64,000 nt of DNA from Gammaproteobacteria bacterium (lineage in GTDB: Bacteria > Pseudomonadota > Gammaproteobacteria > Ga0077554 > Ga007554). The notes below the pieces were generated by a model that had not been told where the DNA came from, searched no databases, and saw nothing but the letters and a program-made list of their open reading frames with translations. The stretch spans positions 1-64,000 of the forward strand of contig JAHFRW010000010.1 of the NCBI GenBank assembly GCA_023266055.1. The letters run 5' to 3'. This document shows positions 1 to 64,000 of the stretch, piece after piece. Within the stretch, counting starts at the first letter, position 1, and the number at the start of each line of letters is the position of its first letter. The position numbers and the translations under genes were made by a program.

Positions 1-111
1 CCGCTGGTGAAGAACACTGCACGAGAAGCCGCCCACACCACCAGATGGCGGGAAGCGCGCTGCCGCCAGAATCTTGCCCGCACACCCAACCGAATCAAAA
101 CCTGATGAGCG
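1..111 (-). repeat. Partial integron cassette, copy of the 6266-6625 / 5113-5466 cassette family
   Basis: This stretch matches the attI-proximal half of two further cassettes at 5340-5466 and 6500-6620, including the shared ending just before the recombination site. It is cut by the window edge. No gene is recognisable on the minus strand, the direction in which the cassettes are read. A plus-strand frame stays open in all three copies, but most differences between copies change the amino acid, so it does not look selected as protein. Confidence 0.6.
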
Positions 112-233
112 CTCTAACGTTTGAGTTAAGAGGCACGCCAACGATGAAGCCGGAGCAATGCGCCACCCGTGATGAAAATCATGCCCTTGAAATGCCTCGA
201 CAAGGCGTGTCCTTCTTGAACGATATGTTAGGC
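112..233 (-). other. attC recombination site, long type (122 bp)
   Basis: Read on the minus strand it begins GCCTAAC and ends GTTAGAG, with inner CGTTCAAG and CTTAACTC arms, the R''/L''/L'/R' plan of an attC. It is nearly identical to the site at 1693-1814. The arm asymmetry matches the familiar aadA-type attC, which puts cassette direction on the minus strand. Confidence 0.85.
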
Positions 234-920
234 TTGGGAAGACGCTGAATAAGACGCACCCGCCCAGCCAAACTTTGAGTAACATTAACCGGCTGACGCA
301 ACCCGCCTACCAACACCTGGGGGCAACGTTAGCACGCCGGAGTGTAACCCGTAAAGCACACGACTATGCCCCGTAAAACCTGAGAACGCTTTGCCCATAA
401 CATTGGCTTGCGCCGCGCCCGGCTGGGATAACCACACCCGAGTCGTTAGGCCGGGGAAGATGTTGCACAAAACGCACCCGCCACTAAAACCTTCAACAAC
501 ATTAACCGGCTGACGCAACCTCGCTTGCCAACACCTGGGAACAACGTTAGCGCGCCGGAGAGTGACCCGTAAAGCAGGCGGCTATGCCCCGCAAAACCGG
601 GAACGCTTCGCAGCCAACCCCCGGCTTGCGCCACGCCCGGCCGGGATAACCACACCCGAGGGGCAACCCCGAAAGCCGGGGAAACCGCTTCATTCGCACC
701 TTACCATGGCGTGGCGCAAACGGATAATGCGACAGCGTGAAATCTACCCGCGACCCCAGCGTCTACTCTCGGGTTGCATTCCATGGCTGGGTAAACACTA
801 AAGCTCAGTGGGCAACGAAGTAAACACTTGGCCTGGAGGCCCCTACTTTTGGTCAGGCTCACTTGCACCTGCTTTCTGCGCGTTACCCACACACTAAAAA
901 GTGAATGCGCTTTTCAGGAT
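234..920 (-). repeat. Gene-less integron cassette with internal duplication
   Basis: About 485 bp (444-927) align with 1808-2294. A second partial copy of the same unit lies at 227-443 and joins it at a GTTAGGC that has no partner R' site. It therefore looks like two cassettes fused by a deletion that removed part of an attC. Candidate reading frames do not survive comparison of the copies, because compensating 1-base indels shift them. No function can be assigned. Confidence 0.55.
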
Positions 921-983
921 GCCTAACGTAAAGTTGAGGGGCGCGCCGCTTTTGGCGCACCCCTCTCGAACGCCATGTTATGC
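921..983 (-). other. attC recombination site (63 bp)
   Basis: Minus strand GCATAAC...GTTAGGC around a GC-rich stem (CGTTCGAG / CTCAAC arms). Almost the same sequence recurs at 4034-4096 and 5467-5529. It lies 9 bp after the stop codon of the 993-1322 cassette gene, as expected for an attC at a cassette's 3' end. Confidence 0.9.
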
Positions 984-992
984 CGCAAAAGC

Positions 993-1322
993 CTAAAATA
1001 TACTAATAAGCCTACAAGTCAGGCCAGATAAATGGCCTGCTACATTTTTTGGCGAAGACGTAGTGTTATAGATAATATCTACATTTTTTCCCGCAATATA
1101 ATTGGCTAATGCCGACGAAAATAACTCTTTATCGTCCATGTTGATGTACAGCCTATTAGAGTTACAAACAGCGGGTAACGTCTGGTTTATTTGGACTAAA
1201 TACGCATCACTATCCAATCTGCTTTGTGCATATACTTTAGTAATGGTAACGCCATATAACACCTCGGCCTGCGACAGGCTTGGCACTAATATTGAAATTA
1301 TGCATAACACCAATCTCTTCAT
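993..1322 (-). CDS. Cassette gene: small secreted protein of unknown function (109 aa)
   Basis: The ATG at 1322 is preceded by a good ribosome site (AGGAGAG, 6-7 bases upstream), so the shorter start is preferred over the upstream in-frame one at 1343. The protein opens MKRLVLCIISIL and runs to SLSQA, a typical Sec signal peptide cleaved near residue 20. The mature part is about 90 residues with two cysteines, consistent with one periplasmic disulfide. It is the only gene of its cassette and is followed directly by an attC. I do not recognise the family. Confidence 0.75.
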   Translation of the reverse strand: MKRLVLCIISILVPSLSQAEVLYGVTITKVYAQSRLDSDAYLVQINQTLPAVCNSNRLYINMDDKELFSSALANYIAGKNVDIIYNTTSSPKNVAGHLSGLTCRLISIF

Positions 1323-1337
1323 AAGAGTCTCTCCTAG

Positions 1338-1376
1338 ATTCAACGCATAAAGATTAACTCGAGCGCAATGTTAGGC
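1338..1376 (-). other. attC recombination site, short type (39 bp)
   Basis: Minus strand GCCTAAC...GTTGAAT with inner GCTCGAG and a very short stem. It ends the gene-less 1377-1692 cassette and adjoins the start of the next cassette, whose gene begins at 1322. Confidence 0.65.
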
Positions 1377-1692
1377 TCTTGAGGGACCCAACAAACGCGC
1401 AGATTGAAAAAGATTCATTTAAAAAATAAGCAACCAGGTGACTTTCTGTTGCCGAAGTCAAAGTATGTTGGCTTTGAGCCGTCTCTTTATAACTATCTTG
1501 GCACTCCACCATGTTTCAAAAAAACATGGGTGATCCGTTCGGAGCTGTGCTGGGGGTGTCATGTATCTTTCCACGTAGTCACAATGCTTCCAGATACCGC
1601 ACTTTTAGCCAGCCATTATTCTGCCAGCTTACCTGAAGAATGGCCCAGCACTAATTCAAAAGTTTTTCAATAGCATACCCCCTTTCTTTCTG
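1377..1692 (-). other. Integron cassette without a recognisable gene
   Basis: About 315 bp between two attC sites. No minus-strand frame starts and stops inside it. A plus-strand frame at 1404-1673 (TTG start, 89 codons, no evident ribosome site) would run against the cassette direction. It is recorded only as a possibility. The stretch is more AT-rich than its neighbours. Confidence 0.5.
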
Positions 1693-1814
1693 GCCTAACG
1701 TTTGAATTAAGGGGCACGCCAACAATGAAGCCGGAACAACGCGCCACCCGTGATGAAAATCATGCTCTTGAAATGCCTCGACACGGCGTGTCCTTCTTGA
1801 ATGAGTCGTTAGGC
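1693..1814 (-). other. attC recombination site, long type (122 bp)
   Basis: Near-identical to 112-233. On the minus strand it runs from GCCTAAC to GTTAGGC. It closes the gene-less cassette at 1815-2287. Confidence 0.85.
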
Positions 1815-2287
1815 CGGGGAAGATGTTGTACAAGACGCACCCGCCTAATCAAAACCTTGAACAACATTAACCGGCTGACGCAAACACACTTACCAACACC
1901 TGGGAACAACGTTAGCACGCCGGAGAGTGACCCGTAAAGCAGGCGGCTATGCCCCGCAAAACCGGGGAACGCTTTGCCCCCAACCCCCGGCTTGCGCCGC
2001 GCCCGGCGGGGATAACCATACCGAGGGGGTAACCCAAAAGCTGGGGAAACTGCTTCACTCGCATCTTACCATGGCGTGGCGCAAACGGATAATGCGACAA
2101 CGTGAGATCTGCCCGCGACCCCGGCACCTACTCTCTGGGCGTACTCAATGGCTGGGGAAAACCAAAGCTCAGCGAGCAACGAAGCCCGCACTTGGCCTGG
2201 AGGCCCCTACTTTTGGTCAAATATTCCTTCACCCGCTTTGAAGGATGTTACCCACACACACCAAAAAATGAATGTGCTTTTCAGGAG
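1815..2287 (-). repeat. Gene-less integron cassette, second copy of the 444-920 unit
   Basis: Aligns over about 485 bp with 444-927 at roughly 85-90 percent identity by eye, attC included. No protein frame is conserved between the two copies. The cassette begins at the degenerate site near 2288-2312. Confidence 0.6.
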
Positions 2288-2312
2288 GCCTAACGTGAAT
2301 TCGCGATAACTT
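2288..2312 (-). other. Degenerate attC-like junction
   Basis: The plus strand reads GCCTAACG...CGATAAC. R'-like GTTAGGC and R''-like GTTATCG remnants lie only about 10 bp apart, with no GC-rich stem between them. It sits where the attC of the 2321-2557 cassette should be. Confidence 0.4.
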
Positions 2313-2320
2313 TACTGCCT

Positions 2321-2557
2321 TTATTTATCAGGCAGAGCCTCAAATTCCTTTCTCTTATTTTCAAACCATTCATTCATCGCCTTCGGATTTTTCATAAGCT
2401 CTTGCATTTCATTCATGGCTTTAAGATGTGCGCCATCCTTTTTATGAAACATTTCCATGGCATGTTGTTTGCTCATTCCAGCAATCTCGTCAAATGAGTT
2501 TGCATGAAATTTTTCGCCACAAGCCCCACCGAGTTGTTTGCAGGTCATTGTCTTCAT
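2321..2557 (-). CDS. Cassette gene: DUF1059-like small protein (78 aa)
   Basis: The start MKTMTCKQLGGACG followed by a phenylalanine-histidine pair and MSKQHAMEMF resembles small DUF1059-type proteins from memory. These carry two conserved N-terminal cysteines and have no established activity. There is no signal peptide, so it should be cytoplasmic. The ATG at 2557 has an AGGAAAAT ribosome site. It is alone in its cassette, between the attC at 2586-2640 and the degenerate junction at 2288. The C-terminal half is charged and helical (NEWFENKRKEFEAL). Confidence 0.75.
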   Translation of the reverse strand: MKTMTCKQLGGACGEKFHANSFDEIAGMSKQHAMEMFHKKDGAHLKAMNEMQELMKNPKAMNEWFENKRKEFEALPDK

Positions 2558-2585
2558 ATTTTCCTCCGTTGATGAAATTTGACAC

Positions 2586-2640
2586 GCCTAACGCAAAGCT
2601 AAGCGGCGGCGCAGCCGTCCGCTTGAGCGCCGGGTTAGGA
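2586..2640 (-). other. attC recombination site (55 bp)
   Basis: Minus strand TCCTAAC...GTTAGGC around the stem CGGACGGC/GCCGCCG. Almost identical sites occur at 5058-5112 and 6211-6265. It belongs to the cassette encoding the 2644-3072 lipoprotein. Confidence 0.9.
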
Positions 2641-2643
2641 GCG

Positions 2644-3072
2644 CTATGGGGACACTTGAGTATCAATCGGTTTCTCATAATCAACTCGCTGCCCGAGATT
2701 CTTATCGACGATTGCAATTCCCCATTTCATCGCCACCGTGTCAATAACTGCATTTATGACATACTCTTGGCCTGCCTGTGCTTGGAACCAACGTGTGATT
2801 TCCCCACCAGTATAGCCATCCTTATGTAGAGCCACAGTAATTGAATGTTCACCGGGCGAAAGCTCACACCTTTCAATGATGTCCAAGGGACCACGCCGCT
2901 TACCATTAAGAGTTGTAATCACAATATCGCTATGTATAGAACTTTTATTGATGACTGCCATTTCCGAGGGTTTCAACAATTCGCTGCCGGGGCTTCTGTA
3001 GACAGTAGCGCAACCAGAAATCATTAGAGATAAAATGATACCGACGACGATCTGTAGTACGTGATGGTTCAT
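2644..3072 (-). CDS. Cassette gene: lipoprotein of unknown function (142 aa)
   Basis: The ATG at 3072 (MNHHVLQ...) has AGGAGAG just upstream and is preferred over the in-frame codon at 3090, which would lie inside the attC. A hydrophobic stretch ends LMISGC, a lipobox with Cys near residue 21. The mature protein shows RGPLDIIE, then SPGEHSITVALHKDGY, a pattern seen in PEGA-like or DUF2846-type beta-sandwich lipoproteins. That is a weak family guess only. One complete cassette, bounded by attC sites on both sides. Confidence 0.75.
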   Translation of the reverse strand: MNHHVLQIVVGIILSLMISGCATVYRSPGSELLKPSEMAVINKSSIHSDIVITTLNGKRRGPLDIIERCELSPGEHSITVALHKDGYTGGEITRWFQAQAGQEYVINAVIDTVAMKWGIAIVDKNLGQRVDYEKPIDTQVSP

Positions 3073-3077
3073 ATCTC

Positions 3078-3140
3078 TCCTAACGTACAAGTTGAGCGGC
3101 GCGCGGCTTCATGCGCGTCCGCTCGAACGCAAAGTTAGCC
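3078..3140 (-). other. attC recombination site (63 bp)
   Basis: Minus strand GGCTAAC...GTTAGGA with CGTTCGAG / CTCAAC arms and a GCGCG stem. It lies 3 bp beyond the stop codon of the 3144-3479 gene. Confidence 0.9.
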
Positions 3141-3143
3141 GTG

Positions 3144-3479
3144 TTACTTGACGCGCTGGAAGAATGCAAGGTTGGCTGAGCCTTCTTCAATTTTCTCTAG
3201 GTAGGAGAGACAGGCTGGAGCGAACGGGCCAGTGCCCCACTTGGCGCACAACTCAGCCGCCCGGGACTGGCTAGTAGCAAAGACAACATCGACATAGGTG
3301 TCGTTTGCACCGCGCAGCACTGCATGGCCCAAAAACCCGTCTTCAGTTGAATAGAGACCTTCTACCATTGCGTCAACGGCTGTGAAAAGCTCGGATTCGG
3401 AAACACCGTGTTTGAGCTTGAACGTCGAGAACTCCATGCCGCCAAAAGCAGGAATATTTGTAAGTGGGTTGAGTTGCAT
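3144..3479 (-). CDS. Cassette gene: ABM/dimeric alpha-beta barrel-like protein (111 aa)
   Basis: A soluble protein without signal peptide. The pattern FSTFKLKHGVSESELFTAVD, then DGFLGHAVLRG, then YVDVVFATS and a helix AAELCAKW resembles the dimeric alpha-beta barrel (antibiotic-biosynthesis-monooxygenase-like) fold. Members of that fold bind small ligands or haem or degrade aromatics. The fold call is from pattern memory; no catalytic residue can be named. AAGGAGAAATT precedes the ATG. The upstream 3480-3558 bp belong to this cassette and could carry its own promoter. Confidence 0.7.
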   Translation of the reverse strand: MQLNPLTNIPAFGGMEFSTFKLKHGVSESELFTAVDAMVEGLYSTEDGFLGHAVLRGANDTYVDVVFATSQSRAAELCAKWGTGPFAPACLSYLEKIEEGSANLAFFQRVK

Positions 3480-3558
3480 AATTTCTCCTTGAGTGTTGTT
3501 GAGGGTTCGCTAAGTCTACCAAGCCCCTACTGACACCGTCATGTCAGCAGCTTGAGAC

Positions 3559-3572
3559 GGCTAACGTTCGCC
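3559..3572 (-). other. Collapsed attC (R'' joined to R', no stem)
   Basis: The plus strand reads GGCTAACGTTCGCC. On the minus strand this is GGCGAAC followed immediately by GTTAGCC, the outer simple sites of an attC with the whole hairpin missing. It sits 2 bp after the stop of the 3575-4024 cassette gene, exactly where a full attC is expected. Confidence 0.5.
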
Positions 3573-3574
3573 AT

Positions 3575-4024
3575 TTATTTTTTACGCTGCATATTGTGCA
3601 TGAACTTCTCGTTGATTTGCGCCTTCTTTGCTGCTTGCTTTGATGAAATATTTCTTTTTCTCATGATGTCGAAATAGAACTCTTTTTCCCATTCAGTAAT
3701 CCAACCACGGTCAAAAGCATGTTGTATTGCCTCTGCATTTAGTGATTTTTCTGTGTCCTTTCGGACCCGCTTAACTGCTTGGAATATCTTGTCCGACGGT
3801 AGACCGATGAACTTCTTTACACAGCAGTTACCAACAACTGCTGTATTTCTATTGGCCTTGTTCCGTAGCACACAGATTTCAATTATTGGGAAATGCCCAC
3901 AAAGGCAAGTGTCTGGTTCTTCGGATTCGTATACCTCTTCAAGCGCCCATTCCAACTTTGCGGCGTCCCATACTTTCGCCTCGGAGCGGGCCACAATCTC
4001 TTTTGTAAGTTGGTACTCGGACAT
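3575..4024 (-). CDS. Cassette gene: cysteine-rich (probably zinc-binding) protein of unknown function (149 aa)
   Basis: A cytoplasmic protein with CLCGH near residue 40, a further Cys (EICVLRN), and a GNCCVKKF cluster about residues 66-72. The spacing would suit a single treble-clef-like zinc site. The C-terminal third is lysine- and arginine-rich (RKRNISSKQAAKKAQ), so nucleic-acid contact is possible. This is inference only. Similar cassette proteins are usually annotated as hypothetical. It lies alone in its cassette between 4034-4096 and the collapsed attC at 3559. Confidence 0.75.
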   Translation of the reverse strand: MSEYQLTKEIVARSEAKVWDAAKLEWALEEVYESEEPDTCLCGHFPIIEICVLRNKANRNTAVVGNCCVKKFIGLPSDKIFQAVKRVRKDTEKSLNAEAIQHAFDRGWITEWEKEFYFDIMRKRNISSKQAAKKAQINEKFMHNMQRKK

Positions 4025-4033
4025 GTTTTAAAT

Positions 4034-4096
4034 GGCTAACGTAAAGTTGAGGGGCGCGCGGCTTTTGGCGCGTCCCGCTCGAACGCCATGTTAGGT
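4034..4096 (-). other. attC recombination site (63 bp)
   Basis: Minus strand ACCTAAC...GTTAGCC, nearly identical to 921-983 and 5467-5529. It closes the two-gene cassette at 4158-5029. Confidence 0.9.
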
Positions 4097-4157
4097 TTAG
4101 TACTCAAGCAACTTACCATGTTGCTTTGTAAGGCACCCACATGCTGGTGTTGCGGCA

Positions 4158-4544
4158 TTAGTTTGCGCCCTGTACTGCTTGCTTGAAGTCTTCCCATACA
4201 GAGGGCTCCCAGTCGCGATCCACGAATTCGGTTTGAAGCGGTTTTTTGCTCACGATGGTGATGGTGTATTGAGAAGCCGATTCATCCGTGGGTTGAATAA
4301 AGAATCCCACCACTTTTCCTGCCGTCCCATTGACGACTTGGGATTTGATAACACCAGAAGGTTTGTGACTTTCAACGATTTTCATATCAGTGCTCATAGC
4401 CACGGTTGCCGCACGCCATATCTGTTCGTAGCTCTTGCCGCTAACGGAAAAGCTTTTGCCTTTACCGTTGCTAAGCTGCAGGCTATCTGTGCTTACGCAG
4501 GCGGACAAATACAGGCTTAACAGCAAAGTTAAGATGATCTTCAT
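4158..4544 (-). CDS. Cassette gene: lipoprotein of unknown function (128 aa)
   Basis: The ATG at 4544 has AGGGGAGA upstream and opens MKIILTLLLSLYLSAC, a short lipoprotein signal with Cys at about residue 16. The longer in-frame start at 4598 would run back into the upstream gene and lacks a ribosome site. The body has SGKSYEQIWRAATVAMS and later YTITIVSK, a mixed alpha/beta domain like those of DUF-type outer-membrane lipoproteins. It is the second gene of a two-gene cassette: its start lies 14 bp after the stop of the 4559-5029 lipoprotein. Confidence 0.75.
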   Translation of the reverse strand: MKIILTLLLSLYLSACVSTDSLQLSNGKGKSFSVSGKSYEQIWRAATVAMSTDMKIVESHKPSGVIKSQVVNGTAGKVVGFFIQPTDESASQYTITIVSKKPLQTEFVDRDWEPSVWEDFKQAVQGAN

Positions 4545-4558
4545 ATTGTCTCCCCTTG

Positions 4559-5029
4559 TCATTTGCGCATATCTGGCTTTGGTTGTGCGCCAGAACACCT
4601 GAATATGATGACCTTGCTCTGGTTGCAGCTAGGTGTCAGCTGAACATTGCCCACATAGCGAGCCTTGACGTTGCCAAGCCCTTCATGTCGAATCGAATAT
4701 TGATCTTTACCACCACATGCTTCATCTATGGCAGCAAGAGCCTGATTCCTTCTTGCCTGAACAAGGGAAGATAGTCCTGCATCACAGTAGTTAACGTCAC
4801 CAGTTGGCTTGGTGATCTTCTTCTTGTTGGCGAAAAGCTCCTTCACCTCGGATGGTGTAAGCATAGTTGGAATAGTACCCTCGGCGGTCATATTTGCCTG
4901 TTCCTCCGGAGTATATATATAGGCTTTGGCGGCGTTGCTGCTGAACATTCCGCCGCCCGCATTTGGATCAATTGCACAGCCGACAAGTGCGATTGCTGTG
5001 GAAATAATTATTGTGATTTGTTTCTTCAT
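4559..5029 (-). CDS. Cassette gene: lipoprotein of unknown function (156 aa)
   Basis: It begins MKKQITIIISTAIALVGC, a lipobox with Cys at residue 18, so it should be anchored in the inner or outer membrane. The mature part contains YTPEEQANM and TPSEVKELF, then four cysteines (NYCDAG, EACGGK, PSCNQS, FRCSGA), enough for two disulfides. AGAGGAAGCAGC precedes the start. First gene of a two-lipoprotein cassette, an arrangement rarer than the usual single-gene cassette. Family not recognised. Confidence 0.75.
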   Translation of the reverse strand: MKKQITIIISTAIALVGCAIDPNAGGGMFSSNAAKAYIYTPEEQANMTAEGTIPTMLTPSEVKELFANKKKITKPTGDVNYCDAGLSSLVQARRNQALAAIDEACGGKDQYSIRHEGLGNVKARYVGNVQLTPSCNQSKVIIFRCSGAQPKPDMRK

Positions 5030-5057
5030 GCTGCTTCCTCTTTGGTGAAAAAATAAA

Positions 5058-5112
5058 ACCTAACGTAGAGCTAAGCGGCGGCGCAGCCGTCCGCTTGAGC
5101 GCCGGGTTAGAA
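5058..5112 (-). other. attC recombination site (55 bp)
   Basis: Minus strand TTCTAAC...GTTAGGT, nearly identical to 2586-2640 and 6211-6265. Confidence 0.9.
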
Positions 5113-5466
5113 CGCGGGGGTGCAGTGGATGATGAATATGAAAAGGACCCTGCACCTGACGCCTCCGCTGTTTTTCAAACCCTTGAGGGGACTACTGTAC
5201 TCGAACCTTTTACCGGTGAACAGAGCCCGTGAATGGGCTTTACCTGATGCGGTTGAAAAAACGCCTGCTCTGGGCGACACGGCCTGAAAGGATCTTCATG
5301 GCCCCACTAAAGACCACGCCCCCGCGAAACCCTTTGCGGCAGAACAGAACGGGCGCCGCGGGTGAAGAACTCTGCACGAGAAGCTGCCCGTACCCCTGGA
5401 GGGTGGGGAGCGTGATGACACCAGAATCTGGCCCACACACTCAACCGAATCAAAGCCTGATGAGCG
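5113..5466 (-). repeat. Gene-less integron cassette, copy of 6266-6625
   Basis: About 350 bp aligned with 6266-6620 at roughly 90 percent identity, carrying the same type of attC. No minus-strand gene with a ribosome site is visible. The plus-strand frame (5229-5477) is open in both copies, but the differences are mostly amino-acid-changing. It is described as a repeated cassette of unknown, possibly non-coding, role. Confidence 0.6.
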
Positions 5467-5529
5467 CTCTAACGTAAAGTTGAGCGGCGCGCCGCTTCTG
5501 GCGCGTCCCGCTCGAACGCCATGTTGGGC
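5467..5529 (-). other. attC recombination site (63 bp)
   Basis: Minus strand GCCCAAC...GTTAGAG with CGTTCGAG / CTCAAC arms. It lies 11 bp after the stop of the 5541-5807 gene. Confidence 0.9.
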
Positions 5530-5540
5530 ACTTATGTTAA

Positions 5541-5807
5541 TTACTCAGACCACAGCACATCATATTTAGGAACCATTTTTTCAAGCACGCGTTGGCGCAA
5601 CGCATCGCATTCTGCGGTGTATTCTGCGAGCCAAAGAAGAGTGGTGCCGCCAGTGTTAAACCCGGCGACCTCCCAATTTCTCTCCGGGAGGTTTATTTTT
5701 CTGAGGCTCCCGACGGCACAGTGGCAATCTTTGTGTGCCCAATCCTTTTCCAATGCCTCGTTGATAACTTTAAGTAGTTGCTGCTCCGAAAGTAGATCTT
5801 TTGCCAT
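5541..5807 (-). CDS. Cassette gene: small cytoplasmic protein of unknown function (88 aa)
   Basis: The ATG at 5807 is preceded by AGGGAGT and starts MAKDLLSEQQLL. A longer open frame to 6164 exists, but it reads straight through the attC at 5854-5950 and is rejected. Visible features are a CHC pair (HKDCHC), a run of leucines and a tryptophan-ended C-terminus. There is no signal peptide. Family not recognised. It fills its cassette. Confidence 0.7.
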   Translation of the reverse strand: MAKDLLSEQQLLKVINEALEKDWAHKDCHCAVGSLRKINLPERNWEVAGFNTGGTTLLWLAEYTAECDALRQRVLEKMVPKYDVLWSE

Positions 5808-5853
5808 ACGGTACTCCCTTTGTTTGTGTTCTGATTTGCGTACGTCCCCTGGG

Positions 5854-5950
5854 GCCCAACGTAACGAAGTTGAGCGACGCTTGCAGCACAGAGTGCCGGG
5901 GAAATATAAAACGCTTCCCTGCAAGTGTTCGCTCGAACGCAGGGTTGGAC
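5854..5950 (-). other. attC recombination site (97 bp)
   Basis: Minus strand GTCCAAC...GTTGGGC, with CGTTCGAG / CTCAACTT arms and a longer AT-containing loop than the 55- and 63-bp sites. The R sites are GTTGGRC variants. Confidence 0.85.
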
Positions 5951-6210
5951 GTGAAAGGGGGTGCGCCAAGGGGATGTCCTCGTGAACGAATTTTTTCGGC
6001 CCGGAGTCTACCCCGCCCCGCTGACCCCTCGGTGAGTTATCCGGGGCGAAGCGTCGGTACCGCTCGTTCGCATTAACGAACGTTATGCGACGGCGCGTAC
6101 GACGCTTCGCTCTTTTAACATATTTTGACCCCTTTGTCCAGTGTGGCGTGTTTACTTGGCTCATATCATCCGCTGATACGGGTCAACGAAGGCGCCGCAC
6201 CCCCTATCGC
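5951..6210 (-). other. Integron cassette without a convincing gene
   Basis: 260 bp between attC sites. The only sizeable minus-strand frame (ATG at 6164) runs through the attC into the next cassette, is arginine-rich and has no clear ribosome site. A GTTATGC at 6079-6085 and inverted CGAAGCG/CGCTTCG words hint at an older, decayed attC inside the cassette. Confidence 0.4.
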
Positions 6211-6265
6211 GACCAACGCAAAGCTAAGCGGCGGCGTAGCCGTCCGCTTGAGCGCCGGGTTAGAA
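6211..6265 (-). other. attC recombination site (55 bp)
   Basis: Minus strand TTCTAAC...GTTGGTC around the same GC-rich stem as 2586-2640. It ends the first cassette after attI. Confidence 0.9.
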
Positions 6266-6625
6266 CGCGGGGGGGCAGTGGATGATGAACATGAAAAGAA
6301 CCCTGCACCTGACGCCTCCGCTGTTTTTCAAACCCTTGAGGGGACTACTGTACTCGAACTGTTTACCATTGAACAGAACCCGTGAACGGGCTTTACCTGA
6401 TGCGGTTGAAAAAACGCCTGCTCTGGGCGACACGGCCCGAAAGGATCTTCATGGCCCCACTAAGGACCACGCCCTCGCGAAACCCTTTGCGGCATCACAG
6501 AACGGGCACCGCGGGTGAAGAACACTGCACGAGAAACTGCCCGCACCCCTGGAGGGTGGGAAGCGCGATGCCGCCAGAATCTTGCCTACACACTCAACCG
6601 AGTCAAAACCTGATGAGCGCTCTAA
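6266..6625 (-). repeat. First cassette of the array, gene-less; related to 5113-5466 and 1-111
   Basis: It lies directly against the attI-like junction, so it should be the most recently inserted cassette. It carries the family sequence found in two other cassettes of this window and shows no clear minus-strand gene. Confidence 0.55.
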
Positions 6626-6771
6626 CTAGAAGTAGACCCCAATAAAATACCTAAAATTATATCAGACAGGTGTCTAAAGCTGGATTTAACTATATTTTTT
6701 ATTTAAAATCAATGGTAATCTTGTTTTATGAGCGATAACCCTCATTTTTTAATACACCTTCGGTTTTATTT
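6619..6771 (-). other. attI: Putative attI site and integrase leader region
   Basis: The plus strand GCTCTAAC at 6619-6626 is, on the minus strand, G|TTAGAGC, the crossover form. Cassette-family sequence stops exactly there. The next 145 bp are AT-rich, unrelated to any cassette, and lead to the integrase start at 6772 on the opposite strand. This is the normal integron layout: intI divergent from the cassettes with attI between them. Confidence 0.7.
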
Positions 6772-6940
6772 ATGCCACACACTCAAAATCCACCTAAACT
6801 ATTAGAGCAAGTCCAGGCGAAACTCCGGGTAAAACATTACAGTATCCGCACCGAGCGTACTTACCTCGACTGGGCGAGGCGCTATATTTTGTTTCATCAC
6901 CAAAAGCACCCAGCGAAGATGGGGGCGCAGAACAACTTAA
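6772..6940 (+). pseudogene. intI: Truncated integron integrase (N-terminal fragment)
   Basis: The first 52 or so codons encode a typical IntI N-terminal SAM-like domain: KLLEQVQAKLRVKHYSIRTE, then TYLDWARRYILFH and HPAKMGA. After that the frame passes into an inverted-repeat element and stops. The tyrosine-recombinase catalytic domain (RHRH-Y residues, about 270 more residues) is absent from the following sequence. The protein cannot be active, so the array cannot be rearranged by its own enzyme. Confidence 0.9.
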
Positions 6941-7055
6941 GGGTCAAGTTTTGACATCATTCATTATGGAAATACGCATAAATCCAAGTGTATTATTCAA
7001 CGGTGTGTTTGATGATAAAAGGTGGACGGTGATGAATAATGTCAAGACTGACCCT
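6941..7055. mobile_element. MITE-like inverted-repeat element interrupting intI
   Basis: The left end GGGTCAAGTTTTGACATC and the right end, complement of GTCAAGACTGACCC, form imperfect terminal repeats of about 24 bp around about 70 bp of AT-rich sequence. TAA flanks both sides and may be a target duplication. There is no coding capacity. It sits exactly where the IntI homology stops. Confidence 0.65.
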
Positions 7056-7067
7056 AATGTTTTTTCG

Positions 7068-7110
7068 GCACCTTGCGCACCCTCGCTACGAGGCTAATGT
7101 AAAATCTGGG
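7068..7110 (+). mobile_element. Fragment (one end) of the 175-bp MITE found at 62407-62581
   Basis: 43 bp here match the terminal 43 bp of the 62407-62581 element (complement) with one or two differences. The match includes the CTAATGxAAAATCTGGG terminus and CCTCGCTACGAGG. The outer end lies 17 bp before the start codon of the dioxygenase gene. The other end is missing. Confidence 0.75.
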
Positions 7111-7127
7111 ATAATGCGGGAGATATC

Positions 7128-7877
7128 ATGATCTTCAAACAATTATTCGAACCCAATTCATCAAGCTACACTTACCTGCTGGGTTGTCGTGACAGCGGGC
7201 AAGCGGTGCTCATTGACCCGGTACTGGAAACGGTAGAGCGGGATCAGCGTGTTATACAGGAACTCGGGCTGAAGCTCGCCTATTGCATAGAAACCCATAT
7301 TCACGCCGACCATCTCACCGGCGCGCGCAAATTAAAATATTTGCTAGGCAGCAAAATCGCGGGGCCAGCACTTGATGGTATCGCCTGCCGTGATGTTGGT
7401 CTGCGTGAAGGCGAACTGTTTCGTGTTGGCAGCATTGAAATTCACCCGCTGTTCACGCCCGGCCACACTGACACGCATCACGCTTATTGGCTCGACAATG
7501 GCACGCATACGCTGCTGTTCACGGGTGATGCGTTATTGATTGATAGCTGCGGCCGCACTGACTTTCAAAGCGGTAATGCCGCCACGCTCTACGAATCCAT
7601 CCAGAAAAAATTCTTTACCCTGCCCGACGAAACCTTGGTGTATCCCGCGCATGATTATAGCCAGCGGCAAATATCCACTATCGGTCAGGAAAAAATCCGC
7701 AACCCGCGCATTGGCGGAAAAACCGCGCAGGAATTTGTCAGCATTATGCACAACCTGAATTTACCTTACCCGAAAAAAATGGAATTCGCTGTGCCCGGAA
7801 ATATGAGTTGCGGCGAATGTCCGCCAAATGTGCCGGAGGAATTTAAAGGGCCGTGCGAGGTTAGCAAGCAGGGGTAA
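7128..7877 (+). CDS. Persulfide dioxygenase, ETHE1/SDO type (249 aa)
   Basis: A metallo-beta-lactamase-fold protein expected to oxidise glutathione persulfide to sulfite plus glutathione. Visible iron ligands: HIHADH near residue 57, the PGHT motif about residue 110, GDALLIDSCGRTDFQ about 130-145 (Asp ligand and the GRTD signature of the ETHE1 family), and YPAHDY about 170 with the last His. The length matches bacterial family members. There is no signal peptide. GGGAG precedes the ATG. It is transcribed towards the thioesterase gene, leaving 14 bp. It implies that sulfane sulfur is handled in this cell. Glyoxalase II is the main alternative, but the SCGRTDFQ segment favours the dioxygenase. 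Confidence 0.88.
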   Translation: MIFKQLFEPNSSSYTYLLGCRDSGQAVLIDPVLETVERDQRVIQELGLKLAYCIETHIHADHLTGARKLKYLLGSKIAGPALDGIACRDVGLREGELFRVGSIEIHPLFTPGHTDTHHAYWLDNGTHTLLFTGDALLIDSCGRTDFQSGNAATLYESIQKKFFTLPDETLVYPAHDYSQRQISTIGQEKIRNPRIGGKTAQEFVSIMHNLNLPYPKKMEFAVPGNMSCGECPPNVPEEFKGPCEVSKQG

Positions 7878-7891
7878 ATCAACCGTGAAAT

Positions 7892-8299
7892 TTACTCGCC
7901 CTCAGGCGGTACAACTCTCGGTTTGCGGTTTTCATCAATCGCCACATAAGTGAGTATGGCTTCAGTAACTTTGGCAACGTGTAATCCCTGTGGACTAATC
8001 CTTTCCGCATAGACATCAACACTGACAGTCAGCGAAGTACGCCCCACTTTAATGACATCCGCATAACAGCTAATTACATCGCCAACAAATGTTGGTTCAT
8101 GGAATTGCACGGAATTTATGGCGACAGTGACCACATGGCAACGTGCGCGACGATACGCGGCAATGCTCCCCGCAATATCAATTTGAGAAACCATCCAACC
8201 ACCAAAAATATCACCTGCCGCATTGGTATCAGACGGCATGGGCGTCAGGCGCAAGGTGGGTTGACGATGCTCGGGAAGCACAATGGCGTTGGGATCCAT
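7892..8299 (-). CDS. Acyl-CoA thioesterase, YciA-like hotdog fold (135 aa)
   Basis: Cleaves acyl-CoA to free fatty acid and CoA. Signature segments are PSDTNAAGDIFGGWMVSQID (the N-terminal hotdog strand and helix with the conserved Asn-Gly-Asp region), then VTVAINSVQFHEPTFVGD and GRTSLTVSVDVYAE. Single-domain length suits the YciA/acyl-CoA hydrolase family, which acts as a hexamer in the cytoplasm. It lies downstream of the fatty-acid ligase on the same strand, 68 bp away, so it may be the last gene of that operon and may adjust acyl-CoA pools. Confidence 0.88.
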   Translation of the reverse strand: MDPNAIVLPEHRQPTLRLTPMPSDTNAAGDIFGGWMVSQIDIAGSIAAYRRARCHVVTVAINSVQFHEPTFVGDVISCYADVIKVGRTSLTVSVDVYAERISPQGLHVAKVTEAILTYVAIDENRKPRVVPPEGE

Positions 8300-8367
8300 A
8301 TATAATTTATCTCTGGGAAGTTAAATAATTGACAATATAAATTTACAACAACACTTGATGATCACCA

Positions 8368-10170
8368 TCAATGCCCTTCATAAAGCTTTTCCACCAGGTC
8401 GCTATAACGCGTCATCACCAGATTGCGGCGCACTTTAAGCGTAGGCGTGAGCAGCCCATTTTCCACTGTCCACGGCTCCACGCACAAGGCAATACGCCGC
8501 ACCTGTGCATAGGCGTGAAAACTGTTTAACTGCACACTTAATCTTTTCAATACAACATTACAGGCACGTTTATCCTGTAACAGTTCGGGATTCACTCCTA
8601 ATGTGCCCGCGAACGCAGACCATTGTTCAGCATTCAATACGGCCAACGCCGCCAGATAGGGACGCCCTTCGCCGATCACCAACACCTGATCAAACAGCGG
8701 ATCCATGGCAATTGCCATTTCCATATCAGCAGGCGGTACCTTTTCGCCGTTGGCCATCACAATAATATCCTTGATTCGACCCGTGATATAAATATGATCA
8801 TTATCAATACGCGCCTTGTCTCCCGTATGAAGCCAGCCATCGGCATCAATTATTTTGGCAGTGGCCTCCGGATTCCCCCAATAACCCAGCATGACACTGG
8901 AACTTTTGGTCAGTAACTCGTCGTCATTACCAATACGCACCTGTATGCTCTGCAATGGCGCACCCACACCCGTAGGATCATTATCATTGAGCCGATTGGC
9001 GGCAATAACCGGACTGGTTTCAGTCAAGCCGTAACCCAGTGTCAAAGGTAATCCAAAGCCAAGAAATACCTTGGCAATCGGCATGGATAACGGCGCTCCA
9101 CCACACACGGCAAGACGAACACGCCCCCCCAGTCTGGCCATGACCTTGCTGGCGACCAGCTTATTCAACACCGGCCATAGTAGATGCGCAAAACGATCGG
9201 GACCACGTCCCTGAAGATACTGAAAACGTGACCAGCCTACATCAACCGCCAGATTGAACAGCTTTCTCGCCAGCGGTGATTTCAACTCAAGCTGCGCCTT
9301 GATTTTGCCATAGACTCTTTCGAAAATACGCGGCACCGATACTATTGCCGTGGGGCGCAGCGTCAACAGGTCTTCGGCAAGCAGTGGGATGCCGCGCGCG
9401 TAGGCCACCGTTGCACCACACATCATCGGTGAATAATAACCGACTGTACGCTCAAAGGTATGGCATAACGGCAGGAACGATAAAAACAGATCATCAGGAT
9501 AAGCGGGGAATCCTTCCACACATGCAGCCACATTTGAAAGTATATTGTGATGACTCAGCATGACTCCCTTGGGGCGACCGGTCGTACCGGAAGTGTAGAC
9601 AATCGTCGCAAGCACATTGGGCGCCGCATCACGGACCAGCAGTTCTCCTCCTGCGGGCAACCACTCCATCACCGCCTTCACGCGTAGCTCCTGTACATCA
9701 GCCATCGATTGCAGGCTGACAATACGCAGCAACCCCTGCAACTGTGCCTTGATCTCCGGTGAAACGTCTGACAGGGTACGCCAATGTTCCGCACCTTCAA
9801 TAACCAGCAGACGCACCTCGGCATTCTGCACAATATAGGCAATATTATCGGCACGGTCATTGGGATAAAGTGGCACGACCACCAGCCCCAATCCCAATGC
9901 CGCCTGCTCGACCATCACCCATTCACGACAGTTATGCAACAACATTGCTATGCGGTCACCCGGCTGTAATCCTTCACTGAGCAACGCATGTTGCCAGCGT
10001 GCTACCCATGCCGCCATCTCTGCCCATGAGGTATCTTTCCACGACTTGCTGGCATCATCGAAATAACGATACGCAATGGCATCCGGGCTGCGTCTGACAC
10101 GTTCCCGGAACAGACCCGCCAGCGTAACCGCTACTTCCTGGGAGATAATATCACTGACATGATCTTTCAT
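8368..10170 (-). CDS. fadD: Long-chain fatty acid-CoA ligase, AMP-forming (600 aa)
   Basis: Activates fatty acids with ATP and CoA to acyl-CoA. The P-loop-like A3 motif TSGTTGRPKGV lies near residue 180. The A5 segment GYGLTETSP, the A7 motif WLHTGDKA and the A8 hinge GRIKDIIV follow in order. The ATG at 10170 (MKDHVSD) is chosen; an in-frame GTG at 10197 is possible. No transmembrane segment. The type (about 600 residues, with an extended linker) is that of long-chain ligases (FAA1/FadD15-like). It follows the fadJ-like gene by 45 bp on the same strand. The gene symbol is functional; orthology to E. coli fadD is not claimed. Confidence 0.88.
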   Translation of the reverse strand: MKDHVSDIISQEVAVTLAGLFRERVRRSPDAIAYRYFDDASKSWKDTSWAEMAAWVARWQHALLSEGLQPGDRIAMLLHNCREWVMVEQAALGLGLVVVPLYPNDRADNIAYIVQNAEVRLLVIEGAEHWRTLSDVSPEIKAQLQGLLRIVSLQSMADVQELRVKAVMEWLPAGGELLVRDAAPNVLATIVYTSGTTGRPKGVMLSHHNILSNVAACVEGFPAYPDDLFLSFLPLCHTFERTVGYYSPMMCGATVAYARGIPLLAEDLLTLRPTAIVSVPRIFERVYGKIKAQLELKSPLARKLFNLAVDVGWSRFQYLQGRGPDRFAHLLWPVLNKLVASKVMARLGGRVRLAVCGGAPLSMPIAKVFLGFGLPLTLGYGLTETSPVIAANRLNDNDPTGVGAPLQSIQVRIGNDDELLTKSSSVMLGYWGNPEATAKIIDADGWLHTGDKARIDNDHIYITGRIKDIIVMANGEKVPPADMEMAIAMDPLFDQVLVIGEGRPYLAALAVLNAEQWSAFAGTLGVNPELLQDKRACNVVLKRLSVQLNSFHAYAQVRRIALCVEPWTVENGLLTPTLKVRRNLVMTRYSDLVEKLYEGH

Positions 10171-10215
10171 AGAGGACCCTTGATATTCTTGAAACACGGG
10201 CAGCTATCAGGAAAA

Positions 10216-12282
10216 TTATAACTCGGCCCACTCTGCATCAGCCACAAAACGCTTGCCATAATGTTGCTCTAGCTCATGTAGTTTTCTGAGCTGGGTTTCG
10301 ACACCACCTTCCTGAACATAATTGATCGGGCCGCCACGAAAGGGCGCAAAGCCGGTGCCAAAGATGATGCCTGCATCCAGCAGATCAGCATCAGCAACCA
10401 CGCCTTCGCGCAGGCACGCCGCGGCTTCATTCAACAAACGCAACATCAACCGCTCGACAATATCAGCAGGCGGCGTGTAACCAGGCCTGCCGTGTGGAAT
10501 CTGCGGCTTGCCATTATGATAGGTATAAAATCCCTGGCCACTCTTGACACCCAGTCGGCCCGCGTTCACCAGTTCGCGCAAACGCGGTGGCACGTCCACA
10601 TCAAGACGTTGCGACAAGATGTCTGCAACCGACAGACAAATATCCAGACCCACGGTATCGGCAAGACGAATCGGCCCCATCGGCATGCCAAAATCCAGGG
10701 CTGCCTTATCAATGATCGCAGCAGGTACACCTTCCCATTCCATGGCCACAGCTTCCAGAAGATAGGGCATAAGAACGCGATTTACCAGAAACCCCGGAGA
10801 GCTCTTGACAGGCAGGGGTAAACGATCAATATGCCGCACAAAGGCCGCCGCTTGCCGAGCCACTGCAGGGTCGGTAAGGGGACTGCTAACAACCTCCACC
10901 AGTTGCATTTGCGCAACTGGGTTGAAAAAATGTATGCCCACCAGACGACCGGGCTTTGCCAGCGACTCGCTCAGAACATCCAGTGGAATACTGGAAGTAT
11001 TGGTTGCCAATAAGGCATCGGCCTTCATTTTTGGTTCAATCTCACGGTATAACGCCTGCTTGGCCGTGATATCCTCAAAAATGGCTTCAATCACCACATC
11101 GGCATGACTCACACCCACGCCCTTGTCGTCCGGTATCAAACGATCCAATGCCGCCTGTATCAGACGCGGCTGCTTGAAACGCTTCTTGAATAACCCATAA
11201 GCCCGCTTGATGACTTTTGCCAGTGCATCATGGCGTGTATCCTGTACGGTGACACGCATGCCTTGCAGCGCGCACCAGATGGCAATATCACCGCCCATCA
11301 CACCTGCACCAATCACATGCACATGCTGCGGTGAAATCAAATCTTTCTTCCCCAGCGCCTTGAGACGTTCCTGGAGAAAAAAGACCCGCACCAGATTATG
11401 CGCCGTCTTGCCCAGCACAAAATGCGCAACTGACAACGCTTCTTCTTCCATCATTTTGACAGGATCGTGAGCGTGTTTCGCCCACAAATTTATCAAGGCG
11501 TAGGGCGCAGGGTAATGTGCTTCATTCGCTTTTTCTGCAAGACGATGGCGCATCACTCTTGCCAATATATTTCTCGCCAGACCGGTGTTGGTCAGTGATT
11601 GAATCAGGGTAGGACGATGCGGCGCCAGACTGGACGCCGCCGCTCTCATGATGACCGATACCGCCGCCCGCTTGAGATGACGCGCCGGAACCGCATAATC
11701 AATCATGCCGAGCTTCCTTGCGGTACGCGCATCAATGGTTTTACCGGTCAGCATCAAGTCCATGGCAGCCGGTGCGCCAATCAGTGGCGGCAAACGTACC
11801 GTACCACCAAAACCCGGATGAATACCCAGTTTGATCTCGGGCAAACCGAGGCGGGTACGCGGATCTTCATCAGCAACACGATAACGACACGCCAGAGCAA
11901 GCTCCATGCCGCCGCCCAGACAGAAACCATGGATCAGTGCCAGGGTGGGGCATTTCAAATCGGCCAAACGATTCATGGCACGCTGACCCCGCCGGATCAA
12001 TGCCAGTGAGTCAGCAACCTCTTTCAGGGGCACGAACTCCTTGACATCCGCACCCGCAATAAAGCCATTCGACTTGCCTGACAATACAATCACACCGCGC
12101 GGCAACGCGTCCGTTAATGTTTCCAGAATATCATTCAATTCATCCAGTACTTCAGATGAAAGAACATTGGCCGTGCTGTCTGCCTTGTCGATATAGAGCC
12201 ACGCAATAGCATGGTCGTCGCGCTCAATACGCCAATGTTTATAGGTCGTCTGCATCTGGCTGTGGATATCCGGCTCGCTCAT
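10216..12282 (-). CDS. fadJ: Enoyl-CoA hydratase / 3-hydroxyacyl-CoA dehydrogenase, FadJ/FadB-type (688 aa)
   Basis: Two steps of beta-oxidation in one chain. Residues 1-190 form a crotonase domain with the oxyanion segment IAGADVKEF and GFCLGGGMELALACRYR. From about 310 the NAD-binding Rossmann fold starts (HVIGAGVMGGDIA), then NTSSIPL, the HFFNPV catalytic His region and the C-terminal dehydrogenase domains. The ATG at 12282 with AGGGAG upstream is preferred; a GTG at 12291 overlaps the thiolase stop. It is directly downstream of the thiolase gene. Length and domain order fit the alpha subunit of the trifunctional complex. Confidence 0.9.
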   Translation of the reverse strand: MSEPDIHSQMQTTYKHWRIERDDHAIAWLYIDKADSTANVLSSEVLDELNDILETLTDALPRGVIVLSGKSNGFIAGADVKEFVPLKEVADSLALIRRGQRAMNRLADLKCPTLALIHGFCLGGGMELALACRYRVADEDPRTRLGLPEIKLGIHPGFGGTVRLPPLIGAPAAMDLMLTGKTIDARTARKLGMIDYAVPARHLKRAAVSVIMRAAASSLAPHRPTLIQSLTNTGLARNILARVMRHRLAEKANEAHYPAPYALINLWAKHAHDPVKMMEEEALSVAHFVLGKTAHNLVRVFFLQERLKALGKKDLISPQHVHVIGAGVMGGDIAIWCALQGMRVTVQDTRHDALAKVIKRAYGLFKKRFKQPRLIQAALDRLIPDDKGVGVSHADVVIEAIFEDITAKQALYREIEPKMKADALLATNTSSIPLDVLSESLAKPGRLVGIHFFNPVAQMQLVEVVSSPLTDPAVARQAAAFVRHIDRLPLPVKSSPGFLVNRVLMPYLLEAVAMEWEGVPAAIIDKAALDFGMPMGPIRLADTVGLDICLSVADILSQRLDVDVPPRLRELVNAGRLGVKSGQGFYTYHNGKPQIPHGRPGYTPPADIVERLMLRLLNEAAACLREGVVADADLLDAGIIFGTGFAPFRGGPINYVQEGGVETQLRKLHELEQHYGKRFVADAEWAEL

Positions 12283-12287
12283 TGCTA

Positions 12288-13622
12288 TCACTCCCTGCCA
12301 CTTTCAATTAACATGGCACCACCCTGACCACCACCAATACACAGGCTGGCCATGCCACGTCGTGTGTTGGTTCTTTTCAATACATTCAGTAGATGCAGAA
12401 CAATACGCGCGCCACTGGCGCCCACAGGATGCCCGAGGCTGACACCACCGCCATCAATATTCAATCTGCTCAGATCGATTTCACCCAGGGCCTGCGTCAA
12501 CCCCAGTTCGGTACGACAATAATCCGCATCTTTCCACACTTCCAGACATGCCAACACCTGTGCAGAAAATGCTTCGTTGATTTCCCAATAATCTATGTCC
12601 GGTATTTTCAAACCATGGCGTTGCATGATCGGCGCCATGGCATGCACAGGGCCCAGACCCATTTGCGCCGGCTCAAGCCCGGCCCAATGACAATCAATAA
12701 TACGCCCCAGCACTGGCAATTTATATTTCTCAACGGCCTCGGCACTGGCCAAAATCAGCAGTGCGGCGCCATCCGTCACCTGCGCGCTGTTGCCTGCCGT
12801 CACATTACCAAACTCACGGTCGAAAACCGGTTTGAGCCTGGCCATTCTGGCCATGTCCCCATCACGACGCACGCCGTCATCCTGTTCGTAAACATTGCCT
12901 CGGGTATCGTAAAGGGTTTCGATTTCGCCCAGCAGTTTATCATCCTGCGCCTTGGCGAGCCGACGATGGCTTTCCAGTGCAAAGGCATCCATCTGCTCAC
13001 GGCTGATATTAAAACGGTGTGCGAGATTTTCTGCGGTCTGTCCCATGGATAAACCCACCACCGGGTCGGTCAGGCCACGCAACAGGCCGATAATGGGCTT
13101 GAGATGCCCGGGGCGCAATTTGCTTAATGCGCCAAACCGCGCACCGAAGTTACGTGCCGCACTCCATTCACCCAGCCAGCCCACCATGTCATTATTGAGT
13201 AACACAGGTGCATGGCTCATTGCTTCCACGCCCCCGGCCAGAATCAAATGAGCACGCCCTGTGGCGATATTGCGTGCGGCACAATCCAGCGCCTGCATGC
13301 CTGAAGCACAATTGCGCTGCACCGTCCAGGCAGGAACATGTTTGCCGCACCCCAGACGTAACGCGACGACACGTGCGATATTGGCCTCATCCGGCCCGGG
13401 CATCACACAACCGAGAATGACCTCATCAAAATCACTGGGCTGGAAGGGTTGGCGCGCCAGCAAAGGACGCCCGGCACCTATTGCAAGATCCGCGGCCGGA
13501 AAAGAACCCGGCTTGCCTTTTGCTTTAAGCTGCGGTGTACGGCTACCGTCAACTACATATACTGTTTTGCCGACTTGACCGGGCTTTTCGACCGGGCCGG
13601 TGCTGTCTGTTCGGTTGGCCAT
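12288..13622 (-). CDS. fadI: Thiolase (acetyl-CoA C-acyltransferase), FadI-type (444 aa)
   Basis: Performs the thiolytic last step of beta-oxidation. The nucleophile Cys is in VQRNCASGMQA (about residue 105). GGVEAMSHAP, the NEAFSAQ segment, the base His in GHPVGASGAR and the second Cys in CIGGGQGGAM follow. The length is that of FadI-type rather than the shorter FadA-type thiolases. The start at 13622 has GGGAG 9 bases upstream and overlaps the 3' end of fadE by 70 bp. The first 17 codons precede the conserved thiolase core (VYVVDGSRTP). Forms the trifunctional enzyme with the next gene. Confidence 0.9.
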   Translation of the reverse strand: MANRTDSTGPVEKPGQVGKTVYVVDGSRTPQLKAKGKPGSFPAADLAIGAGRPLLARQPFQPSDFDEVILGCVMPGPDEANIARVVALRLGCGKHVPAWTVQRNCASGMQALDCAARNIATGRAHLILAGGVEAMSHAPVLLNNDMVGWLGEWSAARNFGARFGALSKLRPGHLKPIIGLLRGLTDPVVGLSMGQTAENLAHRFNISREQMDAFALESHRRLAKAQDDKLLGEIETLYDTRGNVYEQDDGVRRDGDMARMARLKPVFDREFGNVTAGNSAQVTDGAALLILASAEAVEKYKLPVLGRIIDCHWAGLEPAQMGLGPVHAMAPIMQRHGLKIPDIDYWEINEAFSAQVLACLEVWKDADYCRTELGLTQALGEIDLSRLNIDGGGVSLGHPVGASGARIVLHLLNVLKRTNTRRGMASLCIGGGQGGAMLIESGRE

Positions 13623-16060
13623 TCAACTTTCTCCCTTTGCCAGTAGTCTGGCGCGAAATCATCCACCTTAATCACTTCCCTGCGCGCGGCAATGGCATCA
13701 TACATCAACTGCGCTTCTTCTTCCGTAATAACGCCCAGCTTGATACCCGCCTGCACACGCGGTGTTTCATCATTACCACTATATCCGCCCGGCCCCAGGC
13801 CAACACGTAATTTTTTCTCTGTCGCCTCCGCGGCCATCGCCTTGTTCAAGGCGTCCTCCAGACGCCCCAATGGCTCATTGACATCCGTGGGGATATACAA
13901 ACCGGCCGTTAAACGCTCGCGCGCCTCTGTAGATTGCAATAACGTGCCCGCCACTTTGTGGCCCAGCGCATCATTAGGCACAGCATAGGGTGTCCCCAAC
14001 GGAAACACCAGCTTGCGCAACACCCAGGCGACCGGACGATTAGGCAGATTTTGCAACAATCCATCCAGTGCACTCTGGATATTGTACAAGGCATTCTGGC
14101 ACGCCCAGTGCACCATGGGGAGATCACTGCCGGGCCGCCCCTGGCTGACAAAACGTTTCAACACGGCAGACGCGAGGTACATATGGCTCAATACATCCGC
14201 AAGCCGCCCGGAAATTTTCTCCCGGCGCTTTAGAGACCCGCCCGCCACCAGCATTGCTGCGTCCGTCATCAAGGCAAATGCCGCACTCATACGGGTGAGT
14301 TGCTTATAGTAACGCTCCTCCGGCCCAGACAACGGAATAAACACAAAACGTGCACCAGTAAGCCCCAGCCACCATGCCCCGACAGCATTGCTCATGGTAA
14401 AACCAATGTGACCAAACAAGGCGTCGTCGAATTTCAGCGATGCCTGACGTGTATCAGGATCTGCCGCCGCCTGCATTTCCTTGATCACATAAGGATGACA
14501 ACGTATGGCGCCCTGGCCAAAAATAATCAGGCTGCGCGTAAGAATATTGGCGCCCTCAACGGTGATGCCAATAGGAATGGATTGATAGATACGCCCCAGT
14601 AAATTACGTGGCCCCATGCAGATACCGCTGCCACCCTGTATATCCATGGCATCATTCACCACCTTGCGCATGCTTTCCGTAAGATGGTACTTAACGATAG
14701 CCGACACGACCGAAGGTTTTTCACCCACATCGAGCGCCCCAGCGGTCATGGTGCGCGCCGCATCCATCATGTACGTATAACCGGCCATACGTGCCAGCAC
14801 TTCTTCGACACCTTCAAAACGGCCGATGGAGGTTTTGAATTGTTTGCGGACGCGTGCATACGCCCCCGTAGCCCGGCAACCCATCTTGCCCGCACCCGTG
14901 GCCAACGCCGGCAATGAAATGGAACGCCCGGCCGCCAGACACTCCATCAGCATGCGCCAACCCTGACCCGCACGCTTGGGGCCACCAATAATCCAGTCTG
15001 CCGGAATAAACACATCCTTACCGGAATTAGGCCCGTTCTGAAACGGGATATTCAGGGGAAAGTGTCGATGGCCAATGACCACACCCGGCGTATTGGTGGG
15101 AATTAAAGCGCATGTAATTCCCACATCACTTCTGTCTCCCAGCAAACGATCCGGATCATAAAGCTTGAACGCGAGCCCCAGCACCGTTGCCACTGGCCCC
15201 AGTGTGATATAACGTTTATCCCAATTCAGGCGTATGCCTATCACCTCCTTGCCTTCAAACTCGCCACGGCAGACAACGCCGGAGTCAGGCATTGAACTGG
15301 CATCACTGCCCGCCTCCGGCCCGGTCAGCGCAAAACAGGGCACCTCTTTACCGCACGCGAGGCGGGGCAAGTAATAATTCTTTTGCTCGTCGGTACCATA
15401 ATGCAGCAGCAACTCGGCAGGCCCCAGTGAGTTAGGCACCATGATCGTCACCGCCGCCGTGACACTGCGACTGGAAATTTTCATGACTACTGCGGAATGA
15501 GCCAGCGCGGAAAATTCCAGGCCACCGTATTGTTTCGGAATAATCATGCCGAAAAAGCGATTATCCTTAATGAACTGCCAGACCTGTGGTGGCAGATCGT
15601 GTAATTCTTCGGTAATTTCCCAATCGTTCAGCATACCGCACAACTCTTCGACCGGGCCATCAAGAAAAGCCTGCTCCTCAGCACTGAGTTTGGGTGTGGG
15701 AATCGACAACAGCTTGATCCAGTCCGGATTACCGCTGAACAATTCACCGTCCCACCATACGGTACCTGCCTCCAATGCATCACGTTCTGTTTTTGACATG
15801 GGTGGCAACGCGGTACGAAACAACGGTAAAACGCGATTACTAATCCACGCGCGACGCAGCTTGGGCACATTGAGCAAAACAGCCGTCACAATAAAGAACG
15901 ACCACAATAAGGCGATCATCCCAGGCGAAGGAGGGTCAAATACTGTCCATAAAATCGGCACCCCTGACGCAATCACCGTTGCAATAATCAGAGGGATTCG
16001 CATATACGCCAATAGACCAACCATGGCCATCAGCAATCCTATCCAGAAAAAGGACATCAT
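13553..16060 (-). CDS. fadE: Acyl-CoA dehydrogenase, FadE-type, membrane-associated (835 aa)
   Basis: Introduces the first double bond of beta-oxidation, passing electrons to ETF. About 60 N-terminal residues form two or three hydrophobic helices (FFWIGLLMAMVGLLAY; MIALLWSFFIVTAVLL), as in FadE proteins. The dehydrogenase core follows, with FALTGPEAGSDA (FAD binding), RFEGVEEVLARMAGY and the DAMDIQGGSGICMGP segment. The C-terminal DUF1974-like extension accounts for the size. The start overlaps the upstream hydrolase stop as ATGA, indicating translational coupling. Confidence 0.92.
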   Translation of the reverse strand: MMSFFWIGLLMAMVGLLAYMRIPLIIATVIASGVPILWTVFDPPSPGMIALLWSFFIVTAVLLNVPKLRRAWISNRVLPLFRTALPPMSKTERDALEAGTVWWDGELFSGNPDWIKLLSIPTPKLSAEEQAFLDGPVEELCGMLNDWEITEELHDLPPQVWQFIKDNRFFGMIIPKQYGGLEFSALAHSAVVMKISSRSVTAAVTIMVPNSLGPAELLLHYGTDEQKNYYLPRLACGKEVPCFALTGPEAGSDASSMPDSGVVCRGEFEGKEVIGIRLNWDKRYITLGPVATVLGLAFKLYDPDRLLGDRSDVGITCALIPTNTPGVVIGHRHFPLNIPFQNGPNSGKDVFIPADWIIGGPKRAGQGWRMLMECLAAGRSISLPALATGAGKMGCRATGAYARVRKQFKTSIGRFEGVEEVLARMAGYTYMMDAARTMTAGALDVGEKPSVVSAIVKYHLTESMRKVVNDAMDIQGGSGICMGPRNLLGRIYQSIPIGITVEGANILTRSLIIFGQGAIRCHPYVIKEMQAAADPDTRQASLKFDDALFGHIGFTMSNAVGAWWLGLTGARFVFIPLSGPEERYYKQLTRMSAAFALMTDAAMLVAGGSLKRREKISGRLADVLSHMYLASAVLKRFVSQGRPGSDLPMVHWACQNALYNIQSALDGLLQNLPNRPVAWVLRKLVFPLGTPYAVPNDALGHKVAGTLLQSTEARERLTAGLYIPTDVNEPLGRLEDALNKAMAAEATEKKLRVGLGPGGYSGNDETPRVQAGIKLGVITEEEAQLMYDAIAARREVIKVDDFAPDYWQREKVEWPTEQTAPARSKSPVKSAKQYM

Positions 16061-16998
16061 GTCTTTGTCACTCCCAAAACAACTTTATGCTTCCTGGTGC
16101 GACATCTGACGCGCGAACGACGCGCCTTCAACGCATGCTGTGAAATGCCATCATCCTTAATATCATAAAACAAGGCCGTATCCCGTGCAGACTCCGGCAT
16201 TAAACATTCATGCTCATCATTACAGATAGCGCCATGCTTGTCCCAGGGAAGATAACGATACGCGCCAGTGTCATCCAGGGCCACTACAGAAAATTTCACA
16301 TTATCAAAATAAGGAGAGTAATCAAAGTCTCGCGGCGTACACAACCGGGTATTACGTGGATAAAAACACAATGCACCATCCTCACTGCGCCGGACAACCG
16401 GCAGCACCGGAAAACGCACCGACTCAAACGCTGCCGCTATCAGTGTGGAGCATATCGTACGTTCCGACAAGCTTGTATTAATATCAAACAGACTTGACCC
16501 CAGCCGCCGAGGCAACCAGCTACGCCGCGCAATCCAGCGCGCCAAATCAAACAATTGACGAATATCATACGGCACTCCCAGATGATGCGCCGCAAACCGC
16601 AGCACGTGGCAAGCATCATCGGTGGACAAACCACGTGGCTGACAAACGCGCAAATTCACCCCACGGTATTTACTCAGGGGTGCCACAATAATACCCTGCC
16701 CAATCAATCCTTCGATAATTAACGGTTCATTTGGACTGCCCTGATAGTGCCGCTGAAGTTGCTGGCGTAACACCGAATCACCCATCTCGCAAAGCCGCCC
16801 AACATACAGCGCGGAATGCGTCCACGGACTTTTCGTAATATTCTTTATGAATTGACTAAGACGGGTATTCCCTTCTACCAGAATCACATCAGCCGGACGC
16901 AGCGCCCGGCTCAATCGATCAAAATCACATATTGGCACCGCTGAAGCATCTTCTTCAGTCAACCAGCCGACAAATTTTTCTTTCAGCCAGCCTAACAT
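16057..16998 (-). CDS. Permuted NlpC/P60-like (YiiX/YebB-type) hydrolase (313 aa)
   Basis: The segment RPADVILVEGNTRLSQFI, then SPWTHSALYVG (catalytic His) and later ERTICSTLIAAAF (nucleophile Cys after a Thr-Ile) is the order of the circularly permuted papain-like NlpC/P60 families (YiiX/YaeF/G6R group). There is no signal peptide, unlike cell-wall NlpC/P60 enzymes, so a lipid or acyl-protein substrate is plausible. Being the first gene of the beta-oxidation operon, coupled to fadE by a 4-bp overlap, makes an acyl-ester or amide hydrolase role attractive. This is inference. The ATG at 16998 with GAGGTG is preferred over the GTG at 17004. The C-terminus is arginine-rich. Confidence 0.75.
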   Translation of the reverse strand: MLGWLKEKFVGWLTEEDASAVPICDFDRLSRALRPADVILVEGNTRLSQFIKNITKSPWTHSALYVGRLCEMGDSVLRQQLQRHYQGSPNEPLIIEGLIGQGIIVAPLSKYRGVNLRVCQPRGLSTDDACHVLRFAAHHLGVPYDIRQLFDLARWIARRSWLPRRLGSSLFDINTSLSERTICSTLIAAAFESVRFPVLPVVRRSEDGALCFYPRNTRLCTPRDFDYSPYFDNVKFSVVALDDTGAYRYLPWDKHGAICNDEHECLMPESARDTALFYDIKDDGISQHALKARRSRVRCRTRKHKVVLGVTKT

Positions 16999-17381
16999 GC
17001 TCACCTCGGTACCTTGTTTATAAACCAGTTAGTCACCGGGACAACCGCCTTGAGCATCAAGGTGGCTATGGGAGGAAGTTTCATCCTATCGACAAGACGC
17101 GCCCCTACATTCTTGTAGCGGCAAAATGCACTTTTTTTGAAGGGTATCCCGAAAACTCAGGGGGTTCTCACAAATAGCTCTCACATCCTCGCCACCTAAC
17201 ACACCGCGCCTTGAACAGGGATGTGAACGGGGGCCTGAAACATCCATCGTCCATGCCCAAACCGCATAGAAAATCAATAAAATTCAAAAATATGATCATT
17301 AGCACATAATCAAGCCATCCACCTCTTGCTTAAAATAATTGGACACCACCCACACCCCTAGCGTTCACGCAGCAGTCCATA
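16999..17381. promoter_or_regulatory. Intergenic region upstream of the fatty-acid operon
   Basis: About 380 bp without a gene, AT-rich around 17260-17345. It must hold the promoter of the minus-strand fatty-acid operon. A short hairpin GCCTTGAGCATCAAGG lies at 17051-17066. No operator could be recognised by eye. Confidence 0.4.
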
Positions 17382-17758
17382 ATGGCATCACCACGAGGTA
17401 ACATTCTTATCTTTGATGAATTAACAACCATTTCTACCCCCTCGCCCCACCCTGATCGCGCCATCACCCGACACGATACACTCGCCCCGTCTGCGCGTCT
17501 TTCCGACTGTATGCCAGAACCACACGACCAGCAGGTACAGATTCAAAGCCACCAAAACTATGCCCACATTTTTTGCCCCCGAAAAACCTCCCCTATGCCT
17601 TCAGAGCCGCAAAACTGCCTTGATTTAACAGCTACTGAACTCGACCCTGTTCCTGAAACTTTCCATAATCTCAATATTGGCACCTCGATACTGTCGTCAC
17701 GAGATTATAGCTTTATGTTAGAACTGCATCTTTCTGAAAATTTGAAGGGGCTTGTGGT
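17382..17758 (+). pseudogene. Open frame of unknown origin fused to an IS5 remnant
   Basis: About 125 codons from ATG (MASPRGNILIFDELTTIS...) run without a stop into the start of a decayed transposase. Composition is rich in Pro, Thr and Ser early on. No family is recognised. It may be the 5' part of a gene disrupted by the insertion, or chance. Confidence 0.25.
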
Positions 17759-18229
17759 GCAGGAATCCTATCAGCGGCACGATATTACAGATCACGTATG
17801 GGCGCATTTGCCTGGGCGTGAAGGCCCCTGGGGCGGCATTGCCTAAAGACAACTGGCAAGTTATCAATGCAGTATTCTGGATATTTTCGCACCGGCGCAC
17901 CGTGGCGTGATCTCCCACCCACCTAAGCAGGTTCACGACCTCCTTGCACACATGAAAGCGCAGCATCTACTGACGGACAAAGGCTATGACAGCGATGCCA
18001 TTGTGGAGCCAGTCCAGAAACAAGGAATGCCGTGATTGTGCCGCGCACAAACCGTAAAGAGCAACGCGGGGATGACAAAGATTTGTAGCGACTGCGCCAC
18101 GTGGTGGAAAACGCATTCCTGCACCTCAAACGCTGGTGCGGCATCGCAACACGTTATGCCAAAAACGTGTCGTCATTCCTCGCAGCGGGATACATTCACT
18201 GCCTGGCAGTGTGGCTGGAAATCTCGTGA
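17759..18229 (+). pseudogene. Decayed IS5-family transposase
   Basis: Pieces of an IS5/IS1031-type transposase in order. HDITDHVWAHLPGREG is the N-terminal region. A frame-shifted GAPWRDLP-like remnant follows, then a jump to LLTDKGYDSDAIVE (around the second Asp). Finally, in other frames, come RLRHVVENAFLHLKRW (the Glu region, usually IENxFxxLKxxR) and IATRYAKNVSSFLAAGYI. The central catalytic part is deleted and there are at least three frameshifts or stops. No intact terminal repeats were found. It ends 5 bp from the stop of the metallopeptidase gene. Confidence 0.8.
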
Positions 18230-18234
18230 CGATA

Positions 18235-19026
18235 CTATCTAGCACCATGACGCCAGTTAATTTCATGCGCCGTCTTTTCTCCGACAAGAACAGGCCCAAG
18301 ACTGCTGGGCATTGCCAGCTCACTTTCTGAGACAGGCACTCGCCCCCCCATAATCTCGGCTCTTCTCTGAGGAAAGCGTGGCTCTTGATGAGGATCCGCG
18401 TACCCATCGGGATACACGGGGAAATTTGTACTCGGGTCATACTTGTCAGTAGCACCGACGATATGCAAAAACTCATGCGCAATCACCACATTGTTTGGCC
18501 CTGCCATTTTCTCGCTGGCAAACGCATTCACCACACCGACCAACCCTTTTTCCAGGCCAAATGAGTGATCCAGGGTATCGTGCATTTCAGGATCATAATA
18601 AACAACAAACATGCGGATATCGGGCGCCGGGCCGTTATAGGTATCGGCCCGAAATGCCCAATAACGCATTTTAAGACTCCACCATATGACCGCCAGTGTA
18701 TCGCCATTATGGGGTGGTTTGGGAGGGAGATCGGTAACCACCGGGCCAAGCTTGATGCTCACAGGCTTATCAAGCTTTAACTGATAGCGCCGTGCTTCAC
18801 GCGCCATGAACGCTTCTATATCGCTGAAATTTTCTTTCCTTACACTATCGACATATGCCGCTGATGTCGCGCTACCGTCACCATTGATCGGATAGATCAC
18901 CACCCATAAGGAACGATCCCAATCCGTGGTACGGAGCTTGTTTAACCAGGTATTGGCCGCCACGAAAACCAGCAATAGCAGGAGAAATGTAATCCGTAGC
19001 TTGCGAAACGTCCCACCTTTTACCAT
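18235..19026 (-). CDS. Membrane-anchored putative zinc metallopeptidase (263 aa)
   Basis: One N-terminal transmembrane helix (ITFLLLLLVFVAANTWL), then a periplasmic domain. NNVVIAHEFLHIVGATDKYD carries an HExxH zinc motif near residue 185, with a following Asp that could be the third ligand. The downstream MGG turn could serve as a Met-turn (IMGGRVPVSE), hinting at a metzincin-like enzyme. Family not named with confidence. Last gene of the cytochrome cluster, starting 30 bp after the beta-propeller gene. A role in processing exported cluster proteins is possible but unproven. Confidence 0.65.
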   Translation of the reverse strand: MVKGGTFRKLRITFLLLLLVFVAANTWLNKLRTTDWDRSLWVVIYPINGDGSATSAAYVDSVRKENFSDIEAFMAREARRYQLKLDKPVSIKLGPVVTDLPPKPPHNGDTLAVIWWSLKMRYWAFRADTYNGPAPDIRMFVVYYDPEMHDTLDHSFGLEKGLVGVVNAFASEKMAGPNNVVIAHEFLHIVGATDKYDPSTNFPVYPDGYADPHQEPRFPQRRAEIMGGRVPVSESELAMPSSLGPVLVGEKTAHEINWRHGAR

Positions 19027-19056
19027 GCCCTATTTCCCGCACCCGCAAAAGACAGA

Positions 19057-20424
19057 CTACGCGCCGAACAACCGCCATTCTTCCGTATAGAAATGGAGGG
19101 CGGGCACGGGTTTATCTGTCAGCCTGATGGTTTCCAGCACGCGTTCGTTCTGCCCATCCAGCACCGAGACTGTGCCATCGGTAGGATTGGAAATGAAAAT
19201 GCGTACAAACTTGCCGTTCTGCTCAATAAATCCAATGGGGCGCCGCCCACACTCCGCAACACCTACCTTGACCTCTTTAATCAAGGGCAATACCGGCGAC
19301 GCACCGGGAAAAGCGGTAGCCGCAGATTTTGCGGGTGGCGCGGCAGGTGGAATGCCGGAAGCCACCAGTGCCGACGTATCAAATACCAACAAAATATCCT
19401 TTTTGAGATTGGCGCGCTGCACGCCTTTGCCGGTCACTGCTGTGGTTAAATATAACTTTCGTCCATCATGGCTAAAACGATAAACGCTGGGATAGATGTC
19501 CGGCAAATCAATGGTTTCAAATACGGTTCTACTGACCACATCCAGCACGGTCAGCTTGCCAATCACATGCTCAGGCTGCGTGGTGCGATCCGCACCTTTG
19601 CAAATGATGAAACGGCCATTCGGACTCAACAAGGCATTGCTGCTAAGACCAACATGAATCGAGTCTTCAATGGTATTGGTCAATGGATCCATCACGACTA
19701 CCGTGCCATAACCATTATTAAGGTTATAGACCTTACCCGTTAATTCCGAGTACGCCATGCCATGAGGTGCAGCACCATTGGAAAATCCGGCGTCCACTTC
19801 TGTCTCACGCGCCGTATCCTGCAAATCAATCGTCGCTATCACTTTCAAATAGGTTGAAACATCGGCGGGGTCATTGCCTACCACTGAAATATCACCGCTC
19901 ATCAGATTGCTGATAAATGCACGGCGGGGTGTCGCTGGCATCATGGGCGTGGGATAAGTGAAGGCCACCACATGATGACCGCGCCCCACGCACAGTGTGC
20001 TCAGCACATTAAGTGGCATACCTTTATGGTCGGGGCGCTTGTCATTCTGGATAACCGTGACTGACGATCCTGCTGCTCCGCAATTCACGGGATCCGTACC
20101 GGTCGTCTTGTCTCCGTCATTTCCCAGCCAGAGTTGCGACTGATCAGGGTAACGATACATATGATCCGGGCACGCATTCACCGGGAATTTTTTATGCGTG
20201 ATGATTTTTTTCGTCATCGGGTCAAACAATACTGCCTGATGATCTGGTGTAGCATTTAAAAAAACACCGGGCGATGCGCCACTGTGTAACTCGGCATCCA
20301 GAGTTGTTACACGGGTTTTGCCACTACCACTCTCATGGTGAATAACGGCAATCTCACCTGTTTCTTCGTTGCCAGCGTAGCATACTAAAGACCAATCAAG
20401 ATCATCGGTTTTATCAGACGTCAT
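19057..20424 (-). CDS. YVTN/beta-propeller repeat protein (455 aa)
   Basis: Repeated blade-like units such as GKVYNLNNGYGTVVVMDPLTN, then GKLTVLDVVSRTVFETIDLP and GTVSVLDGQNERVLETIRL show the YVTN-type seven-bladed propeller pattern from about residue 170 to the end. No signal peptide or lipobox is seen from the ATG at 20424, so it is predicted to be cytoplasmic unless the start is wrong. A Pro/Ala linker (PPAAPPAKSA) lies near residue 360. It sits between the haem-assembly genes and the metallopeptidase in the cytochrome cluster. A scaffold or quinohaemoprotein-like role is speculative. Confidence 0.6.
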   Translation of the reverse strand: MTSDKTDDLDWSLVCYAGNEETGEIAVIHHESGSGKTRVTTLDAELHSGASPGVFLNATPDHQAVLFDPMTKKIITHKKFPVNACPDHMYRYPDQSQLWLGNDGDKTTGTDPVNCGAAGSSVTVIQNDKRPDHKGMPLNVLSTLCVGRGHHVVAFTYPTPMMPATPRRAFISNLMSGDISVVGNDPADVSTYLKVIATIDLQDTARETEVDAGFSNGAAPHGMAYSELTGKVYNLNNGYGTVVVMDPLTNTIEDSIHVGLSSNALLSPNGRFIICKGADRTTQPEHVIGKLTVLDVVSRTVFETIDLPDIYPSVYRFSHDGRKLYLTTAVTGKGVQRANLKKDILLVFDTSALVASGIPPAAPPAKSAATAFPGASPVLPLIKEVKVGVAECGRRPIGFIEQNGKFVRIFISNPTDGTVSVLDGQNERVLETIRLTDKPVPALHFYTEEWRLFGA

Positions 20425-20478
20425 TTTAATATCCTGTTTTTCTTGGAAACCAATTCATCATGAACCATAAAATCAGGA

Positions 20479-21204
20479 TTACTGTTCCGGAACGGGTGTC
20501 ACCCGAATGGGCGCAGGTTGTTTTGATAGCGGTTTATCGACATCCGGGCTGTTACGATCTGTCCACTCTCTGCCTTTACGCGCCATAAACTCGGCTTCTT
20601 CCCTGGGCAACGGACCCCGCGCCAGAATACCTTCCCACTCCCACATCGCCGCACGTGCCTTACGCACGTGGGGATCCTCGGGAGGCGACAGATGTACGTA
20701 AGTGCGCATGGCACCTAATGCACCCTGAAAATCGCCCCGCTGCTCCAGCGCAACTCCCAACCCCCAGTAAGCATTCGACTGATAAGGTCGCAACGTGGTT
20801 GCCTTGTCAAAAAAATTCACCGCCTCTTCATAACGCTCAAGACCCAGCAAGGCATATCCCATATTGACATGCGCATCCACCAGATTGGGCGAGAGTTGCA
20901 GCACACGCTGCAATGCCGTAATGGCGTGCTCGTATTGCTTGGCATGCAGCATTACCACCGCCTGCTCAAAACGCGTTTTTATTTGCGCCATGCGCACTTG
21001 CTGGGAGTGGCCCTTAGGATCCTTGGCAGGATCAATCACGGCCTGCGGCACAGGCGGTGGTGGCACAAATATCGGATTGTGCATCACGCCCACCAGCATC
21101 GCCACCATGCCCAGCACCAACGCCAATGAAATAAACGAGGTTGACTTTGATGTATCCGACACTAGGCCTGGCGATACATGGGGTTGCGTCAATGCTGTGC
21201 TCAT
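20479..21204 (-). CDS. TPR-repeat protein with N-terminal membrane anchor (241 aa)
   Basis: A single transmembrane helix near residues 25-45 (FISLALVLGMVAMLVGVM) is followed by a Pro-rich stretch. Three TPR units follow: YEHAITALQRVLQLSPNLVDAHVNMGYALL, its next repeat about GLERYEEAVNFFDKATTL, and GDFQGALGAMRTYVHLSP. It overlaps the CcsA gene by 4 bp (ATGA). In System I, the CcmI/CcmH TPR domain presents apocytochrome to the haem ligase. By analogy, this protein could hold apocytochromes for the adjacent ResB/CcsA. That is inference from position and fold. Confidence 0.75.
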   Translation of the reverse strand: MSTALTQPHVSPGLVSDTSKSTSFISLALVLGMVAMLVGVMHNPIFVPPPPVPQAVIDPAKDPKGHSQQVRMAQIKTRFEQAVVMLHAKQYEHAITALQRVLQLSPNLVDAHVNMGYALLGLERYEEAVNFFDKATTLRPYQSNAYWGLGVALEQRGDFQGALGAMRTYVHLSPPEDPHVRKARAAMWEWEGILARGPLPREEAEFMARKGREWTDRNSPDVDKPLSKQPAPIRVTPVPEQ

Positions 21205-22073
21205 ACCACACCTTTGTGTGCAGCTTCGCTGTAAAAAGGTGTACCAAAGTACGTGATAAAAGCAAAAACAAATACGGCAATAATAGCAATGGCGCCCACA
21301 CGAATTGGAATGCGGTAGGTAAGCCGCGCATGAATGCTGGCACCCAATAGAAGCCAGTTAAGAAAAGAAGATGTTTCCAGCGCATCCCATGCCCAATAGC
21401 GCCCCCAGGCATCCTGCGCCCATACCGCACCCGCGGTAAGCATTAAACTGTGAAAAATGAACGCCAGCAACATGAAACGCCACGCCAGCGCATCCAGCAC
21501 TTCATCGGCAGGCACATGACGAAACCATGATGCAAATCGCTGCGTATTACGCAGTAATATCACCCCAGCCAAGCCGGTGCCCACCAGACAGAAGGACAGA
21601 AAAATCTTTCCCAAACCTACATGCGCCCATAACCAGTCATTGTGATAAGTGGGTGGCAGCGCGGTATCCACGGGCTGCAATGCCAACACCCAGCCACCCA
21701 GCACCCACATCATGGGTAATGCCACCACCGCGCTGGGACGCAACAACGGCACTCGCCAGTACACCACGGCAAACACCAGGCCCAGGCTCCACAATTGACT
21801 CATCAGCAGTTCAAACAAATTAACAAAAGGGCCATGACCAAGACGCATCCAGCGCTCGGCAATCGCGATGGCAATCAGGGCCACTCCCATGGACACCATG
21901 AGCAGTACAAATTTTTCATGGGTGCGCACCACCGCCATTGAGCCCACCGTGGCGACTTGTGCTCGCAGGATACCCATGACTGCGGCCACCGTGGCCAGTA
22001 CATACGCCGTCAGCCCAGCCCATAACCAGGGCAATTCTGTGGCGCGACTGATTACACCTGTCATGTCATTCAT
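21201..22073 (-). CDS. ccsA: Cytochrome c assembly protein CcsA/ResC (290 aa)
   Basis: A polytopic membrane protein (about eight helices) of the haem-handling protein family. The tryptophan-rich WWD-type segment is visible as WGRYWAWDALETSSFLNWLL about residue 225, with flanking His residues (e.g. FHSLMLT, SIHARLT). With ResB it forms the System II synthetase that exports haem and ligates it to CxxCH motifs. The start overlaps the ResB stop as ATGA. Placement directly after an 11-haem cytochrome suggests a dedicated copy for this cluster. Confidence 0.9.
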   Translation of the reverse strand: MNDMTGVISRATELPWLWAGLTAYVLATVAAVMGILRAQVATVGSMAVVRTHEKFVLLMVSMGVALIAIAIAERWMRLGHGPFVNLFELLMSQLWSLGLVFAVVYWRVPLLRPSAVVALPMMWVLGGWVLALQPVDTALPPTYHNDWLWAHVGLGKIFLSFCLVGTGLAGVILLRNTQRFASWFRHVPADEVLDALAWRFMLLAFIFHSLMLTAGAVWAQDAWGRYWAWDALETSSFLNWLLLGASIHARLTYRIPIRVGAIAIIAVFVFAFITYFGTPFYSEAAHKGVV

Positions 22074-23146
22074 AAAAACCTCCCATCGGTCGTTTCCGGC
22101 ATCTTCTGCAATCGCCCTATCGACCCAGCGGGCGACCCAGCAGCGTGTGAAGATGGCACGCGGACACCCACCTTAAGCCAGAAATGCGTTGCCAAACCCG
22201 TAATCGCTATCAATGCTGCGCCAAACAACCAGTGCAGGGTAGGATCATAAAATACCTTGTACCCCATCCAGGTAGTCAATCGGTCATAGCGCAGGTTACC
22301 GCCCGGCAGTTGCACGTTTTGTCCCGGCTCAAGCTCAACTCGCTGCTCGCCTGTATTCACTACCAGAACTCCGGTCGCCGTTTTTCCATTCAACACCCAC
22401 GCCGCATCTTCACGCAAGCCGGTCTTTAAGCGCAACCAGAACTTGATCTCCTGACCATTCGGTGGCGTCCAACTGCTGTCCTGCTTGTACTCAAACAACG
22501 GGTAGGGCGGCATATGTATGGTGCCACTAATCGCCTCGCCCTGCTCAGGAATCCATGTCAATATTGGTGCAAACCCTTTATTAAAGGTCGTGTAAAAACG
22601 ATAGCCTTCCAGGATCAGGGGACGATCGTCTCCTACCACTTTGGTTTGCCAACCCTGCCCACCACCCGATGCATTTGCCTGACCGTCTGGTATCAAAACC
22701 TGGCTATGGGTCAAACCACGCACCATGCCAGAAGAATAATCCACGGTAAATGATCCCTGCACAAAGGCCAGCTGCTGCAATGCGCCGGAATGTAACGGGC
22801 CTTTTTCCAGGTTGGTCAGATCGGAGGGTGAAAAAGGAGTGCCTTCGGTAATTTCCAGTTGCGCGTCGAAATGTGTCAGGCGCCCGACGCCTGCAAGCAC
22901 AATAATCGCTAGCAGACCCAGATGGAACACCAGCAATCCACCACGGCGGTTGATACGAGGATTGGTGGCAATAGCCGCCAGCAGGTTAACTGCCAGAAAG
23001 GCCAGTGGCACAACCAGCACCCAGACCGGCGTCTCTGCCGGATTATCGTAACTGAGCGCCGCGCCAATGGCCAGCAGGAACATCCCCACCAACGCCAGTC
23101 GTGTAGAGCCCAAACCGCGACCCATATTCATCATGCGGTGGGTCAT
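22070..23146 (-). CDS. resB: Cytochrome c biogenesis protein ResB/Ccs1 (358 aa)
   Basis: Helices near residues 15-55 (LGSTRLALVGMFLLAIGAAL; VLVVPLAFLAVNLLAAIA), a third about 70-90 (GLLVFHLGLLAIIVLAG), then a long periplasmic domain and a last helix near 310-330 (LHWLFGAALIAITGLATHFWL). This is the ResB plan: three N-terminal helices, a soluble domain and a C-terminal helix. It is shorter than many ResB proteins (about 450 residues) but resembles the compact form found beside multihaem cytochrome genes. The start overlaps the cytochrome stop by 4 bp. Confidence 0.85.
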   Translation of the reverse strand: MTHRMMNMGRGLGSTRLALVGMFLLAIGAALSYDNPAETPVWVLVVPLAFLAVNLLAAIATNPRINRRGGLLVFHLGLLAIIVLAGVGRLTHFDAQLEITEGTPFSPSDLTNLEKGPLHSGALQQLAFVQGSFTVDYSSGMVRGLTHSQVLIPDGQANASGGGQGWQTKVVGDDRPLILEGYRFYTTFNKGFAPILTWIPEQGEAISGTIHMPPYPLFEYKQDSSWTPPNGQEIKFWLRLKTGLREDAAWVLNGKTATGVLVVNTGEQRVELEPGQNVQLPGGNLRYDRLTTWMGYKVFYDPTLHWLFGAALIAITGLATHFWLKVGVRVPSSHAAGSPAGSIGRLQKMPETTDGRFL

Positions 23147-25794
23147 GGCAGATTACTGCACGTCTCACCGCCAAAACCGTTCATCCAGCTAATACCGCGA
23201 TTGCCATTACCTGGCAGCCCTGCCGAGCCACAGTTTTGTGGCGTCCATTCTCCACTGCGCCTGAAGTTTACAACCTTGAGGGTAGAGCCATTGTAATAAG
23301 GGCCATTGTAATAACGTGCAGTCGTGTTATTGCGCACCTGGGTTCCCGCAGGCAAGCCACCTTCCAGGCCCACGTCGTTGAGATTGACCAGGAAGTTCTT
23401 GTTTTTCCAACCATGCGGAACAGCAATGTGGCAGTAGGTACAACGGAAATTCTGTACCACCTGCGCATGACCGGTATGCAGGTTGGTCTGCTGGACATTC
23501 AAGCAACCCGTGCCCGACCCATCCGTGGGATTACGCGCGAAACCACTCTTTAATGTTTGGCTCGCGGTTATAAACCCCGGCCCAAACTTCTTCCCATAAT
23601 AATCGTAGTTATGGCATTTGAAACACAGATGATCCTGCTTGTTCTCGCCGGACTGATCATCCCACGGGCCTTTCAGCAGGAAGTCACTGTTGGAACCGTG
23701 CGGCCCCCATACATTGCCTTGCTCGCCGCCGTCCGGCACCACGGTACCCGGTGCCGTGGTCGAACCATGACAATCCGTGCAATACATGGTCTGAATACCC
23801 ACACCGGTATTGAACGGCTCACGCCAGATGTTTGGACTATCCACCTTGCGTATATCAATGGTACGTCCGGTGTCCTTCAATGCAGGATGCCAGGAACGAT
23901 GGTTGTCATTCTGGAAATCCACGGAATACGCCTGACCCGGCGGGTTGCCGACATACGCACCACTGCGGGTAGGTGACGTACCTTCGCCCTTGTGTTCATC
24001 CGGCGACTGATATTCCATGCCTATGTTGGTATATTGAATCATCGCGTTAGTGCCTGATGGCGTTCCTCCCGAAAATGTCCCCAGCATCGGTGGCTGGTCA
24101 AACCCATAATTGGAATGGCACTTCATGCATATTTGATACTCGCGGGTCACATACGGCGCGCTGACATCGGTACTACCGCCCACACCCGGATCACCGCGCT
24201 TTACAGTGAACACCTGCGGCTCACTGCCGAATTCGGTGCTTGGCCAGCCACTCGGCTCCACGCCGGTAATACCACGCAACACACCGGACGCCAGATTGGT
24301 GTGATGCCGTTCCGGGGTTGCCGCAATCTGCGCCGGACTGTGATTATGCGTCCCTTCGGAATCAGGAATCGAGGTATCCGCATTGAAACGACGATTTTTG
24401 GTCACGCGATGCGGGTTATGGCAATCGGTACACTCAGCGTGGCGATTCTGCAAACCACCGCCTTCACCGTGTTTATTTACGCGGCTGGCCTTGCCCATAT
24501 TGGCAGGCGACTCCAGAAAATCCTTACCGGCCTGTGACTCGCCCGCTGAGCCAATATCGTGCCGCTCACGCCCGGCTGGCTGATCCCGGCTGGCAATCGG
24601 CATGTGGCGTGCCATGGTAGTAAAGTCTGTCTTGATATCCGGTACTTCAAAACCGGGTTTGACCCCTTGGCCTTGCAGCGTACCCCCGTCGGTTGAGTGA
24701 CAGGCATAACAGGTTTCCTCAACGGCGGGATTGCCCCCCTGTTTAAAGCGGGCGCCGTCCGCCCCGATGATGGTGGGGCCATCGGTACCTTCACGCAAAA
24801 TACGGCGCGAACCTTGCACCGTATGTGGATCATGGCAATTCAGGCACGCCGCCTGCCACACCGGCAAGTCCTTGGGGAATTCACGCAATTTGGCCGCAGC
24901 GTCCGTATAACGCTCATTGCCCACCGCAGGATGCGCATGCGCCGAACCGACCCAACCCGCCTTGTCATGACACCCTAGGCAGATCAGGTCATCTTTTTCA
25001 TTGAACACCTTATCGGTAGGTGGTTGCTGCTGAAAACGATTAACGCGAAGGAATTTAATGCTCTCGCCCGAGGTATCGCGCAGGTGCGGGTCGTGGCAAG
25101 TGACGCATTCCACCTTATTATCTTCGAGTGGCAGGGTCGGCTTTACACCCGGCGTACGGGTACCCAGATGCGACACCGTCATCGGGTCATACAATTCCCC
25201 ATCACGCATGGCCTGCGCACTGTCATAGGTAAAGGAAATCGGGTGATCATTGGTTAAATCCGTGCCGAGCAAACGCGTAAATCCGGTATGTCGGCCACGC
25301 CCCTCAGGAATAGTGTCGTTTGCCCCAATGCCGGGGCCGGTAAAATCAACCTTGGGATTTTCTACGCGGTTAAGCACATTCACTGAACCCAGTGCCAGCG
25401 TACCGTCATGGCATGACAGACACAATCTGGATTTACCGCCCGGCTGACCCAGGTCAGTCGCGTCAAGCGACCCTGAGGTATAGGGAATGTACGTTGCCCC
25501 GGACAGCTTGCGATTCCACAACGGGGTTTTAGGCGCCAGGTTGGCGCCATGCGGGGTATGACAAAACGCACACACCTGCGATTCACTGACCGCCTTGGCA
25601 TCGCGCGTAATACCGTCCGGTAAAATCGGCACAATGACAGCGGAGAAATTATGCTTGGTATTACGAATATCCGAAATGCGCTCGGCCTGCACACCCACAG
25701 GGACACTTATCGCCAGCACAGCCGCCACGAGTAACAGCAGGGCCACCATCCAACGTGGCCTTGATAAGCGATGGAACAACCCTCGCACACTCAT
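23143..25794 (-). CDS. Undecahaem (11 CxxCH) c-type cytochrome (883 aa)
   Basis: Eleven CxxCH haem-binding motifs are countable in order: CAFCH, CLSCH, CVTCH, CLGCH, CLNCH, CYACH, CTDCH, CMKCH, CTDCH, CFKCH, CTYCH. The ATG at 25794 has GGGGAAGG upstream; a TTG 5 codons earlier is rejected. An N-terminal Sec signal ends near GVQA-ER. The first 120 residues (NTKHN, then FCHTPHGAN, PLWNRKL, CLSCHDGT) closely resemble the 4-haem protein at 34682-35515. No lipobox is seen, so it is periplasmic or exported beyond. At this size it is the likely main electron carrier of the cluster. From memory, an undecahaem cytochrome cluster has been proposed in the biocathode gammaproteobacterium Candidatus Tenderia electrophaga; identity was not checked. 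Confidence 0.92.
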   Translation of the reverse strand: MSVRGLFHRLSRPRWMVALLLLVAAVLAISVPVGVQAERISDIRNTKHNFSAVIVPILPDGITRDAKAVSESQVCAFCHTPHGANLAPKTPLWNRKLSGATYIPYTSGSLDATDLGQPGGKSRLCLSCHDGTLALGSVNVLNRVENPKVDFTGPGIGANDTIPEGRGRHTGFTRLLGTDLTNDHPISFTYDSAQAMRDGELYDPMTVSHLGTRTPGVKPTLPLEDNKVECVTCHDPHLRDTSGESIKFLRVNRFQQQPPTDKVFNEKDDLICLGCHDKAGWVGSAHAHPAVGNERYTDAAAKLREFPKDLPVWQAACLNCHDPHTVQGSRRILREGTDGPTIIGADGARFKQGGNPAVEETCYACHSTDGGTLQGQGVKPGFEVPDIKTDFTTMARHMPIASRDQPAGRERHDIGSAGESQAGKDFLESPANMGKASRVNKHGEGGGLQNRHAECTDCHNPHRVTKNRRFNADTSIPDSEGTHNHSPAQIAATPERHHTNLASGVLRGITGVEPSGWPSTEFGSEPQVFTVKRGDPGVGGSTDVSAPYVTREYQICMKCHSNYGFDQPPMLGTFSGGTPSGTNAMIQYTNIGMEYQSPDEHKGEGTSPTRSGAYVGNPPGQAYSVDFQNDNHRSWHPALKDTGRTIDIRKVDSPNIWREPFNTGVGIQTMYCTDCHGSTTAPGTVVPDGGEQGNVWGPHGSNSDFLLKGPWDDQSGENKQDHLCFKCHNYDYYGKKFGPGFITASQTLKSGFARNPTDGSGTGCLNVQQTNLHTGHAQVVQNFRCTYCHIAVPHGWKNKNFLVNLNDVGLEGGLPAGTQVRNNTTARYYNGPYYNGSTLKVVNFRRSGEWTPQNCGSAGLPGNGNRGISWMNGFGGETCSNLP

Positions 25795-25805
25795 GCGCCT
25801 TCCCC

Positions 25806-26984
25806 TCAATGCTTGCCCAGATATTGAAACACTACGACACGTCCGTTGAACATATCTGCCACATAAATGCGGTCACGCTGATCTCCCCACACACCTGCCG
25901 GCAATACAAACTGGCCTGTGCCGCTCCCCCCACCACCTATTGGCAATAAAAATTCACCCTGTGAATCAAATACCAGCAAATGATCATAGTAGGATTCTAC
26001 GACATAAATATTACCCGCCGCGTCGGCCGTGACACCTTTCGGCCGTACCAGATCACCCACGAACAAACCGCGTCGACCAAATACCTGCAATACCTTTGCG
26101 GCTAAGCCCATGGGCGAGGTCACCGCCAACGTCTGCGCCGCGCCTGAATCAGGCGCGGCGGCCGGGTCCATCATGGCCACGGCATCCACCGCCAGCACCT
26201 GAATACGCGCATTCAAGGTATCCGCAACGTACAGTTTACCATCTGCAAATGAAAGATGGGTGGGTGAATTAAATTCACCCGGCACCTCACTCCGCTGCCC
26301 ACTGCCCAACGTCGCCAGCACATTGCCGGCATCATCAAACACCCTGATCTGGTGCAAATGTGAATCCGCCACATAGACACGACCGTGCAGGGCGTCCCGT
26401 GCCAGCCCGGTGGGCCGCTTGAGCAGGCCTTTGCCAAAGCTCCCTACCGGCACCCCGGCGCTATCAAGACGAAACACCTGACCCAGCGAAGCATCGGTAA
26501 CCAGCACCTCTCCGTTCGCTCCCATCGCAATGCCGATGGGCATCTCAAAGCGGAGATTTTGCTCGGCCATCTCCCACACCTGGAGACTGCCTGCCTTTTC
26601 ATCAAATACATATACTGCCTGGCGACTGACATCGGTCACGTAAATTCTGCCGTTATTGTCCACCATACCGGCCTGTGGCCGCTGCAATATTACCGCCTGA
26701 TTTTTTTCCGAAAGCAATCCCACCAGCCATTTCAGGGCTTTTAAACCTGAGGCAACAATCCCACTTTCGTTGCGCTGGATGTTCTCTTCGCCCGTCAACT
26801 CACCTACATAACGATAACGCGGTATTTCGGGGGCCGGTGGCCACACCGTCTGCTGAGCACCCGGCACCTCATAGCGTAGGGTAGAATGGGTCTGCGCACA
26901 ACCAGACAACAATCCCGGCAGCAGCATGACGCCCATCAGCCCCCACACCCATCTCAAACCCGTACCGTGGTGTAGCCGAATCAC
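25806..26984 (-). CDS. NHL-repeat lipoprotein (392 aa)
   Basis: The GTG start at 26984 has AAAGGA upstream. The signal ends LLPGLLSGC, a lipobox with Cys near residue 29. From about residue 100 come six-bladed NHL-type repeats: GRIYVTDVSRQAVYVFD, GEVLVTDASLGQVFRLD, GRVYVADSHLHQIRVFD, GKLYVADTLNARIQVL, GNIYVVESYYDHLLVFD, DRIYVADMFNGRVVVF. Secreted NHL propellers are often found beside multihaem cytochrome and outer-membrane barrel genes and may act as docking or scaffold proteins. It is 11 bp upstream of the 11-haem gene. Confidence 0.88.
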   Translation of the reverse strand: MIRLHHGTGLRWVWGLMGVMLLPGLLSGCAQTHSTLRYEVPGAQQTVWPPAPEIPRYRYVGELTGEENIQRNESGIVASGLKALKWLVGLLSEKNQAVILQRPQAGMVDNNGRIYVTDVSRQAVYVFDEKAGSLQVWEMAEQNLRFEMPIGIAMGANGEVLVTDASLGQVFRLDSAGVPVGSFGKGLLKRPTGLARDALHGRVYVADSHLHQIRVFDDAGNVLATLGSGQRSEVPGEFNSPTHLSFADGKLYVADTLNARIQVLAVDAVAMMDPAAAPDSGAAQTLAVTSPMGLAAKVLQVFGRRGLFVGDLVRPKGVTADAAGNIYVVESYYDHLLVFDSQGEFLLPIGGGGSGTGQFVLPAGVWGDQRDRIYVADMFNGRVVVFQYLGKH

Positions 26985-26996
26985 GTCAAATCCTTT

Positions 26997-28076
26997 TTAA
27001 TTCCTGCCACCAGCAGCACCTGACATCACACGCAACACCTGCACGCGACCATTCAGACTATCTGCCACGTACAACTGGCCTTCATCAAACCACAAATCGG
27101 TAATATAACGAAAATCACCCAATCCTGAGCCTGTCATGCCCACTCGTCCCAGCAAGCGGCCTTCGCCATAAATCTTGATCGTGTTGTCACTGAAGTCACT
27201 GACGTATACCCGACCCTCATTATCCACCGCAATCGCCGTGGGAAACGTGACGTCTCCTTGTGGCATGGAGTAACGGTACTTGCCGTCTTCTGCCAGCACC
27301 TGAATGCGCTGACCAAAGCGCGCTGTCACATAATAACCATCCACGCCCGCTGCCATCGCGGTAATATTCAAAAACTGACCGGCATCACTGCCCCGGCCGC
27401 CGCCGGACGCAACCAGATTACCAAAACTGTCAAACGCCAGAATATGATCATACACCCCATCGGCCACCAGCACACGACCACTGGCCTCATCCACGCTCAC
27501 CGCCACGGGCCGGGCAAGATTCAGAGTATTACTATACGTTCTGATTAAACGACCGTGCCGATCAAACTGCAGGACACGACTGCCCATGGGATCAGCGATA
27601 TAAAACGACAAATCACGCGCCACATAAAGATCCGTGGCTTCGCCTGCCAGCACACCGCGCAAGCTCATCACCACCTCAAGACTGCCCATGATGCGGTTAT
27701 ACTTAAACAGAATATCCTGCCCCGCATCAATTACAAACACATCATTGCCCCGCACGGACACCGCCACCGGGCGAATAAATTGCATGTACCTGACACCCGT
27801 GAGCGCGTTACCCTGTGGGCCACCACGAATAATTTCCAGCGGTACCAGAATTTGTGAAGCGTCATCCTGCCGCGTAAACACTGAAGGATTGACGAGCACC
27901 CCATCCGAAGATGCCGTGGCCGGACTGGAAGATGCGGCGGGCGCATTGATTTGCGACGCAGGGGCCGGTTGCTTTTTGCCCAGCAGGGAGCACCCTCCCA
28001 ACAAGAGAGTGTCGGCCAGAACAACGGCCAGAACGATTAACGGAAACCGGCGGTTTGCCGAGGAACGGAGTGACAT
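26997..28076 (-). CDS. NHL-repeat lipoprotein (359 aa)
   Basis: A paralogue of its neighbour. The ATG at 28076 (MSLRSSAN...) gives a lipoprotein signal ending LADTLLLGGC. Repeats include NDVFVIDAGQDILFKYN, LSFYIADPMGSRVLQFD, GRVLVADGVYDHILAFD, GRVYVSDFSDNTIKIYG and GQLYVADSLNGRVQVL. The start lies inside the 3' end of the 3-haem cytochrome gene (about 40-bp overlap), and the gene ends 12 bp before the next NHL gene. A pair of lipid-anchored propellers is consistent with a heterodimeric platform at the outer membrane. This is inference. Confidence 0.85.
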   Translation of the reverse strand: MSLRSSANRRFPLIVLAVVLADTLLLGGCSLLGKKQPAPASQINAPAASSSPATASSDGVLVNPSVFTRQDDASQILVPLEIIRGGPQGNALTGVRYMQFIRPVAVSVRGNDVFVIDAGQDILFKYNRIMGSLEVVMSLRGVLAGEATDLYVARDLSFYIADPMGSRVLQFDRHGRLIRTYSNTLNLARPVAVSVDEASGRVLVADGVYDHILAFDSFGNLVASGGGRGSDAGQFLNITAMAAGVDGYYVTARFGQRIQVLAEDGKYRYSMPQGDVTFPTAIAVDNEGRVYVSDFSDNTIKIYGEGRLLGRVGMTGSGLGDFRYITDLWFDEGQLYVADSLNGRVQVLRVMSGAAGGRN

Positions 28077-28690
28077 CGACCACAATTCTTGGTTGGCGCA
28101 AAAGCGACTTTGCCGTGGCACACGCCACAATAATTACCCTGGATAATCGCAGCCATGTTCACTGGATTAGCCCCCTTCTGCGGCAAAAAGATCAGCGGAT
28201 GACAATTGGCGCACGTCAACCATTCCGTGTGCTGGCGGTGCGGAAAGCGCACATTGGGCATCGAACCAGTGTTTGTAAAGATCACATCAAAATCCACCGG
28301 AAACATCTGATCTTCACCGTTCAAACCCTTACGCGGATCAATCAACCCCTGATCCAGCGCCTGCACCCAATCCGTCTGCCCCTTGGCGTCACGCGGAAAA
28401 CTGCCCAAGGCCTCGACCGGCTCCTGAAAGACACTGATCGCAGAATTGGTAGGATCACGAATGCCGTCTTCGGCGAGCGGTACCACATCACCTTGCGTCT
28501 GAAAATGCCTACCCTTCGACCAGATCAATTCGTCGGCCATCGCAGTACTGGTCATGGCCGCACCTGTCACCCAGCACAACATTGCCATGATGACACCCAA
28601 CCACCGGGCGCCATACCCCCCACCCATCCCCATACCTGTACGAAGAGGCATAAAGTGACGATCCAACCGGAGACACGTGTTATCGCTCAT
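28037..28690 (-). CDS. Trihaem c7-type cytochrome (217 aa)
   Basis: ATG at 28690 with TCTGGAG upstream. The signal peptide (WLGVIMAMLCWVTGAAM... AMA-DE) is preceded by an unusually long N-region of about 30 residues. The c7-like domain is C-terminal, with haem motifs CANCH, CGVCH and CGRCH, and extra axial His in FPHRQHTEW. The sequence around the haems (PQKGAN...NM.AI...CGVCHGKV) is shared with the 30388-31131 protein, so the two are paralogues. Likely a periplasmic electron shuttle. Confidence 0.88.
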   Translation of the reverse strand: MSDNTCLRLDRHFMPLRTGMGMGGGYGARWLGVIMAMLCWVTGAAMTSTAMADELIWSKGRHFQTQGDVVPLAEDGIRDPTNSAISVFQEPVEALGSFPRDAKGQTDWVQALDQGLIDPRKGLNGEDQMFPVDFDVIFTNTGSMPNVRFPHRQHTEWLTCANCHPLIFLPQKGANPVNMAAIIQGNYCGVCHGKVAFAPTKNCGRCHSVPRQTAGFR

Positions 28691-28804
28691 AGATACTCCA
28701 GACCCGCGCACTATCCCACCTCAGAGAATTTCTGAACCTTGAAAAGGACTGTATTCTGGCCCATAACTCCCCACATCATTTAGAGATTTACACCTCTACA
28801 AAAA

Positions 28805-30151
28805 TTAATTCACGCCCGCAATCATCAGTGCGCGCTGTAAATACGACGTGGCTTCCTGCAGGGTATTGATGGCGCCCACATAATCACCCTTTCCCGCCAG
28901 CTGCGCCGCTTCCACATTCAGCCCTTGACTCTTTTTCTCTAATTCAGCCATTTTATCAACCGTGATGGCCGGTGGCTTTTTCTGATCCAGCGCCAACGGA
29001 ATCAATTCTTCATAGCTTTTATAGCGAGCCACTTCATACTCGTACTCAGCAGCCGGTGTCGCAAAGTTTTTATCGTACACAACGGTTTCATTATCCAGTA
29101 ACGCACCCAGTGCACCCGTCACCATACGTTGCGCATTAGCCAGAATTTTATTCGCCTCATCATAACGCCCGGCATCACCATGTCCCTTGGCCTGGCTCAT
29201 CAAATCCTGGAATTTTTTTTCATCCAGCGCGGCAGCCGGTTTCTTTTTTCCTGCCAGACGCTCGCTATGCTGCTTGTAAGATGACTCAAATGTCTTGGTC
29301 GCATCCAGCAACTCAGCATAGCGGAACTTGGGGTCAAGCCCTGTGTCCTGAGTGTCGCTCGGCACCAGGCGCACTGCGGCAGTCACCAGACGTATCGACT
29401 CATCCACTTCGTCCTGCGCCTTGGCAAGGTTATTCGTCCCCAGTGTCACGCGCGCCGCATCCAGATGCGTACGTGCACTGGCCAGCATTTCCTTGGCCCG
29501 CACATGGCTGCTGGCACTGACACGCTGCGCACCTTTCGATGTATTCATCAGCATGTTGGCATACTCAATTTTTTGCTTGACCTGCATCTCCGTCACTACG
29601 GCATGGTCCGTCTCTGGATGCCCCTCTGCAGCGGCACGCGATGTCACGGGGGCGACCGCAGCACCCTCCAGCGTAGACGCTTTACCCTTGTCAACAATCC
29701 TGAGCATACCCCCCATGCTTCTGTGATTACGACACTGGTAATACACGACATCCGGCGTCGTCGCCGAGGGCGTGAATGTCACCATGCCACGAAAGGTAAA
29801 CTGCCCCTCCACTCCATCAGTCACCGTACTACCACCCTGCCCCACCGCGCTGGTCGAAAAATAAAAATCGTGTTGTGGCCCGGTATCGATGTTAAAGGTA
29901 TATTCCACACCCCGCGTCAACACCAGCGTCTTCCCTTGCACACCGTCCAGCGCCAGACCAATTTTATGACCCTGCCCGAAAAAGGGATGGGTTTGATCTT
30001 TGGTGACAGCGGTGATGGAAAACACCCGCTGCTCTGTACTTTTACTATCTGTGGGAGCACCCGCGGCTACAGATGCAGCACTGTAAACCCCCGCAAAACC
30101 CAACGAAATTATCTGGAATAAAAACCAAATCTGTCGACCCATAAGCTTCAT
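28805..30151 (-). CDS. Cupredoxin-domain protein with long helical C-terminal region (448 aa)
   Basis: Signal peptide, then a beta-sandwich of about 110 residues. It carries GPQHDFYF (first His ligand) and YYQCRNHRSMGGM near residue 150 (Cys, His and Met ligands in type-1 copper order). The remaining 290 residues are alpha-helical repeats rich in Ala, Lys and Asp (YANMLMNTSKGAQRVSAS; YEELIPLALDQKK; AAQLAGKGDYVGAINTLQEA), resembling TPR or four-helix modules. The blue-copper site implies single-electron transfer in the periplasm. Joining it to a long helical module inside a cytochrome operon is unusual. ATG at 30151 chosen for its AGGG spacing; the ATG at 30157 is possible. Confidence 0.8.
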   Translation of the reverse strand: MKLMGRQIWFLFQIISLGFAGVYSAASVAAGAPTDSKSTEQRVFSITAVTKDQTHPFFGQGHKIGLALDGVQGKTLVLTRGVEYTFNIDTGPQHDFYFSTSAVGQGGSTVTDGVEGQFTFRGMVTFTPSATTPDVVYYQCRNHRSMGGMLRIVDKGKASTLEGAAVAPVTSRAAAEGHPETDHAVVTEMQVKQKIEYANMLMNTSKGAQRVSASSHVRAKEMLASARTHLDAARVTLGTNNLAKAQDEVDESIRLVTAAVRLVPSDTQDTGLDPKFRYAELLDATKTFESSYKQHSERLAGKKKPAAALDEKKFQDLMSQAKGHGDAGRYDEANKILANAQRMVTGALGALLDNETVVYDKNFATPAAEYEYEVARYKSYEELIPLALDQKKPPAITVDKMAELEKKSQGLNVEAAQLAGKGDYVGAINTLQEATSYLQRALMIAGVN

Positions 30152-30387
30152 GATCATTCCCTAAAAATATCAATTAACGCAGCCGCGCAAGGACGTGCCA
30201 CAATAAAGTCAGCCCGCTGTATTCTCTCCACCTTGCCGGGACGTATTTCCTGGTGGCGCGTCCCGATTATTTATTTCCTGTGCAGACAACCGTGTCCATC
30301 ATTATTTGCCAGGATTATTATGTTTGATACCCAAAGGACGTCCCACACGGAGACGCCCTTTGCAGCACTTGCCTCATGCCTAATGAC
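30152..30387. promoter_or_regulatory. Intergenic region within the cytochrome cluster
   Basis: About 235 bp without a gene, the widest gap inside the cluster. It holds a GC-rich inverted repeat at about 30333-30362 (AAAGGxCGTC / GAxACGCCCTTT) that could attenuate or end transcription from the upstream genes, though no T-tract follows it on the minus strand. A promoter for the cupredoxin gene may also be here. Confidence 0.35.
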
Positions 30388-31131
30388 TTATTTCCATGGA
30401 TTCTTGAGTGTTGCCTCGCTCAATGGCGGCTTCCAGTCATCCGGTTTCGGCTTGGAATGACACTTGCGACACGACTTGGTTGTAATCGGGAACGATACCT
30501 TGCCATGACATACGCCACATTTCTGTCCCAGCAGGATGGCAGACATGTTGATCTGGTTCGCGCCTTTTTGCGGAATAAAGATCGCGGGGTGGCAGTTTGA
30601 ACAAAACAGCCATTCGGTATGCTGGCGATGCGGGAACACCACATCCGGCACTGACGCTTTTACTGGACGGACAATATCCAGATCCATGACAAACGGCTCG
30701 GCATCGGGATCTTCCCTTTCCCAGCGCGGGCGGATCTTTTTATCATCGAGGGTTTTCACCCAATCCACACGATTACCGTATTCGGTAGGTGGCAGCCCTT
30801 CAAAAGCCGGCTTGGGCGCCGCAAGAATATGCGTGGCCTCGTTTTGTGGATCACGCAGACCATCTTCAGCCGGGGGCAAATGGATGCCCTTGGGCTTCTT
30901 CAGATTACGATTGAAGCTGTTAATATCGTCCACCTGCGCAATATGAATAACCTGCACATCGGACTGGGCCATTTCATCAACCGGCTTGTATTCTGGCGCG
31001 TAAGACAAATCCTTGACCGGGACCGAACCATCGGGACGCGGTGCAACCTGGGGTTGGGCGCTGCACGCCGACCCCACCAGAAACAGCGAGAACGCGCCGA
31101 CCATAAAGAGTGTTTTTTTATGCAAATTCAT
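30388..31131 (-). CDS. Trihaem c7-type cytochrome lipoprotein (247 aa)
   Basis: MNLHKKTLFMVGAFSLFLVGSAC gives a lipobox with Cys near residue 23, so this is a lipid-anchored cytochrome. After about 140 residues of linker the c7 domain follows, with CSNCH, CGVCH and CRKCH and the axial pair FPHRQHTEW. It is a clear paralogue of the 28037-28690 protein over both linker and haem domain (EDGLRDPQNEA versus EDGIRDPTNSA). GGAGGGG precedes the ATG. It ends with a proline-rich tail. The lipid anchor suits a carrier held at the outer membrane next to the barrel. Confidence 0.88.
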   Translation of the reverse strand: MNLHKKTLFMVGAFSLFLVGSACSAQPQVAPRPDGSVPVKDLSYAPEYKPVDEMAQSDVQVIHIAQVDDINSFNRNLKKPKGIHLPPAEDGLRDPQNEATHILAAPKPAFEGLPPTEYGNRVDWVKTLDDKKIRPRWEREDPDAEPFVMDLDIVRPVKASVPDVVFPHRQHTEWLFCSNCHPAIFIPQKGANQINMSAILLGQKCGVCHGKVSFPITTKSCRKCHSKPKPDDWKPPLSEATLKNPWK

Positions 31132-31163
31132 GTACTTTCCCCTCCTTCACTAGATTTTAGTCA

Positions 31164-31625
31164 TTACTTTTTAGGGGCGGCGGCAGGCGCAGGGGCAGCA
31201 GAACCTGTGAGTGGCTGATACGGCGGAGCCACCAAAGTCTGTACTGTGCTGCCATGAAAATGGGTAGGGGTTCCGGGCACGCCCGAATGGCACATACCGC
31301 AGTTTTCCACCGACCAGGCAATTTCACCGTTATGGCAGGCACCACAGAATTTGCCGTCAATGATTTTGGCCATGGTAATTTTGTTACCGCCGGCCTTGAA
31401 CTGGAAGCCCAAATCAGCATGACACACCTTGCAACGAAAACGTATGCGGTGGAACCAATGCGAAAACACCGCCGGACGCATACCCGCCGCATCGGCGTAG
31501 TTATTGATGACCACGTCTCCGTATTCAGCTTGCGCTGGCGCGGGTGCTACCAACATGGCCGCCCAGGCAACCACCCCCAGAGCAAGCGCCCTCCACGTAA
31601 TACGACCTTTCATTATCGGTAACAT
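31164..31625 (-). CDS. Trihaem c7-type cytochrome (153 aa)
   Basis: The ATG at 31625 has GGGGAGAG upstream; an in-frame GTG at 31631 is less likely. Signal peptide to PAPAQA. Three motifs CKVCH, CGACH and CGMCH occur in about 70 residues. The Ala/Pro-rich tail (GSAAPAPAAAPKK) could be a flexible linker. It is less similar to the other two c7 proteins than they are to each other. Lies 33 bp upstream of the lipoprotein cytochrome, downstream of the barrel gene. Confidence 0.87.
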   Translation of the reverse strand: MLPIMKGRITWRALALGVVAWAAMLVAPAPAQAEYGDVVINNYADAAGMRPAVFSHWFHRIRFRCKVCHADLGFQFKAGGNKITMAKIIDGKFCGACHNGEIAWSVENCGMCHSGVPGTPTHFHGSTVQTLVAPPYQPLTGSAAPAPAAAPKK

Positions 31626-31795
31626 CAGCACTCTCCCCTCGTTTTAAAAATAATCCTGACTCCATGCACCACCACGATCGAACCTCAATCACGATGATTC
31701 ACATTTTAACCTGTACACACAACAACCACACCGTCCAAACCAACGATCATCACCCCGGTCAACGGTGCGCCCCTGACCGCTCTTTGCACTACGCA

Positions 31796-33667
31796 TCAGA
31801 AACGCCGCGCGATACGCGCCATTACCAGACTTGAATTTTGCCCATCAATCTGTATTAAACGCAAGCTTAAACTAGTATCTAACAACCCAATCATATAATC
31901 CAGCCGGTTATCCCACTCGGCACGATCGATCCCCGCTTCCGCCGCGGCCCGGGATACAAACAAGTTTGACAGAAAACGCAGATTCGTCACACCAAATATA
32001 TTAGAATGCTGATAATCCACCCGCCCTGTCGCCGTCGCGACATCGGTGCCCACACCCAACTGCGGAAATTCCTGACGCACGTACTGTACTGTCAGATTAC
32101 CCGACAAAAAACTGGAACGATTCAACGGCTGGACACGCAAAACCTGAAAATTCACCAGTTGCTGCTGATCCGTGGTATCGGTCAGCGCACGTGAGTCCGA
32201 AAGCGTCATCTGTACTGTAGAATTCCCCCCGCCCCCCGCCGCCTGATTCCAGGCCACAGTCCCAGTATGATCCAGACGCGCATTAGAAGCACCAATGCCG
32301 GCATATTGACGTGTCGCCAGCGACCCTTGATGATCCTGGTAAAGCGTAACTGCTTCATCGTTAATGCGGTAAGCACCATTGATCGACTGTCCCAGACTGA
32401 CGTTCAACGAAGAAATTTCGCTTAAAAACCAGGTTTTTTGCCCGTTATGAGACAGCGAGGACGTCACTGTCTGGCGAGCCGTCTCTTCGCCTGACTGATT
32501 ATCCAGACTACCGGTGGCAAACCAGCGGTATATAAACCCTGATTTTTCATACAAATCAGATTGATACAACAGTCCTGCCTGCTGGCGGGCCAATTGGGTT
32601 TCGGAACCGTTGCTTTGCGTATTGGTAAATGCCGCGCTGGCATCAAAACGCCATTTCCTGCTTAACTGATAAAAAAATCCACCCGAGGCACTGACCGACA
32701 GCGAATCACTGGACGCCACCGGCGCATTACCCTGCAGGTCATAGACACGTACCCCGCCACTCATCGACCAGGGCCGGGCGTCCGGGCGCCAGAAAAAGAA
32801 GCTGGAAGCCTGCATAATATCCGTGGTGCTACTGCCATAGGTGGAACTGGCGCTGGTCACACGGAACGAACGATCAAAAGTATAATAACTGGCTTTGTTG
32901 TCGATGCGAAACGAAGGCGAAGGCAAATAAAAATGGCTCAGGTCAAAAATAACACTCTCATTACGCAACTTGCTCAAAGAGTGATCTGTTGTGCCCTGAC
33001 TGAGCTTCACCAATACATTTTGCTTGCCACGCCGCACATCCGCTTCGGCACCCAGCAACACGTCATCATAACTACCATCACTCGCCGAACTCCAGCTCGA
33101 TGAATCGTAACGCACCATAAAACGATCATTTTGATCATTGAGGTAAGACTGCCGCAATTCCAAGCGTGTGGTATCAAACTCAATGTCCGTAAACATCACT
33201 GGCGCACTCGAAATGCGGGTTGCATCAATACGGCTATTGCTTGCCAGATACCGCAACCCGAATGGCGCCTTGCTCTGTGGCAACACATTAAGATTGAATT
33301 CGCCCGTCACGATCGTTGCTTCATTATTCACAAGACCACCATCCGCCATGCTGGCGCTGGAACCCCCGCTAAACTCCGTAGTGTCCCTGGCAAATGTAAT
33401 CCCGCCCTCAACCGTAGCAAGCCATGGCTGCCATAAGTAAGAACTGGCATGCGTATTGGCCAGCCATTGATAACTGGTACTATCTGCATTGCTGGTACCG
33501 CTCAACCAGCGGTAGCTGTACCCCACGCTGCCCGACACCTCAACCGGCCCCAACGAAACGGCGAACACATGCACGGGCCACGCCAATGCCAGCAGCACCA
33601 GCATCGCCATGACCATATCAGATCGACTCCCCGATCGACTTACCGTGCTGTCAATATTAAAATTCAT
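31796..33667 (-). CDS. Outer-membrane beta-barrel, putative porin of a porin-cytochrome conduit (623 aa)
   Basis: A cleavable signal (MVMAMLVLLALAWPVHVFA) is followed by about 590 residues of alternating polar/hydrophobic strands with Ser/Thr/Asn-rich turns and aromatic girdles. The chain ends ARRF, the terminal aromatic recognised by the Bam machinery. There is no CxxCH and no plug domain. Its length and its place between a 4-haem cytochrome/isomerase and 3-haem cytochromes match the barrel component of porin-cytochrome complexes (MtrB/PioB/OmbB role), though family membership is not evident by eye. It overlaps the isomerase stop by one base. Confidence 0.8.
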   Translation of the reverse strand: MNFNIDSTVSRSGSRSDMVMAMLVLLALAWPVHVFAVSLGPVEVSGSVGYSYRWLSGTSNADSTSYQWLANTHASSYLWQPWLATVEGGITFARDTTEFSGGSSASMADGGLVNNEATIVTGEFNLNVLPQSKAPFGLRYLASNSRIDATRISSAPVMFTDIEFDTTRLELRQSYLNDQNDRFMVRYDSSSWSSASDGSYDDVLLGAEADVRRGKQNVLVKLSQGTTDHSLSKLRNESVIFDLSHFYLPSPSFRIDNKASYYTFDRSFRVTSASSTYGSSTTDIMQASSFFFWRPDARPWSMSGGVRVYDLQGNAPVASSDSLSVSASGGFFYQLSRKWRFDASAAFTNTQSNGSETQLARQQAGLLYQSDLYEKSGFIYRWFATGSLDNQSGEETARQTVTSSLSHNGQKTWFLSEISSLNVSLGQSINGAYRINDEAVTLYQDHQGSLATRQYAGIGASNARLDHTGTVAWNQAAGGGGNSTVQMTLSDSRALTDTTDQQQLVNFQVLRVQPLNRSSFLSGNLTVQYVRQEFPQLGVGTDVATATGRVDYQHSNIFGVTNLRFLSNLFVSRAAAEAGIDRAEWDNRLDYMIGLLDTSLSLRLIQIDGQNSSLVMARIARRF

Positions 33668-34692
33668 TAATTATTATCATTGTCCTTGATGACGACGGGA
33701 GTGCGTGCACGCAACCCCTCAATCAACCCCTGCCACGCTGCATCAGCCTGCTCACGCATCAATAATTCACGCGCCCGTGGCTCAGCGGCCACGGCATCGT
33801 TCAACACTGCCGCAGCACGCTCACCCAGCCGCAACACCACCACCCCCTGCAGCAACATCACGGGATCCGAAATGTCCCCTGCCACCATTTTATCTAGCAC
33901 CTGCTGCGCCTCAGCGGCCAGCATGCCGTGATGCACATACCCCAAATCCCCGCCCCTGGCGGCTGAACTGTCAGCAGAATGCAAGCGCGCCAACTCCGCA
34001 AAATCCGCACCGTTGCGCAACTTGCCGACCAGCTGGGCGGCCTCCTGCTCGGCCACTTTCCACATTTGCGCAGATGCCGACGGCGCCACTTTCAGCAAAA
34101 TCAACGAAACACGCACACGCTCGGGCGTGGTGAATTGATCCAGATGATCCTGATAATACTGACGCACTTCCGCCATGCCTGGCACAGGCACCTGCTTCAC
34201 CTGCGCTTCAAGCTGTGCCAGCTTATCTTCGTCTTCCAGGCGGCCACGCAACAACGGCAGGGCACGCTCCCTGTCCGCACGCCATTCTGACGTACCCGAC
34301 AGACGTTGCTCAATCTGGGCCAGTTTGGCATCCACCGCCACCGTATTCGCCACAATACCGCGACGCCTGATTTCCTGCCGCAACAGCACTCGATCAACCA
34401 GACGTTGCGTTACCTCAAGACGATACGCGGTCAACTGCTCCGGTTGCGGCGCGCCGTGAAAAAACCTGCGGCGCATGCCCTCATGCAGGGCCGCCTGGAA
34501 CTCCTCGCGGGAAACACTCTCTTCCCCCACCATTGCAAAAGGCGTTGATATTTCAATGGAAGACGACTGAACTGCACCAACCGCCGATTCAGTCATTGCA
34601 TCAGGCGCCGCGTATACCGCCGGCACCAGTGCCACGGCTAGCAGCGCCACCCCTCCCTGCCAGGCACCCAAACGCCACCCTCTATTTGGCAT
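33667..34692 (-). CDS. Parvulin-type peptidyl-prolyl isomerase, SurA/PpiC-like, periplasmic (341 aa)
   Basis: A signal peptide (LLAVALVPAVYA) is followed by an N-terminal helical chaperone domain with a SurA_N-like segment (AYRLEVTQRLVDRVLLRQEI) and a parvulin domain from about residue 195: RVRVSLILLKV, then GADFAELARLHSADSSA and RGGDLGYVHHGML. It overlaps the 4-haem cytochrome gene by 11 bp and the barrel gene by 1 bp, so all three are probably made together. The likely job is folding of the barrel or of cluster cytochromes in the periplasm. Confidence 0.87.
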   Translation of the reverse strand: MPNRGWRLGAWQGGVALLAVALVPAVYAAPDAMTESAVGAVQSSSIEISTPFAMVGEESVSREEFQAALHEGMRRRFFHGAPQPEQLTAYRLEVTQRLVDRVLLRQEIRRRGIVANTVAVDAKLAQIEQRLSGTSEWRADRERALPLLRGRLEDEDKLAQLEAQVKQVPVPGMAEVRQYYQDHLDQFTTPERVRVSLILLKVAPSASAQMWKVAEQEAAQLVGKLRNGADFAELARLHSADSSAARGGDLGYVHHGMLAAEAQQVLDKMVAGDISDPVMLLQGVVVLRLGERAAAVLNDAVAAEPRARELLMREQADAAWQGLIEGLRARTPVVIKDNDNN

Positions 34693-35515
34693 GGCAGGTC
34701 AAGCATACCGCACTGCCCTTCGGATCTACGCGCAGAAAAGTAGGGTTATAATCAACATGCGGATCATGGCACGACGCGCATTCCACATAGGGCTGTGGCT
34801 CGCCGGCAAACCGGCCACGCGTGCCCACGCGGGTATACAGCTTCATATCCGTCTTCTCAAACGCCAGCGAGCCCTCCACCGGCGTGTTCACCCACCATAC
34901 GCGCTCAGTGCCCACAATGGCGGTACTGGCCTGATTAAAATCCTTGTCCGCACCCGGACCGGAAGGGTTGGAGGACGAATACCCCCCTCCCGCAAATTGA
35001 ATACCGACAGGATGGTCATTGGTCAAATCCTTGCCAAGATTGGTAATCACACTGGGCGGCGCAATGCGGCCACCTACTGTAGAGGCCTGACCACTCCAGC
35101 GACCCGTGCTGAAACCTTGCACAATACGTCCCGATCCTGGCTCATTGAGCAATGAATCCATTGCCTGGGTACCATCGTGGCACGACAGGCAGGCCAGCGA
35201 TACCGACCCCACCTGCTCCACATGAGCATCCAGCGTGGTGGTACCCATCTGATCGTAGGTCTGGAACCCATTAGGATCAAGATTACGGTTCCACAGCGGC
35301 ACAGCGGCCGCCTCATTGGCACCATGAGGGGTATGGCAGAACACGCAGATCTCGCGCGTACCGCTGAACTGACTGGCCGCGTTAATGCCGGTACTGCCCA
35401 GATTGTGCTTGGTATTAAAAATTCCGGCCAAAGCCCCCCCCGCCACCAATAATAGCAGCACAGCAATAATCAGATTTTTTCCGGAGGCCGTGTGGCTACG
35501 GTACTTTATTGTCAT
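34682..35515 (-). CDS. Tetrahaem c-type cytochrome (277 aa)
   Basis: AGGGGTGGGAAG precedes the ATG at 35515. The signal ends about GGALA-GIF. Four motifs: CVFCH, CLSCH, CASCH, CLTCH. The core NTKHN...FCHTPHGAN...PLWNRNL...CLSCHDGT repeats the N-terminal haem module of the 11-haem protein. DLTNDHPVG and ECASCHDPH are also shared. It is therefore likely a shortened paralogue. First gene of the cluster, following a promoter region at 35516-35640. Confidence 0.9.
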   Translation of the reverse strand: MTIKYRSHTASGKNLIIAVLLLLVAGGALAGIFNTKHNLGSTGINAASQFSGTREICVFCHTPHGANEAAAVPLWNRNLDPNGFQTYDQMGTTTLDAHVEQVGSVSLACLSCHDGTQAMDSLLNEPGSGRIVQGFSTGRWSGQASTVGGRIAPPSVITNLGKDLTNDHPVGIQFAGGGYSSSNPSGPGADKDFNQASTAIVGTERVWWVNTPVEGSLAFEKTDMKLYTRVGTRGRFAGEPQPYVECASCHDPHVDYNPTFLRVDPKGSAVCLTCHAK

Positions 35516-35648
35516 CTTCCCACCCCTAATCCTTAGCTTTCTAACACAGGGGGTTTTGCGCTGTCAATGAAAGCCGGGGAAAACGGGCCGAAAAAATACA
35601 CAGGGAGAAATACTCCCTCTCACTCCCCACTCTGCATCACATGGAATC

Positions 35649-35695
35649 ATAAAAAAAACGGGCACCCCCACTGAAAGCGGGGGTGCCCGTGATTA
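35649..35695 (-). terminator. Rho-independent terminator of porin 1
   Basis: On the minus strand: ACGGGCACCCCC, loop, GGGGGTGCCCGT, then eight T. It lies about 50 bp after the stop of the porin at 35744 and separates it from the cytochrome cluster. Confidence 0.9.
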
Positions 35696-35743
35696 ACGAC
35701 TGCTCAGACTATAAAAATGGATAATGCATCCACCTGCCGCCGG

Positions 35744-36811
35744 TTACTTTGACGAGAAGGTATGGTTAACACCCACAGAGAAGGATGAAACATCCTTGCC
35801 TGTTACGCCACCCACACCCTCAACCGTGTACTTGGCCGCAGAGTCGTTGCTGACCATGGTGTACAAAGCATAGGCTTCCGTGGTCTTGGACAGGGCATAG
35901 GACGCGCCCAATGCAAACTGGGTCGCACCGGTATCCGCCACACCACCCGTCTTGTCAGCCACGGCGAGCGCCGCTTTCAAGGTGATGGCATCCATCTTGT
36001 GCGCTACGTTCAGGTACCAGGCATCACGGTCATTGTTTGTACCGCCCTTGTCCGCACTTTCCCAGATGGCGCCAATGGTCGTCGCCCCACCCAAGGTAAA
36101 GGCACCGCCAATCTTCCATGCCGTAGCATCATCTGTTCCACCGGGAACAGTTGTAAAGGCGTTCAACGACTCATAAGCAGCCGTCAGGTAAAGTGGGCCC
36201 TGCGTGTAAGAACCGCTCAAGCTGTAGGCATCCTGGTCACTTGCGGCCGTGGTCAAGGGCAACTCATCGCTACCGCCAGGACGAGTGCTATAGGCTATCG
36301 CGCCCTTGAAACCACTGATGTCCGGCGATCTGTACTGAATGGAATTGTCAAACCGGCCACCGAAGGTAGCCTTGTCTGAATTAACCGCGCTTATAATTCC
36401 GTTATAATCACCACGGGTATCAACAAAGATATCCATTCCCTGGGTTGAATTCTTGTAGGGTGTATTGATACGCCCCGCCAGCACCGTGCCGAAACCACCG
36501 CTCAAACCCACGTAAGCATCACGTTTCTTGGAGCCCCAGGTGCTGGTATCAAACGCCACTTCCTGTTCAAACTGCCACATCGCTTTCAGGCCACCGCCCA
36601 GATCTTCATCACCCTTGAAGCCTAGACGTGAAGCATTGCTGCTAATAGCAATTGCCTTGTCTTCATATCCTGCTGCGGCGTCATCGTTGCTACTGAAATC
36701 CACTGACATACGGGCCTGACCGTATACTTCAACACCCGCCTGCGCCAGCACAGGCACCATGAATCCTGCACTTGCCACTATTACCGCCAATTTTTTATGC
36801 ATATTACTCAT
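35744..36811 (-). CDS. General porin 1 (355 aa)
   Basis: Signal peptide to VLAQA, then GVEVYGQARMSVDF, a typical first strand of 16-strand trimeric gram-negative porins (porin_4 type). It ends GVNHTFSSK: the penultimate strand aromatic is present, but the last residue is Lys, not Phe. AMWQFEQEVAFDTSTW and RDAYVGLSGGFGTVLAGR are porin landmarks (constriction loop 3 follows). Start chosen for the GGGGAG spacing; an ATG at 36802 is an alternative. Its last 150 or so codons are identical to porin 2 at DNA level. Confidence 0.87.
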   Translation of the reverse strand: MSNMHKKLAVIVASAGFMVPVLAQAGVEVYGQARMSVDFSSNDDAAAGYEDKAIAISSNASRLGFKGDEDLGGGLKAMWQFEQEVAFDTSTWGSKKRDAYVGLSGGFGTVLAGRINTPYKNSTQGMDIFVDTRGDYNGIISAVNSDKATFGGRFDNSIQYRSPDISGFKGAIAYSTRPGGSDELPLTTAASDQDAYSLSGSYTQGPLYLTAAYESLNAFTTVPGGTDDATAWKIGGAFTLGGATTIGAIWESADKGGTNNDRDAWYLNVAHKMDAITLKAALAVADKTGGVADTGATQFALGASYALSKTTEAYALYTMVSNDSAAKYTVEGVGGVTGKDVSSFSVGVNHTFSSK

Positions 36812-36902
36812 CTCTCCACTCCCCAATTAAGCGTTCATCTCCTAAAATATCTTGCAAAAACAGCATACCAACACTTTATGACAACTCGGTGACAACCACC
36901 AT

Positions 36903-36943
36903 AAAAAAACGGGCAGCCCTTCATAAAGACAAGGCTGCCCGTC
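36903..36943 (-). terminator. Rho-independent terminator of porin 2
   Basis: On the minus strand: GACGGGCAGCCTT, loop, AAGGGCTGCCCGT followed by seven T, about 70 bp downstream of the porin 2 stop. It is similar in design to the porin 1 terminator. Confidence 0.88.
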
Positions 36944-37010
36944 TATACCTCCCCCATACCAACGGGGAAAGCGCACCACAAGCGGGGTTACTGCGCCCCC
37001 GCTCTATGCT

Positions 37011-38072
37011 TTACTTGGATGAAAAAGTATGATTAACACCCACAGAGAAAGATGAAACATCCTTGCCTGTTACGCCACCCACACCCTCAACCGTGTACTT
37101 GGCCGCAGAGTCGTTGCTGACCATGGTGTACAAAGCATAGGCTTCCGTGGTCTTGGACAGGGCATAGGACGCGCCCAATGCAAACTGGGTCGCACCGGTA
37201 TCCGCCACACCACCCGTCTTGTCAGCCACGGCGAGCGCCGCTTTCAAGGTGATGGCATCCATCTTGTGCGCTACGTTCAGGTACCAGGCATCACGGTCAT
37301 TGTTTGTACCGCCCTTGTCCGCACTTTCCCAGATGGCGCCAATGGTCGTCGCCCCACCCAAGGTAAAGGCACCGCCAATCTTCCATGCCGTAGCATCATC
37401 TGTTCCACCGGGAACAGTTGTAAAGGCGTTCAACGACTCATAAGCAGCCGTCAGGTAAAGTGGGCCCTGCGTGTAAGAACCGCTCAAGCTGTAGGCATCC
37501 TGGTCACTTGCCGTGGTTGTCATGGGCAGATCATCACTGGAGTAATTGGTGCTATAGGCTATCGCGCCCTTGAAACCACTGATGTCCGGCGATCTGTACT
37601 GAATGGAATTGTCAAACCGGTTGTTAAACGTGGCGCTGTTTGAGTTAACCACACCCATAATTCCATTGTAATCGCCGCGGGTGCTGGCAAACACATCCAT
37701 TGGCTGGGTTGTATTCTTGTAAGGTGTATTGATCCGTCCAGCCAACACCGTACCAAATCCACCGCCTAATCCGATGAACGAATCACGCTTCTTGGAACCC
37801 CAGGTGCTGGTATCAAACGCCACTTCCTGTTCAAACTGCCACATTGCCTTCAAGCCATTGCCCAAATCTTCATCACCCTTGAAGCCAAGACGTGACTTAT
37901 TGCTGGTGATAGAAATTGCCTTGTCTTCAAACCCTGCTGCAGTGTCATCGTTGTTGCTGAAATCCAGGGACATGCGTGCCTGACCGTAAACTTCCACACC
38001 CGCCTGCGCAGCTAACGGTGCGGCCAGAACACCTGCTACTGCCAAAGCAATTAACTTCTTTTGCATTTTCAT
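37011..38072 (-). CDS. General porin 2 (353 aa)
   Basis: Opens MKMQKKLIALAVAGVLAAP, signal to AAQA. Porin plan as in its neighbours, with SFIGLGGGFGTVLAGR before loop 3. The 5' half differs from porin 1 at scattered sites, whereas from about 37053 to 37511 the two genes appear base-for-base the same. GGGAG precedes the ATG. Followed by its own terminator. Confidence 0.88.
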   Translation of the reverse strand: MKMQKKLIALAVAGVLAAPLAAQAGVEVYGQARMSLDFSNNDDTAAGFEDKAISITSNKSRLGFKGDEDLGNGLKAMWQFEQEVAFDTSTWGSKKRDSFIGLGGGFGTVLAGRINTPYKNTTQPMDVFASTRGDYNGIMGVVNSNSATFNNRFDNSIQYRSPDISGFKGAIAYSTNYSSDDLPMTTTASDQDAYSLSGSYTQGPLYLTAAYESLNAFTTVPGGTDDATAWKIGGAFTLGGATTIGAIWESADKGGTNNDRDAWYLNVAHKMDAITLKAALAVADKTGGVADTGATQFALGASYALSKTTEAYALYTMVSNDSAAKYTVEGVGGVTGKDVSSFSVGVNHTFSSK

Positions 38073-38241
38073 TTGCTCCCTATAAATTTAAGTGCATGTT
38101 AAACAGAAATAAAGCCACAAACATCAGATGGCATGGGGGCAACTTTACAAGGCTGACCCACGAAGATGCAACACCTTTCGTAACGAAAACCACAACCGAC
38201 GCCAAAGTGTAGCAAATATGATACAGCGGGTAAAAATTAAA

Positions 38242-38464
38242 GTGTGTCGCCGTGCTCGCGAACCATTAATTGGGACATCCCCGTCCCAATTAATGACTGC
38301 GCCCGGCAACAAGTACGCCTGCAGCGCCCGGACAGGCCTGTCGTTGTTTCCCCATGTTGTCTATACGGGTGCTCTCGCACTCATTCCGACAACACAGGGA
38401 AACCTCGGCTATCCGGGGCTTGCCCGCCACCGCTCGCTTTCGCGTCGCCCTCCCTGGCGGGCGC
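38242..38464. repeat. Structured repeat element, left copy (inverted partner at 39867-40146)
   Basis: Begins GTGTGTCGCCGTGCTCG and ends CCCTGGCGGGCGC. It folds into at least three hairpins: ATTAATTGGGA/TCCCAATTAAT, a long GTTTCCC...GGGAAAC stem containing GGGTGC/GCACTC, and GCCCGCCA/TGGCGGGC. It starts 14 bp after the stop codon of porin 3. The right copy keeps each hairpin although the stem bases differ. Confidence 0.7.
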
Positions 38465-38478
38465 TTCTGTATCTTCTA

Positions 38479-39543
38479 TTATTTGGATGAGAAGGTGTGG
38501 TTAATGCCCACCGAAAAAGATGAAACGTCTTCACCCAATACACCATTTACGCCATCAAGACTGTATCTGCCAGCAGAGTCATTACCCACCATGGAGTACA
38601 GGGCATACGCCTCGGTGGTCTTGGACAAGGCATACGACCCGCCCAGCGAAAACTGATTAGCCCCGGTATCTGCCACGCCACCAGTTTCGTCCGCCATGGC
38701 ATAGGCAGCCATCAGAGCGATGTCACCCATCTTGTGCTTCACGCTTAGGGTCCAGGCGTCACGATCACCATTTGTAGCGGTGGTACCGCCCATATCCAGA
38801 CTTTCCCAAATGGCGCCGAAGGTGGTGTGGCTCATCAGTGTGTAGCTGCCGCCGATCTTCCAGGCAGAAACATCATCACCGCCCGCACCCAAGGCATTCC
38901 ATGACTCATAACCGGCGGTCACAAAAATAGGGCCGCTGGCGTAAGTGCCGCTCAAGCTGTAGGCATCTTCCTTGCCCTGGGCTGTCGTCATCGGCAGGCT
39001 GTCGCCCGTCGCGGCACTCGGCACAATATACGCCGCCATCGCGCTAAAGCCACTCATGTCCGGTGACGCATACGCCACCGCGTTGTCTGCGCCATTCTCA
39101 TCATTCCAGCCGGTATTCCCATTCAGCGAACCTATAATGGCGTTGTTATCGCCACGGGTGTTGCGGAAGGGATCCAGGCCACTGGTCGCAATGCGGTAAG
39201 GCGTGCCCAACTTGCCCGCCAGAACCGTACCAAAACCGCCGCTCAAACCGATGTAAGAAGCACGACGGCTGTCATTCCAGTTGCCAGTGTCAAAAGCAAC
39301 TCCCTGCTCAAACTGCCACAGAGCCTTCAAGCCACCGCCCAGGTCTTCATCCCCACGGAAACCAAGACGTGAGCGATTGCTGGACACGGCAAGGGCGCTG
39401 TCTTCATTCGTAGCCACTGGATCGTTATTACTGTTGAAATCCAGGGACATACGTGCCTGGCCGTAAATTTCAACGCCCGCCTGTGCGGCTAACGGCGCAG
39501 CCAAAACACCTGCTACTGCTAAAGCAATCAACTTCTTTTGCAT
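38479..39543 (-). CDS. General porin 3 (354 aa)
   Basis: MQKKLIALAVAGVLAAP signal identical to porin 2, then GVEIYGQARMSLDF. More diverged than porins 1 and 2 in loops and C-terminal half, with the same ending (GINHTFSSK). AGGGAG lies 8 bases before the ATG. It is flanked by inverted copies of a structured repeat, the only gene between them. Confidence 0.88.
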   Translation of the reverse strand: MQKKLIALAVAGVLAAPLAAQAGVEIYGQARMSLDFNSNNDPVATNEDSALAVSSNRSRLGFRGDEDLGGGLKALWQFEQGVAFDTGNWNDSRRASYIGLSGGFGTVLAGKLGTPYRIATSGLDPFRNTRGDNNAIIGSLNGNTGWNDENGADNAVAYASPDMSGFSAMAAYIVPSAATGDSLPMTTAQGKEDAYSLSGTYASGPIFVTAGYESWNALGAGGDDVSAWKIGGSYTLMSHTTFGAIWESLDMGGTTATNGDRDAWTLSVKHKMGDIALMAAYAMADETGGVADTGANQFSLGGSYALSKTTEAYALYSMVGNDSAGRYSLDGVNGVLGEDVSSFSVGINHTFSSK

Positions 39544-39866
39544 TTTACTCGCTCCCTTAAAAAATGTATTTTATGCGTACGAAAACATTACGTTCCAGAT
39601 GGTAATACAAAGGTTAGGTTGACGGTGCGCAACACCAAATGCAACATTTTTTATCAGTAGGGCGATAAATTGCACCAAAATGTGGCAAATATGAGACGGT
39701 GCGCCAAAAATTAAAAGGGGAAGCATTTATACAAAAAATTAAGGGCGGCTGAAATCAGGGGCCTGCAACAAAACAACCCCGCTGCTCTGGGCTAGCGGCC
39801 AGTAATTTTTGCCCTGTGTCGCCAAAGGCAATGTCAACCGTATGGCCAGATCAAGACAGGCCGCCG
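39544..39866. promoter_or_regulatory. Upstream region of porin 3
   Basis: About 320 bp without a gene, AT-rich next to the porin start. It should hold the porin 3 promoter. No operator recognised. Confidence 0.35.
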
Positions 39867-40146
39867 GCGCCCGCCAGGGAGAGCGAGGCGAAAGCGAGCG
39901 GTGGCGGGCACCCCCCGGATAGCCGAGGTTTCCCTGTGTTGTCGGAATGTGTGCGATAGCACACGTGTAGACAACATGGGGAAACAACGACAGGCGTAGC
40001 GGCATTGTGGTCGCCATGACGCGCGGCGTAGTCGCGTGTCGTGGCGAACGCAGGCCTGTCCGGGCGCCGAAGGCATACTTGTTGCCGAGCGCAGTCATTT
40101 TAGGGATTGGGATATCCCAAAATGGCTCACGAGCACGACGACACAC
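39867..40146. repeat. Structured repeat element, right copy (inverted)
   Basis: The complement of this stretch aligns with 38242-38464 from end to end, apart from an extra 57 bp that itself forms a hairpin (GCCA.GAC.CGCG / CGCG.GTC.TGGC). Hairpin stems are conserved with paired changes: ATTTTGGGA/TCCCTAAAAT replaces the first stem and GTGTGC/GCACAC replaces GGGTGC/GCACTC. It starts 3 bp after the stop codon of the VOC gene. Confidence 0.7.
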
Positions 40147-40149
40147 TTT

Positions 40150-40509
40150 TTACACACCAACATCTGACCATACCGCAAGCTCATTACCGCTTGGCTCAAT
40201 AAAATGAAAGCGGCGCCCACCGGGAAATGAAAATATGGCCTTGCTGATCACCCCCCCGGCCTGCTTAACCTTTACTTGTGTAGCCTCCAGATCCTGGCTG
40301 TAAAAAACCATTAATGCCGCGCCCTTCTCAGACACTGATGCGAGCTCGGACCTGAAAAAACCCCCGTTCAGACCCTGATTCGAGAAAGCGGCATAGTTCG
40401 AGCCGTAATCGACAAAGGTCCATCCAAACGCTGTTTCAAAAAATTGCTTTGTTGCCTGAATATCTTTTGCAGGATATTCAACATAATTGATTTTCTCATG
40501 TTTATTCAT
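40150..40509 (-). CDS. VOC-family (glyoxalase-like) protein (119 aa)
   Basis: A single vicinal-oxygen-chelate domain: INYVEYPAKDIQATKQFFETAFGW (first beta-alpha unit), AAFSNQGLNGGFF, and RRFHFIEPSGNELAVW (the final strand with Glu/His metal-ligand positions). The PGGRRFHFIEP ending is typical of small bacterial bleomycin-resistance/glyoxalase relatives. Substrate unknown. ATG at 40509 with AGAGG upstream. Confidence 0.82.
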   Translation of the reverse strand: MNKHEKINYVEYPAKDIQATKQFFETAFGWTFVDYGSNYAAFSNQGLNGGFFRSELASVSEKGAALMVFYSQDLEATQVKVKQAGGVISKAIFSFPGGRRFHFIEPSGNELAVWSDVGV

Positions 40510-40559
40510 CACCGTGTCCTCTCTAGGAACATCATTATGGCGTTATGATGCCGCGTTTC

Positions 40560-41342
40560 TTAACGGTTGGGCGCCTGTTCTCCACACAAACCGGGACTGT
40601 CGCACGGAGAATGGTTAATAATCTCGACCTTCGGATTACCATTGCTGAAACGTCGGAGATAGAAACCCACCCATGCCGTGTTATTGGAATAATCTTTTTC
40701 TATAAAGACCTTGTCAGGATTCGCCGTACTGACGAGATAGTAGAAACCTTCAGGCGCGCCGGTAATATCCAGTTGCTGGCCGTTCGTCGCCTGATGGTAT
40801 TGATCAACCCAGCCCGGACTAATGCCCTGGTAAGCCCCTGCGCAATCAGAATAGACTCGGTTGAGCGCGTTTGAATTACCCTCAAGCTTGTACCAGTCAA
40901 TCAGACAGAAGGTGGTTTTGAGCGAATTGCCGCCAAACACTGGGCCGCTGGGGCTGCCCTGCCGCACCTCAAACAACGCGATGCCGTCGATGTGCCAGTG
41001 ATTATGCTGCTCATGAAACGCGAACCGACTCACCACTTTCTCCTCGACGACATTCCCGTGCACGTCCAGAATTTCCTGAATGGCCTCTTGAACCTGCAAC
41101 GTATCACTGATCGGGAAGCCTGGCCGCATCCGCCATGGTCCCACGCCTGTATTTGCCACGCCGTTCGAGAACCGCAGTATTTCGCGCTGCTGCTTATTCA
41201 CAAGCTGGAGATGCAAAGGAACAACTGTGCGCAGATCCGGCAACTGGGCATTAACGTTGTCGGCCACCGCCGGTCCCGAAAAAAACAGGGGGGCGCCCAA
41301 CGCCAGGGCCAGAGCCAGTGAATAAGTCATGTGTCTTCTCAT
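40560..41342 (-). CDS. Lysyl-oxidase-like secreted copper protein (260 aa)
   Basis: Signal peptide to AVADN. The motif FHEQHNHWHIDG near residue 115 is the histidine-rich copper-binding motif of the lysyl oxidase family (animal enzymes have WxWHxCHxHYH). Surrounding segments LPDLRTVV, then FCLIDWYKLEG and GISPGWVDQYHQATNGQQLDIT with GFYYLVSTANP also match bacterial family members. The bacterial function is not settled; amine oxidation is inferred. Stands alone, with a 615-bp gap upstream. Confidence 0.85.
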   Translation of the reverse strand: MRRHMTYSLALALALGAPLFFSGPAVADNVNAQLPDLRTVVPLHLQLVNKQQREILRFSNGVANTGVGPWRMRPGFPISDTLQVQEAIQEILDVHGNVVEEKVVSRFAFHEQHNHWHIDGIALFEVRQGSPSGPVFGGNSLKTTFCLIDWYKLEGNSNALNRVYSDCAGAYQGISPGWVDQYHQATNGQQLDITGAPEGFYYLVSTANPDKVFIEKDYSNNTAWVGFYLRRFSNGNPKVEIINHSPCDSPGLCGEQAPNR

Positions 41343-41957
41343 TGCGCATTTCCTTACATTAATTTTGATGGTTCTTTACGGGGAAAATCTAATAACTTGA
41401 CATCCATTTGTGCAAGACACGGTCAATCTGTGGTTGACCCATGGCATTATGCAGCATAACGGTGCCACACCTGTTTTTCAATATGATGTATACAACAATA
41501 ATTCAACCACACCTGTCTCACGTATTCATCAGAACCACCGACCAGTGAAAGTAGCATGGCTGCAGACACACGAAACAGTGCAGGCACTTCAAGCAACGAG
41601 CCAATGAAAGAGACACCCCACATGGTCATGGCGACCAGAGCGGTAATCACAGGCGATGGAAGCCTGAGTTCGAACGATTGCATGTGAATGACCTTGATAT
41701 CTGACGTGATGTAGAAAAACACAGAATATCACCCTGCCATTAGACCTAATACCAGCCATGCACTCATGCAGCACCCCCTCCCTCACGCCAGTCTGGCACA
41801 CAACCCTTTCTCTATAAATACAATTGTTTATGCCATGACATAGTGACCTCCACAGCCCAAACCAACCCGATGCTTCACCCCACCCCACGCGCAAATAACC
41901 CTGTCGTAGAAAAGTACGGCATAATATGTGCTGAACCCGACTTGAGCGTATAGGCCC
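41343..41957. other. Long intergenic region without a recognised gene
   Basis: 615 bp between two divergent genes. Small open frames exist on both strands (e.g. 41447-41722 minus), but none has a convincing start and family. CATAATATG at about 41920 could be part of a promoter for the pentapeptide gene. No repeat recognised. Confidence 0.4.
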
Positions 41958-42278
41958 ATGATTGCAATTTATGACCGAAAAGGCTTTGATGTGTTGTTGA
42001 CGGTGCGGGCGCCTACCCTGCGGGGTGCCCGGCTGATGGGTGCGGCATTGGGCAATGCCAATATGGTGGAGTTTGATTTACGCGGGGCGGATTTGAGCGG
42101 GGCAGATTTATCGCATGCTGATTTACGGCTGGCGAATTTTCGCGGCGCCAACCTGAAAGGGGCCAATCTGACCGGCGCCGATGTTACCGGCGCCGATTTC
42201 ACTGACGCGGATGTGAGTGATACGGTGCTACAGCCTTCCAACCTGGCGGCGGTCATTGCCCAGCTTGTGGATGACTGA
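41958..42278 (+). CDS. Pentapeptide-repeat protein (106 aa)
   Basis: About eleven A(D/N)LxG-type pentapeptides run in a row from residue 20 to 90 (e.g. GADLSGADLSHADLRLANF, then GANLKGANLTGADVTGADF), predicting a right-handed quadrilateral beta-helix. A short cap precedes them. No signal peptide. Cytoplasmic pentapeptide proteins can mimic DNA (Qnr/MfpA), but this one is short and lacks loops that would support that. The stop is 8 bp from the convergent GGDEF gene end. Confidence 0.85.
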   Translation: MIAIYDRKGFDVLLTVRAPTLRGARLMGAALGNANMVEFDLRGADLSGADLSHADLRLANFRGANLKGANLTGADVTGADFTDADVSDTVLQPSNLAAVIAQLVDD

Positions 42279-42286
42279 CCGCACCC

Positions 42287-43456
42287 TCACCAGATTTCCT
42301 GCGCCATTTCTACCACATCACCCACGCTGATGACGCGGTTACGGCCACGGGCCTTGGCATCATACAAGGCACGGTCGGTATGGCCCAGCAGAACATCCCC
42401 ATTCATTTTAATGGCGTGAGGGTCGTGCTCCGGGTTAAACGTGGCAATGCCTATGGAGATGGTGACGGAAAACTGCTGGATACCCTGTTCACTGCCGGGC
42501 GCATGCCGCTGCAGGGTAAAACGATGTTCTTCAATACTGCGACGAATACGCTCGGCGATTTCCAGCGCGCCTTCGGCACCGGTCTGGGCCAGTAGCACCG
42601 AAAACTCTTCACCGCCGTAGCGTGCCAATACGTCACCCCCGCGCAATTGGGCACGAATAACGGTGGCTATTTCACGCAGCACCTGGTCGCCCATTTGATG
42701 CCCGTAGGTGTCATTGACACGTTTGAAGTGGTCAATGTCGAGCAGCAGGCACGACAGGGAACGCAGGTTACGCCGTGCGGCGGCCACCTCTTCGTTCAAA
42801 CGCTGGTCAAAGAAACGCCGGTTGTTGACGGCGGTGAGGGTGTCCGTCAATCCCTGGCGCTTGAGCCGCTCAAGGTTGACGGCGTTCTCCACGCAAATGG
42901 CAACGATGGCGGCAAAATGCTCGAGAATATCGGCGCGCATGCCCTTGACGAAGCGTTCGCGGTTATAACTACCCAGGTTAAGGCTGCCAATGAGTTTGCC
43001 GTAGCGCACCAAGGGCAGCAATGCAACGCTGGCAGGGCGGGGTAATTGTGGAAACAGTCCGGCGTGGCGATTGGGCTGAAACGGCCCAATCATGGGAAAC
43101 AGGGAGTAAGGGTGCAATGAATCCAGGCCGTCCAGGCTGCTGACAAAAATCAGCATGGGCTGGTCAGCCACCGGAATACTCTCTTCCTCAAGGGTACGCC
43201 GCACTTCATATTCAGGATCGACCAGCAGCAGTGTGACAAGATCCCACTGAAAGTTGGCGGTGTCGGGGTATAGCAGCGCCTCGATGAGCTCCCACAACGA
43301 CCCTAAACCGGCCAGACGCAGTTCCAGTGCCTGAAAGCGCCGTAATTTACGCTCATTCTGGCGGCCTTCAGCCAGTACATTATCGAGTCGTTGACGTAAC
43401 GATGCCTCTGCGCCGTGTGCGCCAATCATATCGGGCACCGCAGGTGTAGCAGACAT
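42287..43456 (-). CDS. Diguanylate cyclase with DUF484/GAF-like sensor domain (389 aa)
   Basis: The internal start MSATPAVPD at 43456 is preferred; the longer frame to 43651 overlaps the divergent gene. The N-terminal coiled coil (ASLRQRLDNVLAEGRQNERKLRR) is followed by a GAF-like DUF484 domain (SVALLPLVRYGKLIGSLNLGS). The GGDEF domain from about residue 215 reads DTLTAVNNRRFFDQRL, with LLDIDHFKRVNDTYGH and active site ARYGGEEF. RGGD five residues before GGEEF is a product-inhibition I-site. It should make c-di-GMP in response to a cytoplasmic signal. Confidence 0.88.
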   Translation of the reverse strand: MSATPAVPDMIGAHGAEASLRQRLDNVLAEGRQNERKLRRFQALELRLAGLGSLWELIEALLYPDTANFQWDLVTLLLVDPEYEVRRTLEEESIPVADQPMLIFVSSLDGLDSLHPYSLFPMIGPFQPNRHAGLFPQLPRPASVALLPLVRYGKLIGSLNLGSYNRERFVKGMRADILEHFAAIVAICVENAVNLERLKRQGLTDTLTAVNNRRFFDQRLNEEVAAARRNLRSLSCLLLDIDHFKRVNDTYGHQMGDQVLREIATVIRAQLRGGDVLARYGGEEFSVLLAQTGAEGALEIAERIRRSIEEHRFTLQRHAPGSEQGIQQFSVTISIGIATFNPEHDPHAIKMNGDVLLGHTDRALYDAKARGRNRVISVGDVVEMAQEIW

Positions 43457-43601
43457 TTCGGCACGGCGGATGCTGAAGCCATCGGCCGGATCATCAGTGT
43501 GGCGGTTTTCCACCCTCCCCCTCCGTAACGGTTTGGCTGACGCTGTAATAGTGGCAGGTTGGTCATGGCCACGCAAGCCAGGCGCGCCTTTATCACCTAT
43601 A

Positions 43602-45194
43602 ATGTCCACCATGAACATCAATCCACACACGGCATCACCCTCTGCTGGCATTCTGCCCTATTTGTTATTAGCTGCGATAAGTCTAGGTTTTTTCTATAAT
43701 ATTCACGCGATTCCGCTGTTTGATGTCGATGAAGGTGCGTTCAGCGAAGCCACCCGCGAAATGCTGGTGCGTGGTGATTTCATTTCAACCTACCTGAATG
43801 GCGTGCCACGTTACGACAAGCCGATTTTGATTTACTGGCTACAAGCGGCCAGTGTAACGCTGTTCGGTATTAACGAATTTGCACTGCGTCTGCCGTCGGC
43901 ACTGGCCGCCACCGCATGGGTTCTGGCGATATTCTTTTTTGTCAAAACACTGCGCGATGGCAAAACCGCTTTTTACGCGGCCATCATGATGGCGACGGCG
44001 CTGGAAATATCGATAATGGGCAAAACCGCCACTGCCGATGCGCTGTTAAATCTGTGGATTACCTCGTCCATGCTGGTGGGTTATCTGTTCTTTCATACCC
44101 AACGGCAAAAATACCTCTACTGGATGTTTTTTTTCATTGGCCTGGGCTTTCTCACCAAAGGCCCGGTGGCGGTCATGATTCCATTGGCGGTGAGTTTTTT
44201 GTTTTTTGCCATCAAACGTGAATTCAAATTATGGCTGCGTGCGGTGTTCAACCCCATTGGCCTGATTATTTTTCTGGCGGTTGCCATGCCCTGGTATGTC
44301 GCGCAATACCTGAAGGAAGGCGATGCGTTTATCCAGGGGTTCTTTTTCAAGCATAATATTGACCGCTTTCAAGGCGCCATGGAGCAGCATGACGGCAGCA
44401 TTTTTTATTATGTGCCGGTCGTGCTGCTGGGCTTGTTGCCATATACCACGGTGTTACTGGGTACGTTGCTGCGCATCAAAACCATCATCAAGGACGATTT
44501 ACAGTTATTCCTGCTGCTGTGGTTTGGTTTTGTATTTTTGTTTTTTTCGCTGTCCGGCACCAAATTGCCGCATTATGTAGTGTATGGTTTCGCACCATTG
44601 ATCATATTAATGGCGTTGCACTTGATGAATACGCTGCCAGACCGGCGCCCACCGGGCATGCGCGCAAGAATCGGGCTGTTTCTGCCGCCACTGCTGTTTT
44701 TTGCGACCTTGCTGTTTTTACCCAATATTGTCGGCTATGCCTTGCCTCAAATCCGTGATGACTTCATGAAGCTGGCGCTCGCCGACTACCAAACCCTGTT
44801 CACACCGGCATACCGGATTTTTTTCGGTGTTGCGGTATTGTTAACCCTGTATTTCATGGTTGAGAACCGGCTGGAATCCTCCCGCAAGCTGCTTTTGAGC
44901 GGCCTGGTCACAGCGTTTGCCGTATCGAATTTTTTAATTCCTGTCGTTGCACACGTTCAACAAACGCCCATAAAAGAAGCCGCGCTGATTGCGAAGCAGC
45001 ACGATTATACCGTGGTCATGTGGCGCCTGAGTATGCCGAGTTTTAGCGTATATAGCGAGCGTCTGGTGGAAAAACGCGACCCGCGCACGAATGATATTGT
45101 CATCACCAAAAGCATTTACCTGGCTACGCTCAGAAATACTGAAATCATCTATGAGAAAAATGGCATCGTACTCGCCAAAGTAGGAGCGCAATGA
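43602..45194 (+). CDS. ArnT-like membrane glycosyltransferase, PMT_2 family (530 aa)
   Basis: About twelve transmembrane helices. The first periplasmic loop has FDVDEGAFSEATREML with the conserved Asp-Glu (DE) of the GT-C fold. YDKPILIYWLQAASVTLFGINEF and LTKGPVAVMIPLAV are also landmarks of ArnT/PMT_2 proteins, which move a sugar from a polyprenyl phosphate to lipid A or protein. The start at 43602 (or 43611) is chosen because the longer frame overlaps the divergent cyclase start. It overlaps the next gene by 4 bp. Acceptor unknown. Confidence 0.85.
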   Translation: MSTMNINPHTASPSAGILPYLLLAAISLGFFYNIHAIPLFDVDEGAFSEATREMLVRGDFISTYLNGVPRYDKPILIYWLQAASVTLFGINEFALRLPSALAATAWVLAIFFFVKTLRDGKTAFYAAIMMATALEISIMGKTATADALLNLWITSSMLVGYLFFHTQRQKYLYWMFFFIGLGFLTKGPVAVMIPLAVSFLFFAIKREFKLWLRAVFNPIGLIIFLAVAMPWYVAQYLKEGDAFIQGFFFKHNIDRFQGAMEQHDGSIFYYVPVVLLGLLPYTTVLLGTLLRIKTIIKDDLQLFLLLWFGFVFLFFSLSGTKLPHYVVYGFAPLIILMALHLMNTLPDRRPPGMRARIGLFLPPLLFFATLLFLPNIVGYALPQIRDDFMKLALADYQTLFTPAYRIFFGVAVLLTLYFMVENRLESSRKLLLSGLVTAFAVSNFLIPVVAHVQQTPIKEAALIAKQHDYTVVMWRLSMPSFSVYSERLVEKRDPRTNDIVITKSIYLATLRNTEIIYEKNGIVLAKVGAQ

Positions 45195-46177
45195 CACCTG
45201 CCCGGTTTTTTCAGGTAACCGTTGTGGTAATGGCCTCACTATTGTCAGGCGCCTGTGCTGGCCCCTCCACCCTTGTCACAGGCTCAACACCCGTGGCGTA
45301 TGTGGCAAAAAATGACGGCAGCCTGTTTGCGCGCCATGCGCCGATGATAGTGCCGCAGAATCAATTCAAAACCCACAATCAAATTGGCCGGCCTACCGTG
45401 GATTATGATGTGCAGGATCAGGAAGAAACCCTGTACATTGACTCCACCTCACCGGTCTTTTACGCTCAGCAACAACCCTTCCAGACCAGCAAGGGTCAAT
45501 ACACCAATCTGATTTACCGCGTGCATTTTACGGAAGTGCCGTTTCAGCTTTTTCCCTTCAATCTTACCGCCGGAAAAAATGGCGGTCTGCTGATCGTGGT
45601 AACGCTCAATCACACCGAACAACCGGTGTTGATCACAACCGTACATACGTGTGGCTGTTATGTCGCCATCATACCGACGGCATTTCTACCGGCACAGGAT
45701 TATCCCGCAACATGGGACACCACACATTCCCAAAATATTTATGGCGAACGCCTGCCATCACAACTCACCTACCCGGCAAACCCTGACACACACTATCGAC
45801 CCGTAATATTCCTGCGTGACGGCACACACCGTGTAATGGATGTAACGATAGACACTGCAGAGGCCTATCATGCCGTGATTACGCCTGTCGAACCGGCTGA
45901 AACATTAAAAAACCTGCCATTGGATATCAATACTACCACCTCGTTTTACGCAACCGAGGGAATACGCAAAGGCTATGTCAAAAGGTCATTCAAACCCTTT
46001 GAACTGGCCTTGATGAGTTGGTGGGTACTCGATCCTTTCGTGGGCGTCGATAAGGAATTCAGCACTGATCCGAATAGCGGACCGGTATTTTACACCAGCC
46101 TCGCGCCCTGGAACCGCCAGGACTCAGACATGCGAAACTTCGCAAACTTCCTGACATTTTGGGGATGGCGGTTGTAG
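45191..46177 (+). CDS. Lipoprotein of unknown function coupled to the ArnT-like gene (328 aa)
   Basis: Signal with lipobox ASLLSGAC (Cys near residue 22). The mature protein has a TVHTCGCY pair of cysteines near residue 155 and a hydrophobic segment near the C-terminus (FELALMSWWVLDPFVG). ATGA overlap with the glycosyltransferase indicates co-translation, so it may assist or receive the transferred sugar. Family not recognised. Confidence 0.72.
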   Translation: MTPARFFQVTVVVMASLLSGACAGPSTLVTGSTPVAYVAKNDGSLFARHAPMIVPQNQFKTHNQIGRPTVDYDVQDQEETLYIDSTSPVFYAQQQPFQTSKGQYTNLIYRVHFTEVPFQLFPFNLTAGKNGGLLIVVTLNHTEQPVLITTVHTCGCYVAIIPTAFLPAQDYPATWDTTHSQNIYGERLPSQLTYPANPDTHYRPVIFLRDGTHRVMDVTIDTAEAYHAVITPVEPAETLKNLPLDINTTTSFYATEGIRKGYVKRSFKPFELALMSWWVLDPFVGVDKEFSTDPNSGPVFYTSLAPWNRQDSDMRNFANFLTFWGWRL

Positions 46178-46221
46178 TGACCACTCTTCATATCAACCAT
46201 GTCACCCATGATGGGCCATTG

Positions 46222-46776
46222 TCATTTTCCAAACTGAAGCGCGTCGACTTTTTTGCGTAACTGCGCCGCCTCAGCGAACATTTCCAGTACGTCATACTCT
46301 TCTGCGTACTTGTTGAAAATGATACCCACCGTCTTTTTTTCATCACCCGAAAAGTTATCAGACAACGCCATGAGCCTGACAACCATGGGCCAGGCTTCAG
46401 CGAATCGTTGCTGTTCAGCGGCAACGATAGACAACTCGGCCAAGCGTCGGCCAATCTTGCTCTGATCCGGAACAGGCAGTGACTCCTGTATTTTCAGGGA
46501 TGCCTTATAATATTCTTCGACTTCAGAATACTTCCCAAGCTGTTTCTTGATTCTGCCCAGATTGTAAAGCGTCTGGGACTCCAGAACCGGCCCAAGATTA
46601 CCCATGCGCACATTTATCCATGCGCGACGACAGGCATCTTCTGCAACATTCAGCTGACCGCCATGCTCGGCATCGGTGCATGCCTGCGCATAGCGGTCCA
46701 TCGTTACGCGATTCAGTGGATTCGCGCACCCTGCAACCAGAACTCCCACAGCCACGCCAAAAATCAAGGTTTTCAT
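46222..46776 (-). CDS. Small TPR-like lipoprotein (184 aa)
   Basis: ATG at 46776 with GGAGGAAAT directly upstream; the longer frame to 46836 is rejected. MKTLIFGVAVGVLVAGC is a lipobox signal. The mature part is helical with TPR-like units (ESQTLYNLGRIKKQLGKYSEVEEYYKASL; EQQRFAEAWPMVVRLMAL). Downstream of the rhombotarget-like lipoprotein on the same strand, 57 bp apart. Function unknown. Confidence 0.75.
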   Translation of the reverse strand: MKTLIFGVAVGVLVAGCANPLNRVTMDRYAQACTDAEHGGQLNVAEDACRRAWINVRMGNLGPVLESQTLYNLGRIKKQLGKYSEVEEYYKASLKIQESLPVPDQSKIGRRLAELSIVAAEQQRFAEAWPMVVRLMALSDNFSGDEKKTVGIIFNKYAEEYDVLEMFAEAAQLRKKVDALQFGK

Positions 46777-46832
46777 TATTTCCTCCAGAATATGACACTC
46801 AAAAAGCGGGCAACCACATTGACCGATCCGGC

Positions 46833-47729
46833 TCAACTTTTACGTCTTGCCCGTACCCACCACAGGCATGCAATCGCCAGGGACAGGCTCCATATATCCA
46901 TGCTCCCACCACCACCCAGCTTGAAATTATCAACCCTGTTCCAGTTGTCATCCTTGCCCCCCTCTTTTGTCACCGTGGTGGTGTGCTCCGCCGTTACCAC
47001 AGACATGGAAACGGCCTGTGAAAGATCATAGTTATCAAACCGGCTTAACGTTTTGGAAAGTTGCTCACCAAAATTCTGCGTCGCCGCAAGCAAACCATGA
47101 GTGGACTCCTGCGCCCGTGCACCATTCAGGCCGTAGCTTGTTGAATGAGTGGTGCGTCGATCATTACCACTCTGCCTGAAGATCAGGGCATTACTTTCAA
47201 TATGAATGACTTTTCCATCGATATGCGTCGAGGTCACCGTCTTGGCGGAGGGTACCAGAAAAGCACCGACGATGGTCGCATCGGCAAGGCCACCGGGGCC
47301 GCTTTGCTGGTCACTTTGATCCTGCTCATAGGACAACAGAATTACAATCTCCGCATCGTACATTGACCGAATCTGACTCAGGGAAATTTTGGCATTAACA
47401 TCCTCCAGCGCCACGACAGATACCGACCTTATGTACTTCGGATTTGCGAGGAGCTGTTGCTTGAGCAGATCGGCGGCTTGCCGCAACATTGTTTTGGGTA
47501 TGTTGTGATTTTTATCAGGCACAAACGCAATGGCAACCGACGCAGGAAATGCCAACGATGCTTTTTCAGTTACTTGCCTTGAATCCTTTACCGGCTCAAT
47601 GATCGTAGCCAGTGGTTGAGACGAGGTGTTGCGCGTCGCGTATTGGGCACAGCCAGAAAGGGTGGCACTGGCCATTATAACCAACGACACCATACCGAGA
47701 GAAAGACGTTTTAAAGTAGACATGACCAT
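46833..47729 (-). CDS. Rhombotarget-type lipoprotein with GlyGly-CTERM tail (298 aa)
   Basis: An N-terminal lipobox (MASATLSGC) plus a C-terminal sorting tail (GGGGSMDIWSLSLAIACLWWVRARRKS in outline): Gly-rich motif, hydrophobic helix, basic end. That tail is the GlyGly-CTERM signal processed by rhombosortase. A protein with both signals matches the rhombotarget lipoprotein family as remembered. The middle contains VAIAFVPDKNH and AEIVILLSYEQDQ. The function of the family is unknown. The rhombosortase gene itself is not in this window. The in-frame ATG at 47723 (MSTLKR) is an alternative start. Confidence 0.78.
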   Translation of the reverse strand: MVMSTLKRLSLGMVSLVIMASATLSGCAQYATRNTSSQPLATIIEPVKDSRQVTEKASLAFPASVAIAFVPDKNHNIPKTMLRQAADLLKQQLLANPKYIRSVSVVALEDVNAKISLSQIRSMYDAEIVILLSYEQDQSDQQSGPGGLADATIVGAFLVPSAKTVTSTHIDGKVIHIESNALIFRQSGNDRRTTHSTSYGLNGARAQESTHGLLAATQNFGEQLSKTLSRFDNYDLSQAVSMSVVTAEHTTTVTKEGGKDDNWNRVDNFKLGGGGSMDIWSLSLAIACLWWVRARRKS

Positions 47730-47782
47730 GACCCCTGTTAGTGAATGACTGGGGTCATCTTAGCCATGAGGACAAATATAAA

Positions 47783-47839
47783 TAAACTTTATTGTCAATA
47801 GTTTATGTTTATTATCATTATGGTATATTATTAATATAC
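47783..47839. promoter_or_regulatory. Candidate operator: two inverted repeats between divergent genes
   Basis: GTATATTA-T-TAATATAC at 47823-47839 is a perfect 17-bp palindrome. TAAACT-N11-AGTTTA lies at 47783-47805. Both sit between the divergent rhombotarget lipoprotein and XRE-type regulator genes, the usual place for an autoregulatory operator. Confidence 0.55.
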
Positions 47840-47865
47840 TATTTGTCGTCTACAGAGGATGACCC

Positions 47866-48612
47866 ATGACCCAGACTGCGGCGGTCATCGACACACTGAA
47901 ACACGCCCTGAAAAGCCACGGACTGACTTACGCTGACGTGGCACGCGAGCTGCGCATGAGCGAGGCCAATATCAAACGCATGTTTGCCTCCCGACGTTTT
48001 ACGCTGATGCGACTGGAGGATATTTGTCGCCTCATGCACATGGAGTTAATTGACCTGATCAATCTCCATGAGGAATCGCGTCAGCGCATTACCCGCCTCA
48101 GCCTGGAACAGGAGGAAGAATTGATACGTGATGCCAGACTTTTGTTTGTCGCCGTCAGCGTACGCAACCGATTGAGCTTCAGTGATATCATCACCCACTA
48201 CACAATATCCAGAACGGAATGCATACGCTATCTCGCCAAACTTGACCGGCTCAAAATCATCGACTTATTACCGGACAATCGCATCAAGCTGCGTATTGAC
48301 GAAAATTTCCGCTGGCTACCCAACGGCCCTATCGAACGTTTTTTTGAAACACAGATTCAAAACCAGTTTCTGAAATCGGATTTCACTTATGCGCTTGCGC
48401 AGCGCTTGTTTCAATTTGGCCTGTTAAGCGATGCCTCCATTCAGATCATGCTTAACAAGACAGAATCCCTGGCCAAGGATTTTATGGATTTACACCGCCA
48501 GGATGCGGGTTTACCCTTGGCGCAGCGGCATAATATGGGCATGATGCTGGCGCTACGCCCCTGGGAGCTGGGCGTGTTTCAGCCCTTGCGACGACATTCC
48601 GACGATATCTAA
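47866..48612 (+). CDS. XRE-type (Cro/CI HTH) regulator with C-terminal sensing region (248 aa)
   Basis: A helix-turn-helix near residues 18-60 (GLTYADVARELRMSEANIKRMFASRRFTLMRLEDICRLM) is followed by about 170 residues of mixed helix with a possible winged-helix segment (LSFSDIITHYTISRTECIRYLAKLDRLKIIDLL). No membrane segment. It is divergent from the rhombotarget-like lipoprotein and probably controls it and itself. Ligand unknown. AGAGGATGACC precedes the ATG. Confidence 0.85.
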   Translation: MTQTAAVIDTLKHALKSHGLTYADVARELRMSEANIKRMFASRRFTLMRLEDICRLMHMELIDLINLHEESRQRITRLSLEQEEELIRDARLLFVAVSVRNRLSFSDIITHYTISRTECIRYLAKLDRLKIIDLLPDNRIKLRIDENFRWLPNGPIERFFETQIQNQFLKSDFTYALAQRLFQFGLLSDASIQIMLNKTESLAKDFMDLHRQDAGLPLAQRHNMGMMLALRPWELGVFQPLRRHSDDI

Positions 48613-48633
48613 CGCACCGCGCACACGACACTG

Positions 48634-49230
48634 ATGACCATGCCAATTGATACCCACCTGATTACCCGAAGATCCATTGCCGAACAGATAGAAGAACTGG
48701 GGCAATTTCGCATCGCCATATTCAGGGATTGGCCCTATCTCTACGATGGCAACATGCCGTATGAGCGCGACTACCTGTCTCGCTATGCCAGGTGCGAGAG
48801 CAGCTTTGTGCTTGTGGGACGCGATGCTCATGGCATCAGGTATGCGTGTACCGCCATTCCTCTCAAGCACGAGCTTCCACAATTTCAGCAATCTTTTCTG
48901 GAACGTCAGATCCCTGTTGATAATAAATTTTATCTGGGAGAGATCATGGTACGGCGGGAACTACGCGGCCAGGGTATGGGCAGGCTTTTGATGAACAAGG
49001 CGCTGTCAACCATCGCTGAACTCAATCACCCCTCTGCCGAGGTAGTGCTTGCTACAGTAATTCGCCCCTCAACACATCCGCTTAAACCCGCTGATTATAA
49101 TGCCAGTGATCATCTCTGGACAAAATCGGGATTTGCACGAAGGGATGATCTTGTTATGACGCTTGACTGGAAAGATATTGACCAGGAGCGGGAAACTACT
49201 AAAGAGATGGTCTATTGGCTTAGAAAATAA
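48634..49230 (+). CDS. GNAT-family N-acetyltransferase (198 aa)
   Basis: Motif A, YLGEIMVRRELRGQGMGRLLM, carries the RxxGxG/A acetyl-CoA pyrophosphate loop near residue 115, followed by the helix LMNKALSTIAE. The N-terminal part resembles amino-acid or antibiotic acetyltransferases, but the substrate is not evident. It starts 21 bp after the regulator stop on the same strand, so the two are probably co-transcribed. Confidence 0.82.
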   Translation: MTMPIDTHLITRRSIAEQIEELGQFRIAIFRDWPYLYDGNMPYERDYLSRYARCESSFVLVGRDAHGIRYACTAIPLKHELPQFQQSFLERQIPVDNKFYLGEIMVRRELRGQGMGRLLMNKALSTIAELNHPSAEVVLATVIRPSTHPLKPADYNASDHLWTKSGFARRDDLVMTLDWKDIDQERETTKEMVYWLRK

Positions 49231-49242
49231 CTGCCCACCTTG

Positions 49243-50160
49243 TTACGCGCCTGTCCCTTGAGCATGATTCACACGTTCACTCAAATGTTGTTTGGCCCAG
49301 GCAATAAATGTTCGGGTACGGGCGGAAAGACGCCGGGATGGGGAATAGACCAGCGCGACCGGCAATGGCGCAGGCTCGTAGTTATCCAGAATAATCCGGA
49401 GCTGCCCGGTGGCAACCAGACTCTGAATTTGATATGACAGAAACAGGCTCGCGCCCAAACCATCCAGACAACCCGCAATGGCAGCATCACCATGATTGGT
49501 GGCAAGGCGAATATGGGCAAGCGCTACTTCCTGGTGGTGGGGCGAAGTGCCAAAGGTGATGTGGTTCGTCGGCATTAAACCATGCAGCTGAATAAATGGA
49601 ATGTCGGCGATATCGTCGGGCTTTTCGATTTTTGCATGTGCGTCAAGAAATGCCGGTGTTGCGCAGACACATCGACGGACGCTACCGACAGGGGTGACGA
49701 CCAGATCCATATTGCTCACCGCCCCTATTCTGACCGCAAGATCAATACCCTCTTCAATCAGATCAACCACGCGGTCTACCAATAACAACTTTACCGAGAT
49801 TTTTGGGTATTGCACAAGAAAGGCATTCACAACCGGGCTGACGTGCAGCCGCCCGAACAGTACTGGCGCGGTCACGACCAGCGTGCCTGTCGGTTCTGTG
49901 CGGCGGTCACGCAATATGTCCTCCAGCTCCGAGAGCTCGCCCAGTATGCGGCGACATGCTTCCACATAAAGCGCGCCTTCTTCCGTGATATGTACACGCC
50001 GCGTGGTACGATCAAAGAGACGCACTCCGAGAGAGTCCTCGGTGGCCGCAAGTACTCGCACTACGGTTGGCAGCGAGGTATCCAGATGGTTGGCGGCAGC
50101 GGTCAGGCTGCCATTTTCTGCAATGGCAAGCACAACCCGCATGTGTTGAAGGGTGTTCAT
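49243..50160 (-). CDS. LysR-family transcriptional regulator (305 aa)
   Basis: N-terminal wHTH: MRVVLAIAENGSLTAAANHL, then TSLPTVVRVLAATEDSLGVRLFDRTTRRVHITEEG. The substrate-binding domain runs from about residue 90 (LVVTAPVLFGRLHVSPVV). Close in style to the broad subgroup of LysR proteins beside small redox/pirin operons. Divergent from the DsrE-like gene, with a 34-bp palindromic site between them. Confidence 0.9.
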   Translation of the reverse strand: MNTLQHMRVVLAIAENGSLTAAANHLDTSLPTVVRVLAATEDSLGVRLFDRTTRRVHITEEGALYVEACRRILGELSELEDILRDRRTEPTGTLVVTAPVLFGRLHVSPVVNAFLVQYPKISVKLLLVDRVVDLIEEGIDLAVRIGAVSNMDLVVTPVGSVRRCVCATPAFLDAHAKIEKPDDIADIPFIQLHGLMPTNHITFGTSPHHQEVALAHIRLATNHGDAAIAGCLDGLGASLFLSYQIQSLVATGQLRIILDNYEPAPLPVALVYSPSRRLSARTRTFIAWAKQHLSERVNHAQGTGA

Positions 50161-50182
50161 GGCTCATATTAGTCCGTATTTT

Positions 50183-50216
50183 GGAATAAATATATCATAA
50201 AATGGTCATTTATTCC
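50183..50216. promoter_or_regulatory. Candidate LysR-type operator
   Basis: GGAATAAAT-N16-ATTTATTCC, a perfect 9-bp inverted repeat. It lies 23 bp from the LysR start on one side and about 75 bp from the DsrE-like start on the other, as for the recognition/activation sites of divergent LysR systems. Confidence 0.65.
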
Positions 50217-50289
50217 ATATATTGAACTGTATAAGCTGTTCTTGCCCGTCATGTCGTCGGGCCAGGATCACACTTAAGGAGAGTCTCCC

Positions 50290-50676
50290 ATGAGCATTAC
50301 AAATAAAATAGCCATTATTATTCTTGCTGACCCCAAGCCGGGTACTGACGAAGCGCTAGGACGGCTGTTCAACGCACTGGTCACCGCCTATGATGCCAAG
50401 CAGCGTGGCGACCAGGTGGATGTGGTTTTTCAGGGCGCGGGTACACGCTGGACGGAGTTAATCACGCGCAAGGATCATCCCGCCCACGCGCTGTATGAGG
50501 CGGTTAAAGATAACATCGTTGGCGCCTCCTGCGGCTGTGCAGATGTGTTCGGCGCAACCAGCGCGGTCAAGGACAACGGGTTTACTCTGTTGAAAGAAGC
50601 CAACATCCCTGGCACCAGTGGTGTAGCCAGCATTGCCGGGCGTCTTGCTGATGGATATCGGATTGTGACGTTCTAA
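50290..50676 (+). CDS. DsrE/DsrF-like protein (128 aa)
   Basis: A small alpha/beta protein: KIAIIILADPKPGTDEALGRLFNALVTAYD, then VDVVFQGAGTRW and a SCGCADVFGA pair of cysteines near residue 78, with a C-terminal IVTF strand. This matches the DsrE-like family, where a conserved Cys can carry sulfur. AAGGAG precedes the ATG. It leads a plus-strand run with PPOX and pirin genes, facing a LysR regulator; control by an oxidant or electrophile is likely but unproven. Confidence 0.82.
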   Translation: MSITNKIAIIILADPKPGTDEALGRLFNALVTAYDAKQRGDQVDVVFQGAGTRWTELITRKDHPAHALYEAVKDNIVGASCGCADVFGATSAVKDNGFTLLKEANIPGTSGVASIAGRLADGYRIVTF

Positions 50677-50737
50677 CCCGTTTCACCTGTGTTAACGCAC
50701 GTGGCGATACTGCCACGTGCGTGTTTTGGAGGACCCT

Positions 50738-51649
50738 ATGTCAACCCCTTATCATTCAGAAGAATGCCATATACAGGCACTGGCCGGGCAGGTGCATCAG
50801 GCCGGCAGGAGTGGTGCGATGATTGCCACATCGATTATCCCCGGCGCCTGGCATTTTCTGGCGGCTCAACCCATGCTGATACTGGGCAGCTGGGACGGGC
50901 AGCGCGGTGCCTGGCCTGCGCTCGTGATGGGTGCACCCGGCTTTGTCAGAACGGTGGATGGCACGCAGGTTTTTTTGGATATGACCACCGCCTGTGCCGA
51001 CCCGGACGATCCGCTGTGGGATAACCTGCAGCGTAACGGCCTGATCAGCCTATTGGCCATAGAGCTCGCAACACGCCGCCGGCTGCGCATTAACGGGCAT
51101 GTGGCCGCGTTGCCAAACATCTCTCTGGCACATAGCGCCTTCGAAATGAAGGTTGATCAGGCGTATCCAAATTGTCCCCGATATATTCAGCGCCGCACGC
51201 TGCACATGGATGATCTTGCCTCTGCAATGAGTCCGGCGCATCAAAGCGTATCACTCAATGATGAGCAGGCGCGGTTGATCACCGCCGCCGACACCTGTTT
51301 TGTTGCCAGCGTCCACCCCGATCACGGCACGGATGTATCGCACCGGGGTGGAAAGCCTGGATTTGTCGAGATTGAATCGACTGACTGCCTGCGCATTCCG
51401 GATTATCCGGGCAACGGCATGTTCAATACCTTGGGAAATATCCACGCTACCGGTTTTGCGGGGCTGTTGTTCGTCGACTTCACCGCGGGTCGGCAATTAC
51501 AGATTATGGGTGATGCATCCATCGACTGGAATACCAATAACACCGACATACAGCGGTTCTGGTCGCTGAAAATCCGACAGGTGCGTGAATCATCATTACC
51601 CCTGGGAGTGCGCTGGGAGTTCGTCGATGCATCGCCATTTAACCTGTAG
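50738..51649 (+). CDS. Pyridoxamine-5'-phosphate-oxidase-like (PPOX) FMN protein (303 aa)
   Basis: ATG at 50738 (MSTPYH) has GGAGG 5 bases upstream. Two split-barrel-like halves: residues about 40-150 (WDGQRGAWPALVMGAPGFVRTVDG) and about 185-300 (ADTCFVASVHPDHGTDVSHRGGKPGFVEI, then GNGMFNTLGNIHATGFAGLLFVDF), with the FMN-phosphate-binding pattern of PPOX proteins in the second half. About 300-residue PPOX proteins of this kind are often next to pirin. Substrate unknown. Confidence 0.83.
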   Translation: MSTPYHSEECHIQALAGQVHQAGRSGAMIATSIIPGAWHFLAAQPMLILGSWDGQRGAWPALVMGAPGFVRTVDGTQVFLDMTTACADPDDPLWDNLQRNGLISLLAIELATRRRLRINGHVAALPNISLAHSAFEMKVDQAYPNCPRYIQRRTLHMDDLASAMSPAHQSVSLNDEQARLITAADTCFVASVHPDHGTDVSHRGGKPGFVEIESTDCLRIPDYPGNGMFNTLGNIHATGFAGLLFVDFTAGRQLQIMGDASIDWNTNNTDIQRFWSLKIRQVRESSLPLGVRWEFVDASPFNL

Positions 51650-51713
51650 ATATACGTTTAGCCTTGAATCCGGCCTTTAAACACCGTATAAAGGGAGATA
51701 ACAGGAGGCTCCC

Positions 51714-52595
51714 ATGTCCATCGAACGTACCATTACCGGCGTTTACCGTGGCGCACCGTTTCACTGGGTGGGCGATGGCTTTCGCGTCAGCAACTACTTT
51801 CAGTCCGGCAATAATTTTGGGCGTAAAATCAGCCCATTTCTGTTATTGGACTATCATGCACCCTTTCATTATGCGCCAACGGATAATCAGAAACGTGGTG
51901 TTGGCCCACATCCACATCGCGGTTTCGAAACTGTAACACTGGCATTTGCCGGCAGCGTTACGCATCACGACAGTGCGGGCAACGGCGGTATTATTGACGC
52001 CGGTGACGTGCAGTGGATGACCGCCGGGAAAGGTATTCTGCATCGTGAATATCATGAAAAAAACTTTGCGCGCTCGGGCGGAACACTGCACGCGATACAA
52101 CTGTGGGTGAACCTTCCCAGGGCACACAAAATGGACGAGCCGCATTATCAGGGCATCGTTGCCGCACACATGGGGCACGTCGAATTACCCGATAACAGCG
52201 GTTATGTGCGCATTATTGCCGGAAAATACCAGGGCACCAAAGGCCCGGCCAGGACGTACACGCCGATAAATCTGTTTGACATTCATATGCAACCCGGCGG
52301 CCATGCCCACTTTTCATTTCCGGCACATGAAAATACCATGATGCTGGTGATGAGCGGCGCTGTCACCATTAACAACACCACGTCCGCCACCGCCGCTGAC
52401 TTCGTGCTGTTTGATAACACAGGGGAAAACATCACGATTAACGCGCAATCCGTTGCACATCTGGTACTATTGAACGGTGAGCCGATCCATGAGCCCTTCG
52501 TGCAATATGGCCCCTTCGTGATGACCACAGAGCAGGAAATCCGCACAGCGATTGATGATTTTAACAGCGGCGCCTTCGGCAACCTGGAAAATTAG
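51714..52595 (+). CDS. Pirin-family protein (293 aa)
   Basis: Bicupin fold. The metal-binding first cupin has PHPHRGFETVTLAF (His-x-His-x-Gly-x-Glu) near residue 60 and WMTAGKGILHREYH near 105. The second cupin ends with AHLVLLNGEPIHEPFVQYGPFVM. These are the landmark motifs of pirin, whose bacterial members can oxidise quercetin or sense redox. AGGAGG precedes the ATG. Confidence 0.92.
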   Translation: MSIERTITGVYRGAPFHWVGDGFRVSNYFQSGNNFGRKISPFLLLDYHAPFHYAPTDNQKRGVGPHPHRGFETVTLAFAGSVTHHDSAGNGGIIDAGDVQWMTAGKGILHREYHEKNFARSGGTLHAIQLWVNLPRAHKMDEPHYQGIVAAHMGHVELPDNSGYVRIIAGKYQGTKGPARTYTPINLFDIHMQPGGHAHFSFPAHENTMMLVMSGAVTINNTTSATAADFVLFDNTGENITINAQSVAHLVLLNGEPIHEPFVQYGPFVMTTEQEIRTAIDDFNSGAFGNLEN

Positions 52596-52632
52596 ATTCA
52601 TGGCAAAGCAAATACTAGCGGAACGATAACCC

Positions 52633-53130
52633 TTGGGAATCACGTTCGACATTCATGCCCTCCCGCCCACATCCGCTGAAATTGTCACGGTGCGTGAGCA
52701 GATTCTACGTGACAAAACTGCACTTGAACGTGAGGACTGGAAAGTTTTCGCATTGATTATGGTGGTGTTTGTATCCAGCATGGTGATTGCACTGGTGGGG
52801 GGACGTGCCATTCTGAAAGACCAGACCAGCCCGACACTGGTCACCGCCATTGTGTATGGCTTTCCCTATGGCATGATCGTTGTCTTTGGTATTTCAATTA
52901 CCTTTCGCCACAGGAAAATCGAGGTGCCGAAAAAAACCATGGTGATGGCCCTTGCCGCGCTGGAAAATATTACGCCCGAAGACCTTGCCACCGTGATCAC
53001 ATGGAAACAACAAGAGACTGCGATTGCGCACTATCACTCAAACGTCATTGCGCAGGGGCGTGAGCTGGTGCGTGGTGAGCTGGACGCAATGCGGCAACAC
53101 CTGCCCGTTGCACATACCACCGACGATTAA
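52633..53130 (+). CDS. Two-helix membrane protein of unknown function (165 aa)
   Basis: Starts with TTG at 52633. After a 35-residue charged N-region come two hydrophobic helices (VFALIMVVFVSSMVIALVGG and LVTAIVYGFPYGMIVVFGIS) with a short loop, then a long soluble helical tail. No family recognised. It is convergent with the big oxidoreductase gene, 4 bp away, and 37 bp after pirin, so probably a late member of that run. Confidence 0.6.
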   Translation: MGITFDIHALPPTSAEIVTVREQILRDKTALEREDWKVFALIMVVFVSSMVIALVGGRAILKDQTSPTLVTAIVYGFPYGMIVVFGISITFRHRKIEVPKKTMVMALAALENITPEDLATVITWKQQETAIAHYHSNVIAQGRELVRGELDAMRQHLPVAHTTDD

Positions 53131-53134
53131 CCGA

Positions 53135-56100
53135 TTACAGCAACACCCGCTCAACACCACCCAATTGCGTTTTCTCGACAAATTTCTGCTGCCAGCTTTC
53201 GCCTAATAATTTATTGGCCAATTCCACCACGATGTAATCCGTCTGCATGCCCGTGTCACCCACGTAGCGCGACAACCCCTGCTGGCAGGCCGGGCAAGAG
53301 GTGAGCATTTTGACCTCATTGTGCTCCACCGTCTCCGCACCCGTGAGTGCTTTGATGCCTTTGTGCAGCTCTTCCTGTTTACGGAAACGCACCTGGGCAG
53401 CAATATCAGGACGCGCCGTGGCAAAAGTACCCGCCTCGCCACAGCAACGATCAGAAAGCTGCACACCTTGTCCCATCAGCGTCGAGGCCACGCTAATGGG
53501 ATTATGGGTTTTCATGGGGGTATGGCAGGGGTCGTGATAAATGTACTTTACACCCGATACACCGCTCAAACTTACGCCTTTTTCCATCAGGTATTCATGG
53601 ATATCAAGCAAGCGACAACCGGGGAAAATGGCATCGAATTCATATTTCAAAAGCTGATCCATGCACGTACCACAGGATACGATAACAGTTTTAATATCCA
53701 TATATGCCAGAGTATTGGCCATGCGATGAAACAGCACGCGATTTTCGGTGCTGATCTGGCGCCCCTTGGCTTCATCACCACTCGAAGACTGTGGATAACC
53801 GCAACATAGATAACCCGGCGGTAGCACGATTTGTGCGCCAACCTCATAAAGCATGGCCAGTGTTGCAAGGCCGATCTGGCTGAATAACCGCTCCGAGCCA
53901 CAACCGGGGAAATAAAATACGGCATCCGAGGTTTCGCTGACCTTCGCAGGGTCACGCAAGATCGGGATAACATTTTTATCTTCAATGCCAATCAGTGCAC
54001 GCGTGGTCTTGGTTGGCAGGCCACCCGGCATGGGTTTTTTCATGAACTGGATGATTTGCGTCTTGATGGCAGGCTTGCCGGTCGTTGCTGCCGGAGGCTG
54101 ATCCTTCTTGCCGAGCAAACCAAAACGTTTGGCGATATGATGCGCGGCACGTTGACCGGCATAACCCCATTTAATCATGGTGCTACGCATGAGCTTTATC
54201 GTCGCAGGATCCGTGACATTCAGAAACGCCATTGCCGCGGTGGTGCTGGGGCTGGCATGACGTTGACCACGGTCTTTCAGAATACGGCGCATACGCACGG
54301 TAACGTCACCAAAGTCTATGTTTACCGGGCAGGGGTTCAGACACTTATGGCACACGGTACAATGGTCGGCAACATCGTTCATTTCATCAAAGTGCCGGAT
54401 CGAAATACCACGCCGGGTTTGCTCTTCATAAAGAAATGCTTCAATGATCAGCCCCGTGGCGAGAATCTTGTTACGCGGCGAATAAAACAGATTGGCACGC
54501 GGCACGTGGGTATTGCACACTGGTTTACATTTACCGCAACGCAAACAATGACGAATGTCATCATTAAGCGCACCGAGTTCACTTTGCTCCAGAATCAGAG
54601 CTTCCTGCTGCACCAAACGTAATGATGGTGTGTAGGCATTCTGCAGTCCGGAGTCGATCATCAATTTTCCACGATTGAAACGGCCTTCGGGATCAACTTT
54701 TTTCTTGTACCCTGCAAACGCCTGCATTGCTGCGGGTTCCATGTAACGAATCTTGGTGATACCGATACCGTGTTCGCCCGAGATTACGCCGCCCAGCACG
54801 GTCGCCAGTGCCATGACGCGATCAACAATGCGGTCTGCCTCCTGCATCATTTCATAATCGTTGGAATTGACGGGGATGTTGGTGTGAACGTTACCGTCAC
54901 CTGCATGCATATGAGTGGCAACGAATAACCGACTGGAACGAATATGCGCATGAATTTCATCAAACCGCTGATGCAGTTTCTCCAACTCACGTCCGGCAAA
55001 TATCGCCTTGAGTGATCGCTCGACCTGATTACGGTAAGAGATACGCAAATCGCGCCGCTGCAGCAACACAAACAGGGTGTCGCCTTCCTGCACTTTGGCT
55101 TTCACCGTATCATTGAGCAAGTGCATACAAGACACTATTGGACTGTCAAGCTGTTGCAGAATTTCACGCCATTGCTGTTGGATTTTCAACAAATAATCCT
55201 GGGCGGCCGCCACTTTATTGGCGAGAATAACCTCGCTTTCCGTATCGGATGCATAGTCAGCGCTTCGGGTAAGTTTGGCAGGGCCATCACTCCCCAGGTA
55301 ATCGAGCAATGCCGCCACCAGACGCAATTTGTTGGCCATGGATTGTTCGATGTTAATGCGTTCGATGCCTTCGGAATATTCCGCCAGACGTGGCAGTGGA
55401 ATGACCACGTCTTCGTTGATTTTGAATGCATTGGTGTGAGCAGCAATGGCCGCAGTGCGGGTGCGATCCGCCCAGAAACGGGCGCGCGCTTCAGGACTCA
55501 CCGCCACAAAGCCTTCGGCATCGCGCGCATTCGCCAGACGTACCACGTGCGAAACTGCGCGCGCCACGGCATCTTCCACATCACCCGCCACGTCGATAAT
55601 CAATACCATCTTGGGCCGTTCGCGACGGGGTGCCTTGGTGCTGTAATTTACGGCGCGCACGTAACGCTCGTCCAGATGTTCCATGCCCGCCAGCAATACA
55701 TTCGGCTGTGTATCAAGGTAGTCCTTGATTTCAACAATCGCAGGTACGGCACGGCGCAAATCAGCGCCAAAAAATTCCAGGCATACAGTGCGCATAAAAC
55801 GCGGCTCGCGGTGCAGAATAAACACGCCAGAGGTAATCAGTCCATCACAGCCTTCTTTTTGTATGCCGGGCAGTCCACCCAGAAATTTGTTGGTAACATC
55901 CTTACCCAATCCAATTTTGCGCAACTCGTGGCCAGGAATGCGCAAGGTTTCGGATTTACCCGTGGGGGTTTTGCCATCGACCTGATAATAAGTCACGCGA
56001 AATTCGGCAAATTCCACGTCATGAATCTTGCCCAGGTTGTGGTTAATCCGTTCCACTTCCAGCCATTGCGCGTCAGGCGTGACCATGCGCCACGACACCA

Positions 56101-56992
56101 GATTGTCCAGACACGTGCCCCACAGTACTGCTTTTTTTCCGCCTGCATTCATGGAAATATTGCCACCAATCGTGGAGGCATCCTGCGAGGTCGGATCAAC
56201 CGCAAATACATGGCCGGACGCGTAGGCACGCTCCGAAACGCGTTTGGTAATCACTCCGGCTTCAGCACGCACAGTGGCGACGGAATCGGGAACGCCGGGA
56301 AGGGTACGAAATTCCACCTGACCCAAACCTTCAAGTTTTTCTGTATTGATGACGGCCGTGTCGGGATGCAATGGCACCGCGCCACCTGTATATCCGGTAC
56401 CGCCACCCCGTGGGATGATCGTCAATCCCAGCTCGATGCACGCCTGCACCACGTCCGCCATTTCTGCTTCGCTGTCAGGTGCAATAACCACAAACGGGTA
56501 TTCAACGCGCCAGTCAGTCGCGTCCGTTACATGCGAAACGCGCGCCAGGCCACTGAAGTCAATGTTGTCACGCCGTGTTACTTTCGACAGGCGTTTGAGG
56601 GTTTTTTTGCGCAAATCATACTGGCTTGAAAACCAGTCCTGAAATGTTTGCACGGCCTTGTGCATGGCCTGTTCGAGCTCCAGTGCCAGCACATTATCTC
56701 CCGAACGTTCCCGAATCTGCTCAAGGCGTTGCATCAGCGTGTTGATGAGCGATGCGCGGCGCTTGGGGTTTTCCAGCAGGTCATCCTGAATGAACGGATT
56801 GCGCGATACAATCCACATATCACCCAACACTTCGAACAGTAACCGTGCCGAATGCCCGGTTCGGCGCACACCACGCAATTCGTTCAACACCTCCCACATG
56901 CGCTCACCCAGAAAGCGATTCACGATCTCGCGGTCAGAAAACGAGGTGTAGTTATAAGGAATTTCGCGAATACGTGAAGCGCTGCTACTCAT
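53135..56992 (-). CDS. FAD-binding oxidase / Fe-S oxidoreductase fusion (1285 aa)
   Basis: A giant D-lactate/glycolate-dehydrogenase-like enzyme. A DUF3683-type N-terminal helical region (about 180 residues) is followed by an FAD_binding_4 domain with [20 protein letters not shown] and [20 protein letters not shown]. The FAD-oxidase C-domain has [14 protein letters not shown] and VISGEHGIG. Two 4Fe-4S clusters follow ([23 protein letters not shown]), then CCG-type cysteine-rich domains with [20 protein letters not shown] and DRCCGEAG. The start at 56992 (MSSSASRI) is chosen because the extra 68 upstream codons are not family-like. Probably oxidises a 2-hydroxy acid and feeds electrons to quinone or a thiol-disulfide carrier. 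Confidence 0.92.
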
Positions 56993-57157
56993 AAGGGGTG
57001 GCCGGTAAATGTTTAATAGGAATGCTATTTTAGCACGCTTGGGAACGGATAATTCTTGCGTGGTTTGCAGGGGATTTGAAAGCTCGCCCTGCATGGGGAA
57101 AATAACTAACACTTTCAGGCAAAAAGTTGCGAAAATAGGCGAATTGTCACCTTCCTT

Positions 57158-58363
57158 ATGTTGCTCAACGGCCATCCTGCCATGCACCCACAACACCTTA
57201 ATCTGCTTCTGGATCTACTCGCCCAACCCACGGCACCGTTCCGTGAGGAGCACATTATCGCCTGCGCTAGCCATGTACTGGAACAGGCGAATGTGCCGTA
57301 CTTTAGCGACCCTGTGGGCAACCTGATCATTGGTGCGACATCCAGAGCCCACTATCTGCGCCGTATCGGCGAGAAAAGCACCGAACCGCTAAGAGTATTT
57401 ATTGCTCACATGGATCACCCCGGTTTTCACTGCGTGGAATGGCTGTCTTCTGATCGATCACGAGGCCGTCTGAAAGTACTGTGGCACGGTGGTGCGCCAG
57501 TAAAACATCTGGCAGGCGCGGCCGTATGGCTGGCAGACCGTCATGGCTGGGCCGGGTCGGGTACACTGCGCAAGGTGACGCTGATCGCGTCTAAACGTAC
57601 CATTCACAGCGCCGAGGTGCTGCTTGATACGCCATTGAACACACCCGCCACGAGCTTGTACGGTGGTTTTCAATTTCGCGCGCCCGTGTGGCGACGCGGC
57701 AAAAAACTCTACACGAAAGCGGCCGATGATCTCGTCGGCGTGTTTGCGATCGTCGCCACTGCGCTGGAGATGTTTGGCACCGCCAAGCGCCGCGCCGCGT
57801 CCGCGCCGCCGTTTATCGGGTTACTGACGCGTGCCGAAGAAGTGGGTTTTGTCGGCGCGGTGGGTCACTTCGAACTGGGCTGGCTAAGCACAAAACATCG
57901 CCCCATCGTGTGCGTGAGCCTGGAAGCCTCGCGCACCTTGCCCGGCGCGATTGTCGGCAAAGGGCCGGTGGTACGGCTCGGTGACCGGCGCACCGTGTTT
58001 AATCCGGATGCATTGAAAGTGCTCACTGACCTCGCTGAGCACGTCTTGCCCGGCAAGCATCAGCGTCGCGTCATGGACGGCGGGGCATGTGAGGCCACCG
58101 CCGCCACTGCCTATGGCTTTCCTGCCATCGGCATTTCCGTACCGCTGGGTAATTATCACAATCAGGGCTTCGAAGGTGGGCCGGACTGCGCGCACACCGA
58201 AGGCCCGGCGCCTGAATTTGTACATCTGGATGATATTGCTGGCGAACTGGTGCTATGCCGCGCCCTGATGCAATCGAATCTGCCGTGGGGCGATGCGTGG
58301 CACAAACAGCGCCAGGCGTTGCAGAAAAACCTGCGTGGTTACCGTAAATTACTAAACCCATAA
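57158..58363 (+). CDS. M42/M20-type metallopeptidase (401 aa)
   Basis: A di-zinc aminopeptidase-like plan: [12 protein letters not shown] (His-x-Asp ligand region) near residue 90, [14 protein letters not shown] (Asp ligand) near 190, [15 protein letters not shown] (general-base Glu-Glu) near 235, VSLEAS near 255, and DCAHTEGP (last His) near 350. This ligand order is that of M42-family glutamyl/tetrahedral aminopeptidases. The ATG at 57182 (MHPQHL) is an equally possible start. Divergent from the FAD/Fe-S gene; the shared upstream region is about 170 bp. Confidence 0.82.
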
Positions 58364-58459
58364 AACAGTACACCACCCGTACTTGATTCAACCCCGCCAT
58401 ACTATGCAGCAATGAATGCCGCTAAAACAAGTCTCCATCATCAATCTGATCGTGCTCAT
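58364..58459. other. Short region between peptidase gene and IS630 remnant
   Basis: About 95 bp after the peptidase stop, with no gene and no clear terminator. The IS end probably lies here, but no terminal repeat was recognised. Confidence 0.3.
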
Positions 58460-59579
58460 TCCAATTCTAATTAATAAGTGACCCATTATCCAGGGCCAGG
58501 CGACAATAGATTGAACCCTGTCCCGTTGCAATTCAAAATTTCTAAGTGCGGCCTCAAGATGCGTTTCAAGTGCATCCAATGAATCAAAAACGATATTGCC
58601 AAATGACTTCTCACGCAAATCATCCCAGAGATTTTCCACGGGATTGAGTTCGGGCGAATAAGGCGGTACAACAACATGACCACGTTCTCCGGCATAACCA
58701 ATGGCACACTTCGATGCCATCCCGCACCATCCATTACCATAACAATGCGATCATCGTCGATGGCGCGCCGCCACTTCATTCAAGAAAAATTTGCATGCAC
58801 TCAGTATTTTCTGATGGAAGAATCAAGGTGTCCAGGGAGCCATCGACGACACTGACTGCCGCATAAGCGTAGGTGTATTCACGCGTTTGCATCGCCTTGC
58901 AAACAGGCCGAAGGGGGTAAGGTGCCCAACATCGCCGTGGATCAGTGAGTCGCCCAAAGCGCGCCTCATCCTGAAACATCAAACGGAGCGGGCCTTGCCC
59001 TTTGCCTTGCCAGTGTTTATCAATGTCTCGCAGGACTTCAGGAAGTTTTTTTCCATTCTTCCTGCTTCTCAACATCCGCTTTGGGATGTTTTTTATCAGG
59101 CGCTAATTTTCGCCAGCCGTGCCGGTGCAACAAATTATCACGACCCGGCGCAAAGCCAGCGCCGACGCGAATTATAGGTGGTCCCAATGGCCGTGGCGTG
59201 CCCTGATTTTTTCTCCAGTGATTGGCGAGTTTCGCTCACAATCAATATTCCCGCTTGACCCGCTTTTTCCACAAAAGGAAGTAAAAACGCTTGCTCCTGC
59301 GGGTGGGTCAAGTAAGCGCGCCCACGACCACTACCAGTCTTTTCGCGTGACGATTGCGTCGGCTCTGGCCGACTCTGCTCCTTGATAAAAGAGCGCCTTA
59401 ACTGGCAAGCCCAACCTGAAGGATACGCCTATCGCTTTTGCTGTGTTTTCCATTGAAAAACCAAAGTCTAAAGGAAATACAACCGCTTGCGCACGCCGCA
59501 GTTCATCAACCGTTTTGCCTCAAACAACTGCTTTCGCGCCGCATCAATCACTGACAATCCCGTCGCTGTTCTCGCCATC
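58460..59579 (-). pseudogene. Decayed IS630-family transposase
   Basis: Read through several frames, the IS630 plan is complete. ATG at 59579 gives MARTATGLSVIDAARKQLFE. An HTH part follows, then YLTHPQEQAFLLPFVEKAGQAG, HGWRKLAPDKKHPKADVE, FQDEARFGR (first Asp), VMDGAGWH (second Asp), PPYSPELNPVENLWD (Glu). At least four frame changes separate these pieces, so it cannot be functional as is. All catalytic residues are still visible, so decay is recent. Terminal repeats not located. Confidence 0.85.
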
Positions 59580-59728
59580 ACAATCTCCTCTTGACATAAT
59601 GACTTTATTATTTAACTATTTCATTGAAATTGGAGTTTAAGGGTCATCAGCAGGATAGATACCATCCTGCGATCCATCATCAGGTGTCGATCGAAGCGAA
59701 AAGCAAATAACATCTGGGAGAGAAACTT
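59580..59728. other. Intergenic region, AT-rich
   Basis: About 150 bp between the IS630 remnant and the first of three small genes. It must contain their promoter; no motif is named. Confidence 0.3.
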
Positions 59729-60130
59729 ATGAAAATCACAAGGATGGACATCACAAGAAGTCTCATTCCTGCAGTTTTGGCCACAAGTTGCTTGTTGCTT
59801 TCTCAAAGCGCGTCAGCCGGGCTAACTTGGTTCAGTCGCGCAAATTGCATCAATAACGAAAGTATTTCTTGGGATTGGCCAGGAAATGACCGCTGGCTAT
59901 GGACTTATAGCTACCACTATAACTACCGCGCAGGCAGGTGGGAGCAGACACTCGCAACCGGCTGGGAAAACACCTTTCGGTCGGCGGCGGTTCATTGGGG
60001 TGAAGGATTCTCTGGGGGATATTATGTCGTAGGTGATCACTACACATGGGTCAGCGGATACGGCCTATTGTACCTCGGCAGGACGCAAACCAACAATTGC
60101 AACCTCGGATATTTCTTCCCATATTGGTGA
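59729..60130 (+). CDS. Small secreted aromatic-rich protein of unknown function (133 aa)
   Basis: ATG at 59729 with GGGAGAGA upstream. Signal peptide ending SQSASA-GL. The mature 100 residues are rich in Trp and Tyr (WDWPGNDRWLWTYSYHYNY) and carry two Cys (ANCINN, NNCNLG), so a single disulfide. A beta-rich small domain is suggested. Family not recognised. First of three closely spaced plus-strand genes. Confidence 0.65.
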   Translation: MKITRMDITRSLIPAVLATSCLLLSQSASAGLTWFSRANCINNESISWDWPGNDRWLWTYSYHYNYRAGRWEQTLATGWENTFRSAAVHWGEGFSGGYYVVGDHYTWVSGYGLLYLGRTQTNNCNLGYFFPYW

Positions 60131-60146
60131 CCATGGAGTTTCTGAC

Positions 60147-60869
60147 ATGAAAATGATACTTAAGATTTGCATTGCAGTTGGCGCACTAATCTGCGGCAAC
60201 GCAATGGCACAAAACAGCGCTACTTTTGAAATTGTTGCGCCCGGCGCAATGCCTCTAAAGCCACCGAGTGGTGAAGTTGAGAAGTTCGCAGCCACCAATG
60301 CGGTGACAGAACAGGCAAGTGGTGCCGTCTACTATAAGGATCGTCGCAAACACGGCGATTTCCTTCGTGAGCGAAATACGGTACAAGATAGCGCCGACGG
60401 TAAAACTGTGGAAAGTCAGCACGATCTTAGTTCGCCTATCGCCGTCAAAGACCTTACGAAAGTGAAGTTGGCCTTTAACCCAAAAAAACATAGCGTCCAG
60501 CACAAGCTTCTGGCCGCCAGCCCGGCGGGCACGTTGACCAACAAAGGTTGGACAGGGCTTGACCGATATGTTGCTATTGAAAATGTTGGTACATACAAGC
60601 TAACCGAGATTGATCTCACCAAAACCAGAGGAAAGTTTTTTCTTTCAAGTGACGCGATCAATGCAAACGTCGAGAACTCTCCGGCAGCAACGAAGACGTT
60701 TATCGACGATAACGGCAATATCGTTGAAGAGGTTGTTTGGGTTTCAGAGGGCAAGTTTCACATGTTGACCTATGCCCCGGAAACTCAGCCATCTAGCACC
60801 GGAAATTTGCGCAATAAGAAGTTGATTACCACTTCAGCCCTTACCCTCGTTCAGGAACTTCGAAACTGA
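60147..60869 (+). CDS. Secreted protein of unknown function (240 aa)
   Basis: ATG at 60147 (MKMILKICIAVGALICGNAMAQ), 16 bp after the previous stop, with signal peptide to NAMA. A longer frame from 60033 overlaps the previous gene and is rejected. The mature part is Lys- and Thr-rich with beta propensity and no cysteine. No family recognised; the arrangement suggests a function together with its neighbours. Confidence 0.65.
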   Translation: MKMILKICIAVGALICGNAMAQNSATFEIVAPGAMPLKPPSGEVEKFAATNAVTEQASGAVYYKDRRKHGDFLRERNTVQDSADGKTVESQHDLSSPIAVKDLTKVKLAFNPKKHSVQHKLLAASPAGTLTNKGWTGLDRYVAIENVGTYKLTEIDLTKTRGKFFLSSDAINANVENSPAATKTFIDDNGNIVEEVVWVSEGKFHMLTYAPETQPSSTGNLRNKKLITTSALTLVQELRN

Positions 60870-60872
60870 CGT

Positions 60873-61163
60873 ATGCTTGTTTGGACGAATTTCGCAATTT
60901 CTACAATTGTTTGTATATTTTCCATGGCCCCATTCCCTGGGGCCATTTTTTTTACTCCGATACTCGCGATTCTGTCCATGTACATCGCGTCGAAGAGAGT
61001 TCACTGGCTATTGATTCCAGCAAATCTTCTAAATGTCGCTGCAATATGGCTGGCACCAGGTTCCTTGCGTGATCAACCGTTCTTTCCTTACCTTGCCGCA
61101 TTTGTGTGTACGTCAGCGTTGATAGCCATAGTTACGCAATTTCGCCAACGAATATTCCGATAA
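60873..61163 (+). CDS. Small membrane protein of unknown function (96 aa)
   Basis: Begins 3 bp after the previous stop. Three hydrophobic helices: FAISTIVCIFSMAPFPGAIFF, LLIPANLLNVAAIWLA and FFPYLAAFVCTSALIAIV. A short basic C-terminus faces the cytoplasm. Could anchor or export the two secreted proteins before it; no family recognised. Confidence 0.6.
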   Translation: MLVWTNFAISTIVCIFSMAPFPGAIFFTPILAILSMYIASKRVHWLLIPANLLNVAAIWLAPGSLRDQPFFPYLAAFVCTSALIAIVTQFRQRIFR

Positions 61164-61318
61164 AGCACGCGTAGCTCGGTAGCGCTGGGTTGACAAATCC
61201 AGAAAATAATGGGGTCACAGGAATAATGGGTAGGGTAGAGAGCAGCCGCTCGGCTACCCTCCCTCATCAAACCGTGCATGCGCTACTAACGCACACGGCT
61301 TTCCGATGTTGTTCACAC

Positions 61319-62851
61319 CTAAGCATGCGCCGATCTCCAGCCTGCTGTTGTTGGAACTTTGTATAAGCCGTAACGCTGATACAGCTGTTGACTTGGAAAG
61401 CGCCCCAGACCGATCCCTCGGTCTTTTACTTTATGCCGCTTCATTAGGTGAGTTCGCAGGCGTTCTTCTGCATACGTCCTGACCTTGCTTAAAGCACTGC
61501 TAGAGTTTTTATAATGGAAGTAGTTTGTCCAGCCACGCAGGCTTGCATTCATGCTGCCAACTATATCATCCAACGGGATCGGGGTACGATCTCTGGTCGT
61601 CAATTGTTTCATGCGCTCTTTGATTTTTGCAAGTGATTTGGTCGACGGACAAACATGAGCGTATCGCTTGCCTGACTTCCTTCCCTTACTCACTCTGATT
61701 TCAAATCCTAAGAAATTAAAGCTGCCCTGCCGTGCATCGACGATATGGGTTTTGGTCTCATTTAACTTGAGATCAAGCTTATCCATTATGTAGCGCATCC
61801 GTGCCAATGGCACATCTACTTTGCCTTTGCATAGCACGACGAAATCATCCGTATAACGAACAATTCGTGCTCCCAGTTTCTTATCTGGTTCATGCCTGTC
61901 CCAAATCCTGTCCAAAATATGTAGGTAGCAGTTGGCCAGCAACGGTTAAATGACACCCCCTTGCGGGGTGCCTATGCTGTTGGCTTTGCCACCACCCACG
62001 TTTCTCTTGGTGCCGTCCTTGTCCTGCTCTATTACCGGGGCTTTGAGCCAGAGTTTGATGATGTGGAGGATCGCTCCATCAACAATTCGCTCGGCAACAA
62101 CGGCCAGTAATTTTGCGTGGGGAATACTGTCGAAGTATTTCGACAGGTCGGCATCAATGACTTGGGTGTAACCTTGGTATAACGCGTCGGCTATTTTATC
62201 GAGCGCTTGATGGGCTGATTTCTTTGGCCGGAATCCATACGAATTCGGGCTGAAATCGGCTTCAAAAATCGGTTCAATGATGAGCTTGGTCACCATCTGG
62301 GCTACGCGGTCACGGATCGTCGGAATGCCTGGTGGACACAGGCTGCCATCCGCTTTGGGTATCATGACGCGCCGCACCGGGCTTGGACTGTAGCTTTGAT
62401 TTTTAACCCAGATTTTCCATTAGCCTCGTAGCGAGGGTGCGCAAGGTGCTGAAGATGGGCGAGAAAAGTTGAAAAACAGGCGAAGGCGTAGTCACTCTAC
62501 GGTGACAGACTGTTTTTCAACTTTTCTCGCGCAAATTCAGTGCTTTGTGCGACCGCAGTAGAGTCTAATGGAAAATCTGGGTTTAAGGTCAGTGACTAGT
62601 TCCAACAAAAACGTGTCTATCCCTTCTCCGTTTTCTATGTCGTCAAAGTCGATCCCGTTAATGCCGGGACTGCCTTTGTTGGCGCGAACAAGGCGGTAGG
62701 CAAACATGAGGATGTCTGCCCGCCATACCTTGTCGTAGAGCGCGTAAAAGCGATAAGCCGGTTCTTGCTTGGCTTTGATATAGAGCTTCCTCTGTAGTGT
62801 CCTGATATTCTCAGAGGTAACTAGCACCATGGCAATCCCCTTTTCCTTCAC
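61319..62851 (-). pseudogene. ltrA: Group II intron reverse transcriptase/maturase, two lesions
   Basis: In order: an N-terminal RT-0/RT-1 region (AYRFYALYDKVWRADILMFAYRLVRANKGSPGINGID in outline), an interruption by a 175-bp MITE, then PVRRVMIPKADGS, ADFSPNSYGFRPKKSAHQAL, DADLSKYFDSIPH, GTPQGGVI-stop-PLLANCYL, and the catalytic VRYTDDFVVL (YADD box with Thr), thumb and maturase X domain to residue 600 or so. The in-frame TAA at 61943-61945 replaces the Ser normally following GGVI; a single base change from TCA would do it. Both lesions lie in an otherwise well kept gene. Confidence 0.88.
62407..62581. mobile_element. 175-bp MITE inserted in the intron reverse transcriptase
   Basis: Perfect 17-bp terminal inverted repeats CCCAGATTTTCCATTAG at both ends, flanked by a 5-bp direct repeat TTTAA (62402-62406 and 62582-62586) that duplicates the target. 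Internal inverted repeat GCGAGAAAAGTTGAAAAACAG / CTGTTTTTCAACTTTTCTCGC. No coding capacity. Removing it restores the reverse transcriptase frame (DLKNQSYSPSP). Confidence 0.92.
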
Positions 62852-63258
62852 TCTTTGGTTGCATCAACAAAGCAGGGCTGGCCCCTCGCTTCGCTCTCCC
62901 CTCAATCGTGGTTGTGTTGTCCGTCGATCTCAAGCAGTACTATGAGCCCCTCCGACTCCCGTTACAGTCTGCTGCGTTTTCGTTTCCTTATACGCAGCAG
63001 TCGATGGTCTCCCCACCACCGCAACGGGCCGGAAGCCAAGGGCAATAAATCTTCGAGAACATGCCGACCTTGCTACCCCGGGAGTCGATGCGCGCCACTT
63101 CCGTTATTTCAGCGCACATCCAACGGCCTTCCCCTTCTGACCACAGGGTCGGCTTCTCCAATTTAGTTTACGAGGCTACGTGTAGGTTCACTTGCGTTAC
63201 GGCCTGCTCTCTTGCTGTGTGAAAACTCACGACCTCGTGTTACCACAACGCCGCTTTC

Positions 63259-63957
63259 TCATGCTACCAAGGCGTACGGACAATTCCTTGGACGGGACTT
63301 TAACTCGCTAGATTTACTGCTGTTACTGCGAACAGTCAGGCCTAACATAAGGAGGCCGACAATGAACACCACAAATACAGTCCACCTCAGTGAATCCTTG
63401 ATAATCGAGATATTGATGTCGGCCGCTGCAACATAGTAATTACCCTGTGGTGACTGAAAGCGAACCAGAACACTGCGAAAGGTGCCCCAGCGATCGGTGT
63501 AGGTATCGAACAATGGCTTACCTGATTGCATAGCGGTCCAAAATACCGGCGTACCCTCAGGATAATCTGTCCAGTAATACGACACATTGTTGTATTTGAG
63601 ATCATCGGCGGCGTAGCTGCTGGATGTGAAGTATACCGTGCCATGCTGTATGACATAAATGTACAGATAAGCAAAACCTCCCGTCGCGACATGGCGGGAC
63701 ATCTTATCCATATTCATCTGATCTTCTGTACGACGGATGCTATCAGCCGATATCGCGCCGTCGTGGAAATCTGTTGGCAATATCTTCGGCAGATTATTTG
63801 CCACCGCGACCAGCCGCGCATCGATACCCGACATATATTCATGGCGGCTGATCACATAAATTGCTGTAGCACTCAGCACCACACCAAGAAAATAAATAAC
63901 CACCGCCAACAGCAAGCGCGGGGCGTGTATTCTATTCTGTTGAATCGACAGGGCCAT
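63259..63957 (-). pseudogene. Membrane sensor-domain protein cut by the group II intron
   Basis: ATG at 63957 (MALSIQQNR) with GAGGGG upstream. A first transmembrane helix (LLLAVVIYFLGVVLSATAIYVI) and a periplasmic Cache-like domain of about 130 residues (YYWTDYPEGTPVFWTAMQSG; WGTFRSVLVRFQSPQGNYYVAAADIN) are followed by a second helix (WTVFVVFIVGLLMLGLTV). It then enters non-family sequence and ends. The expected cytoplasmic output domain (kinase, GGDEF or methyl-accepting) is missing on this side of the intron, so it is called a 5' gene fragment. Confidence 0.65.
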
Positions 63958-64000
63958 GCGCCATTCCCCTCGGGTGGGCAACCTCACCCGTGATTCGCAA

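Follow-up and report, generated by a model that had tools for sequence, protein, structure and literature searches.

Electron-uptake models for cathodes and minerals usually show porin–cytochrome conduits as haem-only wires. A gene lying between two triheme cytochrome genes in a gammaproteobacterial contig raises the question of whether copper could take part as well, since a reading of the sequence alone had proposed that it encodes a blue-copper domain fused to a long helical repeat inside a cytochrome operon. We analysed this gene together with its neighbours, its homologues and the predicted structure of its product. The window is the whole stretch of DNA that was analysed, 64,000 nucleotides of contig JAHFRW010000010.1, and all positions refer to it unless another contig is named.

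The window carries a Uet conduit

The known parts of Uet are the tetraheme cytochrome UetA, the peptidyl-prolyl isomerase UetB, the barrel UetC, the triheme cytochromes UetD, UetE and UetG, the NHL proteins UetH and UetI, and the undecaheme cytochrome UetJ (PMC10734462). Homologues of UetA–E and UetG–J are all present, in order, in the window (Table 1), and the cluster is a Uet (undecaheme electron transfer) porin–cytochrome conduit, as known from Tenderiales. The 450-residue protein that gave rise to our question occupies the slot between the triheme cytochromes UetE and UetG. We infer that it is UetF from this position and from the letter left free by the names UetDEG for the trihemes and UetHI for the NHL proteins. 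An identity with PCC3 (He et al. 2017), which combines very large multihaem cytochromes with an inner-membrane b-type protein, was dropped because the cytochromes of the window cluster carry 11, 4 or 3 haems and are accompanied by NHL proteins, the composition of Uet.

The surroundings of the cluster hold several further genes. After the 11-haem gene, ResB, CcsA and a CcmH-like TPR protein (20479-23146, minus strand) make up a cytochrome c maturation set that accompanies many Uet clusters. Three tandem Gram-negative porin genes (35744-39543, minus strand) lie directly upstream of the uet genes. Two of them share a 300-nt 3′ stretch that is 98% identical while differing in their other parts, a pattern suggestive of recent duplication or gene conversion. 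A lysyl-oxidase-like secreted protein is encoded 5 kb upstream of the uet genes (40560-41342, minus strand; PF01186, a usually copper-binding family), and a group II intron reverse transcriptase/maturase fragment lies at 61319-61942 (minus strand).

Table 1 Positions of the Uet cluster genes and of the domains and predicted copper-site codons of UetF in the window
Feature	Position	Strand	Basis or remark
UetA homologue, 4 CXXCH	34682..35515	-	
UetB homologue, PpiC-type peptidyl-prolyl isomerase	33667..34692	-	Pfam
UetC homologue, predicted outer-membrane β-barrel, 623 aa	31796..33667	-	Position and conservation in clusters; no Pfam match
UetD homologue, triheme cytochrome c7	31164..31631	-	TIGR04257
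UetE homologue, triheme cytochrome c7	30388..31131	-	TIGR04257
UetF orthologue, 450 aa	28805..30157	-	ORF; placed between the trihemes UetE and UetG in almost every related cluster
UetF signal peptide, ~residues 1-32	30062..30157	-	Sequence
UetF cupredoxin-like domain PF25489, residues 44-157	29687..30028	-	Pfam, AlphaFold2, Foldseek, alignment
UetF linker, residues 158-189	29591..29686	-	164-185 predicted disordered; pLDDT <50
UetF helical repeat domain, residues 190-450, 3 units x 3 helices	28808..29590	-	AlphaFold2, hhalign
His57 codon, strand 1-2 loop	29987..29989	-	70/72 conserved
His96 codon, predicted first Cu ligand	29870..29872	-	71/72 conserved; near-invariant Asp97 next
Cys142 codon, predicted thiolate ligand	29732..29734	-	72/72 conserved; sole Cys of protein
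His145 codon, predicted Cu ligand	29723..29725	-	72/72 conserved
Met148 codon, predicted axial ligand	29714..29716	-	71/72 conserved; spacing C-x2-H-x2-M
UetG homologue, triheme cytochrome c7	28037..28711	-	TIGR04257
UetH homologue, NHL β-propeller	26997..28130	-	PF01436
UetI homologue, NHL β-propeller lipoprotein	25806..26984	-	PF01436
UetJ homologue, 11-haem cytochrome, 888 aa	23143..25809	-	11 CXXCH
ResB-like cytochrome c biogenesis protein, downstream, same cluster	22070..23146	-	PF05140
CcsA-like cytochrome c assembly protein, downstream, same cluster	21201..22073	-	PF01578

UetF contains a predicted cupredoxin domain

The open reading frame proposed from the sequence was borne out as a 450-residue frame on the minus strand, except at its 5′ end: the earlier extent, 28805-30151, starts at what is now the third codon, which is also an ATG. 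Residues 44-157 match PF25489 (At5g54830-like domain) with 33.9 bits against a cut-off of 27. The Pfam search found no other family above cut-off for this stretch, no NCBIfam model matched it, and a PADLOC search gave no match.

An AlphaFold2 model of full UetF, built with 30 homologues, predicts an eight-stranded β-sandwich for residues 45-155 (pLDDT ~95). Over the whole protein the mean pLDDT was 82 and the pTM 0.36, so that the model does not define how the domains are arranged. Using Foldseek, we obtained rusticyanin as the best structural match in the PDB (E 2e-3, probability 1.00), followed by multicopper oxidases and plastocyanins; matches to these proteins had probabilities of 0.99-1.00 with modest E-values, none below 1e-3, and nearly all of the top 50 were cupredoxins. 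Model and structural matches thus agree on a predicted cupredoxin β-sandwich, the fold of type-1 copper proteins, for residues 44-157. Searching the PDB by sequence returned weak pseudoazurin similarity alone, with the Cys-x2-His motif aligned. Among 72 homologues, 40 have a lipobox followed by a linker of 65-141 residues; the signal peptide of the window UetF is without a lipobox.

A type-1 ligand set is strictly conserved

The order of His96, Cys142, His145 and Met148 is the standard order of type-1 copper ligands. In the AlphaFold2 model, His96 immediately precedes strand 98-101 and Cys142 closes strand 137-142; the loop ahead of the last strand, 150-155, holds both His145 and Met148. Structure prediction, the check that the sequence-only reading had proposed for its type-1-like site, is therefore in its favour: a sandwich is predicted with His/Cys/His and an axial Met at canonical positions, a topology that would cluster the ligands as in type-1 proteins.

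Across 72 distinct homologues reaching down to ~32% identity, the four ligands are kept in 71-72 (Table 1), as is, in 71, Asp97, the residue after His96. The homologues stem for the most part from a contig scan whose search patterns were placed in the helical domain, so the retention of the ligands is not a search artefact. Other Cys, His and Met residues after the signal peptide are variable, bar M202 (0.90) and M403 (0.76) in the helical half. At the level of sequence, conservation of the ligands is far beyond chance.

The ligands named earlier, a His and the Cys-x2-His-x2-Met set, were correct and are kept in homologues. The further Met named with them was not: M151 is kept in 6% and, judged from the alignment, lies outside the predicted copper site. 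A second invariant His, His57, had been missed. The central claim, that a porin–cytochrome operon encodes a cupredoxin-like domain joined to a helical repeat, stands with a full, invariant type-1 ligand set. UetF carries a strictly conserved predicted copper-binding domain, and copper may work beside haem in the conduit.

The helical domain is a three-fold repeat distinct from that of EfeO

A long helical region had been proposed correctly, although its length is 261 residues, arranged as a three-fold repeat, rather than 290. Modelled alone, with AlphaFold2 on 38 sequences including helical-only relatives, the domain had a mean pLDDT of 91.9, and comparison of its repeat units with each other as hhalign profiles gave local probabilities of 86-93%. 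It has no Pfam match above cut-off; YfdX matched weakly in 16 of the 38 helical-domain members, and a PDB search with the helical model gave no convincing match (best E 0.26).

The sequence-only reading took periplasmic cupredoxins to be small single domains as a rule; EfeO, which joins a cupredoxin to a helical M75 domain, is a known exception (PMC9174327). UetF might handle metal as EfeO does, its cupredoxin binding copper or iron and its helices holding iron, and so protect or supply the conduit while carrying no current. Both proteins are periplasmic, with an N-terminal cupredoxin-like and a C-terminal helical domain, and EfeO has helical-only cousins, EfeM, the same split as in UetF (PMC9174327); EfeO was also a weak Foldseek match of the whole UetF model (E 0.011, probability 0.57). 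The helical model alone, however, fails to retrieve EfeO, and UetF has neither an M75 (PF09375) nor a Cupredoxin_1 Pfam match. Its helical half is without a conserved His and so without an HXXE site, HxxE occurring in only 19 of 72 homologues, and membership of the EfeO family, with its M75 domain and HXXE, was rejected. Where EfeO belongs to iron transport (EfeUOB), UetF has another helical family, an intact type-1 ligand set and a place in a cytochrome operon; its linkage is to cytochromes, with no iron permease or DyP peroxidase gene seen nearby. We regard metal handling of the EfeO kind as quite improbable.

The counterpart in Ca. Tenderia is published as a tetratricopeptide-repeat protein

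The genes of Ca. Tenderia electrophaga run from the trihemes Tel_16515 and Tel_16520 through the TPR protein Tel_16525 and the triheme Tel_16530 to the undecaheme Tel_16545 (PMC5371394). Tel_16525 was described solely as a tetratricopeptide-repeat protein and suggested to align cytochromes. It appears to share a transcript with the triheme genes, whose expression at the cathode ranks among the highest, and its peptides were detected; a cupredoxin is mentioned in the Ca. Tenderia text only for a different gene group (PMC5371394). Both clusters have the order A-B-C-D-E-F-G-H-I-J, and locus-tag order gives Tel_16525 the place that UetF has in the window, between the second and third triheme genes. 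A copper domain of Tel_16525 is not mentioned in the Uet literature examined, Eddie et al. 2022, reportedly the paper that defined Uet, aside.

Whereas Tel_16525 was published as a TPR protein, the window UetF consists of a cupredoxin-like domain and a helical repeat in which no TPR family scores above the Pfam cut-off. Some members of the family have TPR matches below threshold, and because the similarity is sub-threshold the published label is loose. One gammaproteobacterial genome (G242) has exactly the Ca. Tenderia gene order, with a copper-type UetF (Cu-UetF), and plausibly represents Ca. Tenderia by gene position.

The fusion is almost confined to Uet

Among 369 sampled Gammaproteobacterial genomes, 32 encode Cu-UetF and all 32 of them have UetJ; nine further genomes of the 369 have UetJ without a detected Cu-UetF. 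PF25489 is named after a plant protein; its Gammaproteobacterial matches, in 14 of 229 genomes, are all UetF proteins of UetJ-bearing genomes, and 19 of 19 diverse cupredoxin domains match it. Because Cu-UetF and PF25489 co-occur with UetJ in the sampled genomes, the cupredoxin–helical fusion is almost confined to Uet. Sought in other conduit clusters, as the sequence-only reading had suggested, the fused architecture proved to be kept in more than 60 homologues at the same operon position.

Some relatives depart from this pattern. The Gallionellaceae MAG BIN13 (L064:8406-11329, L073:10001-11323) encodes three Cu-UetF-like proteins, two of them in tandem, with no other uet genes nearby, and one copy (L073) is without Met148 and His57; mis-binning or a separate use could account for these copies. 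Two genomes (L168, L169) have shortened copies. At L167:9313-10282 (minus strand), two small secreted proteins encoded in tandem have the same cupredoxin-like domain (HPF...YNCxNHxxMNG) and no helical domain; they are possible stand-alone relatives.

Uet lineages with and without the copper domain

Gene order was compared across 75 cluster rows, with genes taken as six-frame ORFs filtered by profile matches, a procedure that may undercount trihemes in a few GC-rich contigs. Clusters of the Cu type (47 rows) have three triheme cytochromes in 47/47 and one Cu-UetF each, bar one frame-broken copy; their order is exactly D-E-CuF-G-H-I in 43, and the remaining four are close variants. Cu-less clusters (28 rows, of which four are contigs met twice, leaving 24 distinct) come from Magnetococcales, Burkholderiales and some Gammaproteobacteria, and have four triheme cytochromes in 19 of the 24. 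In most of them two helical-only UetF genes stand in tandem, commonly in the order D-E-F-F-G-D'-I. Clusters of this kind (L092, L094, L095, L103, L105 and L137-L159) usually have a fourth triheme after UetG, and their UetE often has four CXXCH motifs, not three.

A tree of UetJ (70 rows) requires one change between the Cu-type and Cu-less clusters, with a branch support of 83. In the tree of the helical domain, Cu-UetF groups with the first tandem copy, F1, and not with the second, F2 (support 100 for F2 and 96 for the Cu group). Depending on the root, either Cu-UetF is F1 with an added copper domain or the Cu-less F1 lost its copper domain.

In place of the copper domain, the Cu-less lineage has an additional UetF and, in most cases, a fourth triheme, which supports a relay function of the copper domain. 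With a single evolutionary event behind it, this association of copper with triheme number is no more than suggestive and may be coincidence. Cofactor exchange, in which a copper domain joined to the one scaffold that was retained took the place of a triheme and the second helical scaffold in one Uet lineage, its copper centre performing a step that haems perform in the sister lineage, is a tentative and rather doubtful proposal.

Almost all Uet clusters, in both lineages alike, encode the helical domain, and one lineage is without the copper domain. A copper relay is therefore not essential to Uet in general, and the existence of clusters without it argues against the relay as an obligatory link. 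A scaffold or docking role for the UetF helices fits well. UetF might even be purely a scaffold or assembly factor, with a cupredoxin-like domain that is structural or protein-binding and cycles no electrons in vivo, as the presence of helices in all Uet lineages would allow. The ResB/CcsA cytochrome-assembly pair and the PPIase in the same cluster would agree with this, as would the proposal that Tel_16525 aligns cytochromes (PMC5371394). A drifting, non-functional site, however, would not retain four ligands in 71-72 of 72 homologues down to ~32% identity, and it seems unlikely that scaffolding is the sole function of Cu-UetF.

A putative copper relay on a helical scaffold

Our favoured reading, which we hold to be moderately probable, is that UetF of the Cu-type lineage combines two functions, those of a helical scaffold and of a type-1 copper relay. 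The helical repeat domain would most likely serve as a docking scaffold that aligns the periplasmic trihemes UetD, UetE and UetG, and possibly the 11-haem UetJ. Held ahead of it on a flexible tether, and in many homologues on a lipid anchor, the type-1 (amicyanin/plastocyanin-like) domain would bind copper, take up electrons one at a time from a haem protein of the conduit and pass them to the next. Within the envelope, this redox step would come between the complex in the outer membrane and the chain in the inner membrane. Electron transfer of this kind is known from amicyanin to cytochrome c-551i (PMC12723479) and from rusticyanin to periplasmic cytochromes c (PMC5566968). The invariant ligands with their canonical placement, the structural matches, the constant operon slot, the co-occurrence with UetJ and the cathode expression around Tel_16525 speak for this reading; the modest Foldseek E-values, the undefined arrangement of the domains and the Gallionellaceae copy that lacks Met148 and His57 speak against it.

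If this is true, the conserved copper centre would be a potential checkpoint in the Uet chain of Tenderiales-like bacteria, and electroautotrophy would be predicted to be copper-dependent. The centre would reside in a small soluble domain with a measurable colour and potential. A natural comparison would come from the copper-bearing and the copper-free Uet lineage, in which one conduit is built from two cofactor sets.

Comparison with known type-1 copper proteins

UetF shares its predicted fold, ligand set and ligand order with rusticyanin, plastocyanin and amicyanin. Since rusticyanin is the best Foldseek match and Uet figures among the putative conduits for iron oxidation (PMC10734462, PMC13386937), UetF could be conceived as a rusticyanin-like first acceptor of Fe(II)-derived electrons, whose copper domain meets iron or an outer-membrane oxidase directly. 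The similarity is one of fold only, however, rusticyanin being absent among the PDB sequence matches, and the spacing of the ligand loop is amicyanin-like. A signal peptide or lipid anchor, together with the operon, fits a periplasmic site between haem proteins at least equally, and we consider direct acceptance of electrons from iron very improbable.

The relay that we favour would use a copper loop with the same C-x2-H-x2-M spacing as that of amicyanin, in which the ligands are Cys92, His95 and Met98 (PMC12723479). The position after the first His, Asn or Ser in these known carriers, is Asp in UetF, which also has an extra conserved His elsewhere. In amicyanin and rusticyanin, the residue that follows the first His ligand tunes the redox potential (PMC12723479). 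In contrast to these carriers, the copper domain of UetF is part of a two-domain, often lipid-anchored protein.

Follow-up and report, generated by a model that had tools for sequence, protein, structure and literature searches.

The window, a 64,000-nucleotide stretch of a gammaproteobacterial genome, carries three tandem genes for Porin_4-type porins at positions 35744–39543. Porin genes 1 (35744–36826) and 2 (37011–38072) are identical over roughly their C-terminal halves, which suggests recent gene conversion. The third porin gene is the only gene enclosed by two repeat copies in opposite orientation; these positions, given in the initial annotation, were confirmed, and the ends of both copies were refined by comparison of all copies (Table 1). 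Further downstream, the minus strand harbors a group II intron (61230–63301; Rfam RF02005 and RF00029), whose reverse transcriptase frame contains one in-frame TAA and which is unrelated to the repeat.

Table 1. Features of the repeat pair and its surroundings at the porin 3 locus (positions in the window).
Feature	Position	Strand	Basis
Repeat copy 1, 227 bp, variant without the middle ~50-bp hairpin	38239..38465	+	Ends set by all-copy comparison
Copy 1 left palindrome module (GTGTGTCGCC ... CGGCAAC)	38239..38310	+	Alignments A1/A3, models
Copy 1 central hairpin (GTTTCCCC..GTTGTC..GGGTGC/GCACTC..GACAAC..GGGAAAC)	38346..38403	+	Covarying helices 5-7
Copy 1 right terminal hairpin (GCCCGCCA ... 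TGGCGGGC)	38422..38462	+	Covarying helix 8
Copy 1 right junction NNNG (TCTG)	38466..38469	+	106 of 108 surveyed junctions have G at +4
Repeat copy 2, 284 bp, full length	39866..40149	-	Ends set by all-copy comparison
Copy 2 left palindrome module	40081..40149	-	Alignments, models
Copy 2 extra middle hairpin, missing in copy 1	40000..40045	-	
Copy 2 central hairpin	39928..39985	-	Fold and covariation
Copy 2 right terminal hairpin	39869..39909	-	Fold and covariation
Copy 2 right junction NNNG (GGCG)	39862..39865	-	
Porin 3 gene (Porin_4), between the copies	38479..39543	-	Pfam PF13609, E 5e-46; synteny
vapC-type PIN toxin gene remnant, at right end of copy 2	39739..39866	-	Comparison with G001

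The right-hand 129 bp of the two copies are 94% identical, and copy 2 has an additional hairpin of ~50 bp. Folding against shuffled sequences gave z-scores of −5.9 for copy 1 and −5.3 for copy 2. The proximity to stop codons described earlier holds for copy 1 at its right end and for copy 2 at its left end; as a general rule, a preference for insertion after stop codons was rejected, because by rough ORF calls a gene end lies within 15 bp of only ~7 of 37 copies in the genome.

Two genomes of the same genus (G001 and G002) lack both repeats and carry porin 3 in the same orientation as here. On its 3′ side, both have hairpin-rich sequence from which the repeat is absent. On the other side, G001 has an intact antitoxin–PIN pair (L245, 4277–5049; PIN and Phd_YefM Pfam matches), and of the PIN gene only the last part is left here, adjoining copy 2, indicating that a deletion accompanied or followed insertion of this copy. 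Copies 1 and 2 probably arose as separate insertions of a single small mobile element, which measures ~280 bp and encodes no protein. If porin 3 expression were affected, through the transcript's 3′ end, we would regard this as incidental.

The source genome (G000; 2.7 Mb in 87 contigs) contains ~37 copies of the repeat, with 34 matches to the left module. A plain DNA search detected it in five of seven genomes of the same family, comprising all five from two sister genera (G003–G007) and neither G001 nor G002 from the same genus; 48 genomes belonging to other families yielded no hit. With R2, a covariance model built on the left palindrome (cut-off E ≤ 0.001), we searched 369 genomes sampled across Gammaproteobacteria and obtained matches in 19 genomes including the source, several of them with many identical copies; the weakest matches, not all of which were read as loci, may include chance hits. 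In the R2-matching loci that were read, the modules follow one order: the left palindrome, with its loop GGGACATCC, comes first, then a box (GCCTTCGGC), the middle hairpin, the central hairpin built around TTTTGTCT and, last, a right hairpin that finishes near CTCTCCATGGC. In the distant genome G334, at least 71 near-identical copies were identified with a covariance model of the right half. Almost all of them share one score and are located at contig ends, as expected of a recent repeat that breaks the assembly. The suspicion that the pair belongs to a mobile repeat family was thus borne out by the ~37 copies, the absence from two same-genus genomes, the precise empty sites described below and the load of G334.

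None of 72,556 plasmid and 50,697 phage records gave a family match for the queries tried, and spread on plasmids or phages was rejected on these grounds, one diverged copy having been found on a viral contig. This full-length copy lies at 428–712 of a 65-kb contig (IMGVR_UViG_3300021511_000007; L432), and its right junction also consists of three bases followed by G (AGCG-ATCG). Rfam returned no match to the repeat in the window at gathering score; at E ≤ 1 in 11 loci, the hits were confined to tRNAs, a ycf2 match that falls on these tRNAs, and eukaryotic miRNAs with low scores. Core palindrome strings had no literature match, which is weak evidence as subscription papers lay outside the search. 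The family, folded, protein-less and distributed across Gammaproteobacteria, is apparently undescribed.

Comparison of the copies defines an element of ~280 bp whose ends are AAAGTGTGTCGCC / TGATAGTGTCGCC on the left and, on the right, GGCGGGCGCC followed by NNN-G. The two ends are unrelated sequences, without terminal inverted repeats, and internally deleted copies retain both. At the right junction, three bases followed by G were found in 106 of 108 cases (29/29 in the source genome, 13/13 in order mates, 8/8 in G142 and 56/58 in G334), with A or T at position +5 in 25/29 junctions of the source genome and 48/58 of G334; the left flank has no fixed base. Because the G334 copies are nearly identical up to the junction, NNNG belongs to the target rather than to the repeat.

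Empty sites were available for two copies in G005, L186 (empty in G006, G007 and G003) and L184 (empty in G007). L186 reads CAACTACA|element|AACGCGGATTAC, and its empty site CAACTACAGACGCG(A/G)ATTAC in G007 and G003 and CAACTACAGATGCGGATTAC in G006; L184 reads CTCCGCAT|element|ATTGTACAG, and its empty site CTCCGCATTTTGTACAG. In both comparisons the flanks join without duplication and the first right-flank base differs. The empty sites also contain the +4 G, including the L186 site in G006, where GATG stands against GACG. Target site duplications were rejected on the evidence of these two sites and of the flanks at large, in which left–right k-mer matches were not above shuffled pairing. Copies were inserted precisely, without target duplication and almost always three variable bases before a G. 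Judging from the two empty sites, insertion may also alter one base at the first right-flank position.

In G142, a diverged member of the same superfamily (C1:1945217-1945503; L412) splits an IS200-type transposase gene (Y1_Tnp). Joining its flanks restores the conserved reading HVHM/CLSIPP with the expected base present, so the one-base replacement seen in both empty sites does not occur there. Another copy in this genome lies inside an apparent dicarboxylate transporter gene, read by eye.

The nearest known kinds of repeat are REP/BIME sequences with their RAYT (PMC2817692, PMC6006769) and the stem-loop repeat families (PMC2267715). REP, BIME and REPIN sequences are likewise extragenic, hairpin-forming and present in many copies without terminal inverted repeats, and REP-type repeats are targets of IS elements (PMC1525189), as is the present repeat. 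Such likeness raises the question of whether these are REP/BIME-type repeats moved by a RAYT (TnpA-REP) Y1 transposase, an account with which the lack of target duplication, the lack of a plasmid or phage record and the occurrence of Y1_Tnp genes in all eight genomes of the order also agree. These eight, however, include the element-free G001 and G002, and no repeat copy adjoins the Y1 loci compared within the order. Moreover, Y1_Tnp was not found in G334, with its at least 71 copies, or in G333, G238, G259 and G098, whereas genomes with REP/BIME carry a RAYT gene that is usually repeat-flanked. The architecture differs as well: the present element is 280 bp long rather than 20–65, comprises four hairpin modules with a strict right junction NNNG, and lacks the GTAG or GTGG guide tetranucleotide found at the foot of the 21–65 nt REP hairpin. 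We regard mobilisation by a RAYT as unlikely.

Elements derived from IS200/IS605 (PATE-like, non-autonomous) share with the repeat precise insertion without target duplication and hairpins near both ends. They have a fixed 4–5 nt target beside one end, whereas the present repeat has a near-invariant base only at +4 (G), a preference for A/T at +5 and a free left flank; by co-occurrence, it does not require a Y1 gene. BOX, ERIC, YPAL and NEMIS (catalogued in PMC2267715) are similarly modular and folded, measure 80–300 bp, include internally deleted forms and occur in tens to hundreds of intergenic copies, but the families in that catalogue are listed species by species, and the present one extends over many gammaproteobacterial families, all under a single junction rule. 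MITEs moved by DDE transposases are also small, protein-less and dispersed, and are mobilised in trans, as we propose for the repeat; unlike the repeat, they have terminal inverted repeats and target site duplications. For IS91/ISCR or Helitron-like (Y2) elements a Y2_Tnp gene is expected, and this is missing from most genomes checked: it was not found in G000, G003, G004, G006, G142, G334 or G333.

No ORF recurs beside or inside the copies across ~100 loci, and a gene carried next to or within the element was rejected on that basis. On co-occurrence, the Y1, Y2 and reverse transcriptase families were rejected as universal mobilisers, all three being absent from G334, the most loaded genome. 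As G334 is a draft of 270 contigs that is 98% complete, from which a gene could be missing, this is good but not final evidence for true absence.

The initial annotation had quoted paired stem changes between the two copies and suggested selection on a folded form. The paired changes are real, and covariation extends well beyond them. In an alignment of 29 full or near-full copies, 91.9% of cells are paired and 23 of 52 pairs show changes on both sides. Double-change cells numbered 96, against 28.0 in shuffles, and none of 500 shuffles reached this value, while sliding the pairing partners abolished the signal. The source genome alone yielded 19 such cells versus 3.6 in shuffles (0/1000). The fold is therefore under constraint or maintained by a copying process, in support of the suggested selection. 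Part of the covariation may nonetheless stem from quasi-palindrome correction, a hairpin-templated DNA repair that can itself make paired changes. In one copy (L151, 1498–1560, source genome contig C9), the left arm of the left palindrome duplicates the right arm exactly, unlike in all other copies, and this arm is likely a product of such correction. The left end was also considered as a required bidirectional terminator and rejected: the full AAAGTGTGTCGCC...GGCGACACACTTT palindrome occurs only in short forms, and a terminator scan remained at chance level.

Strong covariation and a complex fold would also characterise a structured ncRNA family, a possibility raised earlier for the pair; the copies would then be RNA genes or 3′-UTR elements, transcribed and maintained because their RNA has a function. 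An RNA under selection should tolerate G·U in one strand. Among the mismatches, however, G·T occurs in 15 pairs (17 cells) and A·C in 20 pairs (38 cells); G·T is no commoner than A·C, and the mismatch types are roughly balanced between the strands, so nothing here favours RNA in the repeat orientation. The surplus of A·C cells might indicate folding of the opposite strand, although by pairs the difference is small, and both strands fold well. Nearby promoters are no more frequent than by chance, copies lie in either orientation relative to neighbouring genes, one related copy sits inside a transposase gene, and same-genus relatives do without the repeat. Together with the lack of an Rfam match and the resemblance of L151 to DNA-level quasi-palindrome correction, these observations make an RNA function quite improbable.

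Retroposition of an RNA in the manner of a SINE, copied by a group II intron or another reverse transcriptase, would be compatible with the RNA-like fold, the intron in the window and the absence of target duplication. Yet RVT_1 was not found in G334, G333, G259 or G004, all of which bear copies, and the wobble signature of an RNA is missing, so we give this origin very little credence. That the inverted pair lets the porin 3 segment flip, as a form of phase variation, is scarcely credible: the arms are 94% identical and 1.4 kb apart, but their longest exact match is only 37 bp, no recombinase lies close by, the remaining family members are dispersed singly, and the segment has a single orientation in the assemblies (not reads) of G000 and of the repeat-free G001 and G002.

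The family is dispersed with fixed ends, its covarying hairpins are conserved, and it has amplified recently in other genomes. We consider it likely that the repeat is a non-autonomous mobile element whose movement depends on its folded DNA and on mobilisation in trans. Under the mechanism we propose, the folded single strand, probably of DNA, with its left palindrome, central hairpin and right terminal hairpin, would be recognised by an enzyme encoded elsewhere in the cell. This enzyme would cleave its target three bases ahead of a G, and the element would be joined with no staggered gap. Because unfolded copies would fail to spread, the structure would be retained, and we infer that copies decay by loss of whole hairpins. 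More tentatively, the repeat might stand for a widespread class of small folded mobile elements in Gammaproteobacteria. Their mover would be a recombination enzyme, perhaps a host protein, of a type not previously associated with small repeats, and it would insert them three bases upstream of a G with no duplication of the target.

The repeats themselves are interrupted by insertion sequences. In G006 (L191, 1651–3345; L192, ~1737), a Tn5/IS50-like IS (ends CTGTCTCTTGATCACA), assigned to this family by eye and having no Pfam hit, lies inside repeats at AGGCTATCC. Both of its junctions in G006 carry this 9-base site. In G007 (L194, L195), a related sequence (CTATCTCTTAATCACA) interrupts several copies at the identical base. 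Another element splits copies in G005 at GCCGCTA (left halves L185 and L198; right halves L187 and L188). It carries an ORF beginning MKHTATVIGL as well as inverted repeats in sub-terminal position (GGACTCCACCC/GGGTGGAGTCC), and probably belongs to the IS1111 type of the IS110 family, a class known for guide-RNA targeting of repeats.

As insertion-sequence hot spots that mark at least one local rearrangement, the repeats shape genomes even without a function of their own. Small folded repeats abound in bacterial genomes, but to our knowledge the mover has been established for few families. With dozens of near-identical copies in a single genome, precisely defined ends, clean empty sites and a G that is near-invariant three bases beyond the junction, the present family offers a handle on the question of the enzyme that is directly testable.
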